The position numbers were made by a program, and so were the translations under genes. A model generated the notes under the pieces. The model was given only the letters and a program-made list of their open reading frames with translations. It was not told the DNA's origin and did not search any database. 50,640 nt of DNA from Desulfohalobiaceae bacterium (GTDB lineage Bacteria > Desulfobacterota > Desulfovibrionia > Desulfovibrionales > Desulfothermaceae), in contig JALWFY010000057.1 of assembly GCA_027013815.1 (NCBI GenBank), forward strand, positions 1 through 50,640, given 5' to 3'. This document shows positions 1 through 50,640 of this stretch, piece after piece (position 1 is the first letter of the stretch; each line of letters opens with the position of its first letter).

Positions 1-25
1 ATACCAATAAATCCCGTTCCAAAAT

Positions 26-403
26 TTAAAAAAACTTGAAACTATATCGTCTTAGTCTTCCATGTAATACTAGACCTATAACAATCCCAATTACATTAAG
101 TAACACATCCTCTAAAGAGGCATATCTTCCTGGAATAATAATCTGTACAATTTCTAAAAGGATCCCAAACAACAATCCTATAAAAAGTGTATTAACTCTT
201 TTTTCTATCAATAAACTAGGTATATTAAATCTTGGACTCTTGAGTAAAATAACCCATATTGCAAACATAGGAATATGTAAAAAATTTTGTATAGTAGGAG
301 ATATTTCCATAAAAAACATATGATGGACATTTCCTTTTGGAAATATGGGAATGACTGATGAAAGTATCATAAGAAGAGAATAAACCAAAAAGAAATAATT
401 CAT
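26..403 (-). CDS. VanZ-like membrane protein
   Basis: A 125-aa protein with three or four hydrophobic segments. It has the VanZ-family pattern of a conserved H in an early helix (FLHIP), then E-x-x-Q (EIVQ) and a R-x-A-S-x-x-D-x-x-x-N-x-x-G stretch (GRYASLEDVLLNVIG). VanZ proteins were named for teicoplanin resistance, but relatives are common in exosortase and exopolysaccharide loci, which fits the neighbourhood here. The biochemical role is unknown. The start is the ATG at 403, with only a weak ribosome binding site. Family assignment is by motif reading. Confidence 0.75.
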   Translation of the reverse strand: MNYFFLVYSLLMILSSVIPIFPKGNVHHMFFMEISPTIQNFLHIPMFAIWVILLKSPRFNIPSLLIEKRVNTLFIGLLFGILLEIVQIIIPGRYASLEDVLLNVIGIVIGLVLHGRLRRYSFKFF

Positions 404-533
404 AATACTTTAGTTCCATATAAGGAATTAAGACAAAAAAATAAATCCGAGATACATAGAAGCTTATCTAACTTAACTAAAATAATTTTTTGTAAATGTC
501 CTGTTGTTTGTATACTAAACATGAATTTCAATG

Positions 534-570
534 AAAAAGCAAGTGCGAAGCATCTTCACACTTGCTTTTT
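534..570 (-). terminator. Bidirectional intrinsic terminator
   Basis: A 17-bp inverted repeat with one mismatch (534-550 pairs with 554-570) and a three-base loop. It is flanked by A-tracts on one side and T-tracts on the other, so it can terminate in either direction. It lies 41 bases past the stop of the PEP-CTERM gene on the minus strand and is the obvious end of that transcript. Confidence 0.85.
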
Positions 571-611
571 GTTATAAGTTGACTCAAATTAACTTAACTA
601 ACAATCTTTGA

Positions 612-1532
612 TTAAGATTTTACCCTTAATTTTTTTCTCCCAACGCCAACCAATCCTATCATGCCTGTCCCAAGGAGTAACATAGTGGCTGGTTCTGGAA
701 TGGGATATACTACCGCAGGGTCATTAGAGCTAAATTCAAAGAGAGCATTCCCATTTGGATCTGTGGCCCCAATAGAATAGACCTGAAAAATTTCAGAATT
801 TAACCACAATTCAACCAAAGAATTAACATAAGTCTCGTTAGGATCATCAATGGCCTTAAAATTTGTACCATCAGGAGTATTTTGTGTTCCTATAAAATTC
901 AAACCAGCATAGCTATTTCCTACAGGTGAATTTGGGCCTGGTATTACTATAGGAGCATTTGAATACCAATACCCCCCACTGCTATCACCATCACTACTTG
1001 CACCTAAGCCCAAGGACCAAAGAAGCTGTCCATTAGTAGCTGTTTGAAGTCCAACAGTCTGGTAGGCGTCATTATAATCTTTATTAGTATCTTCATATAC
1101 CCTAAAAACCTCTCCTGGATTCAAGATGCCATTAGGATCTTGTTGAGTTGGGCCAAATACTATTACATCAGTACTTCCTGCTCCATTTGGGATAGTATTA
1201 ACGACCTGGGTGGCAAAATATCCGGTAATTTCCGCAGGATGACTATTAGAGGCAGAATACCAAATTTCAGGACCAAATGCTCCAGCAGGATCAGTAGGCC
1301 CCTTGATATTTTGAAGGTTGTATACCCCCCAAAAAATATCACCTGGTGTAATTGTAGGTTGACCAGTAGCTGGGTCATAGGAATTATCGAGATTAAGAAA
1401 TACTTCAGCATTGTTGAAATACAAGCCATTATAATTCATCCCTACTAACGGCATCGCCTGGGCAGAAGCTACCCATAAAAACAACCCAAAAACAATTAAA
1501 CATGTTAATTTAAACCCTCTTTTAAATACCAT
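612..1532 (-). CDS. PEP-CTERM sorting-domain protein (exosortase substrate)
   Basis: A 306-aa secreted protein. It has an N-terminal signal peptide (MVFKRGF, then a hydrophobic run ending at ASAQA, residue 26). A classic C-terminal sorting signal follows: the motif IPEPATM, a hydrophobic helix, and the basic tail GRKKLRVKS. The middle is rich in N, G, D and P and matches no family I recognise. Known PEP-CTERM proteins are exported, cleaved and anchored or released by exosortase, here probably the XrtA at 5092-5937. The ATG has a good ribosome binding site (AGGAGA). The gene stands alone between a terminator and a sigma-54-like promoter, so it is probably monocistronic. Its natural function (matrix or cell-surface protein) is inferred only. 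Confidence 0.92.
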   Translation of the reverse strand: MVFKRGFKLTCLIVFGLFLWVASAQAMPLVGMNYNGLYFNNAEVFLNLDNSYDPATGQPTITPGDIFWGVYNLQNIKGPTDPAGAFGPEIWYSASNSHPAEITGYFATQVVNTIPNGAGSTDVIVFGPTQQDPNGILNPGEVFRVYEDTNKDYNDAYQTVGLQTATNGQLLWSLGLGASSDGDSSGGYWYSNAPIVIPGPNSPVGNSYAGLNFIGTQNTPDGTNFKAIDDPNETYVNSLVELWLNSEIFQVYSIGATDPNGNALFEFSSNDPAVVYPIPEPATMLLLGTGMIGLVGVGRKKLRVKS

Positions 1533-1670
1533 AATTTTCTCCTTTTTTTGTTAATATACTAAAACCATTTATACCTATTTAAAGTGAATCAGGGAGGATC
1601 TCTATTAAAATTTTTTATTATTAAATATTTTTTCATAATTAATCTCCCATGATAAACTTATACTAATCTA

Positions 1671-1686
1671 TGCAATAACCGTACCT
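1671..1686 (-). promoter_or_regulatory. Sigma-54-type promoter candidate for the PEP-CTERM gene
   Basis: On the minus strand the sequence AGGTACGGTTATTGCA keeps the GG-N10-GC spacing required by sigma-54, with a perfect TTGCA -12 element and a weaker -24 element. It lies about 140 bases upstream of the PEP-CTERM start codon. XrtA systems are often tied to sigma-54-dependent regulators (PrsR). No such regulator is in this window. Confidence 0.5.
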
Positions 1687-2252
1687 CAACTTAAAATCTC
1701 TAGTTCCTAATTGCTATTAGCTGGGTCTACAAGTTATCTTGATAAAAATTGCCCTTTTCCCCAAATACCTAATAAATTCTTTTTCTTTATCTTACAATAC
1801 CTGTAAATCCCTATACCTTCCCAGCAAAAGACTCATCAAAACCAAATTTAACAATGTTCGTATAAATTTTTTATGTATTTATATTTTACTGCACGCTACG
1901 ACTAAATTATTTCGTACTCTGTTAAAGGTAATGTCCATAAATTTAAAGATACAACTCATATGGAACCATATTATTAATAGCAAACGCACATTTACACCCA
2001 TCTAAAAGTCTATAAGATTTGCAATGTATGTTGATAAGAAAATCTTTAAACCAGTTTTTCCCTAAAATTCCCTAGGTACCTTCCTTACCTAATTTAAATT
2101 CTGAGTTACGCTAGGTTTAAGACTTAGTTAGTTAGAATTTAATTTTTTGAAACTTTTTTCAAAAAATTTGGAATACTAACCTTTATATACTAAAACTATA
2201 GGATCTAGTCACTAGAATAACTAAGACAGGCTCTAAAGATTTCCTTTAGCCT

Positions 2253-2276
2253 AAAAAAGATGAATTATTTTTCATC
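2253..2276 (-). terminator. Possible terminator of the XrtA operon
   Basis: On the minus strand GATGAA, a six-base loop and TTCATC are followed directly by six T. The stem is short and AT-rich. It sits about 300 bases past the last gene of the operon, so the assignment is weak, but no better terminator is visible nearer the gene. Confidence 0.4.
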
Positions 2277-2569
2277 CTATATGCATTTGTTTTCACTTTA
2301 AATAAATTATATAATATTTTCAAAATATTACGATGTGAAACCAGACACTAAACTTTATATGCATAATTTTTTCTATAACTTTTTTGAAACTAAACACAGT
2401 GAAACAATCCATAAAAATTAATCTATTAATCACTAAACATGTATAGGCCAGGATTGAACGTGAAAACCTGTACTTAGAGGAGAGTCTATTCAAAATGTTT
2501 AAACAAGCCACTTTTTAGGCAAAAAAATAAATATAAACAATATAGGAAGACATATAAAAATTTTATTAG

Positions 2570-3796
2570 TTAGGGAAATATTTCAATAAGGGATGAAAGT
2601 TGATTTTCCCATGAAAAATTTTTCATTATAAAATCACGGGCTGCCTTCCCTACCTCTTCTCTTATCTTCTCATTATTTAATAAATAGGAAAATACGTGTA
2701 AGAACTCTCTATCTTTATTTGCTATAAACACATGTTTCTTGGATTCTGCCCATATACCTTCATTTGCCATATCTGTTAATACCAAACACTTTTCCATGGC
2801 CATTGCCTCAAGGACCTTATTTTGAATACCCCTTGCTATCCATATGGGAACTGTAACTATATGAGCAGAGTCATAATAAGGTCTAACGTCCTGCACAAAT
2901 CCTGTGACATAAATACCATCCCTGCCATGTAGCTTTTTTATCTCCCTTACAGGATTTGCCCCTACAACCAAAAAACATATATTGTTGAACTTAGATTTTA
3001 GTTGCATATATACATTTTTCACAAACCAATTAACTGCATCCACATTTGGCTTGTAATCCATGGCACCCACAAAAATAATTACTTCTCTGTCCTTGATTAG
3101 CTCCTTAACCTCTTCAGGTAAATTATTTATTCTATTTTTATCCTTGGAAAAATAATCAAAATCCACTCCATTTGGTATTACATAGACATTTTGGGCCTTA
3201 TTATAGTACTTAAAAAAAATTTCCTTTTCTGTATTAGAAACAAAGATTGAAGCATCAAACTCCCTATTAATTTTTTTTTCATATTCTAACAATTTCCTAT
3301 GTTCCAATCTATAGATCAAGGATATAGGGAATGGAGATTTTTTTGAGTATTGATACCATTTATAGGAATCCAAGTCACAATAATCCATTATTAAAAGAGG
3401 TTTCTTTTTTGATGAAATCACCTTTGATCTAAATATATACTCGGCCATTACAGAACAAAAACAAAAAATCATATGTATCCTATCTTTTGAGAGCAGGACA
3501 TCTATTTTTTCCTGAAGTTTTCGACTATAAAAATAATTTACTGAGATAGGCCTTTTTTTTATTAAACTGGAAACTAGGGCAATAAATTTCTTAGAACTCG
3601 GGATATAACTAGAGTAACAAGTTTTAGAAAACCCTAATAAATCATCTATGTATCTTAAATCTTGTTTTACATCACAAAGAGTAGCTATATGTAAGTTGTG
3701 TGTTTTTGACAAAAACTTTACTTCATTAAATGACCTTATCTTATCACCCTTATTAGGTGGATAGGGTATCCTGTGAGATAAATACAGGATGTTCAT
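2570..3796 (-). CDS. XrtA-locus glycosyltransferase (TIGR03087-like, GT4 fold)
   Basis: A 408-aa two-domain (GT-B) glycosyltransferase. The N-terminal half begins MNILYLSHRIPYPPNKGDK. This opening and the asparagine/glycine turn PNGVDFDYF (about residue 210) are hallmarks of the TIGR03087 family, sugar transferases found with PEP-CTERM/exosortase systems. The C-terminal donor domain contains FVGAMDYKPN, then a glycine-rich region and the acidic EAMAMEKC segment. It probably adds a sugar to the lipid-linked repeat unit of the exopolysaccharide at the cytoplasmic face. It is the last gene of the operon. The start ATG lies one base after the stop of the PilZ gene, so translation is probably coupled. 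Donor and acceptor are unknown. Confidence 0.88.
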   Translation of the reverse strand: MNILYLSHRIPYPPNKGDKIRSFNEVKFLSKTHNLHIATLCDVKQDLRYIDDLLGFSKTCYSSYIPSSKKFIALVSSLIKKRPISVNYFYSRKLQEKIDVLLSKDRIHMIFCFCSVMAEYIFRSKVISSKKKPLLIMDYCDLDSYKWYQYSKKSPFPISLIYRLEHRKLLEYEKKINREFDASIFVSNTEKEIFFKYYNKAQNVYVIPNGVDFDYFSKDKNRINNLPEEVKELIKDREVIIFVGAMDYKPNVDAVNWFVKNVYMQLKSKFNNICFLVVGANPVREIKKLHGRDGIYVTGFVQDVRPYYDSAHIVTVPIWIARGIQNKVLEAMAMEKCLVLTDMANEGIWAESKKHVFIANKDREFLHVFSYLLNNEKIREEVGKAARDFIMKNFSWENQLSSLIEIFP

Positions 3797-3797
3797 A

Positions 3798-4199
3798 CTA
3801 TCTTGCTATCTTGTCTATCAATTCTTTTACTTTACTTAAATGACCATTTTGAGAAGGAATAAACATTAGTCCACATTTTTTCACATTAAGGAGTGTCAAT
3901 ACCTCATATGAGATAGGCCTCGTATAAACTACTCTACATTTTAAATCTTGAATCCAGAATCTATCTTCAGGATTCAATAATTCAGTGTCATATAACCTTC
4001 CATTCTCTGTAATATCCCTATCGTGGAAGTCTGTTACATACTTAAAACTAAGCCCTCCCTCACTTATATCTATTACCTCTCCTACTATTAATTCACCATG
4101 GTATTTAAAAGAAGAAAAAATCCTTTTTTTAGCCATATACCTAGGATATGCCCTTCTCTCTATAATACCCTGTCTTTCCAATAGTTCTGCAGATAACAT
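3798..4199 (-). CDS. PilZ-domain protein
   Basis: A 133-aa single-domain protein. It has the PilZ cyclic-di-GMP-binding signatures: an RxxxR-type motif (ERRAYPRY, residues 14-21) and the D-x-S-x-x-G motif (DISEGGLSF, about residues 43-51). Its position inside the exopolysaccharide operon suggests c-di-GMP control of polymer synthesis or export after translation; that role is inferred. The start ATG is preceded by a purine-rich GGGGAAGGG site. It overlaps nothing, lying 21 bases from the upstream deacetylase stop and one base from the downstream glycosyltransferase. Confidence 0.85.
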   Translation of the reverse strand: MLSAELLERQGIIERRAYPRYMAKKRIFSSFKYHGELIVGEVIDISEGGLSFKYVTDFHDRDITENGRLYDTELLNPEDRFWIQDLKCRVVYTRPISYEVLTLLNVKKCGLMFIPSQNGHLSKVKELIDKIAR

Positions 4200-4220
4200 A
4201 AGCCCTTCCCCCTCTGTAAT

Positions 4221-5084
4221 TCAAACACTCTGACTTTTAAGAAAATCTATACATGAGATAAAATCTACATCTTTTCTATCTGAAAAATATTGGCATACAT
4301 TCTTTAACCTGGGAAATGTCCTACTTAGATTGAGATAATGCCTTACCCTATGATTAAGACTTATAGACCTTATCCTTGGTTGACCTGGATCAATCTCCCA
4401 TGGATGCATATAAAATAGATACCACCTATTTTGCTTTAAGATATATTCAATACCTTTTATAAAAAAATAAACAGGCAGAAGCCTAAAATAGGCCCCTCCA
4501 CCCAAGGGCAACACAATTCTTTTTATATGCAAATTAAAGATTGGAATTTCATATAATCCTGCCTCTAGCTCCAACACCCCATTTATGTCTCTTTTTGCCC
4601 TAACATCTAAATTCCCATACCTTGGATTTAGTTTAAATGTATTATAGCTTGAATCATATGTATATCCCTCTTTTGCAAGTTGTTCCACTAATGTTCTATT
4701 TATTGAGAAATTAGGGGCCCTGAATCCAAAAATCTTATCCCCAATAGTATCTTCTAACAACCTCTTACTATCTTTTATCTCTTTCACAATTTGTTTATAA
4801 TCAAGATCACTACACATATTGTGCCAATAGCCATGGGAAGCTATTTCATGCCCCATTGAATGAATTCTTCTTATTAACTGTGGTACCTTATTGGCCACCC
4901 ACCCAAGCACAAAAAAAGTTGCTCTTATGTCAAAGGATTCAAATAATTCCAAGAGGCGTGAGACATTTTTTTCTAATCTAAACTCAAAATTATCCCATTT
5001 ATCCTGTGGACATGCAACCCTTAAGTTCTCTACCTGAAACCAATCCTCAACGTCAACTGTAAATAAAAAAAATTTTCTGTGCAT
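4221..5084 (-). CDS. XrtA-associated polysaccharide deacetylase (DUF3473)
   Basis: About 287 aa, with a NodB-type deacetylase fold. The catalytic/metal motif TVDVEDWF is near the N-terminus, the metal histidines are in SHGYWHN, and FRAPNFS supplies the conserved Arg-Ala-Pro strand. The C-terminal part (FYMHPWEIDPGQPR) is typical of the deacetylases in PEP-CTERM loci (TIGR03006/DUF3473). It probably removes N-acetyl groups from the exopolysaccharide. The frame is open back to a TTG at 5105 inside the exosortase gene. I chose the ATG at 5084 because a GAGGG site lies upstream of it and the homologous region starts there. Confidence 0.88.
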   Translation of the reverse strand: MHRKFFLFTVDVEDWFQVENLRVACPQDKWDNFEFRLEKNVSRLLELFESFDIRATFFVLGWVANKVPQLIRRIHSMGHEIASHGYWHNMCSDLDYKQIVKEIKDSKRLLEDTIGDKIFGFRAPNFSINRTLVEQLAKEGYTYDSSYNTFKLNPRYGNLDVRAKRDINGVLELEAGLYEIPIFNLHIKRIVLPLGGGAYFRLLPVYFFIKGIEYILKQNRWYLFYMHPWEIDPGQPRIRSISLNHRVRHYLNLSRTFPRLKNVCQYFSDRKDVDFISCIDFLKSQSV

Positions 5085-5091
5085 ATAAATA

Positions 5092-5937
5092 TCACGCCCT
5101 CTCAAGTAAACGCTGAATCAAAAGCAAGAGCAAAAATCCTGCAATAAACACCAGCCAACCAGAGAACTCATGGATAAAACCCTCTGCCATTTGTTTGCCA
5201 AAATTTTCAGATAATATGCCAGTAATGGTGAGCCTTATAACGTTTCCCACAACAGCTATAGGTATAGCACAAAAAAACAAAACAATCTTTCTCCCTCTTG
5301 TTAAATTTGAGATATATGCCAGGGCAGCACTCAAGGCCATTAAGGTAATTAGGGAGCGAAGGCCTGAACACGCCTCAACTACTTGAAGGGTAATATTGGG
5401 AAGGGTTATTACATTTCCTTCTCTCAAAACAACAAGCCCAAGCATCTTCATAATATGAGTGGAAATACTAGATGCAAATAGGGATAAGGGCAAAGATAAT
5501 TTATTCCATATTATGGCAGGAAGAGGTATCATAAATATAAGATAACATATGGGAAATAGGACTATTCTACTAACTTCAACACCAAATAGGAATAATACAC
5601 TCCCAAATATCACTATTAACATGGATATCCCTTGGACTAGATCCAAAGAAGCTATCCATGATAGAATAAAAAGACCTAGGCCCATTATGGTAACTAAAAG
5701 GCCCATGTTTGATGGGGTTGGAGAAATATTTTTTAACTGCTCTTTTTTAGTATAGATCAAATACAAAGAGATAAAGGGAATAAAAAAACCATGGGAATAG
5801 TTTTGATCTACTTCCCAACTCTCAATTAATTTTAAAATAACCGGATAATATAAAAACAAAAAAATAAAAACCAGCCCAACTAAGGCTAGATTTTTAAGGG
5901 TTAGATAAGATAAAACATCCTTTGATCTAAAATCCAT
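5092..5937 (-). CDS. xrtA: Exosortase A
   Basis: A 281-aa polytopic inner-membrane protein with about eight hydrophobic segments. The three catalytic residues of exosortases are visible: Cys190 in EACSGLRS, Arg235 in GNVIRL, and His256 in IHEFSGW. By analogy to sortases and archaeosortases it cleaves PEP-CTERM proteins near the PEP motif and transfers them to another carrier. The 306-aa protein at 612-1532 is its only intact substrate in the window. The gene has an AGGA ribosome site close to the ATG and lies 12 bases after epsI. EpsI is encoded separately here, not fused. Confidence 0.95.
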   Translation of the reverse strand: MDFRSKDVLSYLTLKNLALVGLVFIFLFLYYPVILKLIESWEVDQNYSHGFFIPFISLYLIYTKKEQLKNISPTPSNMGLLVTIMGLGLFILSWIASLDLVQGISMLIVIFGSVLFLFGVEVSRIVLFPICYLIFMIPLPAIIWNKLSLPLSLFASSISTHIMKMLGLVVLREGNVITLPNITLQVVEACSGLRSLITLMALSAALAYISNLTRGRKIVLFFCAIPIAVVGNVIRLTITGILSENFGKQMAEGFIHEFSGWLVFIAGFLLLLLIQRLLERA

Positions 5938-5949
5938 GTGGTCCTGTAA

Positions 5950-6588
5950 TCAAGAGGGTAAAATATTATACAAAATCCCTATTACCTTTGCACAAAATCC
6001 CTGTATATCTTTTTGTGTTATATTATCAGATAGTCCTATTATCCTCACAAAGGCACCATCTGTCCTTCTTTTAAAAATAGAGTCTATTACCCTATATATC
6101 CTCTCTTTATACTCTGAATCAATAACCCTTCCCCTGCACTGATACCAATATATGGCATTCAAGGTCTTAGGTCCATTTTTTACTACAAGCTTATTTACAT
6201 CCACATACCTTCCATTTGATAGTTTTATTGGCAAAGATACTATATTGTATATATCCCACCCTGATCCAGGCATACAATTTAGCGGTGAATGATATGTCTT
6301 TATTCTATCCACATAAGAAAAATAGCTAATATACACATCAAGCAGTTTTCCGTCTCTTGATTTATATTTTCTCCATACATAATCATCTACGCCAAGTATT
6401 TTTATCACTTTGGGATCCATATCTTCATTATATACATCTTCCCATGTCCCTATCTTTTTAGGAAAGCTCTGCTCAAGGGGTTTATCTAAAGGAACAGCCT
6501 TCACTCTGCTAAAAAAATTAATAGCACCTAAACACAATAAAAATACAATGCTAAGGATAATGACCCTATAAAAAAAACTTTTATCCAT
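5950..6588 (-). CDS. epsI: EpsI family protein (DUF3485)
   Basis: A 212-aa protein with one N-terminal membrane anchor (residues about 7-26) and a periplasmic domain. It carries the EpsI-family pattern: a PLxxFPxxIGxW-like segment (SFPKKIGTWEDV) followed by SPLNCMPGSGW. EpsI is found beside, or fused to, exosortases and was first linked to methanolan synthesis in Methylobacillus. It probably assists exosortase or polymer processing outside the inner membrane. The ATG has an AGGA site one base away from ideal spacing. It lies three bases from the upstream barrel gene stop, so translation is coupled. Confidence 0.88.
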   Translation of the reverse strand: MDKSFFYRVIILSIVFLLCLGAINFFSRVKAVPLDKPLEQSFPKKIGTWEDVYNEDMDPKVIKILGVDDYVWRKYKSRDGKLLDVYISYFSYVDRIKTYHSPLNCMPGSGWDIYNIVSLPIKLSNGRYVDVNKLVVKNGPKTLNAIYWYQCRGRVIDSEYKERIYRVIDSIFKRRTDGAFVRIIGLSDNITQKDIQGFCAKVIGILYNILPS

Positions 6589-6591
6589 GTC

Positions 6592-7902
6592 CTATTTAAC
6601 CAACTTAGTTGTATTGTATAGAATAATAGAGAAAAATACCCTATGGTCTTTATAGTCATTTACATCTATATTAGAATCAAGCCATCTATAATCATATGAT
6701 ATAGAGATGTTCATCCATTTTGTGACCTTATATGTCAGTGCTTCATTGAAGGTTATTATATTGTCCTTTCTATCTGGATCTACATCTGTATACTTATTAT
6801 ACCTATAATCTACATAGGATGAATTGGATAAATGCCTGGTAAAATCATATATAAATGACAATCTCCCACCATGATATATGGTAAAACCAAGATTTTCTGA
6901 ACCAAAATAGGTCTCATCATACCCGCTTGTATATGTAAAACTTATGCTACCCTTTTTTATCCTCCACTTTTTATTAAAATCCACATCTAAATTAATCCCT
7001 GTTTCATCCCTACCCCTTTCTTTGTCCTGTTTATAAAAACCTGTGTTAATAGAAATACTCATATCTTTGGAAAATCTATATGCCATACCAAATGATGGTG
7101 CGTATATTTGATAGTCCTCTGTATCTCCAGAATAGTCCATATATGTGTGAGAATATGCTATATTTACATTAAAATGTTTTGTAATATCCTTGGTAAGTCT
7201 TAAATCCCCTTTAAGTTCATCAAAATCATCAGATCCCCCATAAAAATCTCCTTTGATATAGGAGGTATCAAGACTGAGTATCATGTGTGGCCCTATTTCT
7301 ATACTTATCCCTGCAACAGGATTATAACGAGTGGCCTCTTGTATATCTTTATCCTCTTCCCAATTTCTGTAGTGATTATATCCAATATACAGAGAATCTC
7401 TTTTACCAAATTGATAATTTAATCTCATCCCTCCAGAATAATCAGAATGGTAGGCCCTCTTTTTCCTAATGGTATATTCACTGGGGGTATAGACAGTTGA
7501 GGAGGTGGTAGGTCCAGTCACACTATATAGATCCTGGGTCATAGTAAATAAATTGTGCATATTAAAAGTCAAGTTTCTGTAAATCTTATACATATAATCC
7601 AAGCTAACATCATGAGCAACATAATTATATTCTTTATGATCAGTATAAGTATATATGGAAGGGGAATATTTTAAATTAGCCTCCCAATACTTTGATGTAA
7701 GATCAAGCCCAACAGATGGAGTTATTATATTTACCCAATCTGACTGCTCATTATCACGGGTCAAATTCAAATTGCTGTCATAAGATTCACTTAACTTCAG
7801 TGAATATACTAAATCTACATTGACCTGGGCATAGGACTTGACACAAAATATAAGGCCAATAAACAGAACAATCAACCACTGTAGTATGGTCCTTTTTACC
7901 AT
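6592..7902 (-). CDS. Outer-membrane beta-barrel protein of the XrtA locus
   Basis: About 436 aa. A signal peptide ends near KSYAQ, followed by many alternating amphipathic strands rich in Y, S, D and N, and a C-terminal aromatic-ending strand (FFSIILYN). This fits an outer-membrane barrel of the PEP-CTERM-associated type (TIGR03016 or BBP2-like). It may help the exopolysaccharide cross or stay on the outer membrane. The start was moved from an upstream ATG (7917) to the ATG at 7902, because GGGAG lies eight bases before the latter. The exact family name is less sure than the barrel nature. Confidence 0.75.
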   Translation of the reverse strand: MVKRTILQWLIVLFIGLIFCVKSYAQVNVDLVYSLKLSESYDSNLNLTRDNEQSDWVNIITPSVGLDLTSKYWEANLKYSPSIYTYTDHKEYNYVAHDVSLDYMYKIYRNLTFNMHNLFTMTQDLYSVTGPTTSSTVYTPSEYTIRKKRAYHSDYSGGMRLNYQFGKRDSLYIGYNHYRNWEEDKDIQEATRYNPVAGISIEIGPHMILSLDTSYIKGDFYGGSDDFDELKGDLRLTKDITKHFNVNIAYSHTYMDYSGDTEDYQIYAPSFGMAYRFSKDMSISINTGFYKQDKERGRDETGINLDVDFNKKWRIKKGSISFTYTSGYDETYFGSENLGFTIYHGGRLSFIYDFTRHLSNSSYVDYRYNKYTDVDPDRKDNIITFNEALTYKVTKWMNISISYDYRWLDSNIDVNDYKDHRVFFSIILYNTTKLVK

Positions 7903-7923
7903 ATTATAAACTCCCATGTTATC

Positions 7924-8496
7924 TTATTTAACAATCACTGTATCGTCTCTTTGTATAAAATAATTCTCTTCTGGATGTTTACCATTTATAATGTCCTTAT
8001 AGCTGATTTTATACCTAATCTCTTTTCCATTTCTATATCTAAGCAAGATAATATTGTCTTTATTTGCCCATTCTGTAAATCCACCTGCAAGTGCAATTGC
8101 CTGTAATATTGTAAGGTCTTTGGTGAGGTCATATTCTCCAACTTTATTTACCTCTCCTACCATATAGAACTTACTGTTTTCTGTATCTACAATAACAGTT
8201 ACAAATGGGCTCGTTATAAACTCTTTCAGCTTTTTTTCTATAACCTTTTTTAATTGTATAGGGGTGAGCCCTTCGGCCTTTATGTCGTCCAACAAAGGAA
8301 GGGATATCCTGCCATCTGTCCTTACCTTAACAACCCTAGTGAGGTCCTTTTCTTTCCACACATTGATTTCTAACACATCACCTTTACCTATTCTATAATA
8401 ACCACCATTACTAGAAGCATCTCCTGCATATACAGAGGTTATGCCCAATAAAACAAAAAATAGAGATATAATAAAAAATCTTGTTACCTTAACCAT
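7924..8496 (-). CDS. Polysaccharide export protein (Wza/EpsA type, TIGR03027-like)
   Basis: About 190 aa. It has a signal peptide (MVKVTRFFIISLFF to VYAG), then a Poly_export domain starting YRIGKGDVLEINVWKE, and a SLBB-like domain (FYMVGEVNKVGEYDL, then ILQAIALAGGFTEWANKD). These proteins form or gate the outer-membrane channel for exopolysaccharide. No lipobox cysteine is seen, unlike E. coli Wza, which fits the short XrtA-type subfamily. The start was set at the ATG 8496 because a perfect GGAGG site lies five bases before it. A TTG at 8523 extends the frame but has no such site. Confidence 0.9.
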   Translation of the reverse strand: MVKVTRFFIISLFFVLLGITSVYAGDASSNGGYYRIGKGDVLEINVWKEKDLTRVVKVRTDGRISLPLLDDIKAEGLTPIQLKKVIEKKLKEFITSPFVTVIVDTENSKFYMVGEVNKVGEYDLTKDLTILQAIALAGGFTEWANKDNIILLRYRNGKEIRYKISYKDIINGKHPEENYFIQRDDTVIVK

Positions 8497-8543
8497 AAAA
8501 CCCTCCAATATAGATTTCTTCAATTATTTGATATTACGGGCAA

Positions 8544-9953
8544 TCACCTAGCCCCTTCACCAGTAAAAACCGTCTTTATTGTCTTAAGTACTATATAAAT
8601 ATCAAAAAATATAGTCATATTTTTTACATAAAACAAATCATATTCTAATTTTTTTAATGCATCTTCTTCAGATGCCCCGTATGGATAATTGACTTGTGCC
8701 CAACCAGTGATTCCAGGTTTTAGACAATGTCTCTCACCATAATATGGAATTTTTGCCTTTAATTGTTCAACAAATTCAGGTCGCTCTGGCCTTGGTCCAA
8801 CAAAACTCATATCCCCCTTAATAACATTCCAAAATTGAGGTATCTCGTCCAATCTAAATCTTCTCAAAAATTTACCAATAGAAGTTACCCTGGGATCATC
8901 TTTCTGAGCCCATTTCACCCCGTCCTTTTCTGCGTCCTGTCTCATGGTCCGAAACTTGAACATCTTATACGGGTTCTCCCACTGTCCTACCCTGATTTGA
9001 GTAAAAAAAATAGGACCTGGGGAAGTTAGTTTGATAAGCAGAGATATAATAAAAAATATTGGGGATAAGATTATTAATCCAATTAAAGAAAAAAATATAT
9101 CAAAAGTTCTTTTTACCAATAATTGTAGTTTATATCTAGCAAATCCCTGAGAAAAAATTAACCAACTTGGTACCACTTGTGTAACCAATACCTTACCACT
9201 GAGATTCTCATAAAATGTAACCCCATCAACAATATATACCCCCCTGGTCTTACATTCCAACAAGAGTTTTATAGGTGAGACCCCTCTCCTCTCTTCAAGG
9301 GCAACAACTATTTTCCGTATATTATTTTCTAAGGCACACCTACATAATTTATCCACATCCCTCTTTATAATATCCTGTTTAAGACCCGAACCCTCAAAAA
9401 AATCATCTTTTAAAGAAGAATGAGGGGGTACAAATATATATTTTATATTATACCCAGAATCAAGATTATCTTGAATTTCATTTATAATATGTAGTCCAAG
9501 CCCACCATCCATTATCATGATTATATTCTCATTCCAGATACCAGATTGACATAAATATTGATATAATATTCTCCATGAGACCAAAAATAATAGGAGAATG
9601 GCAAGTCCAATAAAAAAAATCCCCTGTTCTAAAATAAGTGGTGGATACAGGAAATAAACCGCTGAGAGCACTATACACGTAATCCCTATTGCTTGTATTA
9701 TCTTTAAAAAAAGTTCTAACAAACTAACCCTATATTTAAATTCATATAAAGAACAATAATACAGAGTAATCTGCAATATTAAAGTAATTACACCAATCCT
9801 AATCCATATATTAAGTCTCATATTATGGACAGGGACATGACCATTGTAAAAGAGATAAATTCCTAGATATACGCTAAAAAATACAAATAGACTCTCTAAA
9901 AAAAAGAATACAAGATTTCTAATTGGGTAATATTTATTAAAAAATTTAAGCAT
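8544..9953 (-). CDS. Exopolysaccharide priming sugar-phosphate transferase (TIGR03013-like)
   Basis: A 469-aa polyprenol-phosphate sugar-1-phosphate transferase. Four N-terminal transmembrane helices are followed by a CoA-binding-like central domain. The C-terminal catalytic domain (about 275-469) opens with KRTFDIFFSLIGLI and includes SPGPIFFTQIRVG, FKFRTM, RRFRLDEIPQFWNVIKGDMSFVGPRP split over its usual motifs, and GITGWAQVNY. It starts exopolysaccharide repeat-unit synthesis by loading a sugar phosphate onto undecaprenyl phosphate. It is the variant typical of XrtA loci. The ribosome site is weak. It is third in the operon, between the kinase and the export protein. Confidence 0.92.
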   Translation of the reverse strand: MLKFFNKYYPIRNLVFFFLESLFVFFSVYLGIYLFYNGHVPVHNMRLNIWIRIGVITLILQITLYYCSLYEFKYRVSLLELFLKIIQAIGITCIVLSAVYFLYPPLILEQGIFFIGLAILLLFLVSWRILYQYLCQSGIWNENIIMIMDGGLGLHIINEIQDNLDSGYNIKYIFVPPHSSLKDDFFEGSGLKQDIIKRDVDKLCRCALENNIRKIVVALEERRGVSPIKLLLECKTRGVYIVDGVTFYENLSGKVLVTQVVPSWLIFSQGFARYKLQLLVKRTFDIFFSLIGLIILSPIFFIISLLIKLTSPGPIFFTQIRVGQWENPYKMFKFRTMRQDAEKDGVKWAQKDDPRVTSIGKFLRRFRLDEIPQFWNVIKGDMSFVGPRPERPEFVEQLKAKIPYYGERHCLKPGITGWAQVNYPYGASEEDALKKLEYDLFYVKNMTIFFDIYIVLKTIKTVFTGEGAR

Positions 9954-9979
9954 AGATAAGATATTTAACTAAATAAAAT

Positions 9980-10762
9980 TTAATATGAATATCTATATGA
10001 ATCATATTTCCTATAATACTTTTTTACCTTCTCATATCCATTTAATATTATACCTTTAAATTTGTTCTTATCAAACTTTTCTATGGTATTCTTTACTACA
10101 TCTCTGGGAGTATTGGCCCTTCTAACAACTAAATATATAGCATCTACTTCCCTTGCCAACACAAAGGTCTCAGGTGTGAGTTCAATTGGTGAAGTATCAA
10201 ATATAACATATCTATCTGGATATCTATCCCTTAATTCTCGGACCAGGGCCTTCATCTTTCTAGAAGACAAAAGCTCTGAAGGAATGGCAGAGTCCTCACC
10301 AGCTGGTAATATAGTGAGTTTTTCTATTGAAGTCTTACACAAAAGTCTTTCCAATGGCTCTCCTGTGAGTAAATGTGTGCTAAGCCCTTTTTTTGCATAC
10401 TCCAATCCAAATATCCTATGTATAGTTGGCCTTCTAAGATCTGCATCTACAAGTAAGACATATTCATCAAGACCCTTTGCTATAGTAACTGCCAGATTCG
10501 CTGATACAAAAGATTTGCCCTCGCCTTGAAGACAACTAGTTATCAGTATGGTCTTAGGGGGCTCGCCTTCTAATGGCCTTATAATCCTAGACCTTAAGAA
10601 TCTAAACTCTTCAGCCAATACAGAACCAGGCTTATGGATTACTACCAACTCTTTTGTAAATTCTGGGACCTGAAAATTTTCTCTGTAATCTTTCTCACTA
10701 CCCTTTTCTATGACTGTCCTCTCTTTCTCTGCTTTTTCCAATGCATCATATAATCTTCCCAT
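9980..10762 (-). CDS. XrtA-associated tyrosine autokinase (CpsD/CapB type)
   Basis: A 260-aa bacterial tyrosine kinase. It begins with MGRLYDALEKAEKER, a signature opening of the TIGR03018 family. It has Walker A (SCLQGEGKS, residues 76-84), Walker A' (VDADLRRP, 105-112) and Walker B (YVIFDTSP). The C-terminal tail holds a tyrosine cluster (KKYYRKYDSYRYSY) that would be the autophosphorylation site. It works with the chain-length protein encoded just upstream (stop to start 14 bases) to set polymer length and export. An AGAGAG site precedes the ATG. Confidence 0.93.
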   Translation of the reverse strand: MGRLYDALEKAEKERTVIEKGSEKDYRENFQVPEFTKELVVIHKPGSVLAEEFRFLRSRIIRPLEGEPPKTILITSCLQGEGKSFVSANLAVTIAKGLDEYVLLVDADLRRPTIHRIFGLEYAKKGLSTHLLTGEPLERLLCKTSIEKLTILPAGEDSAIPSELLSSRKMKALVRELRDRYPDRYVIFDTSPIELTPETFVLAREVDAIYLVVRRANTPRDVVKNTIEKFDKNKFKGIILNGYEKVKKYYRKYDSYRYSY

Positions 10763-10776
10763 AGCTATCTCTCTAT

Positions 10777-12231
10777 TTATTTTTCTTCTGTCTCAAATGG
10801 CAGACAAACTATTACTTTTGCATTTAAATAACTCTCTATTTCCTCTGGGGTATAAAATGCTGGGTCCAAACTCTCCTTTAAAAATGCAAGCCCTAGTCCC
10901 AGTCCTAGTCCCAATATTATAGAGATAAAACCAACTTTTTTTACATCTGGAGAACTTGGGACCAGAGATGGTACTGCAGGATCAATTACCCTAAATTGCT
11001 CACCCTTTTGACGCTTTTCCAATTCCTCAGCCATCTCTGCATTCAATTTTTTTGCCAACAATGCCTGATATCTCTTGCTCAAAACATTATATTCCTTTTG
11101 CATCTTCTCTAGCTGCAGTGCTATTTTAGGAGTAATCTCTATCCTTTTCTTATAGACTGCTATTTGGGCCTCAACCTGCTTTATCCTGTTTTGATAATTC
11201 GTTATCTGGTTTCTAATGGTTTGTAATTGGTAATACAAAGGGGTCTCCTCCTTAAATACCCTTCCTTTGTGTTTCTTTAATTGTTTTTTTAGTCTCTCGA
11301 TCTTTTTCTCCAAGGCCACCACGTCTGGATGTCTTGGAGTATAAATAGATCTAAGTTCCCTCAGCCTCATCTCCAACTGATCAATTGACTCAAAATTATT
11401 CTCTTTTTGAGATATATTAGAGGTCATAGGATTTTGAGATTTTAATTGTTCTCTTAAAATAGCTTCCTGCTGTTTTGCAATGGTGAGCAAATTTGCCAGA
11501 TTATTATATTCATCTTTTAATTGATTTAATATGGTGATGTTCGACTGTAGTTCATCTGGCAATGCCCCCATGTGCTCTTTTTTAAATCCTTCTAGTTCCC
11601 TTCCCTTTCTCTCCATCTCGTCTTTTAACCTAGCAACCTCTGACTCCAAAAATTTTGTAGTACCCATGGCCATTTCTTCTCGGATCTTTAAATTCTCATC
11701 AATAAATTGAGATGCCAAGGCATTTGCAACATCTGCTGCTATTTTTGGATCATACCATTCAAAAGATATCTCAAATGCCCTTTTCCCCCCCTTTAAAGAT
11801 ACCTGTATCTTTTTCCTGACAAAATTGACAAGTTGCATATCATCACCAGGGACTTTCTTGTTCCCAGTAGAACCCAGTCCTAACTTTTCAAGAATATTAT
11901 CCTTTATTTTTTCAAACCGTCCCTTTTCCCTTGGGCTATTTAATTGAAACTCCTTTATTATCCTTTCTATATTAGTACGACTATATACTTGTTGAGATAT
12001 TGTATTTAATCTATTTTGCAGGCTTTCAGTTATAGTGGATTTTACATAAGAGCTTGGTATCCTTTGAGACTCAACTAGAATTAAAGTAGTTGATTTATAT
12101 GTCTTTGGAGTAACTAAGATATAGATTCCACCACATATTATAGACATTATAAAAGGAATAATTATCCACCACCTACGCCGTTTAACGATATCAAAATAGG
12201 GTTGAAGATCAATTTTTTGGATTTTAAACAT
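10777..12231 (-). CDS. XrtA-system chain-length determinant (Wzz/PCP family, TIGR03007-like)
   Basis: A 484-aa polysaccharide co-polymerase. It has an N-terminal Wzz domain with a membrane segment (about 22-43, after RRRWWIIIP) and a long periplasmic coiled-coil region (about 180-410, rich in E, K, L and Q). A conserved P-x-x-P segment (VIDPAVPSLVPSSP) precedes the second membrane segment near 435-455. It controls chain length and activates the neighbouring tyrosine kinase. As first gene of the ten-gene operon it is preceded by the sigma-54-like site at 12278-12293. An AGGAG lies 12 bases from the ATG. Confidence 0.93.
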   Translation of the reverse strand: MFKIQKIDLQPYFDIVKRRRWWIIIPFIMSIICGGIYILVTPKTYKSTTLILVESQRIPSSYVKSTITESLQNRLNTISQQVYSRTNIERIIKEFQLNSPREKGRFEKIKDNILEKLGLGSTGNKKVPGDDMQLVNFVRKKIQVSLKGGKRAFEISFEWYDPKIAADVANALASQFIDENLKIREEMAMGTTKFLESEVARLKDEMERKGRELEGFKKEHMGALPDELQSNITILNQLKDEYNNLANLLTIAKQQEAILREQLKSQNPMTSNISQKENNFESIDQLEMRLRELRSIYTPRHPDVVALEKKIERLKKQLKKHKGRVFKEETPLYYQLQTIRNQITNYQNRIKQVEAQIAVYKKRIEITPKIALQLEKMQKEYNVLSKRYQALLAKKLNAEMAEELEKRQKGEQFRVIDPAVPSLVPSSPDVKKVGFISIILGLGLGLGLAFLKESLDPAFYTPEEIESYLNAKVIVCLPFETEEK

Positions 12232-12277
12232 AATAAGCTAGATTCTCCTTTATCAAAAATAAATATCAAGATGGCCC

Positions 12278-12293
12278 TGCCAAATTAATGCCA
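12278..12293 (-). promoter_or_regulatory. Sigma-54-type promoter candidate for the XrtA operon
   Basis: Minus-strand TGGCATTAATTTGGCA matches the sigma-54 consensus TGGCAC-N5-TTGCA. The -24 element is 5 of 6, the spacing is exact, and the -12 element has one mismatch. It lies 46 bases upstream of the chain-length gene, leaving a leader of about 35 bases. This is the stronger of the sigma-54-like sites in the window. Confidence 0.6.
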
Positions 12294-12527
12294 TGATAAT
12301 TATCTTGACAAAACCACCTAGTCATGACCTATATTATTTCAAAATATGAAATTTATATATGCATTGCTATATTTACATTAACTTGATTAAACTTATTTTT
12401 CTTTTTTATCAACCAGAAATATAATATTCAGTGAATTAATGAAAATATTTTCACTTTAATATGAATTCTTTTTCATCAGAAAAAAAAATTAAAGGGAACT
12501 TATGTACTTTCTTTGAATAAAGATTAG

Positions 12528-12544
12528 TTGTACAATTCTTGCAT
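12528..12544 (+). promoter_or_regulatory. Weak sigma-54-like site upstream of the PilZ/kinase-like gene
   Basis: TTGTAC-N5-TTGCAT on the plus strand has a perfect -12 element but lacks the invariant GG of the -24 element. It lies about 100 bases before the gene at 12642. The 410-base divergent region 12232-12641 is otherwise AT-rich with no other clear signal. Confidence 0.25.
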
Positions 12545-12641
12545 AGTCTTTTTTCGACTAAAAAAATATTGTTGTCTCAAATTCAGAGATCTAGATATAG
12601 ATCTTAGCAACTATTTAAGATAAAATAAAAAAATAAGTTTC

Positions 12642-13775
12642 ATGTTAAAAAAAATAGGTGAAAAAAGACAAGAACCAAGGATACCCCTTGAAATAAGGGG
12701 AATAATTAAAAGACCAAGTTTTTCAGAGTCGAAAAAATGTATAGTAAAGAATCTAAGCCTGCACGGTGCATTGATTCATTTTGATGAGCCATTAGACAAA
12801 AATGAACTGGTTCAAATATCCCTTGAGCAAGGAATTAACAATTATTACAAAAAGTTAGGAGTTGTAAAATGGTGCAGGAATGGAACAATACCCTATAGAA
12901 TTGGAGTCTATTTTAACAAGGAAGTTGATATCCCTATATCATTAAAAGATTTATCAAAATCCATAGAAGAATATGTGAGAGTTTCTTTTAGATCAGAAGA
13001 AGGACATTCTACATTAGTGAACAATTTTTATATAAACCTCTTCAAAGACTCTATCCCTCAACTATATATTGGTCATTTGTGCTCTTTTTTTAAAAACAAG
13101 ATCATTGATATATTTCAATCTATTAGTAGTGAATCTAATATTATTTTTTTGCAGATAAAAAGATTGTTAAATATCTTAGAGCAAAAAGACACACAAGAAA
13201 TCGAAAAAAACATATATTTTTTCTATAATCATATTGAAAATATTAACAACGAATTAGTTAAGATAAAAAATTTTTTACACACAATAGACAATAATCTAAC
13301 AGAGGTATCTGAACATCCTATAGATATTATAGATTTCAAAAAAATATTAAGTGATGGAATAAATTCATTCTTTCATAAGGTAAATGCCTTTGGCAAAGTA
13401 GAAATATCCTATGACCTATCTGCAAATATCCCAATCTTTATTGGAAGGACTTACATCTTAAAAACAGCTATAGATATGATATTTGGTTTTATTACAAATT
13501 ATATATTTTTTTATAATGCAAATAAAATTCATATATACATATCCTATCAAGACAAGACCATAAGTATCAATTGTTTTAATAATGGATCAGACATGTTTAA
13601 AGATGATATTTTTATATGTAAACAAAACTTGCTCTCCACATACACAAAAAACAAATTTATTAATTTTTTAAAATTCATAGTAATAATCTTAGAAGAATAT
13701 GATGCAAGTATAAAAATTAGGAATGAATCAGGTAACAACATGATTTCTTTAAATCTTTCAATAAAACCTGTCTAA
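12642..13775 (+). CDS. PilZ-domain protein with degenerate histidine-kinase-like C-terminus
   Basis: A 377-aa protein. Residues about 8-105 are a PilZ domain: an RQEPR motif near residue 9, then KNLSLHGALIHF for the D/N-x-S-x-x-G motif. The middle (about 110-240) is helical and coiled. The C-terminal 130 residues resemble a HATPase domain. There is an N-box-like helix (LKTAIDMIFGFITNY), a G1-like loop (NCFNNGSDM) and a final strand NMISLNLSI. The catalytic asparagine and DxGxG residues are not conserved, and no phospho-acceptor histidine box is obvious. It may sense c-di-GMP and act as a scaffold for regulation of the XrtA locus. The ribosome site is weak. No name is given because I do not recognise the architecture. 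Confidence 0.65.
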   Translation: MLKKIGEKRQEPRIPLEIRGIIKRPSFSESKKCIVKNLSLHGALIHFDEPLDKNELVQISLEQGINNYYKKLGVVKWCRNGTIPYRIGVYFNKEVDIPISLKDLSKSIEEYVRVSFRSEEGHSTLVNNFYINLFKDSIPQLYIGHLCSFFKNKIIDIFQSISSESNIIFLQIKRLLNILEQKDTQEIEKNIYFFYNHIENINNELVKIKNFLHTIDNNLTEVSEHPIDIIDFKKILSDGINSFFHKVNAFGKVEISYDLSANIPIFIGRTYILKTAIDMIFGFITNYIFFYNANKIHIYISYQDKTISINCFNNGSDMFKDDIFICKQNLLSTYTKNKFINFLKFIVIILEEYDASIKIRNESGNNMISLNLSIKPV

Positions 13776-13825
13776 TACTTCCATCAAATGTTTAACCAAA
13801 AAATTGTAAGATCGGGGTAATAAAA

Positions 13826-16231
13826 ATGATCAAAAAAATCGTTATCTTTTTTTTGTCAATTTCCATGGTCTCTCTTATATCTTGCCAAAATAAGACAGAA
13901 AAATATAAAGACTACCTCAAACAGGGCAAGACCTTTTTAGAAAAAAATGAGTTAAATAAAGCCAGGATACAACTCTTAAATGCTGCAAAAATAAATCCCA
14001 AGGGCAGCGAGGCCTACTATTATCTAGGTGAAGTATTTTTGAGAAAAAAAATGTTTAGGTTAGCTGTAAGCAATTATATGACTGCCCTAAAATATAATCT
14101 TGAATACTTTGACCCTAATTTTCGTATGGGAGAGTTGTTGATTGGAGCAAAAAGATTTGATGACGCTATGAAATTTCTAAAAAGGGCAATAAAAAAACGA
14201 CCAAAGGATATAAAAGCAAATGACCTCTATTCATATTGTCTTATGCAACAAAAAAGATATAAGGACGCAGAAAAGGTCTTAAATCAAACACTCTCTATAG
14301 CCCCTGAGGATCCAGGGACCTTAATACTATTAGGAAATATCTATCTTATTAAGGATAAGGATATAAAAAAGGCAGAAGAATTTTTCAAAAAGGCGATACA
14401 GGCAAAAAATACAAGGTTTAAAAATTTCCTTCCCCTATATAATCTTTATTTGAGGGAAAAGGCCTTTGACAAGGCAGAAGAAACCCTAATTAATGCTGAA
14501 AAGAGGTTTCCCAAGGACCCTGAGATAAACATTGCACTGGCAAATTTTTATATAAACACAGGTCATACAGACAAGGCAGAAAAACAGATAAAAATTGCTA
14601 TAAATAAAGATCCTAAAAATCCCTCTTTCTATAAGATGCTATCGTTTTTATATATATTTAAACAAAGAGACATAAAAAAGGGAGAGGAAGTCTTAAAAGA
14701 TGCAATCAAAAATGCAGGTGATCGACCCCAATCTTATATAAACCTTGCAGTTTTCTATCTTTCAATTAAAGATGGCAAGGATGCAGAAAAAATTCTTAAT
14801 CAAGCCATTAAAAAATTTCCCAAAAATCCAGTGCCAATGAGGCTTCTGGCCCAATATTACTACGAGACCAAAGATATATCCAAGGCCAAAGAACTATATG
14901 AAAAACTCTTAAAAAAAGACAAAAACGACCCACTTGCCAGATTAATTAAGGCAAAAATACTGTTGCGACAAGGAAAAGATGAACAGGCCAAGGAGATCTT
15001 GACCAGGCTTATCAAAGATAACCCCCAATTTGATGAGGCATATTTTACCAAGGCATTATTGGATTTCAAGGAGGGGAAAAAGGAACTAGCTAAAGAGGAT
15101 CTCAATAGAACATTAGACATCAATCCAAATCATTTAAAAGCCAATTTATTCATGTCTGAGATATTAATTAGAGAAAAGGATTTTCAGGGTGCCAAGGAAT
15201 ATTTAAAAAAGGCAAAGTCTCTGAGTCCTACTGATATCAGAATCTATATAAACCTAGGCAGGATTGCCCTTGCTGAAAAAAAATATGCTCAAGCAGAAAA
15301 AGAATTTAATAGGGTCATTACCCTCACTCCTAAAAATCCAACAGGATATGTACTCCTAGCTGATACCTATTTGTATGAAAAAAAATTGGACAAGGCATTA
15401 AATGAGTATAAACAGGCATTAGATCTGAACCCTTATACCATAAAGTCCATAACCAATATCCCCTTAGTTTATCTATTAAAAAAAGAAAATAAAAAGGCCA
15501 TAGAGTTTTGCAGAAATATCATGTCAAACTACAAGGACAAAAAAATCAGGGGATTTATATATTATACCCTTGGAAAGGTATATCTTGCAGCAAAAAAAAT
15601 AAATAAGGCAGAAGAGGCCTTCAAGAACTCCTTAAAAGAAAACCCCAATGCCATCTTGCCTTACATTCAAATGGCAAACATTGCGTTAATGCAAAAAAAT
15701 ATAGACGAGGCAATAGGATATTATTCTAAGATAGAGAAAAAAGAGCCCAATAACTTAATAACACTTATGACCCTAGGGGTTTTATACAACAAAAAACAGG
15801 ATTTAAATAACGCAAAGAAATATTATAAAAAATGCTTACAGATTAAGCCAGACTTTGCCCCAGCGGCCAACAACCTTGCATGGCTAATTGTTGAGCAAGG
15901 AGGAAACCTAGACAAGGCCCTTTCATTGGCCCAAATAGCAAAACAAAAAATGCCAGATAACCCATATGTGTCAGACACACTGGGGTGGATTTATGTGAAA
16001 AAAAATGCATTTTTAAGCGCTATAGCACAACTAGAAGATGCCCATAAGTCCTTGCCAAACATGCCGACTGTCACCTATCATCTGGCATATGCATACTTTA
16101 AAAACCAAAATTATGCTGATGCAAAAAATCTAATTGAACAATTGTTAAAGGAGAAGAAAAATTTTCCAGAAAAAAAAGAATGTAAAAAACTCCTTGAGCA
16201 AATCAACAAAATTACAAAGAAGTCAAAATAA
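13826..16231 (+). CDS. prsT: PEP-CTERM-system TPR lipoprotein PrsT
   Basis: An 801-aa lipoprotein. The N-terminal hydrophobic signal ends in a lipobox (MVSLISC, cysteine at about residue 20). The rest is a chain of roughly twenty tetratricopeptide repeats, such as AYYYLGEVFLRKKMFRLAV, with repeated P-x-x motifs every 34 residues. Length and order match the TIGR02917 family (PrsT) of exosortase loci. Repeats of this kind bind proteins, and in alginate and cellulose systems similar proteins scaffold secretion across the periplasm. A GGGGT-type site precedes the ATG. The ATPase gene follows after 11 bases. Confidence 0.9.
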   Translation: MIKKIVIFFLSISMVSLISCQNKTEKYKDYLKQGKTFLEKNELNKARIQLLNAAKINPKGSEAYYYLGEVFLRKKMFRLAVSNYMTALKYNLEYFDPNFRMGELLIGAKRFDDAMKFLKRAIKKRPKDIKANDLYSYCLMQQKRYKDAEKVLNQTLSIAPEDPGTLILLGNIYLIKDKDIKKAEEFFKKAIQAKNTRFKNFLPLYNLYLREKAFDKAEETLINAEKRFPKDPEINIALANFYINTGHTDKAEKQIKIAINKDPKNPSFYKMLSFLYIFKQRDIKKGEEVLKDAIKNAGDRPQSYINLAVFYLSIKDGKDAEKILNQAIKKFPKNPVPMRLLAQYYYETKDISKAKELYEKLLKKDKNDPLARLIKAKILLRQGKDEQAKEILTRLIKDNPQFDEAYFTKALLDFKEGKKELAKEDLNRTLDINPNHLKANLFMSEILIREKDFQGAKEYLKKAKSLSPTDIRIYINLGRIALAEKKYAQAEKEFNRVITLTPKNPTGYVLLADTYLYEKKLDKALNEYKQALDLNPYTIKSITNIPLVYLLKKENKKAIEFCRNIMSNYKDKKIRGFIYYTLGKVYLAAKKINKAEEAFKNSLKENPNAILPYIQMANIALMQKNIDEAIGYYSKIEKKEPNNLITLMTLGVLYNKKQDLNNAKKYYKKCLQIKPDFAPAANNLAWLIVEQGGNLDKALSLAQIAKQKMPDNPYVSDTLGWIYVKKNAFLSAIAQLEDAHKSLPNMPTVTYHLAYAYFKNQNYADAKNLIEQLLKEKKNFPEKKECKKLLEQINKITKKSK

Positions 16232-16242
16232 CGTTAAATACA

Positions 16243-17874
16243 ATGTATTTAAAATTTTATGGATTAAAAAGGGAACCATTTCATATAACCCCTGATCCCT
16301 TTTTCTTTTACCTAGGGCCAAGTCATAGAGAAGCCTTTGCAGCTCTAATATATGCCATAAAGAACAAAAAAGGATTTGTGGCAATCACAGGAGAAGTAGG
16401 TCTTGGCAAGACTACTGTAATAAGGACATTCCTACAACAATATAAAAAACAAAAGAATCTAAAAGTCCTTTTTATATTTAATACTAAACTAAGTTTTAAA
16501 AATCTCCTAAAATTAATTTTATTGGAACTTGGGATCGAGAAAGAAAAATTACAATCCTTAACATATAATACAGATGAAGATTTTGAAGTAGAAGCGATTC
16601 AGTTACTATATCATAATTTAATAGAAGATTATAAAAAAGGGATCAATGTTGTCCTTATCCTAGATGAGGCTCAAAACCTTCCTATCGCTACCTTAGAAAA
16701 ACTCCGCCTGATATCCAACCTAGAGACAGATAGGAATAAACTCATCCAAATATTCTTGATTGGTCAACCAGAATTAGACAAAAAACTCTCTTTAAAAAAT
16801 CTAAGACAACTTACACAAAGGATAGAGTTAAGGGTAAAGTTGACTCCTTTTAAAAAGGGAGAAGTGGCAAAATATATTGACTACAGACTAAAAAAAGCAG
16901 GATATGCTGGCCCTCAACTATTTACCAAGGGTGCAATAAAAAAGATCTGCAAATACTCTAACGGAATACCACGTAAAATAAATGTGATATGTGATAATGC
17001 ATTAATAAATGGTTTTAGTTTAGACAAGAAGAAAATTGACACCCGAATAATAAAAGAAGTTTGTCAGGAATTATACGATAAGGACAATATATTCAGTATC
17101 AAAAAAATTATCTATATAATTATATTCCTAGTCATTTTCTCAACATCATTTTATATTGGTACACATGTAAATGATTTAACACAAATATCCTTATTTAAAA
17201 ATAACCAATCAATTATTACGCAACTATCCAAAGTCCAAAATAACACCCCAAAAATTATAGATAAAAGTACTATGCAAAATAATACATCTTTAAATAAGAT
17301 TTCAGTAACTGAACAAAAAAAACATATATATAAACAAGCCCTTTACCATACTGATAATAACACTGAATCATATTCAATTTCTACTCAAACAATCTTAAAA
17401 AAAACAACAAAAGAACCATATGAAGATAAACTAACTAAATCTTATAGCAATAATACAATAAATACATCCAAGGCTATAAAACTAAAAAATAAACTTTTAA
17501 CTGAGTTAGACACCAGGGGAAAAATCATATACTTAATCCTAGATGAAAAATTTCCTTTTTTTAAAAAACTATCTGAGGTTCGACAGATAGTGCTTGTAGA
17601 AATGGCAAAACAGACCTCTATTGGTGGACTTATGACCTTTAAAAAAATGCTAGCGGCCTTAGGTAGAGGAGATTATAATGCTGCCTCCAAACACATGCTC
17701 TATTCCACATGGTATGAAAGGGTAGGCCTTAAGGCATATGAATTAGCTAAAATAATGAAGACCAATAATATGAAGTTGTTAATAGATTGGATTAACAAAT
17801 ATAGGATAGAAAATCATTCCAAACAAGACACATCAAACTCTAGCACGCCCTCTCCTGAAAAAACTCCCCAATAA
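16243..17874 (+). CDS. XrtA-associated ExeA-like ATPase with C-terminal lysozyme-like lobe
   Basis: A 543-aa protein. Residues 1-270 form an ExeA/GspA-type AAA ATPase (YGLKREPFHITPDPFFFY at the start, Walker A GEVGLGKTT at 50-58, Walker B LILDEAQNL), as in the TIGR03015 ATPase of PEP-CTERM loci. One transmembrane helix follows at about 288-306, then a low-complexity N/T/S/K linker. Residues about 415-510 align by eye with the C-terminal lobe of T4-type phage lysozyme (VRQIVLVEMAKQTSIGGL, GDYNAASKHMLYSTWY, ELAKIMKT). The catalytic N-terminal lobe is absent. The lobe would be periplasmic, so peptidoglycan binding is a natural guess. The family is usually much shorter. No strong ribosome site is seen. 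Confidence 0.88.
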   Translation: MYLKFYGLKREPFHITPDPFFFYLGPSHREAFAALIYAIKNKKGFVAITGEVGLGKTTVIRTFLQQYKKQKNLKVLFIFNTKLSFKNLLKLILLELGIEKEKLQSLTYNTDEDFEVEAIQLLYHNLIEDYKKGINVVLILDEAQNLPIATLEKLRLISNLETDRNKLIQIFLIGQPELDKKLSLKNLRQLTQRIELRVKLTPFKKGEVAKYIDYRLKKAGYAGPQLFTKGAIKKICKYSNGIPRKINVICDNALINGFSLDKKKIDTRIIKEVCQELYDKDNIFSIKKIIYIIIFLVIFSTSFYIGTHVNDLTQISLFKNNQSIITQLSKVQNNTPKIIDKSTMQNNTSLNKISVTEQKKHIYKQALYHTDNNTESYSISTQTILKKTTKEPYEDKLTKSYSNNTINTSKAIKLKNKLLTELDTRGKIIYLILDEKFPFFKKLSEVRQIVLVEMAKQTSIGGLMTFKKMLAALGRGDYNAASKHMLYSTWYERVGLKAYELAKIMKTNNMKLLIDWINKYRIENHSKQDTSNSSTPSPEKTPQ

Positions 17875-17916
17875 CAAGGCAGTTCCCATAAAGATGTTTG
17901 TTGCTGGCTCAGGCAC
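17833..17916 (-). pseudogene. Decayed PEP-CTERM sorting tail
   Basis: On the minus strand, 27 codons read VPEPATNIFMGTALL, then a hydrophobic stretch and the basic end FFRRGRARV, followed by TGA. This is a complete PEP-CTERM signal (PEP motif, helix, arginine-rich tail). The frame is closed by TAG immediately upstream and there is no protein body. A neighbouring frame begins ATG AAA GTC CTA just before it, so a frameshifted remnant is possible. It lies antisense to the last 14 codons of the ATPase gene. It looks like the scar of a lost exosortase substrate gene. Confidence 0.7.
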
Positions 17917-17971
17917 CTAGGACTTTCATGTCATGGGAAAAAGGTGAGAATACTTTACATAACTTCTTCCT

Positions 17972-20017
17972 TTAACTTGGACCAGAAACTAAAAAGTTAT
18001 CTAGTTCTCTTCTAAGGGTCCTAACTCTTGTTTCAGATTTTGCATATCCAAACCTAAATAACATAATATGAGATTCATCTGCATCTAGATTTAATTCAAA
18101 AAGATTTTCATACTTGGGCCATATTGATTTTAACATCTCTTTATGTGTAGTCAAAAAACTATCCTTATCCCTTTTCCACCTCTCCCAAAATAGGGTAATA
18201 GCGGTCATGGGCTGAAAATAGAGCCCATTTTTTGTAATCTCAAGCCACACCCTTTGCATGGCCATGCCACCTTTTAAAAATGCACTCCTATCTGAGCCAT
18301 CCACAGTAATTAATCCAATACCAGAGGAAGAATTTATACCCTTTAGAGAATGATGGGCAATAAGTTTTCCAAGGCCTATTTTATTCATAAATTCCATAAC
18401 TGACCATGGCCGAGTAAGTTTTAAAAAGATCTCGCCAATTGTACCGGCTTCTAAATTTTTAATTGGAAGACCATCTCGTGTCTCATACATATGTCTATCA
18501 TTGAACCTAATCATTCTCATAAGGTGTTCGTGCAGGGGTCTAAACTCTACACGTATCCTGTCTACCTCATATATTAATTTGGCTATTTTTTTAATAATAG
18601 ACCTATTGGTTATGATCTTTAAACGAGCGCCAGGTATTTTTTGTATTTGCATATATAAGTTATCTATCTTTGATTTATCTATTTGTTTTTTAGTAAAAAA
18701 TTTTCTATTTGTGTGACGGACCCATATATAATCTACTAGATCATCTTTTTCACAATCCTTAGGTGAGGCAAAATCCATTATAGCCATTAGATCCTTGTCC
18801 TTGGGGTCAGGATGAAAATTTATAGCTGGGACTATATTAAACATAGTGGATGCTATCTTGATATTTTCTATAACAGCGCCACAGGATATAATTGAGGCAA
18901 TTTGATCTACATTAAAAAAGGATTCATCCCTTTTAGGATCTAAGTATAGATAAATATTATTTTCTCTAATAGCAAATTTCCACGGTTGGGCATTATCTCC
19001 TGAAGGGGCAAAGGTGCCGGCCTTTAATAAATATTCAATGATCTCTTTTGAAAAAGGATGTCCTTTTTCCCACACTGGAGGAGGTGGGGGAGTAATTCTC
19101 TCTAATGTATCTAATTTTAATATATAATTTTTAATAATATATTTTTTTATCCTCTGAAAAATGTTTCTATTTCCATTTCTAAGACACCCTTTAACAAATT
19201 TTTCCCTGTAAGGATCAAATTGATAATAAAAGGGAACTGGTCTCACTTTTCCCTTATTTAATAAAATCTTAACCACCTCAAAACCTGCCATAGCAGCACA
19301 TAGATTACACGCAATTATAGAAGAAGGCCCTTTTTTGGCTTCTAGATCCACTTGTTTTTTATCTATATATTTTATGTGCAATCCTTTAGGTGCTAGTCCC
19401 AAAGCAAAGTTTAGATATTTTTCCAATTCAGGCATACCAGTATATATGTCAAAATATTCATCAAAGGACATTCCCTTATTAGGGGAAAAAACAAGCACTC
19501 CAGTGCCAAACCCCAAGGGAGCAGCAGTAATAACATAAATCCCTTTTTCCCTAGCCTTATTAAAGACTAATCGTCTCATGTTAAACTCAAAAAAGTCCAA
19601 TCCATCCACTACTATATCTACTCCATCTAAGAATTCATCTAAATTTTCAGGAGAAATACCTCTGTCAAAGACCCTAATCTCTAAAAATGGATTCACATCA
19701 AGTGCCTCTTTTGCCATACAATGGACCTTGCCTTTCCCAAAATTAGAGACCTTGGCACCATACTGTCTATTTATATTTACCACATCAAATCTATCAAAAT
19801 CCGCTATATTGAATCTTCCTATCCCAAGTCTAGTTAATGTTATTAAGTGGAGCCCCCCAACTCCACCCATTCCAGGAATAGCTATCCTAGCTTTAGACAA
19901 AATCTCCATGTCTTCCTTGGACAAGATACCTATATTTCTAGAAAAAGCCTCGCTAATAAAGTCTGTTTTTGAATCTATGCCATGTTGTAATAACCTGTGT
20001 TTTATGTTCTCTAACAT
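17972..20017 (-). CDS. ThiF/E1-type adenylyltransferase fused to nitroreductase-like domain
   Basis: A 681-aa two-domain protein. Residues 40-285 are a ThiF/MoeB/HesA-type E1 domain: GMGGVGG at 49-55, the D-x-x-x-x-x-N-x-N-R-Q segment (FDVVNINRQY), VDGLDFF for the late aspartate, and one CxxC (CNLC, 237-240). A linker with five prolines (about 310-314) leads to a nitroreductase-like domain from about 325 (AGTFAPSGDNAQPWKF). The layout resembles mycobacterial Rv1355c (MoeY-like). The E1 half would activate a carboxylate with ATP and the second half would bind FMN. No thiS, moaD or thiazole genes are nearby, so a vitamin or molybdopterin role is unlikely. It is last in the FeeM unit. Substrate unknown. 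Confidence 0.85.
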   Translation of the reverse strand: MLENIKHRLLQHGIDSKTDFISEAFSRNIGILSKEDMEILSKARIAIPGMGGVGGLHLITLTRLGIGRFNIADFDRFDVVNINRQYGAKVSNFGKGKVHCMAKEALDVNPFLEIRVFDRGISPENLDEFLDGVDIVVDGLDFFEFNMRRLVFNKAREKGIYVITAAPLGFGTGVLVFSPNKGMSFDEYFDIYTGMPELEKYLNFALGLAPKGLHIKYIDKKQVDLEAKKGPSSIIACNLCAAMAGFEVVKILLNKGKVRPVPFYYQFDPYREKFVKGCLRNGNRNIFQRIKKYIIKNYILKLDTLERITPPPPPVWEKGHPFSKEIIEYLLKAGTFAPSGDNAQPWKFAIRENNIYLYLDPKRDESFFNVDQIASIISCGAVIENIKIASTMFNIVPAINFHPDPKDKDLMAIMDFASPKDCEKDDLVDYIWVRHTNRKFFTKKQIDKSKIDNLYMQIQKIPGARLKIITNRSIIKKIAKLIYEVDRIRVEFRPLHEHLMRMIRFNDRHMYETRDGLPIKNLEAGTIGEIFLKLTRPWSVMEFMNKIGLGKLIAHHSLKGINSSSGIGLITVDGSDRSAFLKGGMAMQRVWLEITKNGLYFQPMTAITLFWERWKRDKDSFLTTHKEMLKSIWPKYENLFELNLDADESHIMLFRFGYAKSETRVRTLRRELDNFLVSGPS

Positions 20018-20029
20018 ACCAACCTCTTC

Positions 20030-22270
20030 TTAATTCTTTTTTATAAGCAAAATACAGGGAAGTAGTATCAAGTCGCCTATAAGTGCAGTTAACATAATAA
20101 TTGATGTGAGCAGCCCAAAATCAAATGTAGGATGAAATTTACTAGTTACAAGCACCGCAAATCCAAAGAATAAAATTATAGATGAACTTACTATGGCCCT
20201 GCCCTTGGATTCCAATGTCATACGTATGGCTTCTTTAACATCCAGACCATCCTCACGCCTCATACGCAAATATTCAGACAAGAAATGAATTGTATCATCC
20301 ACTGCAATCCCTATTGCAACTGCTGATATCAATGCAGTGGCAGTATTCAAGGTAATTCCAATTAACCCCATAAATGCAAAGTTGAGTAGGATTGGAAATA
20401 TATTTGGGATAAGACTAATTAGACCTATGGAAAAAGATCTAAGGACCAAGATCATAATAATTGCTATAGTTATCCCAGCATATAACAAACTCTTGATTTG
20501 ACTCTTTACCAATGCATTTATGATTATAACCTGTTGAAGGGCCCTTCCAGTCACCCTTGCATATATATTGGATGGGGTGTGTTGCTTTAAAAACCTTTCT
20601 ATTTTGTCAATTATTTCCTTCTGCTTTGAAGATGAATGTTCTGAAAGCCTAAGAGAGATCCTTGTCTTGTCAAAAGATTCTGTAACCAGGTCATCAATGG
20701 TCTGAATATCGAATAATAATAAAAACTGAGATACCATATTTCTTGTGTCTGGTATTTTATACCACCTGGGATCTTCATCGTGAAAGGATTTATTCATTTC
20801 CTTTAAATAATCGTCTAGAGAAATCACTACATCTACACCAGGTATACCTTTAGAAAAATCTTCCACCTGTTCAATAAATTTTAATTTTTTTGGATCTTTA
20901 AAGCCATCTGGCAATGTCTTCAAATATACATCAAGGGATCCAGTACCTGACAGATTCTTTTCCACAAAAATTAGGTCCTTATATTCTCTAGTGGAAGGCA
21001 TAAAAAACTTGTTTAGGTCTGTCTCAACCTTAACCTTAGAAGCCCCCCAAAGGGAAATCCCTGAAATAAAAACGAACAACACCAATAACTTTAAATAATG
21101 ACGCTCTATAAATGCAAATGTCTTAAGCAACATCCTATTTATCAAATTCCCCTTAGATGAAAAATCTCTAAAGGACCATTTTGGTGGAGAAAATAATAAA
21201 ATTGGGGGGAGAAAAAAGAATGCATAAAAGAATTCAAACACCATCCCACAAGAGGCCATAACCGCAAAATCCTTAATTGGAGAGAGTTCGCTGGCATATA
21301 GGGAAAAAAAACCAATGGCAGTGGTAAGGGTGGTTAGAAAACAAGGAAATGTTATTCTTTTTAAAATCCAAGACATACTGTCCTTAACATCCATTGTATC
21401 TAGTAGATTCACATCTAAGTGTGAAAATATATGTACTGTATCTGATAGGGACATGGCCATGATAAGTGGCGGTACAATAGATGTTACATTGTGAAGTGCA
21501 ATACCTGTAAGCCCAAAAAGACCCATGGTAGACATCATACATGCGGATATGTTGATAAGTGCGAGAAGAACAAGATACGGCTTTCGAAAAAACGTCCATA
21601 TAACTATTAATACTAGCGCATAGGTAATGGGCACAAATACCTTTAAGTCCCTCTTCATGTATTGGCTTAAGGCAAAATCAGTTACAGTCCAACCCGCCAT
21701 ATGGAAGTTAAATACATTAGAATAACGATTTAATACCCCCTTTACCCTGCTTAAGAGTTTTTCCCTGTAATTGGGGTCTTTAGGTCTAATATATGCAAAA
21801 ACCACAATAGCAGTGGTCTTTCCATCTTTAGATATCAAGTTGTTTTTATATAAAGGATTAGAGATGGCCTCTTTTTCCAATTTCCTACATCCTTTCACTG
21901 TATTTGGTATTTCTTCTAAAAAATCCCTTGTTTCAAAATAATCCTTACCTCCCTTTATATCATCTACATTTGCAAGGCTAATTACATCTTTGGCCAGGGA
22001 TATATTTTCTAAATCATTTGTTATTTTCTTTAAAATCCTTAGTTTCCTAGGTGTAAAGAGGTCTTTGTCTTTAAATGCAATCACAAAAAATTCATCACTT
22101 CCAAATAGTTGTCTAAATTTATGATAAAATTTTGTTGCAGGATTATCCTTTAATTCAAAATAATCCACATTGTTTACTGTTTTTAGCTTTGGCAAAAATG
22201 AAGAAAAGAAAAAAAATACAAGGAGTGATATAAAAATAAATAATTTGGGGAACCTTATAGATATATCCAT
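20030..22270 (-). CDS. MMPL/RND-superfamily exporter (HAE3 type)
   Basis: A 746-aa inner-membrane protein with the two-fold repeat of RND/MMPL transporters. TM1 is at residues 11-26, followed by a large periplasmic loop. A five-helix bundle around 210-370 contains the segment SLSDTVHIFSHL. A second TM near 395 precedes the second loop. The second bundle (600-746) contains AVAIGIAVDDTIHFLSEY, the charged motif typical of HAE3/hopanoid-type exporters. Such pumps move lipids or hydrophobic molecules using proton force. Its partners here, a LolA-like carrier and a DUF1302 barrel, suggest export to the outer membrane. It starts 6 bases after the barrel gene stop and is followed 12 bases later by the ThiF fusion. 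Confidence 0.9.
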   Translation of the reverse strand: MDISIRFPKLFIFISLLVFFFFSSFLPKLKTVNNVDYFELKDNPATKFYHKFRQLFGSDEFFVIAFKDKDLFTPRKLRILKKITNDLENISLAKDVISLANVDDIKGGKDYFETRDFLEEIPNTVKGCRKLEKEAISNPLYKNNLISKDGKTTAIVVFAYIRPKDPNYREKLLSRVKGVLNRYSNVFNFHMAGWTVTDFALSQYMKRDLKVFVPITYALVLIVIWTFFRKPYLVLLALINISACMMSTMGLFGLTGIALHNVTSIVPPLIMAMSLSDTVHIFSHLDVNLLDTMDVKDSMSWILKRITFPCFLTTLTTAIGFFSLYASELSPIKDFAVMASCGMVFEFFYAFFFLPPILLFSPPKWSFRDFSSKGNLINRMLLKTFAFIERHYLKLLVLFVFISGISLWGASKVKVETDLNKFFMPSTREYKDLIFVEKNLSGTGSLDVYLKTLPDGFKDPKKLKFIEQVEDFSKGIPGVDVVISLDDYLKEMNKSFHDEDPRWYKIPDTRNMVSQFLLLFDIQTIDDLVTESFDKTRISLRLSEHSSSKQKEIIDKIERFLKQHTPSNIYARVTGRALQQVIIINALVKSQIKSLLYAGITIAIIMILVLRSFSIGLISLIPNIFPILLNFAFMGLIGITLNTATALISAVAIGIAVDDTIHFLSEYLRMRREDGLDVKEAIRMTLESKGRAIVSSSIILFFGFAVLVTSKFHPTFDFGLLTSIIMLTALIGDLILLPCILLIKKN

Positions 22271-22276
22271 AATAAC

Positions 22277-24148
22277 CTAAAAATAAAGTTTCACGACAAA
22301 ATAAACCTCATCTGCTAAATCATATTGTCCCATCAGCGTGTCCTTGTCTCCACCAAAACCTATAACACCAATCTCAAGATCAAGGTTGGATACTTTTTTA
22401 CAGACAAAATATGGATTTATGTAATATGAATAATCAGACAAAAAATAAGAATATTTAACACCAATCTTCCAATCTCCTTCCATAAACCCTTTAGATACCT
22501 CGGCTAACAAAGATATATTATCCTCTTTAAAATACAAAAGATCATCTTCATAATGAAATATGTGGTTGTGAGATAGCTCCACGTTTAGATATAGATCATT
22601 ATCTCCATTATAATCCATACCCAATACATACCACAACATTTGTTTGTGCACTGATACAAGGGATTGTGTCAAAAATCCATTCTTGTCAAAAAATGCTGCC
22701 TCTCCCCTAACACCAAATTCATCAAAGGTACCCTCAAACTCTATTCCATAAATATTCCTCCGTATATAAGAGGCCTCTATATTCCCATTTGTCATTTGGA
22801 TAAAAGGTAGCTGTTCTATTAAATTACTTCCTGAAAAATCCTCTTTTACCTTAATACCTTTAACAGGAAAACTCTTTATGTAAGGATTAGGATCAAAACC
22901 ATTTAAATAACTAATGGACATGTCAAAACTATCAGTGCTAAACCCAATCCTACCACCACCTTGAACATTTTCTAAAGACTTGGCAGGTATTCTTTTATCC
23001 ACCTGCAAATTATTAATATAATTTTTGAGATATGCAGGCAATTTATACTTATCAATAAAATAAGAGGAGCTATTTTTTAGTTGTTTAAATACTGCAAAAT
23101 TCCTATCAAAAAAATACACATCATTTGGTTCCACAAAAGGAATTACGACCCCTTCTAACCTAAAATTATTTTTAAAAAATTCTATATCTCCCATCCAGTT
23201 TGGGATCTTTCTCTCTTCATAAGGGGGTAATATAAATAGTCTAAGGTCTTGGGAATTCAGGTTGTCCACTGGACTGATCTGATCTGTTTTCCCCCATCTA
23301 ATAACCTGCTTACCAACCCTTATCCTAAATGGACCTTTATTTATTACCAAATAACCTTCATGTAATCCAAAATCTACATCCCTTTCATCCTTGGTATCTT
23401 CTATATATAAGAAATCCCAATCCCACGACATAATTCCATATGATCTTTTGGAAGGCGGTACCCATCCATGAGCTGATCCAGATAAATCATATTTTATTTT
23501 TGCCCTTATCTTTGTATTTATATACCTCTTGTCTTCAAATTTATTGTAGTTAAGTTGATTTGCTGCCCTATTTTCTATCTTCCCAGAAAATCTCATTTTT
23601 TTGAAAAAAGAATTGAAAATAGGATAGTTATTTTTAACATTACCTTGTTTTTGGGAGATAGGTTTTATATTTAATGTTTTTTCATTATCATGAGATCTGT
23701 CTAAAACCCAATTAGAAACTGAATGAAATTTATTTTTTTTATTATAAAAATCTATTACCAATCTATATTTATTTTTTCCATCGATTAGAAAAAATGTCTT
23801 GGGAACCATCTTTTCCCTGTTATAAGATATTATTATGCCCTTTTTAAAAGAAATATCTTCTATAAAATTCTTTTTAATTTTATTTACCTTTTTTTTAACC
23901 AAACTATTTGTCTCAACATTATCATTCCAAACAATGAATATATGACCATCCCCAGAGTCTATATCTTGAGAACGCTTGCCCATAACACAAAAGACTAGCC
24001 TAAAAAAATCCTTATGATCTGCCCATCTTATGTTGTAAATAGAAGTATTACTAAAAGCACTGGATATATTTAAATGGAATAAAATAAAGCAAAGGCATAA
24101 GATAAATACCTTACCAATTTTCCAGGCTTCTCTTTGTAAATACATCAT
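22277..24148 (-). CDS. DUF1302-type outer-membrane protein with N-terminal AMIN-like domain
   Basis: About 623 aa. After a signal peptide (KIGKVFILCLCFILFHLN, ending near SSAFS), residues about 35-150 form a beta-rich segment like an AMIN domain (YNIRWADHKDFFRLVF, FFLIDGKNKYRLVIDF). A barrel then carries the DUF1302 signature (RIRVGKQVIRWGKTDQISP and NLNSQDLRLFILPPYEERK). It ends with aromatic strands (YDLADEVYFVVKLYF). DUF1302 proteins accompany MMPL pumps in several Proteobacteria. The start is ambiguous (GTG 24160, ATG 24148 or ATG 24145), and any choice overlaps the preceding gene by 35-50 bases, implying translational coupling. Confidence 0.75.
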   Translation of the reverse strand: MMYLQREAWKIGKVFILCLCFILFHLNISSAFSNTSIYNIRWADHKDFFRLVFCVMGKRSQDIDSGDGHIFIVWNDNVETNSLVKKKVNKIKKNFIEDISFKKGIIISYNREKMVPKTFFLIDGKNKYRLVIDFYNKKNKFHSVSNWVLDRSHDNEKTLNIKPISQKQGNVKNNYPIFNSFFKKMRFSGKIENRAANQLNYNKFEDKRYINTKIRAKIKYDLSGSAHGWVPPSKRSYGIMSWDWDFLYIEDTKDERDVDFGLHEGYLVINKGPFRIRVGKQVIRWGKTDQISPVDNLNSQDLRLFILPPYEERKIPNWMGDIEFFKNNFRLEGVVIPFVEPNDVYFFDRNFAVFKQLKNSSSYFIDKYKLPAYLKNYINNLQVDKRIPAKSLENVQGGGRIGFSTDSFDMSISYLNGFDPNPYIKSFPVKGIKVKEDFSGSNLIEQLPFIQMTNGNIEASYIRRNIYGIEFEGTFDEFGVRGEAAFFDKNGFLTQSLVSVHKQMLWYVLGMDYNGDNDLYLNVELSHNHIFHYEDDLLYFKEDNISLLAEVSKGFMEGDWKIGVKYSYFLSDYSYYINPYFVCKKVSNLDLEIGVIGFGGDKDTLMGQYDLADEVYFVVKLYF

Positions 24149-24881
24149 CTGTAATCTCACTTATGTTGTATTTTACATTTGCAACCTCAAGGTCTGTCTC
24201 GTGCTTTCTCTTTAGGTTTTTCATCACTATTTTTAGAGGTGTCCATATACCCTGTATTTTCTCAAGCTTTTTTATCAACAAGACTTTAAACAATTTATTG
24301 TGCTTATTATAAAATTCTGTTTTAATGCTCAAAAAAATACCTTTTGGTATATAACTTCTAATCAAAGAATATTCTGTCCTAGTGCCTGGTTTTGGGGTAG
24401 ACTCCAATATAATACAATTATATTTTCCAATCTTGGTACTTCCCACTATCTTATGAACAAATTCATCTACCCTCCTCCTCTCCATATCTTCATATGTAAA
24501 ATCACTATTTACAAATGAACTTCCCTTTTGAGAGGACACAATCCTCCTAACCCGCCTAAGTGCAGGTAAATATAGATACTGTATAGTCTTTCCCTCTTTG
24601 TCTTCTATAGACAGAAATCCTGTACCTGCAATGTCCTCTGGCTCCAGAAATCTAATAAAATTTTTTCTAATTTTATCCTTTTCCATGTATAGGTTTAAAA
24701 ATTTACGTTTTCTTATATTCCCATTTTTATCTATTAAAAACATGTACATAATTGCCTTTGAATTATCTCCAATATATCTATCATGGACTTTTTTGGCGAG
24801 TTCATATCCATTTAATGCATAACAGGGCACTGTAAATAAAAAAATAAGAAAACTCACTATAGAAAAATTAGTTATCTTCAT
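24111..24881 (-). CDS. LolA-like outer-membrane lipoprotein-sorting protein
   Basis: A 256-aa protein with a cleavable signal peptide (MKITNFSIVSFLIFLFTVPCYA). Its body is of the LolA-like type (PF17131), with conserved YLYLPALRRVRRI and GSSFVNSDFTYEDM. These proteins share the LolA lipid-binding fold and usually occur with MMPL pumps and DUF1302/DUF1329 barrels. Here it probably ferries an acylated product through the periplasm. The start has an AGGAGG ribosome site. It is second in the unit, 24 bases after the FeeM gene, and overlaps the barrel gene. Confidence 0.88.
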   Translation of the reverse strand: MKITNFSIVSFLIFLFTVPCYALNGYELAKKVHDRYIGDNSKAIMYMFLIDKNGNIRKRKFLNLYMEKDKIRKNFIRFLEPEDIAGTGFLSIEDKEGKTIQYLYLPALRRVRRIVSSQKGSSFVNSDFTYEDMERRRVDEFVHKIVGSTKIGKYNCIILESTPKPGTRTEYSLIRSYIPKGIFLSIKTEFYNKHNKLFKVLLIKKLEKIQGIWTPLKIVMKNLKRKHETDLEVANVKYNISEITDDVFTKRSLENW

Positions 24882-24905
24882 TACAAGTTACCTCCTATTT
24901 TTACA

Positions 24906-25808
24906 TCATAATCTTAGTCCATTATAATGTTTTTTAAGCATTTCCTTTTGTGCTGGGGTCAAATTATCTCTAATAGATGGTTCTTTCTCGAGAAAATAAC
25001 TCACAATATCAGCAGTAATCCTCTTTGGTTTGGGTTTTAAACTCTTAAGGTCTGAATTAAATATTGAGGTTGGCTTTACTGGCTTACTACCTGTCATGAT
25101 GTAGAAATAATAATCTAAGGGGGTCTCCATCTCTAAGGTCTTAAAGATTTCCATCATTTCATCAACAGACTCCTCTACCCTCCCCCTCAAGGCCACTGCT
25201 GGAGCGCCTACTTTTGGATACATCTTTTCATCCCCTAATTTTTCAAATGGAAACAAGTTCATGTAATACCTCACATGTCGTGGATTTATAGCAATACATA
25301 TATCATCGACCCCTTTATATAAAGAATACCAAAACATCACCTGTACTTGATACAGAAAAATATTTTTCCACCTATATTCCCTTGGGGTTGCCAATGAAGA
25401 CAATTCTGCCACCTGCCTTCCTTGGAGACGAAGTTCATCTAACTCCTCCTTATAAATAAGGTCCATGGGTAAACCGAACTCTTTAGTATCAAATATCTCA
25501 GTCAAAGTAGAAATTACTGTTAAATAAGATTTGGCAATTATATGTACAGTAGTTGGTAAAAGAGAAAATATAGAAAAATAAAGACCATGGTCCTTGGGGT
25601 CTTTTATATATTTTTTCTCCATATAAATCTTATATACTAAGGCAAATGCTTGTTCTAATTCCTCCTTGGTCTCTGCAAACTTGATAGCTGGTTTATCTAG
25701 GTCATCTAGGCCTAAACGTTTTAGGCCAGAATATTTAATCCTTAAGGTCCTACGTCTCTCCCTGCCTTTATTTTCATCTAATCTTATGGCCTGTTCTTTA
25801 ATAGGCAT
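24906..25808 (-). CDS. FeeM-type N-acyl amino acid synthase (LuxI-like GNAT fold)
   Basis: A 300-aa acyltransferase. The core (about 45-235) follows the FeeM pattern: LVYKIYMEKKYI, SLLPTTVHIIAKS, a TLTEIFDTKEFGLPMD strand, LRLQGRQVAELSSLA, CIAINPRHVRYYMNLFPFEKLG, and GAPAVALR. FeeM enzymes join an acyl chain from acyl-ACP to an amino acid. Relatives occur in exosortase loci (TIGR03694). The spacing is not that of homoserine-lactone synthases. A strong AAGGAG site precedes the ATG. It is first in a five-gene unit with exporter genes, so its product is probably exported. A basic N-terminal tail of about 30 residues and a lysine/proline-rich C-terminus are extra. Confidence 0.88.
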   Translation of the reverse strand: MPIKEQAIRLDENKGRERRRTLRIKYSGLKRLGLDDLDKPAIKFAETKEELEQAFALVYKIYMEKKYIKDPKDHGLYFSIFSLLPTTVHIIAKSYLTVISTLTEIFDTKEFGLPMDLIYKEELDELRLQGRQVAELSSLATPREYRWKNIFLYQVQVMFWYSLYKGVDDICIAINPRHVRYYMNLFPFEKLGDEKMYPKVGAPAVALRGRVEESVDEMMEIFKTLEMETPLDYYFYIMTGSKPVKPTSIFNSDLKSLKPKPKRITADIVSYFLEKEPSIRDNLTPAQKEMLKKHYNGLRL

Positions 25809-26056
25809 AAATTACTCCTTAATAAACTAATACATACCCTATACACAATTATTGCACATTTTTCTTAGTAATAAACTTCCTAACCAGGTTCTGTCTATTA
25901 TGTCAATTTAAAACCCCAGTATAAAAAAACATAACATTAAGAAGACATAAACTTTTTCCCATGAATCAAAACTACATAATAGATAGTCCCTTAGAAAAAG
26001 ATCCGTTAAGAACACCATTTATGAGATTATTTTAGTATTTATCCAAGTTGATAATT

Positions 26057-26536
26057 TTATTCAAAAAATACACTAGGATGCAATGGAGTCTTATTCTTAA
26101 AAAGTATTTCTAGCTCCTTTTTATCCTTTTTTGATATTTTCAGAGAACATATGGGCATAGGTCCTTTAAAATTTCCTCCATAAAATCTAAGGCTATTATC
26201 AATAAAAGAACTGAGCACAAACCCAGCCTTTACCCTTATGGGTAACATCTCTTTTTCCCACTTAACCTCAACTACCCTAAAAAAGTCCCCATCATTTACC
26301 CCCTTTACCATATTGCCTGTCTTTAATAAGGTCTCAATCAAGGTATGGGGCAAGATCCCACAGGCCTTACATAAATATTCAAAAAAGGAAGGATAAAGCA
26401 CTAAATAATAATTATTATCCAGTTTACACCCTATTGATTTTCCAGGGATATTTAAAATTTCTTGCATAATATTATATCTTTTTCCCAGTTCCCTTTGAAC
26501 AATATTTAAAATCTTTGAATAATCTATAATCGTCAT
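26057..26536 (-). CDS. Hypothetical protein, 159 aa
   Basis: I do not recognise this protein. It is soluble, with no signal or membrane segment. It has a hydrophobic core segment YYLVLYPSFFEYLCKACGILP near residue 43 and a glycine-rich stretch RFYGGNFKGPMP near 117. A good AGGAG ribosome site lies nine bases before the ATG, which supports real translation. It stands alone, 248 bases upstream of the FeeM gene on the same strand and divergent from the zinc-ribbon gene. Whether it belongs to the FeeM unit is unclear. Confidence 0.6.
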   Translation of the reverse strand: MTIIDYSKILNIVQRELGKRYNIMQEILNIPGKSIGCKLDNNYYLVLYPSFFEYLCKACGILPHTLIETLLKTGNMVKGVNDGDFFRVVEVKWEKEMLPIRVKAGFVLSSFIDNSLRFYGGNFKGPMPICSLKISKKDKKELEILFKNKTPLHPSVFFE

Positions 26537-26660
26537 ATATTTGACTCCTAAAAAGAGTTAGTTTTTAATATTATAACATCTAGATTGACCGGGCAAGCAT
26601 AAAATATCTATTTCTTTAAGTATTATGATTATTTTTTTAATACTTACTTTTATACAAGTT

Positions 26661-26688
26661 TTTACTTGAACTTGACCACATCTATAAT
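26661..26688 (+). promoter_or_regulatory. Sigma-70-type promoter candidate
   Basis: TTTACT, a 16-base spacer and a perfect TATAAT lie about 65 bases before the zinc-ribbon/Yip1 gene. The -35 element matches 4 of 6. Confidence 0.4.
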
Positions 26689-26751
26689 ATTATTTATCTT
26701 TAAAGAAACTAATGAACATGGGTAATTATAAAAAATAAAAGGAATATATTA

Positions 26752-27627
26752 ATGGAAATTACATGCCCAAAATGTGGTTTTACAAGGAACATCCCAGATG
26801 AAAAAATACCTCCAAGGGCTCAAATAGCAACATGTCCAAAATGCTCTCATAGATTCAAATTTAGAGACCTCGAAGATAAAGCAGGCAGTGAGACCAATAT
26901 AAAAAAAGAATATATGTCTGATAAAGAATCTAAAGACCTGTGGAGCAGTTTAGAAGAACTCACCAATCATGATACAAGTGATGATGAACCAGAGGGTAGT
27001 TTTTCAAATAAAACCCAAGAGGTCAAACCCATGCAAGTCCCATGGGAAAGTCTTGAAAAGCACGGTTTTTTTGCTGGATTCTTTGAAACTATAAAACAGG
27101 TATGTATAAATCCTAAGACATTTTTTGAAAACATGCCTATCAAGGGGGGATTAGTTAGACCCCTTATTTTCTATCTCTTGATATCTGAGTTATACACTGC
27201 CTTTAGATTGATCTGGCAATTAATAGGAATCAATTTCCCTGTTGAATCAGGACAGGTCCCCTTAACAGGATTGGGATTACATGGAATAGAGTCATTGGTT
27301 TTACTTATCTTATATCCTGTATTTCTAACAATAATCCTGTTCATTGGGGCAGGGATAAATCATTTATGTCTACTAATAGTTAAGGATGGATCCAGGGGAT
27401 TCAATGGGACTTTTAAGGTCCTTTGTTATTCATCAGCCCCTATGATCATGAGTATCTTCCCTCTCCTTGGGCCAATCATTGGACTTATATGGTCAGGGGT
27501 GTGCAACTTTCTCGGTTATAAATATGTACATAGGACCTCCTCTATAAAAATTGTCATCGCCATGATGCTGCCCTTAATTGCCTTGTTATGTATTGGAATA
27601 TTATTTAAAGGTGCAGTGCATGTTTAA
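26752..27627 (+). CDS. Zinc-ribbon and Yip1-domain membrane protein
   Basis: A 291-aa protein. Residues 1-37 form a four-cysteine zinc ribbon of the MJ0042 type (CPKCGF, then ATCPKCSHRFKF). A polar acidic linker (about 40-105) follows. The C-terminal Yip1-like domain has about five membrane helices (starting FYLLISELYTAFRL, ending IVIAMMLPLIALLCIGILF). The function is unknown; similar proteins in Desulfovibrionales have zinc-ribbon plus Yip1 layouts. The ribosome site AAGGA is present. The next gene overlaps its end by eight bases, so the two are translated together. Confidence 0.8.
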   Translation: MEITCPKCGFTRNIPDEKIPPRAQIATCPKCSHRFKFRDLEDKAGSETNIKKEYMSDKESKDLWSSLEELTNHDTSDDEPEGSFSNKTQEVKPMQVPWESLEKHGFFAGFFETIKQVCINPKTFFENMPIKGGLVRPLIFYLLISELYTAFRLIWQLIGINFPVESGQVPLTGLGLHGIESLVLLILYPVFLTIILFIGAGINHLCLLIVKDGSRGFNGTFKVLCYSSAPMIMSIFPLLGPIIGLIWSGVCNFLGYKYVHRTSSIKIVIAMMLPLIALLCIGILFKGAVHV

Positions 27628-27952
27628 GTTCAAAATATTAGCAAAGATATTTAAGAAAAAAGACAAAAAAATAGAAGAGCTATCCTGTGAGCAGTTCAAA
27701 AAACTGAGCCAGGATATCAAAGAACTTGCAAACTTGATTGGCAAGATATGGGCAGAAAATATGGAATTTCAAATAAAGATTAAAAGAATAAAAAAAGAGA
27801 TGGAACAATTAGATAAGATATTAGAACAGAAGTCATTTTCCTTTTTATCACATGAAAAAAAATTAGAATTAAAAAAAAGCCTTTTAATCTCCAAAAAAGA
27901 ACTACTAAAGTGCATTCAAGAAGCCCCTTGTCCCACTAAGAGGATGCAATAA
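27620..27952 (+). CDS. Small coiled-coil protein
   Basis: A 110-aa protein rich in K, E, L and I, with no membrane segment. Residues about 15-100 are predicted by eye to be helical coiled coil (EFQIKIKRIKKEMEQLDKIL). The start was set at the ATG 27620, with AAAGGTG before it, rather than an in-frame ATG at 27578 inside the upstream gene. It overlaps the zinc-ribbon gene by eight bases and is followed one base later by the lipoprotein gene. The three genes therefore look like one unit. No family recognised. Confidence 0.65.
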   Translation: MFKFKILAKIFKKKDKKIEELSCEQFKKLSQDIKELANLIGKIWAENMEFQIKIKRIKKEMEQLDKILEQKSFSFLSHEKKLELKKSLLISKKELLKCIQEAPCPTKRMQ

Positions 27953-27953
27953 A

Positions 27954-28610
27954 GTGAGCAAAAATATCCTATTATATTCCCTCTTATACAGTCTCTTATT
28001 CTTGACCTCATGTGTAACAAAAAACATAGAAATCGACTATTCACATATAACGATGTCCAAGTCTGCACCTATAATAAGAGGTGTTCCAAATTACATTATT
28101 TATCCATTAACATATCCCCAAAGTCTGCCTTCTGCTTATATGGTCCCCTTTAAAATAAATTCTAACTTTGACAATAAAAAATTTCTGGAATTAGAACTAA
28201 CAAAGATATTATATAATAATTGGTTAAAAAATAGGGTCTTCCCAAAATTTATCATGTCAGAGCAACCAATTGACAATTTAGACAAAGCGATTTTAATGGC
28301 AAAAAAAACAAAATGCGATCTACTTATCTATCCTCAAATCTCTTATCTTATGTTTGGTGGGAAGACTTCTACTACAAGAGTTGCCATAAAAATAGATATA
28401 TATGATACAGAGAAAGGACTACTTATCTGGTCTATAACCCATGCTGGGGAAATTAAACCAATGACAGAAAAAGATTATATTTTTTGGAAAATAAGGCCCA
28501 ACATGTCTCCTTTTCCAGAGGCAGTAATAATAGATGCATTGTCAACCGATATCTATCCCCCAATTAAGAGATGGGTAAGGGGGGAGGTACCCATCTTTTT
28601 AAACAAATAA
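27954..28610 (+). CDS. Hypothetical lipoprotein
   Basis: A 218-aa protein starting at GTG, with AGAGGA upstream. The signal peptide ends in a lipobox (LLFLTSC, cysteine at about residue 19), so it should be lipidated. The mature part has a mixed alpha/beta look with CDLLIYPQISYLMFGG and TTRVAIKIDIYDTEKGLLIWS. The latter resembles the strand patterns of small outer-membrane lipoproteins that bind or process ligands, but I cannot name the family. It is third in the zinc-ribbon unit and 61 bases upstream of ahbC. Confidence 0.7.
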   Translation: MSKNILLYSLLYSLLFLTSCVTKNIEIDYSHITMSKSAPIIRGVPNYIIYPLTYPQSLPSAYMVPFKINSNFDNKKFLELELTKILYNNWLKNRVFPKFIMSEQPIDNLDKAILMAKKTKCDLLIYPQISYLMFGGKTSTTRVAIKIDIYDTEKGLLIWSITHAGEIKPMTEKDYIFWKIRPNMSPFPEAVIIDALSTDIYPPIKRWVRGEVPIFLNK

Positions 28611-28671
28611 AAAATGACTATCCTACGAATAAGTTAACTATCTACAATATAATTAAAAGGAGTAAGGTTTC

Positions 28672-29853
28672 ATGATAGGAATTTCAAAACTCTATTGTTC
28701 AAATATTGAGCCATCTGACCCAATAAGATATGGAAGAAAGTCCAGCGAACTCCCGTCCCATCTACTTCAATTCTCAAAGGACAAAAAGCCTGTTATTGTA
28801 TGGAACATAACAAAAAGGTGCAACCTAAATTGTATCCATTGTTATGCACAAGCAGTCTCCCACACAAAGGATCAAATATCTACACAAACCGCCAAGGATA
28901 TCTTAAAAGATCTATCTGAATTTGGGGTCCCAGTAGTCCTTTTTTCTGGAGGAGAACCCCTTATGAGAAATGACCTAATAGAACTTGCAAGTTATGCAGT
29001 TGAAAATGGTATGAGGGCAGTTATTTCTACTAATGGAACCCTTATAACCAGGGACAAGGCCAGGGAACTAAAGGAAGTGGGCCTATCCTATGTGGGAATT
29101 TCCATTGATGGTACAGAAAAAATACATGATCATTTTAGGAGACACAAAGGAGCCTTTAAACTGGCCATGCAGGGAGTTGAAAACTGTCAAATGGAAGGTC
29201 TCAAAGTAGGACTTAGATTCACTATAAATAAATCTAATTACATGACAATACCAGAAATTTTTGAGTTGATTGAACAAAGATCAATCCCCAGGATTTGCTT
29301 TTATCACCTAGTATATAGTGGGAGGGGATCTGAATTAATAGAACAAGACCTCTCCCGTGATCAGACTAGAGAGGTATTGGACTTAATTTTAAACAAGACA
29401 AAGGAGTTATTTGACAGGGGATTAAAAACAGAGGTCCTAACAGTAGATAACCATGCCGATGGACCATACATCTATTTAAAGCTATTAAAACAAGATCCCA
29501 AAAGGGCAGAGGAGGTAATGGAACTGCTAAAATTCAATGAAGGCAATAATTCAGGCCGTGGTATTGGATGTATTTCCTGGGATGGGGAAGTATATGCTGA
29601 TCAATTTTGGCGCAATCACTCTTTTGGAAATGTATTAAAAAGACCCTTTTCCAAGATATGGGATGACCCTGAAATAGGGCTCTTACAAAAATTAAAGGAC
29701 AAAAAAAAATATGTGAAAGGCAGGTGTGCTAAGTGTAGATTCCTAAATATATGCGGAGGAAATTTTAGGGCACGAGCAGAAGCGGTTTATGGAGACATTT
29801 GGGCCCCTGACCCTGCATGTTATTTAACAGACCAGGAAATTGGCATAAAATAA
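28672..29853 (+). CDS. ahbC: 12,18-didecarboxysiroheme deacetylase (AhbC)
   Basis: A 393-aa radical SAM enzyme of the alternative heme pathway. It removes the two acetate side chains of didecarboxysiroheme to give iron-coproporphyrin III. The opening MIGISKLYCSNIEPSD and the radical-SAM cluster motif C50-x3-C54-x2-C57 (RCNLNCIHCYA) are characteristic. A C-terminal auxiliary-cluster region has several cysteines (GRCAKCRFLNICGG). A strong AGGAG site precedes the ATG. It leads a run of heme genes with hemB 16 bases later. The layout agrees with Desulfovibrio heme clusters. Confidence 0.93.
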   Translation: MIGISKLYCSNIEPSDPIRYGRKSSELPSHLLQFSKDKKPVIVWNITKRCNLNCIHCYAQAVSHTKDQISTQTAKDILKDLSEFGVPVVLFSGGEPLMRNDLIELASYAVENGMRAVISTNGTLITRDKARELKEVGLSYVGISIDGTEKIHDHFRRHKGAFKLAMQGVENCQMEGLKVGLRFTINKSNYMTIPEIFELIEQRSIPRICFYHLVYSGRGSELIEQDLSRDQTREVLDLILNKTKELFDRGLKTEVLTVDNHADGPYIYLKLLKQDPKRAEEVMELLKFNEGNNSGRGIGCISWDGEVYADQFWRNHSFGNVLKRPFSKIWDDPEIGLLQKLKDKKKYVKGRCAKCRFLNICGGNFRARAEAVYGDIWAPDPACYLTDQEIGIK

Positions 29854-29869
29854 TCTTTAGGAGGGAAAA

Positions 29870-30838
29870 ATGTTCTACAGGGGAAGACGACTCAGGACCA
29901 CCTCAAATCTAAGGGATATGGTGAGAGAGACCCATATAAATCCAGAAGACCTTATTCAACCATATTTCGTGGTTGAAACCAATGACCCAGGATATAAAAA
30001 AGAGATCCCTTCTATGCCTGGACAATTTCAAAGGGGCATCAAATCCCTTTTAAATAGGCTTGAAAAAATCTATCCCCTTGGATTAAGAGCTATAATCCTG
30101 TTTGGTATCCCTAAACAAAAAGACGAGAAGGCTTCTTCTGCATATGATGAAAATGGAATTATTCAACAATGTATAAAAAGAATAAAGGATAAATTCCCAG
30201 ACCTTATTGTAATTACTGATGTATGTCTTTGTGAATACATGTCACATGGGCACTGTGGTATAGTAAAAAATGGATATGTGCAAAATGATCCAACCTTAGA
30301 ATTACTTGCTAAAACAGCCTTGTCCCATGTAAAGGCAGGATGTGATATGGTTGCACCATCTGATATGATGGATGGTAGGATAAAGATAATCAGACAGGCC
30401 TTGGACCAAAATGGATTTAAAAATACCCCTATAATGTCCTATGCAGTTAAATATGCTTCTAGTTTTTATGGACCATTTAGAGAGGCCGCAGAAAGTGCCC
30501 CTAAATTTGGAGACAGACGATCTTATCAAATGGACCCAGCAAATAAGAAAGAGGCCATTAGGGAAGCAAGGGCAGATATAGAGGAAGGGGCAGATATTAT
30601 TATGGTAAAGCCTGCCCTTGCATACCTTGATATAATATCTACTATAAGCAAAAATTTTCCATATCCAATAGCCGCATATCAGGTAAGTGGAGAATATTCT
30701 CAAATAAAGGCAGCAGCAAAGATGGGATGGATTGATCACGACATGGTAATGATGGAGAGTTTAATAGGAATAAAAAGGGCTGGAGCAGATTTGATATTAT
30801 CTTATTTTACAGAAGAAATCTTGAAAAAAAGGTCATAA
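29870..30838 (+). CDS. hemB: Delta-aminolevulinic acid dehydratase (porphobilinogen synthase)
   Basis: A 322-aa enzyme joining two 5-aminolevulinate molecules to porphobilinogen, the first common step to siroheme and heme. Zinc-type cysteines are present at 119, 121 and 129 (DVCLCEYMSHGHCG). The two active-site lysines are Lys194 (YAVKYASSFYGP) and Lys247 (IIMVKPALAYLD). The length is normal. A strong AGGAGGG site precedes the ATG. It sits between ahbC and ahbD, one base from the latter. Confidence 0.96.
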   Translation: MFYRGRRLRTTSNLRDMVRETHINPEDLIQPYFVVETNDPGYKKEIPSMPGQFQRGIKSLLNRLEKIYPLGLRAIILFGIPKQKDEKASSAYDENGIIQQCIKRIKDKFPDLIVITDVCLCEYMSHGHCGIVKNGYVQNDPTLELLAKTALSHVKAGCDMVAPSDMMDGRIKIIRQALDQNGFKNTPIMSYAVKYASSFYGPFREAAESAPKFGDRRSYQMDPANKKEAIREARADIEEGADIIMVKPALAYLDIISTISKNFPYPIAAYQVSGEYSQIKAAAKMGWIDHDMVMMESLIGIKRAGADLILSYFTEEILKKRS

Positions 30839-30839
30839 T

Positions 30840-31901
30840 ATGGACATATTACAACCAAATCTCCGATTAGTTGCCTGGGAAGTTACAAATGCATGCAATC
30901 TTGCTTGTAAACATTGTAGGGCAGAGGCGAATACAAACCCTTCCCCAGATGAACTTTCTACAGAGGAAGGTAAAAAATTCCTGGACTCCATTGCTAAAGT
31001 TGGGAGCCCTATAGTTATCTTTACAGGGGGTGAGCCCTTACTTAGAAAAGATATATTTGAACTAATAGATCATGCAAATAATGTTGGGCTAAAACCTGTT
31101 TTATCTCCAAATGGCACCTTAATTACTGACCAAGTAGCCAAGGAAATCAAACGATTGAACGTACAAAGAGTGTCATTGTCCATTGATGGACCAGATGCAA
31201 AATCCCACAATAATTTTAGGGGCGTTCCAAGGGCATTTGAGAGGACAATAAATGGAATTGAATTATTAAAAAAATACAATATTCCTTTTCAAATAAATAC
31301 TACTGTTACTAGATCTAATCTATCCCATTTTAAAAATATTTTTGACCTAGTAAAAGAACTTGGAGCCGTTGCTTGGCACATTTTTTTATTGGTGCCCACT
31401 GGAAGGGCAGATGAGATTAGGGAAGAGATAATATCTGCTCAAGAATATGAGGAAGTCTTAAACTGGTTTTACGACTTTAGAAAAAAAACATCCATCCACT
31501 TAAAGGCCACCTGTGCACCACATTATTACAGGATAATGAGGCAAAGGGCCAAAGAAGAAGGCATTAAGGTAGATTATAATACCTTTGGATTAGATGCATA
31601 TACTAGGGGCTGTCTTGGAGGAATTGGTTTTTGTTTTGTATCCTACAAGGGAATAGTCCAACCGTGTGGGTATCTGAAATTAAACTGTGGTAATGTGAGA
31701 CAAACTAGCTTCAAGACCATATGGGAGTCATCAGAGATATTTTTAAAACTCAGGGACAGAAGATCATATATTGGGAAATGTGGTGTGTGTGAATACTTTA
31801 TGGTCTGTGGAGGGTGTAGGGCAAGGGCATATACCATGCTCGGTGATTATCTGAAAGAAGAACCTCTTTGTTCATATAAACCAAAAAGACTCGGTAAATA
31901 A
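30840..31901 (+). CDS. ahbD: Heme b synthase (AhbD)
   Basis: A 353-aa radical SAM enzyme that oxidatively decarboxylates the two propionates of iron-coproporphyrin III to give heme b. The cluster motif is C19-x3-C23-x2-C26 (ACNLACKHCRAEA), after the typical opening LRLVAWEVT. The C-terminal SPASM-like region has KCGVCEYFMVCGGCRARAY. It starts one base after the hemB stop (AAAGG upstream), so translation is probably coupled. It is followed after ten bases by the AhbA/AhbB-type gene. Confidence 0.93.
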   Translation: MDILQPNLRLVAWEVTNACNLACKHCRAEANTNPSPDELSTEEGKKFLDSIAKVGSPIVIFTGGEPLLRKDIFELIDHANNVGLKPVLSPNGTLITDQVAKEIKRLNVQRVSLSIDGPDAKSHNNFRGVPRAFERTINGIELLKKYNIPFQINTTVTRSNLSHFKNIFDLVKELGAVAWHIFLLVPTGRADEIREEIISAQEYEEVLNWFYDFRKKTSIHLKATCAPHYYRIMRQRAKEEGIKVDYNTFGLDAYTRGCLGGIGFCFVSYKGIVQPCGYLKLNCGNVRQTSFKTIWESSEIFLKLRDRRSYIGKCGVCEYFMVCGGCRARAYTMLGDYLKEEPLCSYKPKRLGK

Positions 31902-31911
31902 AGGTACTAAA

Positions 31912-32361
31912 ATGGACAATATTGACAAACAAATACTGGATATAATTCAATCTGAATATCCTATAGTAAGTAGGCCCTATTATGAAATAGGAAAAAAACT
32001 TAAACTCACAGAATCAGAGGTACTTGCAAGGATAAGAAAATTAAAAGGGCTAGGGATCATTAGGAGAATAGGTGCAAACTTCCAGTCTAGAAAACTTGGA
32101 TGGAAGTCTACCCTGTGTTGTGCAAGGGTCCCTAAAGATAAGTTAGAATCCTTTGTCAAAATAGTAAATAAATATCCAGGGGTCACTCATAATTATTTAA
32201 GGAACCATGAATTCAATGTATGGTTTACTTATATAGCCCCTTCTTGGGAAAAAATAGAAAATGATCTTCTAGCTATTGAGAAGGAAACATCCATAAAAAT
32301 AATCAGCCTACCTGCAACAAAGATGTTAAAGGTAAAGGTAGACTTTAGGATGAACCATTAA
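31912..32361 (+). CDS. Siroheme decarboxylase subunit (AhbA/AhbB, NirD-like family)
   Basis: A 149-aa protein with an AsnC/Lrp-like layout: a winged helix N-terminus (ALTES-like SEVLARIRKLKGLGIIRRIGA) and a ferredoxin-like C-terminal domain (GVTHNYLRNHEFNVWFTYIAP). Siroheme decarboxylase is built from two such related subunits, AhbA and AhbB, and removes two carboxylates from siroheme. Only one subunit gene is in the window. I could not decide which it is. The unrecognised 159-aa protein at 26057 is not its partner by sequence. A DNA-binding regulator is an alternative reading, but the context and residues favour the enzyme. Confidence 0.82.
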   Translation: MDNIDKQILDIIQSEYPIVSRPYYEIGKKLKLTESEVLARIRKLKGLGIIRRIGANFQSRKLGWKSTLCCARVPKDKLESFVKIVNKYPGVTHNYLRNHEFNVWFTYIAPSWEKIENDLLAIEKETSIKIISLPATKMLKVKVDFRMNH

Positions 32362-32398
32362 AAATGGCAGGCCTAAAGTTTAGTCCTGCCATTTTTTT
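32359..32398. terminator. Bidirectional terminator between heme genes and qmo operon
   Basis: A stem of about 11-12 bp (AAAATGGCAGG with CCTGCCATTTT) and a 13-base loop, with A-tract on one side and T-tract on the other. It lies between the convergent AhbA/AhbB-type gene and the qmoD-like gene and serves both strands. Confidence 0.9.
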
Positions 32399-32417
32399 AT
32401 TTTATATTCAAAATATA

Positions 32418-33080
32418 CTAGAATCCAAATTCACCATCTGAAATATCACCACCAAATCCAAACTCTGGAGCAGGTTCAGAAGACTTGGCCTCAGTTGTCT
32501 CACCAGCACCCTCAGATGGCGCAGCACCACCTTCACCTGACACAGTGACTACCCCGTGCTTTTTCACCTCTTCGATCTTGACAAGGAGATCATCTACCTT
32601 TTTAATATACTCATCTACTTTAGATGCTGAGGCAATTATCTTTTTCTCGCCTTCATTTTTCATCTGTGCCTCATAGTCAGCAACTTTAGATTCAAGGGCA
32701 GCTATCTTTTTCTTGTTTTCTTCTATAATACCCTCATATTCAGCAATTTTTGCCTTTTGTTCCTCTATAGTCTGTTTGTACTCTGCAATCTTATCAAAAA
32801 GATAGTTTACTTCCTCCTGGACATCTGCGGGAAGGGATAATATAGAGACATTCTCTCCAAGCTCCCTTACTTCTTCCTTTCCAAGCCTTGCAAGTTCAGG
32901 ATGTTGTTCATATATCCATGCCTTTGACATAGCTGAGGCAAATGGAGCTAGTTCTTTATCCACCTGCTTCTGAGTCACAAAACTCAAGAGTTCCAAAACA
33001 TCCTGGTTGTAATTTCCTGCCTTGCCCCTCAAATAAGACACAAATGTCTGCATGGGGAAAACTTTACGAGCTTCTGCCAT
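32418..33080 (-). CDS. qmoD: QmoD-like coiled-coil protein
   Basis: A 220-aa cytoplasmic protein. The N-terminal 85 residues are globular (KVFPMQTFVSYLRGKAGNYNQD). Residues about 88-170 form a long charged coiled coil (EYKQTIEEQKAKIAEYEGII). The acidic glycine/serine-rich tail ends FGFGGDISDGEFGF. Its place directly after qmoC matches DVU0851 of Desulfovibrio vulgaris, called QmoD, which is needed with QmoABC for sulfate respiration. The assignment rests mainly on that synteny. An AGGAGG-type site upstream and the strong terminator after it mark it as the last gene of the qmo unit. Confidence 0.75.
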   Translation of the reverse strand: MAEARKVFPMQTFVSYLRGKAGNYNQDVLELLSFVTQKQVDKELAPFASAMSKAWIYEQHPELARLGKEEVRELGENVSILSLPADVQEEVNYLFDKIAEYKQTIEEQKAKIAEYEGIIEENKKKIAALESKVADYEAQMKNEGEKKIIASASKVDEYIKKVDDLLVKIEEVKKHGVVTVSGEGGAAPSEGAGETTEAKSSEPAPEFGFGGDISDGEFGF

Positions 33081-33095
33081 GACAGCCTCCTTAAT

Positions 33096-34307
33096 TTATA
33101 TAACAAAAAGTTTATTTTTCTGTTCATCCACCTCAGTGGACACCCTTCCAATCATCCTTGCATAGGCAAGGGCAAATACCCTATATACTAAATGCCCTAA
33201 CTTTGACCAGGGCAAATAAGCTATTAACATAAATACTGAAATCAAGTGGATATAATATACTGGATATGCTAGACCTGCAATAGAGGCCCACCTCAAGATC
33301 TCACTCAAAATACCACTTAATGCAATCACCCAGATAAGACCTAGCAAATACCAATCATAATAAGAGGATGCATCCTTCCCTGTATCGTTTAATCTCCTCT
33401 TTGTGAGATAAACCAAACCAACCACAAGGAGAATTGCTCCAACATTGGCCAATAACTTTATTGGATTGTAAATTGGCATTGGATATTTCATATGGAGAAA
33501 TGGAAGAACTTTTCCACCCCAGTGAGTAAATGCCACTACTCCAGTAACTATAAAAAGGGCCAAAAAGCCATAAAATAACATCAAGTGTCCCTTAAACTTG
33601 GCTTCATCTGATTCCTCTTCCCCACAGTCCTTAAACTTTTTATGGGTGAGGACTTCGTCCTTTATAACATCATATAGGGCATGCCAGATGGTCTTTGGCC
33701 TTTCATAACCAACCACAAAGGTCTTTGGTTGGCTATCAAATACCTGTTTTAACTTCATGATTCCCTTATAAAAGGAATAGATAATAAATAGCGTTGCCAG
33801 ACCAAAAATAGGATCAATGGTATAATCTCCAGGAAATAAGAGAGAATAATCTATCTTCCCATTTTCTAATGGAAATGGAGTGCCGTGAATACTCCCTGTA
33901 ATAAACCAAATTATTAAATAAATTATTGCTGGAATAGCTATTAACTTAGGAAGATGTTTTATAGAACTCATCCATCTACCTAAAAATGAGGGGCCAACTA
34001 AACTCCTATATGCCATATTTCTCAGGGCTGCCATGAGCTCTCCTGGCTTGGCTCCCCTTGGACACATCTCAGAGCACTGTCCACATTTATGACATAACCA
34101 CATATCAATATCATTCACCAGTTTATCCTTAAGTCCCCATTGGGCCCATATCATTTCCTTTCTAGGAAAAGATTTGTCCATAGGAGATAGAGGACAAACA
34201 ACACTACAGGTGGCACATTGATAACACTTCTTTAGATTCTCCCCACCTATTTGTTGAATTTCCTTAATAAAATCAATATCAGGTTTTACACGACTTACCA
34301 TGGTCAT
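33096..34307 (-). CDS. qmoC: Quinone-interacting membrane-bound oxidoreductase subunit QmoC
   Basis: A 403-aa protein that fuses an HdrC-like ferredoxin part and a membrane part. Two 4Fe-4S motifs are seen: C28, C31, C34, C38 and C72, C75, C78, C82 (each closing with CP). About six transmembrane helices follow, of the cytochrome b type, with histidines that could bind heme b. It passes electrons between menaquinone and the QmoA/B flavoproteins towards APS reductase. The start ATG is preceded by GGAGGT. It lies 12 bases after qmoB. The product of the neighbouring heme pathway would supply its heme. Confidence 0.94.
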   Translation of the reverse strand: MTMVSRVKPDIDFIKEIQQIGGENLKKCYQCATCSVVCPLSPMDKSFPRKEMIWAQWGLKDKLVNDIDMWLCHKCGQCSEMCPRGAKPGELMAALRNMAYRSLVGPSFLGRWMSSIKHLPKLIAIPAIIYLIIWFITGSIHGTPFPLENGKIDYSLLFPGDYTIDPIFGLATLFIIYSFYKGIMKLKQVFDSQPKTFVVGYERPKTIWHALYDVIKDEVLTHKKFKDCGEEESDEAKFKGHLMLFYGFLALFIVTGVVAFTHWGGKVLPFLHMKYPMPIYNPIKLLANVGAILLVVGLVYLTKRRLNDTGKDASSYYDWYLLGLIWVIALSGILSEILRWASIAGLAYPVYYIHLISVFMLIAYLPWSKLGHLVYRVFALAYARMIGRVSTEVDEQKNKLFVI

Positions 34308-34319
34308 AATTACCTCCTA

Positions 34320-36626
34320 CTAATATCCCTTAAATGGATTGGGACCCAGTTTAATAATGTCTTCCACAAAACTGTCAATAATTTCAGGAATTCTGTCATA
34401 ATCATCGATAGCTACCTGTTCCTGTCTCACCCTTTCTAACTCAACACCAAGCCTATCAAGGGTCTCACCTATATTTATCATCCTTCTATTACAGAGTTCA
34501 GAACCCTTTACAAAATGACACTGATAATCCTCTCCATATTTACATCCAAGCAACAGACATCCATCATTTCCTTTACTCATGGCATCCGCAATCCATATGG
34601 TATTAACAGATCCAAGGCAACGCACAGGGATTATTCTCACATACGGACTCCACCTGTGTCCCCTCTTAGCAGCCATATCTAAGGCTGGATATGCATCATT
34701 TTCACATGCCAGTATCACAATCCTTGGACCTTCTTTATCCATATTATCTGGGACCTTGATTGAAGTTATCATTGAACCAACTTGTCCCACACTGTAGTTG
34801 TCAAAGGAGATGACCCTTTCAGGACAAGCACCCATACATGTTCCACACCTTCTACATCTAGCAACATTTGGTTTTGGGGTTCCTTTTTCATCATCGTCCA
34901 ATGCCCCAAAAGGACATTCCTCTGTACACCTCTTACATTGGGTACACCTTACAAAATTGAACTTAGGAAATGAAAGGTCCCCAGACCTTGGATGTACTGC
35001 AACACCCCTATTCACAGATTCAATACACTGGATGGCCTTTAATGCTGCCCCATATGCATCTGATACGGACCTCGCCAAGGTCATTGGTTGTCTTACAGGA
35101 CCTGCTGCATAGATCCCAGTCCTCCTAGTCTCATATGGAAAACATATATAATTTGAGTCTGCATATCCATCAAATAGATCTAAATCTGGGAATGCTGGCC
35201 CTTGTCTGTATTCTAGATTGATTACTGGCTCCAATGCTGTAGTTGGGACAAATCCCGTTGGAACAACTACTAAATCTGCCTCGATCTCCACGATTTCACC
35301 GAGTAAATTGTCCTCAATCCTCACAATGACATTGTCATTGTTACCAGCATAAAGGGATGTTACCTTTCCCTTTGTGAGCATAATGCCAGGATCGTTTTGA
35401 GCGGATTTATAATAGAGTTCATATACCCCTGGAGTGACCATATGTTCATAAATAATATATGCCACAGAATCAGGTACAAACTCACGTACATAACCTGCCT
35501 GTTTTAAGGCAGTTAGAGATGTAACTTCTGAGGTATAGTCAAGATGTCTATATGTTTCAATGGGTTCAAAGGTTTCTTCAATATCTACTTCTTCTGACTT
35601 CTCACTGTCCGCTGCCTCGGCCTCTTCTAACTTCTTTTTCCTTTCCTCTTCTTCCTGTTTTGCGATATCTTCATATAAATTAGTAGCACTCAAGACAAAT
35701 AGTACATTTTTTGCAACATTCCCATCACTTGGCCTCTTGATCTCACCCTTTTTGGCCATATCCTCAAACTCTACATTGGTAACCACATTTTTCAAGGTAC
35801 CATAACCTAGGGGTTCCAAATACTTGGGTTCAATGGGCTTCCAACCTGTGGCAACTACCACTGACCCGACCTTGACCTCTTCCTCTCCCTTTTTGGTCTT
35901 AAGCAGGGCAGTGTATTGTCCTGGTTGTCCAATTAACTTTTCCAATTGAGTCCCTGTATAGATCTTGATCTTTTTATTATTCTTTAATGCTTGAATCTTT
36001 TCCTCTATTTTTGGATCTTCAGCACTTGTATAAGGCGGATTTATAGGAAAACTTTTATACATTTTAGCAGCATAACCACCAAGTTCCTGTTCTTTTTCCA
36101 CTAATATTGCATTGTACCCAGCATCTGCAACTGCCTGAGCTGCATGAATCCCTGTCCATCCACCACCTAATACCAGGATAGTTTTTTCTGTTTCTAATGG
36201 TTCCCCCTCTGCTGGAACACTTTTTTGCAATTTAATAACAGACATATTTATATAGTCCATCACCATATCCCAAAATAGCTGAGGGGGCTCTTCTCCTGGT
36301 TTTAGGGGAGATCCATCTGGATTTTTAAAGGCCATAACCCCTTGTTCTCTTAGGTTTACCCTATCAACTAGGACCTTTGGACCAAAGTCAAAATATTCTG
36401 TGTCCTCTCTTGGTGATGGTCCAACTATACTTACTCCATCAATAGCCCCTGAATCTAGATCCTTTTTTATATCCTTTTTTGCCTCTTCACTTGCAACAAG
36501 GTCAAATACCTTTATGATGGGTGTAGCATCTCCCCATCTATTTTTGATCTTTTCAACTAATTGATCTAGATCCATATATGGACCCAAGGTTGCTTTGTCT
36601 ATATATATACCGATCTTCTCGGCCAT
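34320..36626 (-). CDS. qmoB: Quinone-interacting membrane-bound oxidoreductase subunit QmoB
   Basis: About 768 aa, HdrA-like flavoprotein with an MvhD-like C-terminus. A FAD-binding motif is seen (ILVLGGGWTGIHAAQAV). Two 4Fe-4S clusters follow (CTQCKRCTEECP and CRRCGTCMGACP). The C-terminal domain has the MvhD pattern (VILACEND, VRCLGSV, LLLGCKYGEDYQCHF). The start was set at the ATG 36626 with AGGGAGGT upstream. An upstream extension of 31 codons runs inside qmoA and looks false. A glutamate/lysine-rich insertion (coordinates about 35570-35665) is unusual. It works between QmoA and QmoC and is thought to support electron transfer or bifurcation with APS reductase. Confidence 0.94.
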   Translation of the reverse strand: MAEKIGIYIDKATLGPYMDLDQLVEKIKNRWGDATPIIKVFDLVASEEAKKDIKKDLDSGAIDGVSIVGPSPREDTEYFDFGPKVLVDRVNLREQGVMAFKNPDGSPLKPGEEPPQLFWDMVMDYINMSVIKLQKSVPAEGEPLETEKTILVLGGGWTGIHAAQAVADAGYNAILVEKEQELGGYAAKMYKSFPINPPYTSAEDPKIEEKIQALKNNKKIKIYTGTQLEKLIGQPGQYTALLKTKKGEEEVKVGSVVVATGWKPIEPKYLEPLGYGTLKNVVTNVEFEDMAKKGEIKRPSDGNVAKNVLFVLSATNLYEDIAKQEEEERKKKLEEAEAADSEKSEEVDIEETFEPIETYRHLDYTSEVTSLTALKQAGYVREFVPDSVAYIIYEHMVTPGVYELYYKSAQNDPGIMLTKGKVTSLYAGNNDNVIVRIEDNLLGEIVEIEADLVVVPTGFVPTTALEPVINLEYRQGPAFPDLDLFDGYADSNYICFPYETRRTGIYAAGPVRQPMTLARSVSDAYGAALKAIQCIESVNRGVAVHPRSGDLSFPKFNFVRCTQCKRCTEECPFGALDDDEKGTPKPNVARCRRCGTCMGACPERVISFDNYSVGQVGSMITSIKVPDNMDKEGPRIVILACENDAYPALDMAAKRGHRWSPYVRIIPVRCLGSVNTIWIADAMSKGNDGCLLLGCKYGEDYQCHFVKGSELCNRRMINIGETLDRLGVELERVRQEQVAIDDYDRIPEIIDSFVEDIIKLGPNPFKGY

Positions 36627-36628
36627 AT

Positions 36629-37867
36629 TTACCTCCCTCTTACCGTTTGAATAGCTTTCATAGCTGCAGCTGTACCGGATTGGGCTGATTTCATCACATC
36701 CAGAGGCTCGGCAGCACAACCTGCTACAAAAATACCTTTATCCTTTGATTCAAACACAAAACCCTCTGAATCCATTTCTACATCTATTGGCAGAGACTCT
36801 CCAGCCAGTGATGGCTGCATACCTGTTGCCAACACAACGAGATCAAAGAGTTCTGTTATTTTGTTTCCTGATATGGCGTCCTCTGCTGTCACCCAAACCC
36901 CTGAAGTAGCCATATCCTCTTCTACCTTTGCTACCTTTCCTTTTACAGTCTTTACCTTTTCATCAGCTAAAATCTTTTCAGCAAATTTTGCATATCTTCC
37001 TGGGGTCCTAAGATCAATATAAAAAATTGTAACCTCAGCATCAGGATACATATCCCTTATATAACTGGCCTGTTTTAAAGACGCCATACAACAGATATAA
37101 GAGCAATAAGATAGATGATTTTCATCACGTGAGCCTGCACACTGAACAAATGCTATTTTCTTTGGTGGTTTACCATCAGATGGTCTAACTATCTTACCAT
37201 TTGTAGGACCACAAGGGGATGCCAATCTCTCCATCTGCATATTATTAATACAGTTTGCAATACTACCAGCACCGAGATTGGTAAGCCTAGTTACATCATA
37301 GGGCTTCCACCCAGTTGCAATTATAATACTTCCAACATTTAGTGTAATGGTCTTTTCCTCGTCTTTTAAATTAATAAAAGGACTTTTTGAAAGCAGCTTT
37401 TTTTCTTCTTCACTAACATGATCAATATCCAACACATATCTACCAGGATATGCAAAAGGCACATCCATATATAAGGGCTTTCTGCTGGACAGTCCAAATT
37501 CAAATTCATTCTTCACATTTGCATTTAATTTTTCTGCCAATTCAGAAAGATCACAGCTCTTTGGAGCAGTATATCTAGGTCTTATCTTTACAGCAACTTC
37601 ATAATCGCCCCCTTTACCAGTAACTGAAACTACTTCTGCCATTGTAAAACATCTAATGTTTGGATTTCTCTTGATCCTCTGAAACTGGATCTCTAAACCA
37701 CAGGAGGGGGGACACAACTTTGGGAAATACTTATTTAATTGCATCACCCTCCCGCCTAAAAAAGGCCTCTTCTCTACGAGATAGACTTCGTGACCCACCT
37801 CTGCCGCCTCTAAGGCCGCAGTAATGCCACTGAAGCCACCCCCAATCACTAAAATACTTTTTGACAT
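36629..37867 (-). CDS. qmoA: Quinone-interacting membrane-bound oxidoreductase subunit QmoA
   Basis: A 412-aa HdrA-like FAD protein. The dinucleotide motif GGGFSGITAALEAAE is at the N-terminus. CPPSCGLEI and CAGSRDENHLSYCSYICC give the conserved cysteines. The C-terminal VAGCAAEPLDVMKS matches HdrA-type proteins. It is the first gene of the qmo unit, separated from aprA by a terminator and a 352-base gap, so it has its own promoter. The qmoB start lies two bases after its stop. Confidence 0.94.
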   Translation of the reverse strand: MSKSILVIGGGFSGITAALEAAEVGHEVYLVEKRPFLGGRVMQLNKYFPKLCPPSCGLEIQFQRIKRNPNIRCFTMAEVVSVTGKGGDYEVAVKIRPRYTAPKSCDLSELAEKLNANVKNEFEFGLSSRKPLYMDVPFAYPGRYVLDIDHVSEEEKKLLSKSPFINLKDEEKTITLNVGSIIIATGWKPYDVTRLTNLGAGSIANCINNMQMERLASPCGPTNGKIVRPSDGKPPKKIAFVQCAGSRDENHLSYCSYICCMASLKQASYIRDMYPDAEVTIFYIDLRTPGRYAKFAEKILADEKVKTVKGKVAKVEEDMATSGVWVTAEDAISGNKITELFDLVVLATGMQPSLAGESLPIDVEMDSEGFVFESKDKGIFVAGCAAEPLDVMKSAQSGTAAAMKAIQTVRGR

Positions 37868-38219
37868 TTCATCCTCCCTATAACAGAGCTTAAACCTGCA
37901 ATCGCACTATATCCAAACCTCTCACACCTTTTGGATATCACTTTGTAACAAGCAAAAACTTGTACCTCACAACCATTTTATAACTTGATATTCTAATTCC
38001 CTCTATCTAACGCTTACAAAGCATAGAGCTAACCTATACATCAAAAATTAGCAACCCTAAATATCTTGGAGTGCAGTAACTAGGCAATAAAACCGATTTT
38101 ATTAAAGGTGTTCCCAAAAAAATCCCATTTTAAAAATAAGACTTCTTTAGAACCACCTTAAAAATTGACAAAAAAGGGCAGGGTTTGTCGACCCTGCCCT
38201 TTTATTGACCTTTTAAAGA
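37868..38219. other. 352-base gap between aprA and qmoA with an inverted repeat
   Basis: The aprA terminator (38171-38205) lies at one end. The rest is the qmo leader. No clear -35/-10 pair was found. An imperfect inverted repeat (GTAACAAG-N6-CTTGTAC, 37945-37965) lies 78 bases before qmoA and could be an operator or a hairpin. Otherwise I see nothing. Confidence 0.4.
38171..38205 (-). terminator. Terminator of the aprBA unit
   Basis: GGGCAGGGT and ACCCTGCCC form a strong stem with a six-base loop, followed on the minus strand by a T-tract. It lies 15 bases after the aprA stop and separates aprBA from qmoABC. Confidence 0.9.
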
Positions 38220-40217
38220 CTAAGGAGCATATGGATCTGGGATAATCTGGATGTAAGGTCTCTTGAACAGAGTAAGCTCTTTTTTCTCTGGGTCATACTT
38301 GGAATTTACAAAACATCTCCACTTGGAATCATCAAGACCCATAAAGTCTGCCCTGTAGTAGAAACCAGGATAACGGCTCTCTTTCCTGAAGTCTATGTGG
38401 AGCATATGGAGCCTTACAGTCCAGAGCCTGTGGTACTGTTCCCAACACCTCATAAGCTCATGGAGGTCTCTAGCTGCAAGCTTTTTGGAGTCTTCTTCAA
38501 GCATATCTAAGAGCTCAAATCCAACCTTGAGCATTGCCTCAGAAGTCATATAGTAAGTTGAACAACCACCACCGTATTCATCAGTGTGCTTAATTAGTCT
38601 GAACATGAAGTTTCTTGGAGTGATGAAGTTTGGATTTACATTTGGATCTGTGGATTCACCTTTGTGTTCCATATATGTGTACCAAGGTTGATAGATCTCT
38701 TTTTTGAGGTCTTCAACACTTACATTGATAGTTGGTTTAAAATCCTTGTGGTCTACACACCAACGAACAAGCTGTTTACCAGCGATCCTGCCCTCTGCAT
38801 GGGAACCAGAGGAGAACTTGTGACCAGATGCACCAACACCATCAGCACAAGTGAACAGACCATTAACTGTGGTCATCCTGTTATATACCTTACCATTGTC
38901 TGCCTTTATCTTGTACTCATCAGGTACCCAATCCTCGTCTGGACCAGATGTCCAAATACCACAACAACCAGAGTGAGAACCCAACAGATAAGGTTCAGTA
39001 GGCATAATCTCTGAACCCTTTTCTTCTGGCTTGATATTCATACATGCCCAGAGGTTTGCCTGACCAGGACACATGTCAAGGAAATCTTCCCATGCCTCTG
39101 CCTCTAGATGTTTCTGCTCTGCCTTGGAGAGCTCTTTAAAAGTGGTCTGAAGAGCGGTTGCAGTGTCCATATAAATAGGACCACGGCCTTCCCTCATTTC
39201 CCTCATCATCATGTGATTCCTGAGACAAGTAGGAATTACCGCACCAGTTGCATATCCACGATCCTGATAAGGCTTCAACATTGCAGCATTTGTCTGACAA
39301 TAGTCTTCACCCTTAGAGTTAGTGGCCTTTGCCTTAAAAAGCAAGAACCAAGCACCAACTGGGCCATAACCATCTTTAAACCTTGCAGGTACGAACCTGT
39401 TCTCCATCATGGTCATCTCAGCACCAACCTGGGAGCAAAGTGCATAAGTAGAACCAGCATTCCATACTGGATACCAGGCACGACCCATACCTTCACCAGT
39501 GGATCTTGGTCTGTAAACATTTACAGCACCACCACAAGCAACCAATATAGCATTTGCCTTAATGATGTAAACTTTATTTTCCCTTGTTGAAAAACCAACA
39601 GCACCAGCGATCCTATTTGGTTCTTTTGCATCTAAAAGCAACTTAACAATAAAAAGCCTTTCAATATATCTATCTTCACCAAGGGCGTTCTTTGCTGCTT
39701 CTGCAACAATTACTTTATAAGATTCACCATTTATCATGATCTGCCAACGACCAGAACGAACTGGGGCATCACCCTTCCTAACTGCCAAACCCTCTGCCTT
39801 TGCCTTGGCACCGTCTAACCTCTTACCATCCTTTAATACCCACAGAGGAAGACCCCATTCCTCAAATAGATGAACAGAATTATCAACATGACGGCCTAAA
39901 TCAAAAATAAGGTCTTCACGAACAATACCCATAAGGTCATTTCTTACCATTCTTACATAGTCATCAGGCTCATTCTCACCAAGATAAGTATTAATAGCAG
40001 AAAGACCAGGGGCAACAGCACCTGAACGTTCCATTGCAGCCTTATCTACTAAGAGTAGCTTAACTCCATATTTATCTGCCCAACGTACAGCCTCATATGC
40101 TGCACCACATGCGCCCATACCACCACCAACGATCAGGGCATCAGTCTCTAGCTCTACTACTTCAGGTTCAGCTAGAGGTATACCTTTTGGCTCATCTTTA
40201 ATTGGTAGTTGTGCCAT
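38220..40217 (-). CDS. aprA: Adenylylsulfate (APS) reductase alpha subunit
   Basis: A 665-aa flavoprotein of normal AprA length. The FAD motif GGGMGACGAAYEA is at 31-43. The typical segments RSGAVAPGLSAINTYLG (near 65-80) and RPRSTGEGMGRAWYP line the active site. GSHSGCCGIWTSGPDEDW and the C-terminal RYPGFYYRADF are conserved. It reduces APS to sulfite and AMP in the cytoplasm with AprB. It follows aprB after 68 bases with a modest GGAG-type site. The closing residues IPDPYAP match the family. No truncation or missing residue was seen. Confidence 0.97.
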   Translation of the reverse strand: MAQLPIKDEPKGIPLAEPEVVELETDALIVGGGMGACGAAYEAVRWADKYGVKLLLVDKAAMERSGAVAPGLSAINTYLGENEPDDYVRMVRNDLMGIVREDLIFDLGRHVDNSVHLFEEWGLPLWVLKDGKRLDGAKAKAEGLAVRKGDAPVRSGRWQIMINGESYKVIVAEAAKNALGEDRYIERLFIVKLLLDAKEPNRIAGAVGFSTRENKVYIIKANAILVACGGAVNVYRPRSTGEGMGRAWYPVWNAGSTYALCSQVGAEMTMMENRFVPARFKDGYGPVGAWFLLFKAKATNSKGEDYCQTNAAMLKPYQDRGYATGAVIPTCLRNHMMMREMREGRGPIYMDTATALQTTFKELSKAEQKHLEAEAWEDFLDMCPGQANLWACMNIKPEEKGSEIMPTEPYLLGSHSGCCGIWTSGPDEDWVPDEYKIKADNGKVYNRMTTVNGLFTCADGVGASGHKFSSGSHAEGRIAGKQLVRWCVDHKDFKPTINVSVEDLKKEIYQPWYTYMEHKGESTDPNVNPNFITPRNFMFRLIKHTDEYGGGCSTYYMTSEAMLKVGFELLDMLEEDSKKLAARDLHELMRCWEQYHRLWTVRLHMLHIDFRKESRYPGFYYRADFMGLDDSKWRCFVNSKYDPEKKELTLFKRPYIQIIPDPYAP

Positions 40218-40285
40218 ACTTCTACTCCTTTATTTTTTCAGTATTTTTTTATCCAAAATAATTATAAAAAACCCACTCCCTAAAA

Positions 40286-40771
40286 CTATCCAGCAATCTT
40301 CCAAGTCTTTGTGAGATCAGCCTCTTGAATCTCATATTTCTTATTGAGAACTTCCTTAGGAGTCTTTAACTCTGTCTCATTAAAATAAAATGAACTCTCT
40401 AAATCATCGGCCTCTGGTTTCCCTTCATAGGGCTTGATTGAACCTTCAGGAGTAGTTCTAATTGGGAACTTAAACCTCTTTACCTCACCATTCCTAAACT
40501 GAATGGTCCACATAATATCCTCAGCACTCCTTAGAGGAATACTTGTACCACCCATTGGAGCAAAGTCAGCATATGGCCTTGCAGTAATTGCGCCCTGTGG
40601 ACAGATTTTAATACAAGAATAACATTCCCAGCACTGATCTGGTTCCTGGTTATAGGCCTTCATTTCCTTTTCATCTAGGATCATCAGGTCATTTGGACAA
40701 ATGTACATACATGCGGTCTTCTCTCCACCTTTGCAACCATCACATTTTTCTGGGTTGACGTAGGTTGGCAT
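40286..40771 (-). CDS. aprB: APS reductase beta subunit
   Basis: A 161-aa iron-sulfur protein. Two 4Fe-4S motifs are seen: C10, C13, C21, C25 (with the AprB-specific insertion KGGEKTA) and C47, C50, C53, C57 (CWECYSCIKICPQG). The C-terminal tail wraps AprA in known structures. It carries electrons, probably from QmoABC, to the AprA flavin. An AGGAGGT site precedes the ATG. It heads the aprBA unit, with a sigma-70-type promoter at 40840-40868. Confidence 0.97.
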   Translation of the reverse strand: MPTYVNPEKCDGCKGGEKTACMYICPNDLMILDEKEMKAYNQEPDQCWECYSCIKICPQGAITARPYADFAPMGGTSIPLRSAEDIMWTIQFRNGEVKRFKFPIRTTPEGSIKPYEGKPEADDLESSFYFNETELKTPKEVLNKKYEIQEADLTKTWKIAG

Positions 40772-40839
40772 ACTGCTACCTCCTCTTTTAAAATTTCATT
40801 TTTACTAACCTGTTACCTTTCCATAAAAAACTTGTGCAA

Positions 40840-40868
40840 AAAGTAACAATCACCAATTCAATTGTCAA
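40840..40868 (-). promoter_or_regulatory. Sigma-70-type promoter of aprBA
   Basis: On the minus strand a perfect TTGACA is followed by 17 bases and TACTTT (4 of 6 with TATAAT). The predicted transcript starts about 60 bases before aprB. Confidence 0.6.
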
Positions 40869-40952
40869 GGATTAATTTTTTCTTGTATTTCCTTTATTTT
40901 CAATAAAATACAAAGAAAACATTAACACCTTAGAGTACACATCTTAGAGTTT

Positions 40953-40970
40953 TTGTGAAAAAAAACACAA
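40953..40970. promoter_or_regulatory. Rex/CRP-like palindrome upstream of aprB
   Basis: The 18-mer TTGTG-A8-CACAA matches 16 of 18 positions of the Rex-type consensus TTGTGAA-N4-TTCACAA. It is also close to a CRP-family site. It lies about 85 bases upstream of the aprBA -35 box and could alternatively form an AT-rich hairpin. Confidence 0.4.
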
Positions 40971-40980
40971 AAGATTTTCT

Positions 40981-41023
40981 AAATAAAGGTGGCTCAGACC
41001 ACATATAGCATTCCAAGCCACCT
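40981..41023 (-). terminator. Terminator of the sat unit
   Basis: AGGTGGCT (minus strand, 41023-41016) pairs with AGCCACCT (40994-40987) across a 21-base loop, and TTTATTT follows. It lies 13 bases after the 118-aa gene and separates sat from aprBA. Confidence 0.75.
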
Positions 41024-41035
41024 CTTTAATTATAG

Positions 41036-41392
41036 TTAAACCTCAATATCTGGTGCTGGAAGGAATTCTGATTCCTTTGCAGCCAGTTCTTTGATCTCAT
41101 CTACCTTTGCCAAGACCCCTTCGATAACTTCTCCACCTAGGGTCTTTTTATCAGCAACCTGGTTAAAGAGCTCCCTCAAAAAGGCAACTGGGACATCTGT
41201 TATAGCCCCGCGGGAATCAATACGTGCTGTATCAAATTCCTTTAGTATTTTTTCTTTTAATTCCTCTGATACTTCTACATTTAAGCAGCGGAGTTCACCG
41301 CCAAACATATATTGAACTTCTTTCTCTAATTCGGTTCCCTTTATTTTATCAAACCGATTATCGTCTAAAAGCACTACGATAAAATAGGCCAT
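41036..41392 (-). CDS. Small acidic protein of the sat unit, unknown function
   Basis: A 118-aa cytoplasmic protein I do not recognise. It has an opening beta strand (MAYFIVVLLDD), then MFGGELRCLNVEVSE with a single cysteine. The C-terminal half is charged and helical (GVLAKVDEIKELAAKES). A perfect AGGAGG site precedes the ATG and it lies 27 bases after sat, within the same terminated unit. Co-transcription with sat suggests a role in sulfate activation, such as binding or regulating Sat or linking it with AprBA. That is inference from position only. Confidence 0.75.
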   Translation of the reverse strand: MAYFIVVLLDDNRFDKIKGTELEKEVQYMFGGELRCLNVEVSEELKEKILKEFDTARIDSRGAITDVPVAFLRELFNQVADKKTLGGEVIEGVLAKVDEIKELAAKESEFLPAPDIEV

Positions 41393-41419
41393 TTCAAAAC
41401 CTCCTAAACGGGTTAATTT

Positions 41420-42778
41420 TTAAAGATCTTCTAAATCTACTTCTAGTTCCTTTTCTTTGTTGATTACATATTTCTCATTGCAGAATGGATAGTTGAAATG
41501 TTTCCACCATTTAACTACTGCTTTATATACTTCTGGACGCATAATGATTGCTGGTGGTTGTACGCCTTCTGCAACCATACCCCTTAAGAAACTACCACTG
41601 AGTTTTTCACGTTTATGGCCACATGTCTCACTATATGCCATTTCCTTACATGTGGGGCAGTATGAGAACTCACGCATGTTCTGTGGCCTAATGTTAAGGC
41701 CATAGGGTACGTCAGTTGGTGGTTTTGGAAAACCAAAGCTTGGAATACCTTCTGTCCACAAAATCTGAGTTGACCACTTGTCATAATATTCACCAACTGC
41801 AGCATGGTCACGACCAAACATGTGGTGCGTACAGCCCATGTTCTGACGAATGATTCCATGGAGCAAAGACTCCAATGGGTTTCCATAACGCATATCCCAC
41901 AGACACATACTTACAAGCCGTCTTTCAGACTTGATGTATCCTGCTGTGGTAACTGCTTCTTGACCTTCTAATATTGCCTCATCAGGATAATCGCCACGAC
42001 GTTTTACTCCAATAATTGCATTGACCAAGATACCATGGCATGGCTCAACGTCACCAGTATAGGCTGCATTCTTCATCAAGAACTCATGACCAACATGGGG
42101 CACATTTCTTGTTTGATGACAAATAGCAGTCCTCCAATTACGGTTATCAAACTCTTCACGACATTTTCTTGGTGGAAACCAAAAACGATCAAATGGAGCA
42201 CGGAATTTTGGTTCATTTATAATGGTATATTTACCAGCAAGCACTATTGGCTGAAGGCTACGATAAATAACCCACCCTGGATGTTTTTTATTAAATGGCT
42301 CTTTTACCACTTCTGGGTTATCCTCAGGAGTTCCAAAGGTCTTATGGGCAAGTTCCTCAGGATCTTCAATCTCCCATATCTCCTCAATGTCCAAAATGGC
42401 AAATGGTTTGCCCTTTAGGTTCAGCACTAGACGATCACCAGCTGTTACACCAAGCTCTTTGTACTCCTCTTTGCTAATGTCAAACACCAATGGGTATGGA
42501 AATATCCAATCATTTAAAAGACGACGCTCTTTTAAAATGCGCTCTACCTCTGCTTTCTTCATAGAACCTTCAACAGGGCTAAAGAAACCATAACAAATAG
42601 ACATAATCTCACGATATACATTGCGTACTGGAACCCCTGTTTCATAGTGGAGTGTAGGTTTGATCTCATAAGTAGGACATCCCTTTATCATCTTTTTCGC
42701 AGCTTCCTTATCTCTGATAACCCTTTCCACCAGCCTTCCACCATGGGGCAAAGGCCTTTCAATGATTAAACTCGACAT
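41420..42778 (-). CDS. sat: Sulfate adenylyltransferase (dissimilatory ATP sulfurylase)
   Basis: A 452-aa homomeric-type ATP sulfurylase that makes APS and pyrophosphate from sulfate and ATP, the first step of sulfate respiration. The active-site motif QTRNVPHVGHE (222-232) has the QxRN and HxxH signatures. GRDHAAVGEYY gives the second conserved histidine motif. Zinc-type cysteines are seen near the end (YCPTCKEMAYSETCGHKREKLSG read across the motif). It has no APS-kinase domain, as expected. The AGGAGGTG site gives a clear start. It is first in its unit, followed by the 118-aa gene. Confidence 0.97.
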   Translation of the reverse strand: MSSLIIERPLPHGGRLVERVIRDKEAAKKMIKGCPTYEIKPTLHYETGVPVRNVYREIMSICYGFFSPVEGSMKKAEVERILKERRLLNDWIFPYPLVFDISKEEYKELGVTAGDRLVLNLKGKPFAILDIEEIWEIEDPEELAHKTFGTPEDNPEVVKEPFNKKHPGWVIYRSLQPIVLAGKYTIINEPKFRAPFDRFWFPPRKCREEFDNRNWRTAICHQTRNVPHVGHEFLMKNAAYTGDVEPCHGILVNAIIGVKRRGDYPDEAILEGQEAVTTAGYIKSERRLVSMCLWDMRYGNPLESLLHGIIRQNMGCTHHMFGRDHAAVGEYYDKWSTQILWTEGIPSFGFPKPPTDVPYGLNIRPQNMREFSYCPTCKEMAYSETCGHKREKLSGSFLRGMVAEGVQPPAIIMRPEVYKAVVKWWKHFNYPFCNEKYVINKEKELEVDLEDL

Positions 42779-42844
42779 TCGTACACCTCCTGTTTTTGGT
42801 CTTCGTTACAAAATTCTAATATTATCTCAGATTTTTTTGGGCAG

Positions 42845-42870
42845 CTTATATGAAATACCAGATTTGTCAA
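42845..42870 (-). promoter_or_regulatory. Possible sat promoter
   Basis: A perfect TTGACA (minus strand, 42870-42865) is followed after a short 14-base spacer by TATAAG. The spacing is not ideal. It lies directly beside the Rex/CRP-like palindrome. Confidence 0.35.
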
Positions 42871-42878
42871 GAACAGAA

Positions 42879-42896
42879 TTGTGAAAAAATTCACGT
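42879..42896. promoter_or_regulatory. Rex/CRP-like operator upstream of sat
   Basis: TTGTGAA-AAAA-TTCACGT matches 16 of 18 positions of the Rex consensus TTGTGAA-N4-TTCACAA. It also matches the CRP-family form TGTGA-N6-TCACA with one mismatch. It abuts the TTGACA box of sat and overlaps the stop codon of the CooS remnant. Rex is a known NADH-sensing repressor of sat in Desulfovibrio vulgaris. Confidence 0.55.
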
Positions 42897-43175
42897 TTTC
42901 ATCCAATATGTCCTATACCTTGAGTCCCAGATATTTTCTCTTTTTATCAAATAAGATATTAAATATCTTGCAGTTTTTTCAAGATCCTCTTCCACATAAA
43001 ATCTCGTACCTATCAGTTTTTCTAGGCTATTTGTTAACAATTTCACTATATTATCACTTCCAGATACATATGGCTGACCAATATGGCACCCACCCATACA
43101 AACAGCCCATGTACCTATTGATACTGCCTTTTCAGTTATAAATTCAGGAGCAGAGGCAGCCACTGGTAGATATTT
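42891..43175 (-). pseudogene. cooS: C-terminal remnant of carbon monoxide dehydrogenase catalytic subunit
   Basis: A 90-odd-codon frame with the end of a CooS-type nickel CO dehydrogenase: LPVAASAPEF, TEKAVSIGTWAV, HIGQPYVSGSDNIVKLLT, then FYVEEDLEKTARYLISYL. Intact CooS is over 600 residues. Here a TGA closes the frame five codons before the usable GTG, and no further CooS sequence appears in any frame up to the gene at 43270. The fragment lies upstream of sat on the same strand. It seems to be the scar of a deleted gene, now mostly serving as DNA around the sat promoter. It could also be another member of the CODH/hybrid-cluster family. Confidence 0.65.
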
Positions 43176-43269
43176 TCAAATAAATTTCTCAAGTAAAGGT
43201 TACCTCTATAAAAGTTGACTTTTTAAAATTTTTTTTGATAGCTTGGGAAAAAAATAAGGAGTTTATCTT

Positions 43270-43617
43270 ATGAAAAAACAAAAGGCCCTTGTAATTAGCG
43301 AAGACACCTTAAGGAAAAATTTTTTAAATCAAGAATTAGAAAAAGCAGGATTCTATCCTATAACTTATCCCAATATATATGCCTATAGAAAGGCACTTGA
43401 ATTAGAAGAAATAAAAATCATTGTAGCAGACCTCTCAATACCACTTGAGCCCAAGATCGATATTATAATCAAAGGAGCAAAAAAAATACCCTCACCCTCA
43501 TTGATTACCATTGGGAAACGAGAATATATAACCCAATCAAAGGTATTTGATAACTACCCCATGGTAATATGTCTAAATAATATTCAGGAGTTCCCAGATA
43601 CATTAGACCAATTATAA
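43270..43617 (+). CDS. Receiver-like small protein
   Basis: A 115-aa protein with the size and strand order of a CheY-type receiver. It has KALVISEDTLRKNFLNQELE at the start, IIVADLS with an aspartate at the phosphorylation position, and SLITIGKREY with the conserved lysine position. The acidic pocket near the N-terminus is SED rather than DD, so phosphorylation is uncertain. An AGGAG site lies nine bases before the ATG. There is no kinase or output domain nearby. It may be a stand-alone or degenerate receiver; the assignment is tentative. Confidence 0.55.
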   Translation: MKKQKALVISEDTLRKNFLNQELEKAGFYPITYPNIYAYRKALELEEIKIIVADLSIPLEPKIDIIIKGAKKIPSPSLITIGKREYITQSKVFDNYPMVICLNNIQEFPDTLDQL

Positions 43618-43865
43618 CGGGTTAATTAATCTTATAAATTCAAGTTATTATAACTTTCCCTATATCTCTTGAGCTGAAACCAGAGAAACTCCTCTAATTT
43701 TTACCAGTCCTTTTCAAAAAAATTTCAGCCCACTAGGGGGGGTAAGACTGATTTATTATTTTCTTAAATAAAAAGTGAGTTAATAAATTAAATGTTTACT
43801 TTTTAAGCCAACTACCTTACAAAAATTCCTGCACAAAAAAATCACAAAAAGGGGTAATATATCGT
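43618..43865. other. Spacer with a dyad upstream of the PurD-like gene
   Basis: A 248-base AT-rich spacer. GCTGAAA (43673-43679) can pair with TTTCAGC (43723-43729), enclosing a smaller AGAG/CTCT hairpin. No known riboswitch was recognised. No clear promoter was found. Confidence 0.25.
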
Positions 43866-45386
43866 ATGGAGCCAAAGAAAAAGATAGGTTTTGCAGGCAC
43901 AGATGGCAGGACTTTTTTATCTGCATTTACTGTTTCCACAGCAATAAGTGAGTACCATAAACAGGATTATTTAGGGGTAGTGATCAGGGGAACCAGTTCT
44001 ATGCCTGAGTTTGCCAAACGTATGAATTGGCCTATTGAATTCATTCCAACCAAAGACAACACTGTTGATTCATATGCACAGGCAATTGTATCTGGCATTG
44101 AACAAGACAAACTAGACTTTGTCATACCCCTTCCAGAGGCACTATTATTTGATGGTTTAGTTGACTTATTAATTAGTAAAGGGTTTGGGGATAAAATTGC
44201 AGGACTTACAAAAGAATTTGCCTTTTTAGAAGGAGACAAGGCTAGGTGTAAGGAGGTATGTAAACAAGCTGGCATACCAGTAGCTGACAAATGGAAAATA
44301 GTAGATGCAAAATCATATAAAGATGTACTAGATACCTGCCTTGAATATATCCACCAGTTTGGGGGAGCAGTATTAAAATATCCTTACAGTGCAGGAGGGA
44401 AAGGGGCTAGGATAATCTTAAATACTTGGGAAATCAATGAAGTCTATTCTACCTTGATGAATGATTACAAAAAATCATATAAGGCCTTATTCAAAAATAA
44501 ACCTTGGCCATTGCTCATAGAATCCAGGATGTCTGGGGTTGAAATCAGCTTTACAATTTTAGTAGATAAAAAAGGAAATCATGTGATACTACCAACTGCA
44601 ATGGACTATCCTGAGAGGTTTGAAGGCACAGCAGACAAGAAAAATCCAATTACTGGAGGAATGGGGGCAATATCTCCACACCCTTTTGAGACCCCAGAGT
44701 TAATTTCCCTAGTAGAAGATACCATTGCAAACCCTATTATAAAATATCTCAAAGAAAACGGTGGGCTCAGGCCTTGTGTGTTATATCCTGGTTGTTTTGT
44801 ATCCTTTAAGCTGAGCCCCACAGGGGAATTAATTCCCACAAAAATCAGGGTTTGTGAGATAAATATAAGACCAGGAGAACCTGAATTCCAGGCAGTGGTT
44901 AAAAGGATCAGGAACTTAGGACATATTATAGAAGGGATGTTTACTGGAGAGTTAGACCAGATAAAACCAGAGGTAAGACAAGACCAAATATGTCTTTGCA
45001 TGGCCTTAGTAACTGGTCCAGGGGGACCGGATGGACAAAAGGGATATCCTTGGAGCGTCACAAAATTTGAACCACTTGAGATTGACATAGACTATTTTAA
45101 GAAAAAAGGTATCCAACTCATACCTTCTGGAATGGGATATTCTGAAGAAAAAGGATTCTTCTCCGATGGTACCAGGATTATCTATATGGTCTGTAATGGA
45201 CAGGTAAAGGAGAATTTAAGTCCTGCACAGATAGCTGAGCGCCTAAGAAATAAGTTGATAAATGCATATGAAATGGGCAAGGTCAGGGTAATCCCAAGGG
45301 AAGATCCCAAGGGGAATAGATTAGATCTAAGAAAAGATATTGGTATCCACTATACTATTGCTGAAAGATTAGGGCTTCAAAAATAA
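43866..45386 (+). CDS. PurD-like ATP-grasp ligase
   Basis: A 506-aa ATP-grasp protein. The central and C-terminal parts resemble phosphoribosylamine-glycine ligase (PurD): the nucleotide loop YPYSAGGKGARI, then LLIESRMSGVEISFTILV, NPITGGMGAISPHPF and CEINIRPGEPEFQAV. The N-terminus (KKKIGFAGTDGRTFLSAFTVST) lacks the usual PurD opening GxGGREHA, and the protein is about 80 residues longer than PurD. It may be a divergent PurD or an enzyme with a different acceptor. It has a GGGG site upstream and ends at a strong terminator as a single-gene unit. Confidence 0.75.
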   Translation: MEPKKKIGFAGTDGRTFLSAFTVSTAISEYHKQDYLGVVIRGTSSMPEFAKRMNWPIEFIPTKDNTVDSYAQAIVSGIEQDKLDFVIPLPEALLFDGLVDLLISKGFGDKIAGLTKEFAFLEGDKARCKEVCKQAGIPVADKWKIVDAKSYKDVLDTCLEYIHQFGGAVLKYPYSAGGKGARIILNTWEINEVYSTLMNDYKKSYKALFKNKPWPLLIESRMSGVEISFTILVDKKGNHVILPTAMDYPERFEGTADKKNPITGGMGAISPHPFETPELISLVEDTIANPIIKYLKENGGLRPCVLYPGCFVSFKLSPTGELIPTKIRVCEINIRPGEPEFQAVVKRIRNLGHIIEGMFTGELDQIKPEVRQDQICLCMALVTGPGGPDGQKGYPWSVTKFEPLEIDIDYFKKKGIQLIPSGMGYSEEKGFFSDGTRIIYMVCNGQVKENLSPAQIAERLRNKLINAYEMGKVRVIPREDPKGNRLDLRKDIGIHYTIAERLGLQK

Positions 45387-45400
45387 GTGAATTTAGCCAT

Positions 45401-45429
45401 AGGGGCACCCATAGGAGTGCCCCTTTTAT
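45401..45429 (+). terminator. Terminator of the PurD-like gene
   Basis: AGGGGCAC and GTGCCCCT form an 8-bp stem with an eight-base loop followed by TTTATT on the plus strand, 15 bases past the stop. Confidence 0.88.
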
Positions 45430-45431
45430 TG

Positions 45432-46304
45432 TTACAAAAATTTCACGCTGAATTTCTTCAAAAAACAACAGGGGTTATAAGACATCTTTGCCCGCCTGAG
45501 CCCTTTATCTCCTAAGTCCTGTTCCCTATTTACAAACTTAAATCTTTTTGCGCACTCCAATAAAAATATCTTGTTTATGGCTTGATACACCCCCTTATAC
45601 GTGGGACATCCCTTTTCAAAATGTATAACCAAACTCTGAGAATCCAAAGGTTCTGCAATGGTATATGCTATTAAGTTGCCATCTACCACCAACCCTCCAC
45701 CTAACACACCCTCTAGAGAATCCCATTTTTCCAAGACCTTTAAAATAACCTTGTTCTCTTTAATCAATATTTCCTTGTCATCACAATCCTTATAATAGCA
45801 CCAGTCCACCTGAAAATTTTCTGCCTCATTTATCCAGTCCTCTTTTAGTTCAACAAATTGATATTTATATTTTTTTTCAAACTGAGAAAACAAATTCTTT
45901 TTTTTATGAAATCGATTACCCTTTAGGTCGATGAGTTCTTGTACAAGGTAGAGATAGTCCCATTGATCCCTATCTTCTGAGATTTCTGATATACGGTGAA
46001 AATATTTTTTCCATTCATTTACAAGGATCTCTGGGACCCTGATAAAGGTATTTCCTCTTAAAATATCAGTATATTCTAGCCAATCAATCTGTTTCCAATT
46101 ACCAATAGGGGCCCAAAAGACATCATAGGGGATAGTTTGCCTTATCCAAAACAGATTTTTAGTCCGCGCAATCTTCAACCCATATAATTCCTGCCAACCC
46201 CAGACATTTATAAAAGAATAGTCAGAACATATTTGAGCACATTGGTTCAAAATTCTTCTGTACTCCTTTTGTTCTCCCAGTTCAATTGGTCTAAATTCTA
46301 ACAC
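45432..46304 (-). CDS. DUF2156-domain protein
   Basis: A 290-aa protein of the DUF2156 type, related to the acyltransferase-like domain of phosphatidylglycerol lysyltransferases. It shows SDYSFINVWGW near the start, GVLGGGLVVDGNLIAYTIAEPL in the middle and INREQDLGDKGLRRAKMSY-like residues (VNREQDLGDKGLRRAK) near the end. It is probably an aminoacyl or acyl transferase of unknown acceptor. The start is a GTG directly after the MATE gene stop, with GGGAGGTGG inside the end of the MATE gene, so translation is coupled. Confidence 0.85.
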   Translation of the reverse strand: MLEFRPIELGEQKEYRRILNQCAQICSDYSFINVWGWQELYGLKIARTKNLFWIRQTIPYDVFWAPIGNWKQIDWLEYTDILRGNTFIRVPEILVNEWKKYFHRISEISEDRDQWDYLYLVQELIDLKGNRFHKKKNLFSQFEKKYKYQFVELKEDWINEAENFQVDWCYYKDCDDKEILIKENKVILKVLEKWDSLEGVLGGGLVVDGNLIAYTIAEPLDSQSLVIHFEKGCPTYKGVYQAINKIFLLECAKRFKFVNREQDLGDKGLRRAKMSYNPCCFLKKFSVKFL

Positions 46305-47666
46305 TCAAACCACCTCCCTTTTCATAGAATACTTCCTCCATTTATTACTAAAAAATAGGATACTCATTATAATAGCCTGTATTACCTGGGATACAAGCAT
46401 GGATATCCAAATCCCTGTTGGGTCTTGCAATATCAGATGACCTAAAAAATAGGCCAATGGCACCCTAAACAACCAAACACTCCCTCCAACACTTAACATA
46501 TTAAATTTTGTGGCACCTGCCCCCACAAAGGTCCCACCTAAGATCATTGCACTTGCGGTAAACGGTATAGCAGCCAAATTGTATCTTAGATAATTCACTA
46601 TCTCCCCTTGGACTAAAATCTCTTTACTGAGTATTTTAGATACATCACCTAAAAAGAACCATAATACAAGACCCATTAAACTAATTGTACTAACACCCAA
46701 AATCCATGTCTTGGTTGCAACATTCCTGGCATATTTAAAATCTCCTTCACCTAAAAAATGTCCAACAAGAATGGATGCAGTCATATTAAAGGCAAAGGCA
46801 GGCAAAAACAAAATAGATTCCACCCTAACCCCTGCGGTAAATGCAGCAAGGGCCACAATATTCTTTCTAGGGAGGCTTGCTGTTATTGAAAAAAGTACTA
46901 CATATGCAAGATTCCACAGAAGCTGATTTAGACCAATAGGCCAACTCACCTTCCAGAGATAGGGAAAAAATTTCTTTACCCACTTAAAGGAAGGGATGTA
47001 CTTAACTAACAGCCATCTGTCCTTTGAAAGTACTATTATATTCACAAGAAACCCAGCAGACACAGAAAAAAAAGTGGCCCATGGAAGGCCCTTAAAGCCC
47101 AATTTTGGGAATATCCAATATCCAAAACAAAGGCAAAAATTTAATATGCCATTCAAAATAGTCACAGTCATTATGCTAAAAAGTGGGATATATACCTTTT
47201 TTCTGGCCCTAAAAATAGCATTTGTCACTATAAATAAATAATATACAGGGACAAGAATCACATATACTTTGAGAAAATAACTGGTTATATAATATATTTC
47301 TTTAGGGGTCTTTAACACATGGACCAATTGCTCCCTAAAAAATAGGCCAAATGTACATAATATTAATCCGCTAATTAATCCAACCTCCATACACACACAG
47401 GCAAACCTCTTGGCCCTATTCTCACGTCCAGCCCCTATTGACTGGCTAATCGTTGAAACGGCACCATTTGCAAAGGATATGGCCACTATTAATAAAAAAA
47501 ACAGTATTTGTGTAACTATACCAAGGGATGCCTGGACCTTTGAATTTAACAATCCTGCCACATACACGTCTAAAAAGCCTATCCAAAAATGGAAAAACAT
47601 CATTAAAAACTGCGGCCAGGTCAATAAAATAATGGCCTTGTATGGAGAATTCTTATCTATATTCAT
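46305..47666 (-). CDS. MATE-family efflux transporter
   Basis: A 453-aa inner-membrane protein with twelve hydrophobic segments. It has the MATE layout: two repeats, each with an early SxSxxxxGAGRENRAK-type loop (ISQSIGAGREN) and the second-half equivalent (SILVGHFLGEGDFKYA). Such proteins export organic cations or drugs using sodium or proton gradients. The substrate is unknown. It is co-transcribed with the DUF2156 gene, with no gap. No good ribosome site was seen before the ATG, so the exact start is less sure. Confidence 0.9.
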   Translation of the reverse strand: MNIDKNSPYKAIILLTWPQFLMMFFHFWIGFLDVYVAGLLNSKVQASLGIVTQILFFLLIVAISFANGAVSTISQSIGAGRENRAKRFACVCMEVGLISGLILCTFGLFFREQLVHVLKTPKEIYYITSYFLKVYVILVPVYYLFIVTNAIFRARKKVYIPLFSIMTVTILNGILNFCLCFGYWIFPKLGFKGLPWATFFSVSAGFLVNIIVLSKDRWLLVKYIPSFKWVKKFFPYLWKVSWPIGLNQLLWNLAYVVLFSITASLPRKNIVALAAFTAGVRVESILFLPAFAFNMTASILVGHFLGEGDFKYARNVATKTWILGVSTISLMGLVLWFFLGDVSKILSKEILVQGEIVNYLRYNLAAIPFTASAMILGGTFVGAGATKFNMLSVGGSVWLFRVPLAYFLGHLILQDPTGIWISMLVSQVIQAIIMSILFFSNKWRKYSMKREVV

Positions 47667-47747
47667 ATAATTGGGATTAAAAAGATAACCAGGGAAAAAT
47701 TTTAAAATAATCTGATAGAAAAACAGGACCTAATGGGGTAGGGGAAA

Positions 47748-48815
47748 TTATTCTAGACCTGCTTTTTCATACCCAAACTGCATCAAGTACATATCTGCTA
47801 TTACAAGGGATACCATTGCCTTGACTACTGGTACTATCCTAGGGATTGCACAAACATCATGTCTTCCTTTTATCTCTAACGACACTTCCTGCCCCTTATT
47901 ATTGATGGTCTTTTGAGGGATAGAAATAGAAGGTATAGGTTTTACTACTGCCCTGACTATTATTGGCTGACCATTGGAAATACCCCCAAGTATACCACCT
48001 GCATGATTGGATTCAAATCCATCTTTGGTAATAGGATCATTATTTTGGCTCCCTAAGAGCTGGGCAGTTTCAAATCCTGCACCAATCTCCACTGCCTTTA
48101 CAGCACCAATACCCATAACTGCATAGGCAAGTCTTGCATCTAATTTATCAAAAACTGGTTCTCCAAGGCCAGGGGGGACCCCATGGACCTGCACCTCTAC
48201 TATACCCCCAATGGAATCTCCCAGTTTTTTCACCTCTTCCACTCGTTCTGTCCAGAGGTCGATTACTGAAGGATCTGGAGCAAAAAATGGCAGTTCTTCA
48301 GCAGACTGGGGCGATATCACTTCTGCGGAAATCCCACCCATTTCTTTGGTATATGCAAAAAATTTGATGCCTTTAAGGGACAAAAATTTCTGGGCCACAG
48401 CTCCACCTACTACCCTAGACACTGTTTCTCTACCAGAGGCCCTACCTCCACCCCTATAATCTCTAATCCCATATTTTGCTTCATAGGTAAAATCTGCATG
48501 ACCAGGACGATATATATCCTTAATATGGCTATAGTCCCTTGGCCGATGGTCTTCATTTTTTATAAAAAAACCTATTGGAGTCCCTGTGGTATATCCTTCA
48601 AATATCCCAGATAATATCTCTACCTTATCCTTTTCAGACCTTGCAGTACTCCCAATCTTCTTACCTGGCCGCCTCTTGTTGAGTTCCAATTGTATATCTT
48701 CTTCTGACAAGGGTAACCCAGGAGGGCAACCATCTATAACCCCTCCAAGACCTATTCCATGGGATTCACCAAATGTTGTCAATCTAAATATTCTACCAAA
48801 GGTATTTCCTGACAT
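47748..48815 (-). CDS. aroC: Chorismate synthase
   Basis: About 355 aa. It makes chorismate from 5-enolpyruvylshikimate-3-phosphate using reduced FMN, the last shared step to aromatic amino acids. Family signatures are present: TTFGESHG at the start, RPGHADFTYEAKYG, RGGGRASGRETVSRV, and SNHAGGILGGISNGQ. The start was set at the ATG 48815 with GAGG eight bases upstream. An in-frame upstream start would run into the trmH-like gene. It is the third gene in a metG, trmH-like, aroC unit. Confidence 0.97.
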   Translation of the reverse strand: MSGNTFGRIFRLTTFGESHGIGLGGVIDGCPPGLPLSEEDIQLELNKRRPGKKIGSTARSEKDKVEILSGIFEGYTTGTPIGFFIKNEDHRPRDYSHIKDIYRPGHADFTYEAKYGIRDYRGGGRASGRETVSRVVGGAVAQKFLSLKGIKFFAYTKEMGGISAEVISPQSAEELPFFAPDPSVIDLWTERVEEVKKLGDSIGGIVEVQVHGVPPGLGEPVFDKLDARLAYAVMGIGAVKAVEIGAGFETAQLLGSQNNDPITKDGFESNHAGGILGGISNGQPIIVRAVVKPIPSISIPQKTINNKGQEVSLEIKGRHDVCAIPRIVPVVKAMVSLVIADMYLMQFGYEKAGLE

Positions 48816-48825
48816 CTTTACATCC

Positions 48826-49413
48826 TCACTTATTACACCAGAGTTCAATTAAATTATTTAACTCATCTTGGGTAAAACTAGGTTGATCATACATGCCTTT
48901 TAAACTCCTCTGTCTCCAACTTTCATACAATATAATTGCAGCAGCCACAGACACATTAAAGCTCTCTACCATGCCATGCATGGGTATATATAATTCATCA
49001 TCAACTAATTTGGAAAGTTCAGGACTTATTCCCCTGTGTTCATTTCCAAGTATTATTGCACTTGGCAGTGTTAGGTCCCATCTGTCAATGGGCCTAGCCC
49101 TTTCACTAAATCCTGTCCCTATAATCTGAAATCCTTGAGACCTTAAGGCCGATACCATATCTTTAGCATTTGAATGTTTTTCTCTCTCTACCCATTTGAT
49201 TGCAGATGCAGAGCTTTTCCTCCCAAGCTTTGGAAATTCTTCACTGGTATAATATAAATGGATTTTATGTACACCAAAGGCGTCACAACTCCTTAAAATA
49301 GCAGATACATTATGGGGATCATGTATATTGTCAATTACTAAAGTAAGGTCCTTTTGACGCCTTGAAAGCACAGAAATTATCTTTTGCCTCCTCCTAGGTG
49401 TTACCTCTCTCAT
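48826..49413 (-). CDS. TrmH-like tRNA/rRNA 2'-O-methyltransferase
   Basis: A 195-aa SpoU-family methyltransferase with the trefoil-knot motifs: NVSAILRSCDAFGV (motif 1), IILGNEHRGIS (motif 2) and MVESFNVSVAAAIILYE (motif 3). It is closest in feel to TrmH, which methylates G18 of tRNA, and the opening RRQKDLTLVIDNIHDPHN agrees. It is about 30 residues shorter than E. coli TrmH. Its ATG overlaps the metG stop by one base (TAATG), so translation is coupled. Confidence 0.9.
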   Translation of the reverse strand: MREVTPRRRQKIISVLSRRQKDLTLVIDNIHDPHNVSAILRSCDAFGVHKIHLYYTSEEFPKLGRKSSASAIKWVEREKHSNAKDMVSALRSQGFQIIGTGFSERARPIDRWDLTLPSAIILGNEHRGISPELSKLVDDELYIPMHGMVESFNVSVAAAIILYESWRQRSLKGMYDQPSFTQDELNNLIELWCNK

Positions 49414-50640
49414 TAGCTTATCTTACTCCCAGGATGTACATCTTCATCAATGGTTAGTAATTTAACTCCCCCATCCATATGTATTGCTAACACCATTCCT
49501 TCAGATACCTCACCCCTCAACTTTCTGGGCTTTAAATTAGAGACTACAACTACATTCTTCCCCTTCACCTGATCAGGGGTATAATAATTAGCAATACCTG
49601 CTACAATAGATCGAGGTCTGTCCTCTCCAAGGTCCACCTTGAGACAGAGCAGTTTATCTGCATTTGGATGCTTTTTTGCATCTATTATCTTCCCAACCCT
49701 GAGGTCTATCTTTAAAAAGTCATCAAACTCAATAAGATTTTTCTCTTTATCCCCATTCTCTACATTTTTGGATTGGTCTTTGTCTTGTTTCTTCTCTTTA
49801 AATAACTCTTTTCTTGGAAATAGGTTTAATCCCTTGGGCAAGGGTTTAATAAGCTTCCATATATTCCAATCCCCTATCTCATCTTTTAAACATAACCCTT
49901 TAATACCGTGTTCTATCCCAAGATTTAAAAGCATTTTCTCACTCATCCGAGGCATAACAGGCCATAGACAAACAGCTATCTTTCTTAAGGAAATCAGAAC
50001 TACCCACATCACTGTAGCTAGTCTATCCATTTCTTTATTTTTAAAAGTAGTCCAAGGGGCAGATGAATCTATGTATTTATTTACTGCCCTTACAAATACC
50101 ATTAGATTCTCAAGACCATTGGCTGTATCAAACCCATCAAAACAAGACATATATCTTTCAATGGATTCTTTACCCAAATTGATAAGTTCCCTATCTGCAT
50201 CTTCTAATATTAATATATCAGGGAGTACCCCCTTAAAATATTTGGCCACCATTGAAAATGTCCTATTAAATAAATTGCCTATATCATTTGCAAGGTCTGC
50301 ATTAAATCTTTCTATCATGTTTTTTTCTGAAAAATTTCCATCATGTCCAAGGTGCATCTCCCTCATCAAAAAAAATCTAAAGCCATCTACCCCATATTTG
50401 TCCTTTAAAGAAAGGGGATCCACAACATTCCCAAGGCTCTTAGACATCTTTGTCTCATCTACCTTCCAATACCCATGGACCCTGAGTCCTTTATATATGG
50501 GGAGGCCAGCTGTCTTTAACATAGTGGGCCAAAATACTGCATGGGGTTTTAATATGTCCTTGGCAATAATATGATATGCAGGCCAAAATTTCTTAAACTC
50601 CTCACCATCTGGCCAAGAAATAGCACTTAAATAGTTAATT
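49413..50640 (-). CDS. metG: Methionyl-tRNA synthetase, C-terminal part (runs off the window)
   Basis: The frame stays open to the right edge, so the N-terminus is missing. About 409 residues are visible. They begin INYLSAISWPDGEEFKKFWP, then the class I signature TKMSKSLGN, the anticodon-binding helical domain, a lysine/glutamate linker, and a C-terminal tRNA-binding (EMAP-like) domain (DLRVGKIIDAKKHPNADKLL, then SNLKPRKLRGEVSEGM). The internal ATG at 50522 is not the true start. It is the first gene seen of the trmH-like/aroC unit. Confidence 0.96.
   Translation of the reverse strand, partial: INYLSAISWPDGEEFKKFWPAYHIIAKDILKPHAVFWPTMLKTAGLPIYKGLRVHGYWKVDETKMSKSLGNVVDPLSLKDKYGVDGFRFFLMREMHLGHDGNFSEKNMIERFNADLANDIGNLFNRTFSMVAKYFKGVLPDILILEDADRELINLGKESIERYMSCFDGFDTANGLENLMVFVRAVNKYIDSSAPWTTFKNKEMDRLATVMWVVLISLRKIAVCLWPVMPRMSEKMLLNLGIEHGIKGLCLKDEIGDWNIWKLIKPLPKGLNLFPRKELFKEKKQDKDQSKNVENGDKEKNLIEFDDFLKIDLRVGKIIDAKKHPNADKLLCLKVDLGEDRPRSIVAGIANYYTPDQVKGKNVVVVSNLKPRKLRGEVSEGMVLAIHMDGGVKLLTIDEDVHPGSKIS

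Follow-up and report, generated by a model that had tools for sequence, protein, structure and literature searches.

What is made, and where is it sent, by five adjoining genes that pair an N-acyl amino acid synthase with a ThiF-nitroreductase fusion and a three-part transporter next to an exosortase locus? Here, we report an analysis of these genes in a window of 50,640 nucleotides (the whole stretch of DNA studied; contig JALWFY010000057.1, assembly GCA_027013815.1, Desulfohalobiaceae bacterium). The window carries aprA, sat, qmoC, and ahbC/ahbD, which identify the host as a sulfate reducer and, going by sulfate-reducer physiology, a presumably strict anaerobe. Within it, ahbC, the porphobilinogen synthase gene, and ahbD (28672-31901) represent the alternative haem pathway of sulfate reducers. 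We consider it likely that the five genes encode an exosortase-associated N-acyl amino acid pathway, probably oxazolone forming, with a dedicated exporter.

According to the open reading frame list, the unit consists of five frames, feeM being the first transcribed:

24906..25808, minus strand: FeeM-type N-acyl amino acid synthase, 300 aa (Pfam FeeM, 1e-41)
24111..24881, minus strand: LolA-like periplasmic carrier, 256 aa, with a signal-like hydrophobic N-terminal stretch (Pfam LolA_like, 1.6e-58; DUF1329, 6e-9)
22277..24160, minus strand: DUF1302 outer-membrane barrel, 627 aa, N terminus signal-like (Pfam DUF1302, 1.4e-10)
20030..22270, minus strand: MMPL/HAE3-type RND inner-membrane transporter, 746 aa (Pfam MMPL, 7.9e-28; TIGR00921 HAE3, 1e-66, below its cut-off)
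17972..20017, minus strand: ThiF-nitroreductase fusion, 681 aa (Pfam ThiF, 1.5e-41, and Nitroreductase, 7e-7)

All five proteins were assigned to Pfam families above cut-off. The frame coordinates confirmed the packing described in the initial annotation (one strand, gaps of 24 bases or less, one overlap), with intergenic gaps of 24, 6, and 12 bp and a 50-bp overlap between the LolA-like and DUF1302 genes. Genes flanking the unit run in the opposite direction, except for one frame upstream of feeM:

26057..26536, minus strand: 159-aa protein, no Pfam or NCBIfam match

This protein, perhaps outside the unit, is also encoded upstream of feeM in Desulfothermus okinawensis, a member of the Desulfovibrionales and the nearest hit for the host (L015:2544-3026; 57% identity). 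A promoter scan returned fewer sites than were found in shuffled sequences.

The synthase scored 142.8 bits against a Pfam FeeM cut-off of 27 and matched the FeeM structure (PDB 2g0b) by sequence at 1e-8. Its E135 lines up with FeeM Glu95, the catalytic residue, and is present in 47/47 homologs; mutation of the equivalent Glu in the FeeM relative Nas354 abolished activity (PMC4897644). A structure model built from five sequences (pLDDT 52, low confidence), used for fold ranking alone and as supporting evidence, placed FeeM (2g0b) first in a fold search (2e-10, probability 1.00). The family match and the catalytic Glu thus support the predicted N-acyl amino acid synthase activity, and the FeeM fold appears to be retained. 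The initial annotation had remarked on the missing acyl carrier protein gene; none is required in the window, since the genome carries one elsewhere and TyzA and TrzA use acyl-CoA as a substrate (PMC10404671, PMC12856293). Tandem FeeM paralogs, two per cluster, occur in loci L074, L075, L076, L079, and L080, and the two copies may differ in the amino acid or in the chain length that they accept; the window has one copy.

The ThiF-nitroreductase protein comprises an adenylating cyclase (residues ~1-300) and a flavin-dependent oxidase (residues ~310-681). It matched NCBIfam PRK14851 at 915 bits, with further matches to PRK14852 and Rv1355c-family models. FeeM and the ThiF-nitroreductase correspond to two parts of PRK14852 (“hypothetical protein,” 989 aa), which is a single fusion, whereas here they are two genes with the exporter genes in between. 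An AlphaFold model (pLDDT 81) matched the folds of ThiF (1zud, 7e-13) and Acg (2ymv, 8e-13), and its matches include AclA, a ThiF-fold protein whose structure was determined with substrate. Residues D141, R489, and Q602, identical in 15/15 aligned sequences, correspond to TrzS D217, R540, and Q651, variants of which are impaired (PMC12856293). These positions were mapped via a homolog on a Mycolicibacterium fortuitum plasmid; in this homolog, the spacing between the final arginine of DRIR and the glutamine of GVQP is 111 (651 minus 540), and the D-to-R spacing is 324 versus 323. The ThiF domain here has a CxxC pair, which the M. fortuitum homolog lacks. The homolog itself is an unannotated open frame (L139:3906-6068), with its N-terminal part seemingly in another frame.

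Although the initial annotation knew of no described pathway with this gene set, its three biosynthetic domains are those of a published oxazolone pathway (PMC10404671, PMC12856293), and an undescribed pathway was therefore ruled out for the enzymes (see also PMC12479983). TyzACB, consisting of a synthase, a ThiF protein, and a flavin-dependent oxidase, makes N-acyl oxazolones in Mycobacterium tuberculosis (PMC10404671), and TrzAS (Rv1356c/Rv1355c) of Mycobacterium synthesizes N-acyl tryptazolones (PMC12856293). OxzAB of Pseudoalteromonas rubra gives acyl-oxazolones, as cited in PMC10404671, and a synthase, ThiF, and nitroreductase trio has been assigned to stieleriacines and related dehydrotyrosines (PMC12479983). 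The window has the features of this pathway, namely, a synthase with the catalytic Glu, a nearby ThiF-oxidase fusion, and the three residues required in TrzS. Two functions suggested at the outset, activation of the carboxylate by the E1-like domain and modification of the product by the flavin domain, are supported as predictions by these retained positions and by homology to TyzACB and TrzAS.

The closest comparison is TrzAS, which likewise pairs an acyltransferase gene with a ThiF-oxidase fusion and whose D217/R540/Q651 positions are kept here, but it belongs to aerobic Actinomycetota, and its described cluster lacks LolA, DUF1302, and MMPL genes. TyzACB shares the acyltransferase, ThiF, and flavin oxidase, and an MMPL gene (mmpL9) adjoins the tyz genes; its ThiF and oxidase are separate proteins, transport was not demonstrated, and exosortase is not mentioned (PMC10404671). 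OxzAB, compared here by its description in a citing paper and not by sequence, resembles the window in its acyltransferase and ThiF-nitroreductase fusion and differs in that no exporter is described there.

Desaturation by the Tyz and Trz enzymes uses O2, and O2 limitation leads to accumulation of the saturated ring-closed intermediate (PMC12856293). For a sulfate reducer, three options are left: electrons go to a different acceptor, the enzyme works while the cell is briefly exposed to oxygen, or the pathway ends with the saturated ring. The pathway in such hosts raises the question of how an O2-using oxidase family works without O2.

Conservation was assessed in 61 related genomes, using Fisher tests without correction for shared ancestry, whose P values therefore overstate the surprise. 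The ThiF-nitroreductase was found in 14/61 genomes, FeeM (above cut-off) in 21/61, and DUF1302 (E ≤ 1e-4; one match per genome) in 19/61. FeeM was present in all 14 genomes with the ThiF-nitroreductase (P = 5e-9, phylogeny ignored) and in 16/19 with DUF1302 (P = 7e-8, phylogeny ignored). The grouping is not due to chance. In 13/13 judgeable relatives of the order, judgeable meaning that the contig is long enough (G000, G306, G307, G309, G313, G315, G316, G321, G324, G327, G328, G333, and G342), FeeM (one or two copies), the LolA-like protein, DUF1302, and MMPL are encoded within ~10 kb, and the ThiF-nitroreductase joins them in 10/13. It is missing from G306, G309, G328, and G339 (at a contig end), which keep the other four genes. 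Of the five-gene unit first described, the four-gene part therefore stands and the fixed membership of the fifth gene does not: the conserved core is FeeM plus exporter, with the ThiF-nitroreductase as an optional add-on. When co-occurrence and neighborhood were followed across families, as had been proposed, the genes were found to stay together.

The MMPL proteins of these clusters form one clade, 35 to 50% identical in the phylum. Those from clusters without the ThiF-nitroreductase (43 to 50% identical to the protein in the window) are interleaved in this clade with those from clusters that have it, which suggests that the fusion was lost or gained more than once. In other orders of the phylum, the arrangement LolA-DUF1302-(MMPL)-ThiF recurs (L040, L043, L046, L047, L050, L053, and L054), and ThiF and the oxidase are often encoded separately there. 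Among 18 ThiF loci sampled from Pseudomonadota, about half have a recognizable acyltransferase, oxidase, or pump neighbor, and the remaining ThiF genes lie among different neighbors. The whole transport trio occurs in one (L132), where ThiF-LolA-DUF1302-MMPL lies by an exosortase-associated acyltransferase-group protein and an exosortase A-associated hydrolase. Pseudomonadota loci L125-L130, L134, L135, and L137 encode ThiF proteins 42 to 47% identical to the ThiF domain here, with no recognized synthase or oxidase neighbor within ~9 kb.

Since FeeM and the exporter are kept together in G306, G309, G328, and G339 without the fusion, the transported molecule could be an N-acyl amino acid. It is quite possible that the exported end product is such a plain N-acyl amino acid or an open N-acyl dehydro-amino acid (resembling thalassotalic acid or stieleriacine), the oxazolone being an intermediate or not accumulating. 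Producers of stieleriacines and of thalassotalic and kyonggic acids carry synthase, ThiF, and nitroreductase genes, with no oxazolones seen (PMC12479983), and oxazolones are easily hydrolyzed (PMC12856293). The fused TrzS nevertheless proceeds to the oxazolone in vitro (PMC12856293), and both the cyclase and the oxidase positions that it needs are kept here, which argues for the oxazolone-forming pathway.

The route to the outer membrane proposed for pump, carrier, and barrel held up as a prediction, the trio accompanying FeeM in 13/13 judgeable relatives. A precedent is AmeABCD of Castellaniella defragrans, in which DUF1302, LolA-superfamily, and HAE3 pump proteins act together and protect against monoterpenes (PMC6394551). 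Both systems encode a DUF1302 outer-membrane protein, a LolA-superfamily periplasmic protein, and an HAE3/MMPL pump together (the HAE3 hit here being below the strict cut-off), but the one in the window is linked to lipid synthesis rather than monoterpene breakdown; no gene like ameC (a second periplasmic protein, COG4447) was found in the unit. In Pseudomonas putida, growth on Tween 20 depends on a DUF1302/DUF1329 pair, which also has a phenotypic link to an efflux transporter (PMC10866462). Sets of this type have thus been implicated in the transport of hydrophobic substances. With the monoterpene protection and Tween 20 growth in mind, the trio could be read as importing or expelling hydrophobic compounds of foreign origin and as merely co-located with biosynthetic genes. 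This seems quite unlikely to us, as FeeM and the trio remain together even where the ThiF-nitroreductase is absent, DUF1302 is nearly confined to FeeM genomes, and the cluster MMPLs form their own clade. The trio is not specific to FeeM by itself: trio-only loci exist, so the cargo cannot be told from the trio alone. Their MMPLs are only 22% identical to the one in the window, consistent with the same type of machine carrying other cargo and with a branch here that goes with FeeM. Because synthesis genes are co-encoded, export would be expected rather than uptake, and a dedicated exporter for the cluster lipid is a well-supported prediction. By comparison, the core also lends weight to the proposal that the position of mmpL9 beside tyz is no accident.

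The placement beside an exosortase locus, noted in the initial annotation, was borne out by the following features:

612..1532, minus strand: PEP-CTERM protein, candidate exosortase substrate (PF07589 at 633-704, above cut-off)
2570..12231, minus strand: XrtA-type exopolysaccharide locus
5092..5937, minus strand: exosortase, EpsH family, XrtA-like, 281 aa, 12 kb from the unit
13826-16231, plus strand: PrsT TPR protein, between the exopolysaccharide locus and the unit
16243-17874, plus strand: XrtA-associated ATPase, between the exopolysaccharide locus and the unit

The exopolysaccharide locus encodes glycosyltransferases (TIGR03087 and TIGR03013), a deacetylase, the exosortase, an export protein, a tyrosine kinase, and a chain-length determinant. 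The exosortase is followed by a separate 212-aa frame (together at 5092-6588) that matches XrtD in its C-terminal part, so the exosortase and its EpsI-like domain are encoded by two genes here.

Exosortase was found in 14/14 genomes with the ThiF-nitroreductase and 19/19 with DUF1302, versus 26/61 overall, and all 18 cluster-bearing genomes carry it. The cluster lies 12 to 44 kb from the nearest exosortase gene in 12/13 judgeable genomes (in G328, the two sit on separate contigs). For G313, G324, and G333, each assembled as a single contig (~3.8 Mb), the gap is 14, 37, and 33 kb, respectively. Genes for PrsT, for PEP-CTERM proteins, and for XrtA-type polysaccharide synthesis are found repeatedly near the clusters. 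In 13 loci, FeeM is accompanied or replaced by members of a protein group distantly related to it; two of these were scanned and are TIGR03694 exosortase-associated acyltransferases. A link between synthase and exosortase was published in 2011 by Craig, Cherry, and Brady, who, as cited in PMC4897644 and PMC7293339, found N-acyl amino acid synthase genes beside PEP-CTERM/exosortase genes; those citing papers do not mention the exporter core or the ThiF-oxidase fusion.

FeeM is related to acyl-homoserine lactone synthases, and trzAS lies beside c-di-GMP genes, with a signaling role proposed (PMC12856293), so the product could be read as a diffusible quorum signal and not a surface component. We think this unlikely given the periplasmic carrier and barrel, the exopolysaccharide and PEP-CTERM neighbors, and the lack of a LuxR-type regulator among annotated recurrent neighbors.

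In the scheme that we infer for the exosortase-associated pathway (product, order of steps, direction of transport, and role), FeeM would acylate the amino group of a probably aromatic amino acid, with acyl-ACP (or acyl-CoA) as the source of the fatty acyl chain. The ThiF domain would adenylate the carboxylate, allowing the amide oxygen to close a 5(4H)-oxazolone (azlactone) ring, and the flavin domain would take two hydrogens from beside the ring, the acceptor usually being other than O2 because the host is a sulfate reducer. The MMPL pump would then take up the lipid at the inner membrane, the LolA-like protein would ferry it across the periplasm, and the DUF1302 barrel would insert it into the outer membrane or pass it to the far side. 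As part of the exopolysaccharide/PEP-CTERM surface layer, it might then serve as a surfactant-like lipid or a signal. We know of no such product from any member of the Desulfovibrionales, which counts against the scheme, as does the dependence of the characterized oxidases on O2. The mostly intracellular location of tryptazolones in mycobacteria (PMC12856293) counts against export.

A very improbable extension is that an exported acyl-azlactone serves as a reactive acyl donor, its ring being opened by amines of the exopolysaccharide or of exosortase-sorted PEP-CTERM proteins, so that anaerobes would lipid-tag a surface layer without O2; if true, this would account for the joint occurrence of synthase, exporter, and exosortase. 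In a literature search that covered the 2011 synthase/exosortase paper via citing papers only, no description of the set including the exporter was found. The FeeM-exporter core, its persistence without the ThiF-nitroreductase, and its exosortase tie in sulfate reducers appear to be new. This core is a candidate transport route, accessible to knockout, for N-acyl oxazolones or exosortase-linked N-acyl amino acids, whose role and fate the papers cited here leave open.

Two genomes that lack the full trio near the biosynthetic genes also count against the scheme. G318 has the FeeM-ThiF-oxidase domains and no DUF1302 in the genome. In Nitratidesulfovibrio vulgaris, no MMPL, LolA, or DUF1302 gene was seen within 42 kb around the FeeM-ThiF-oxidase gene of plasmid pDEVAL01 (L138:19092-22061), which encodes one 989-aa protein and is immediately flanked by XrtA exopolysaccharide genes on one side and PEP-CTERM genes on the other. 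N. vulgaris is a genetic model, and a single plasmid-encoded protein combines all three enzyme domains within its exopolysaccharide locus.
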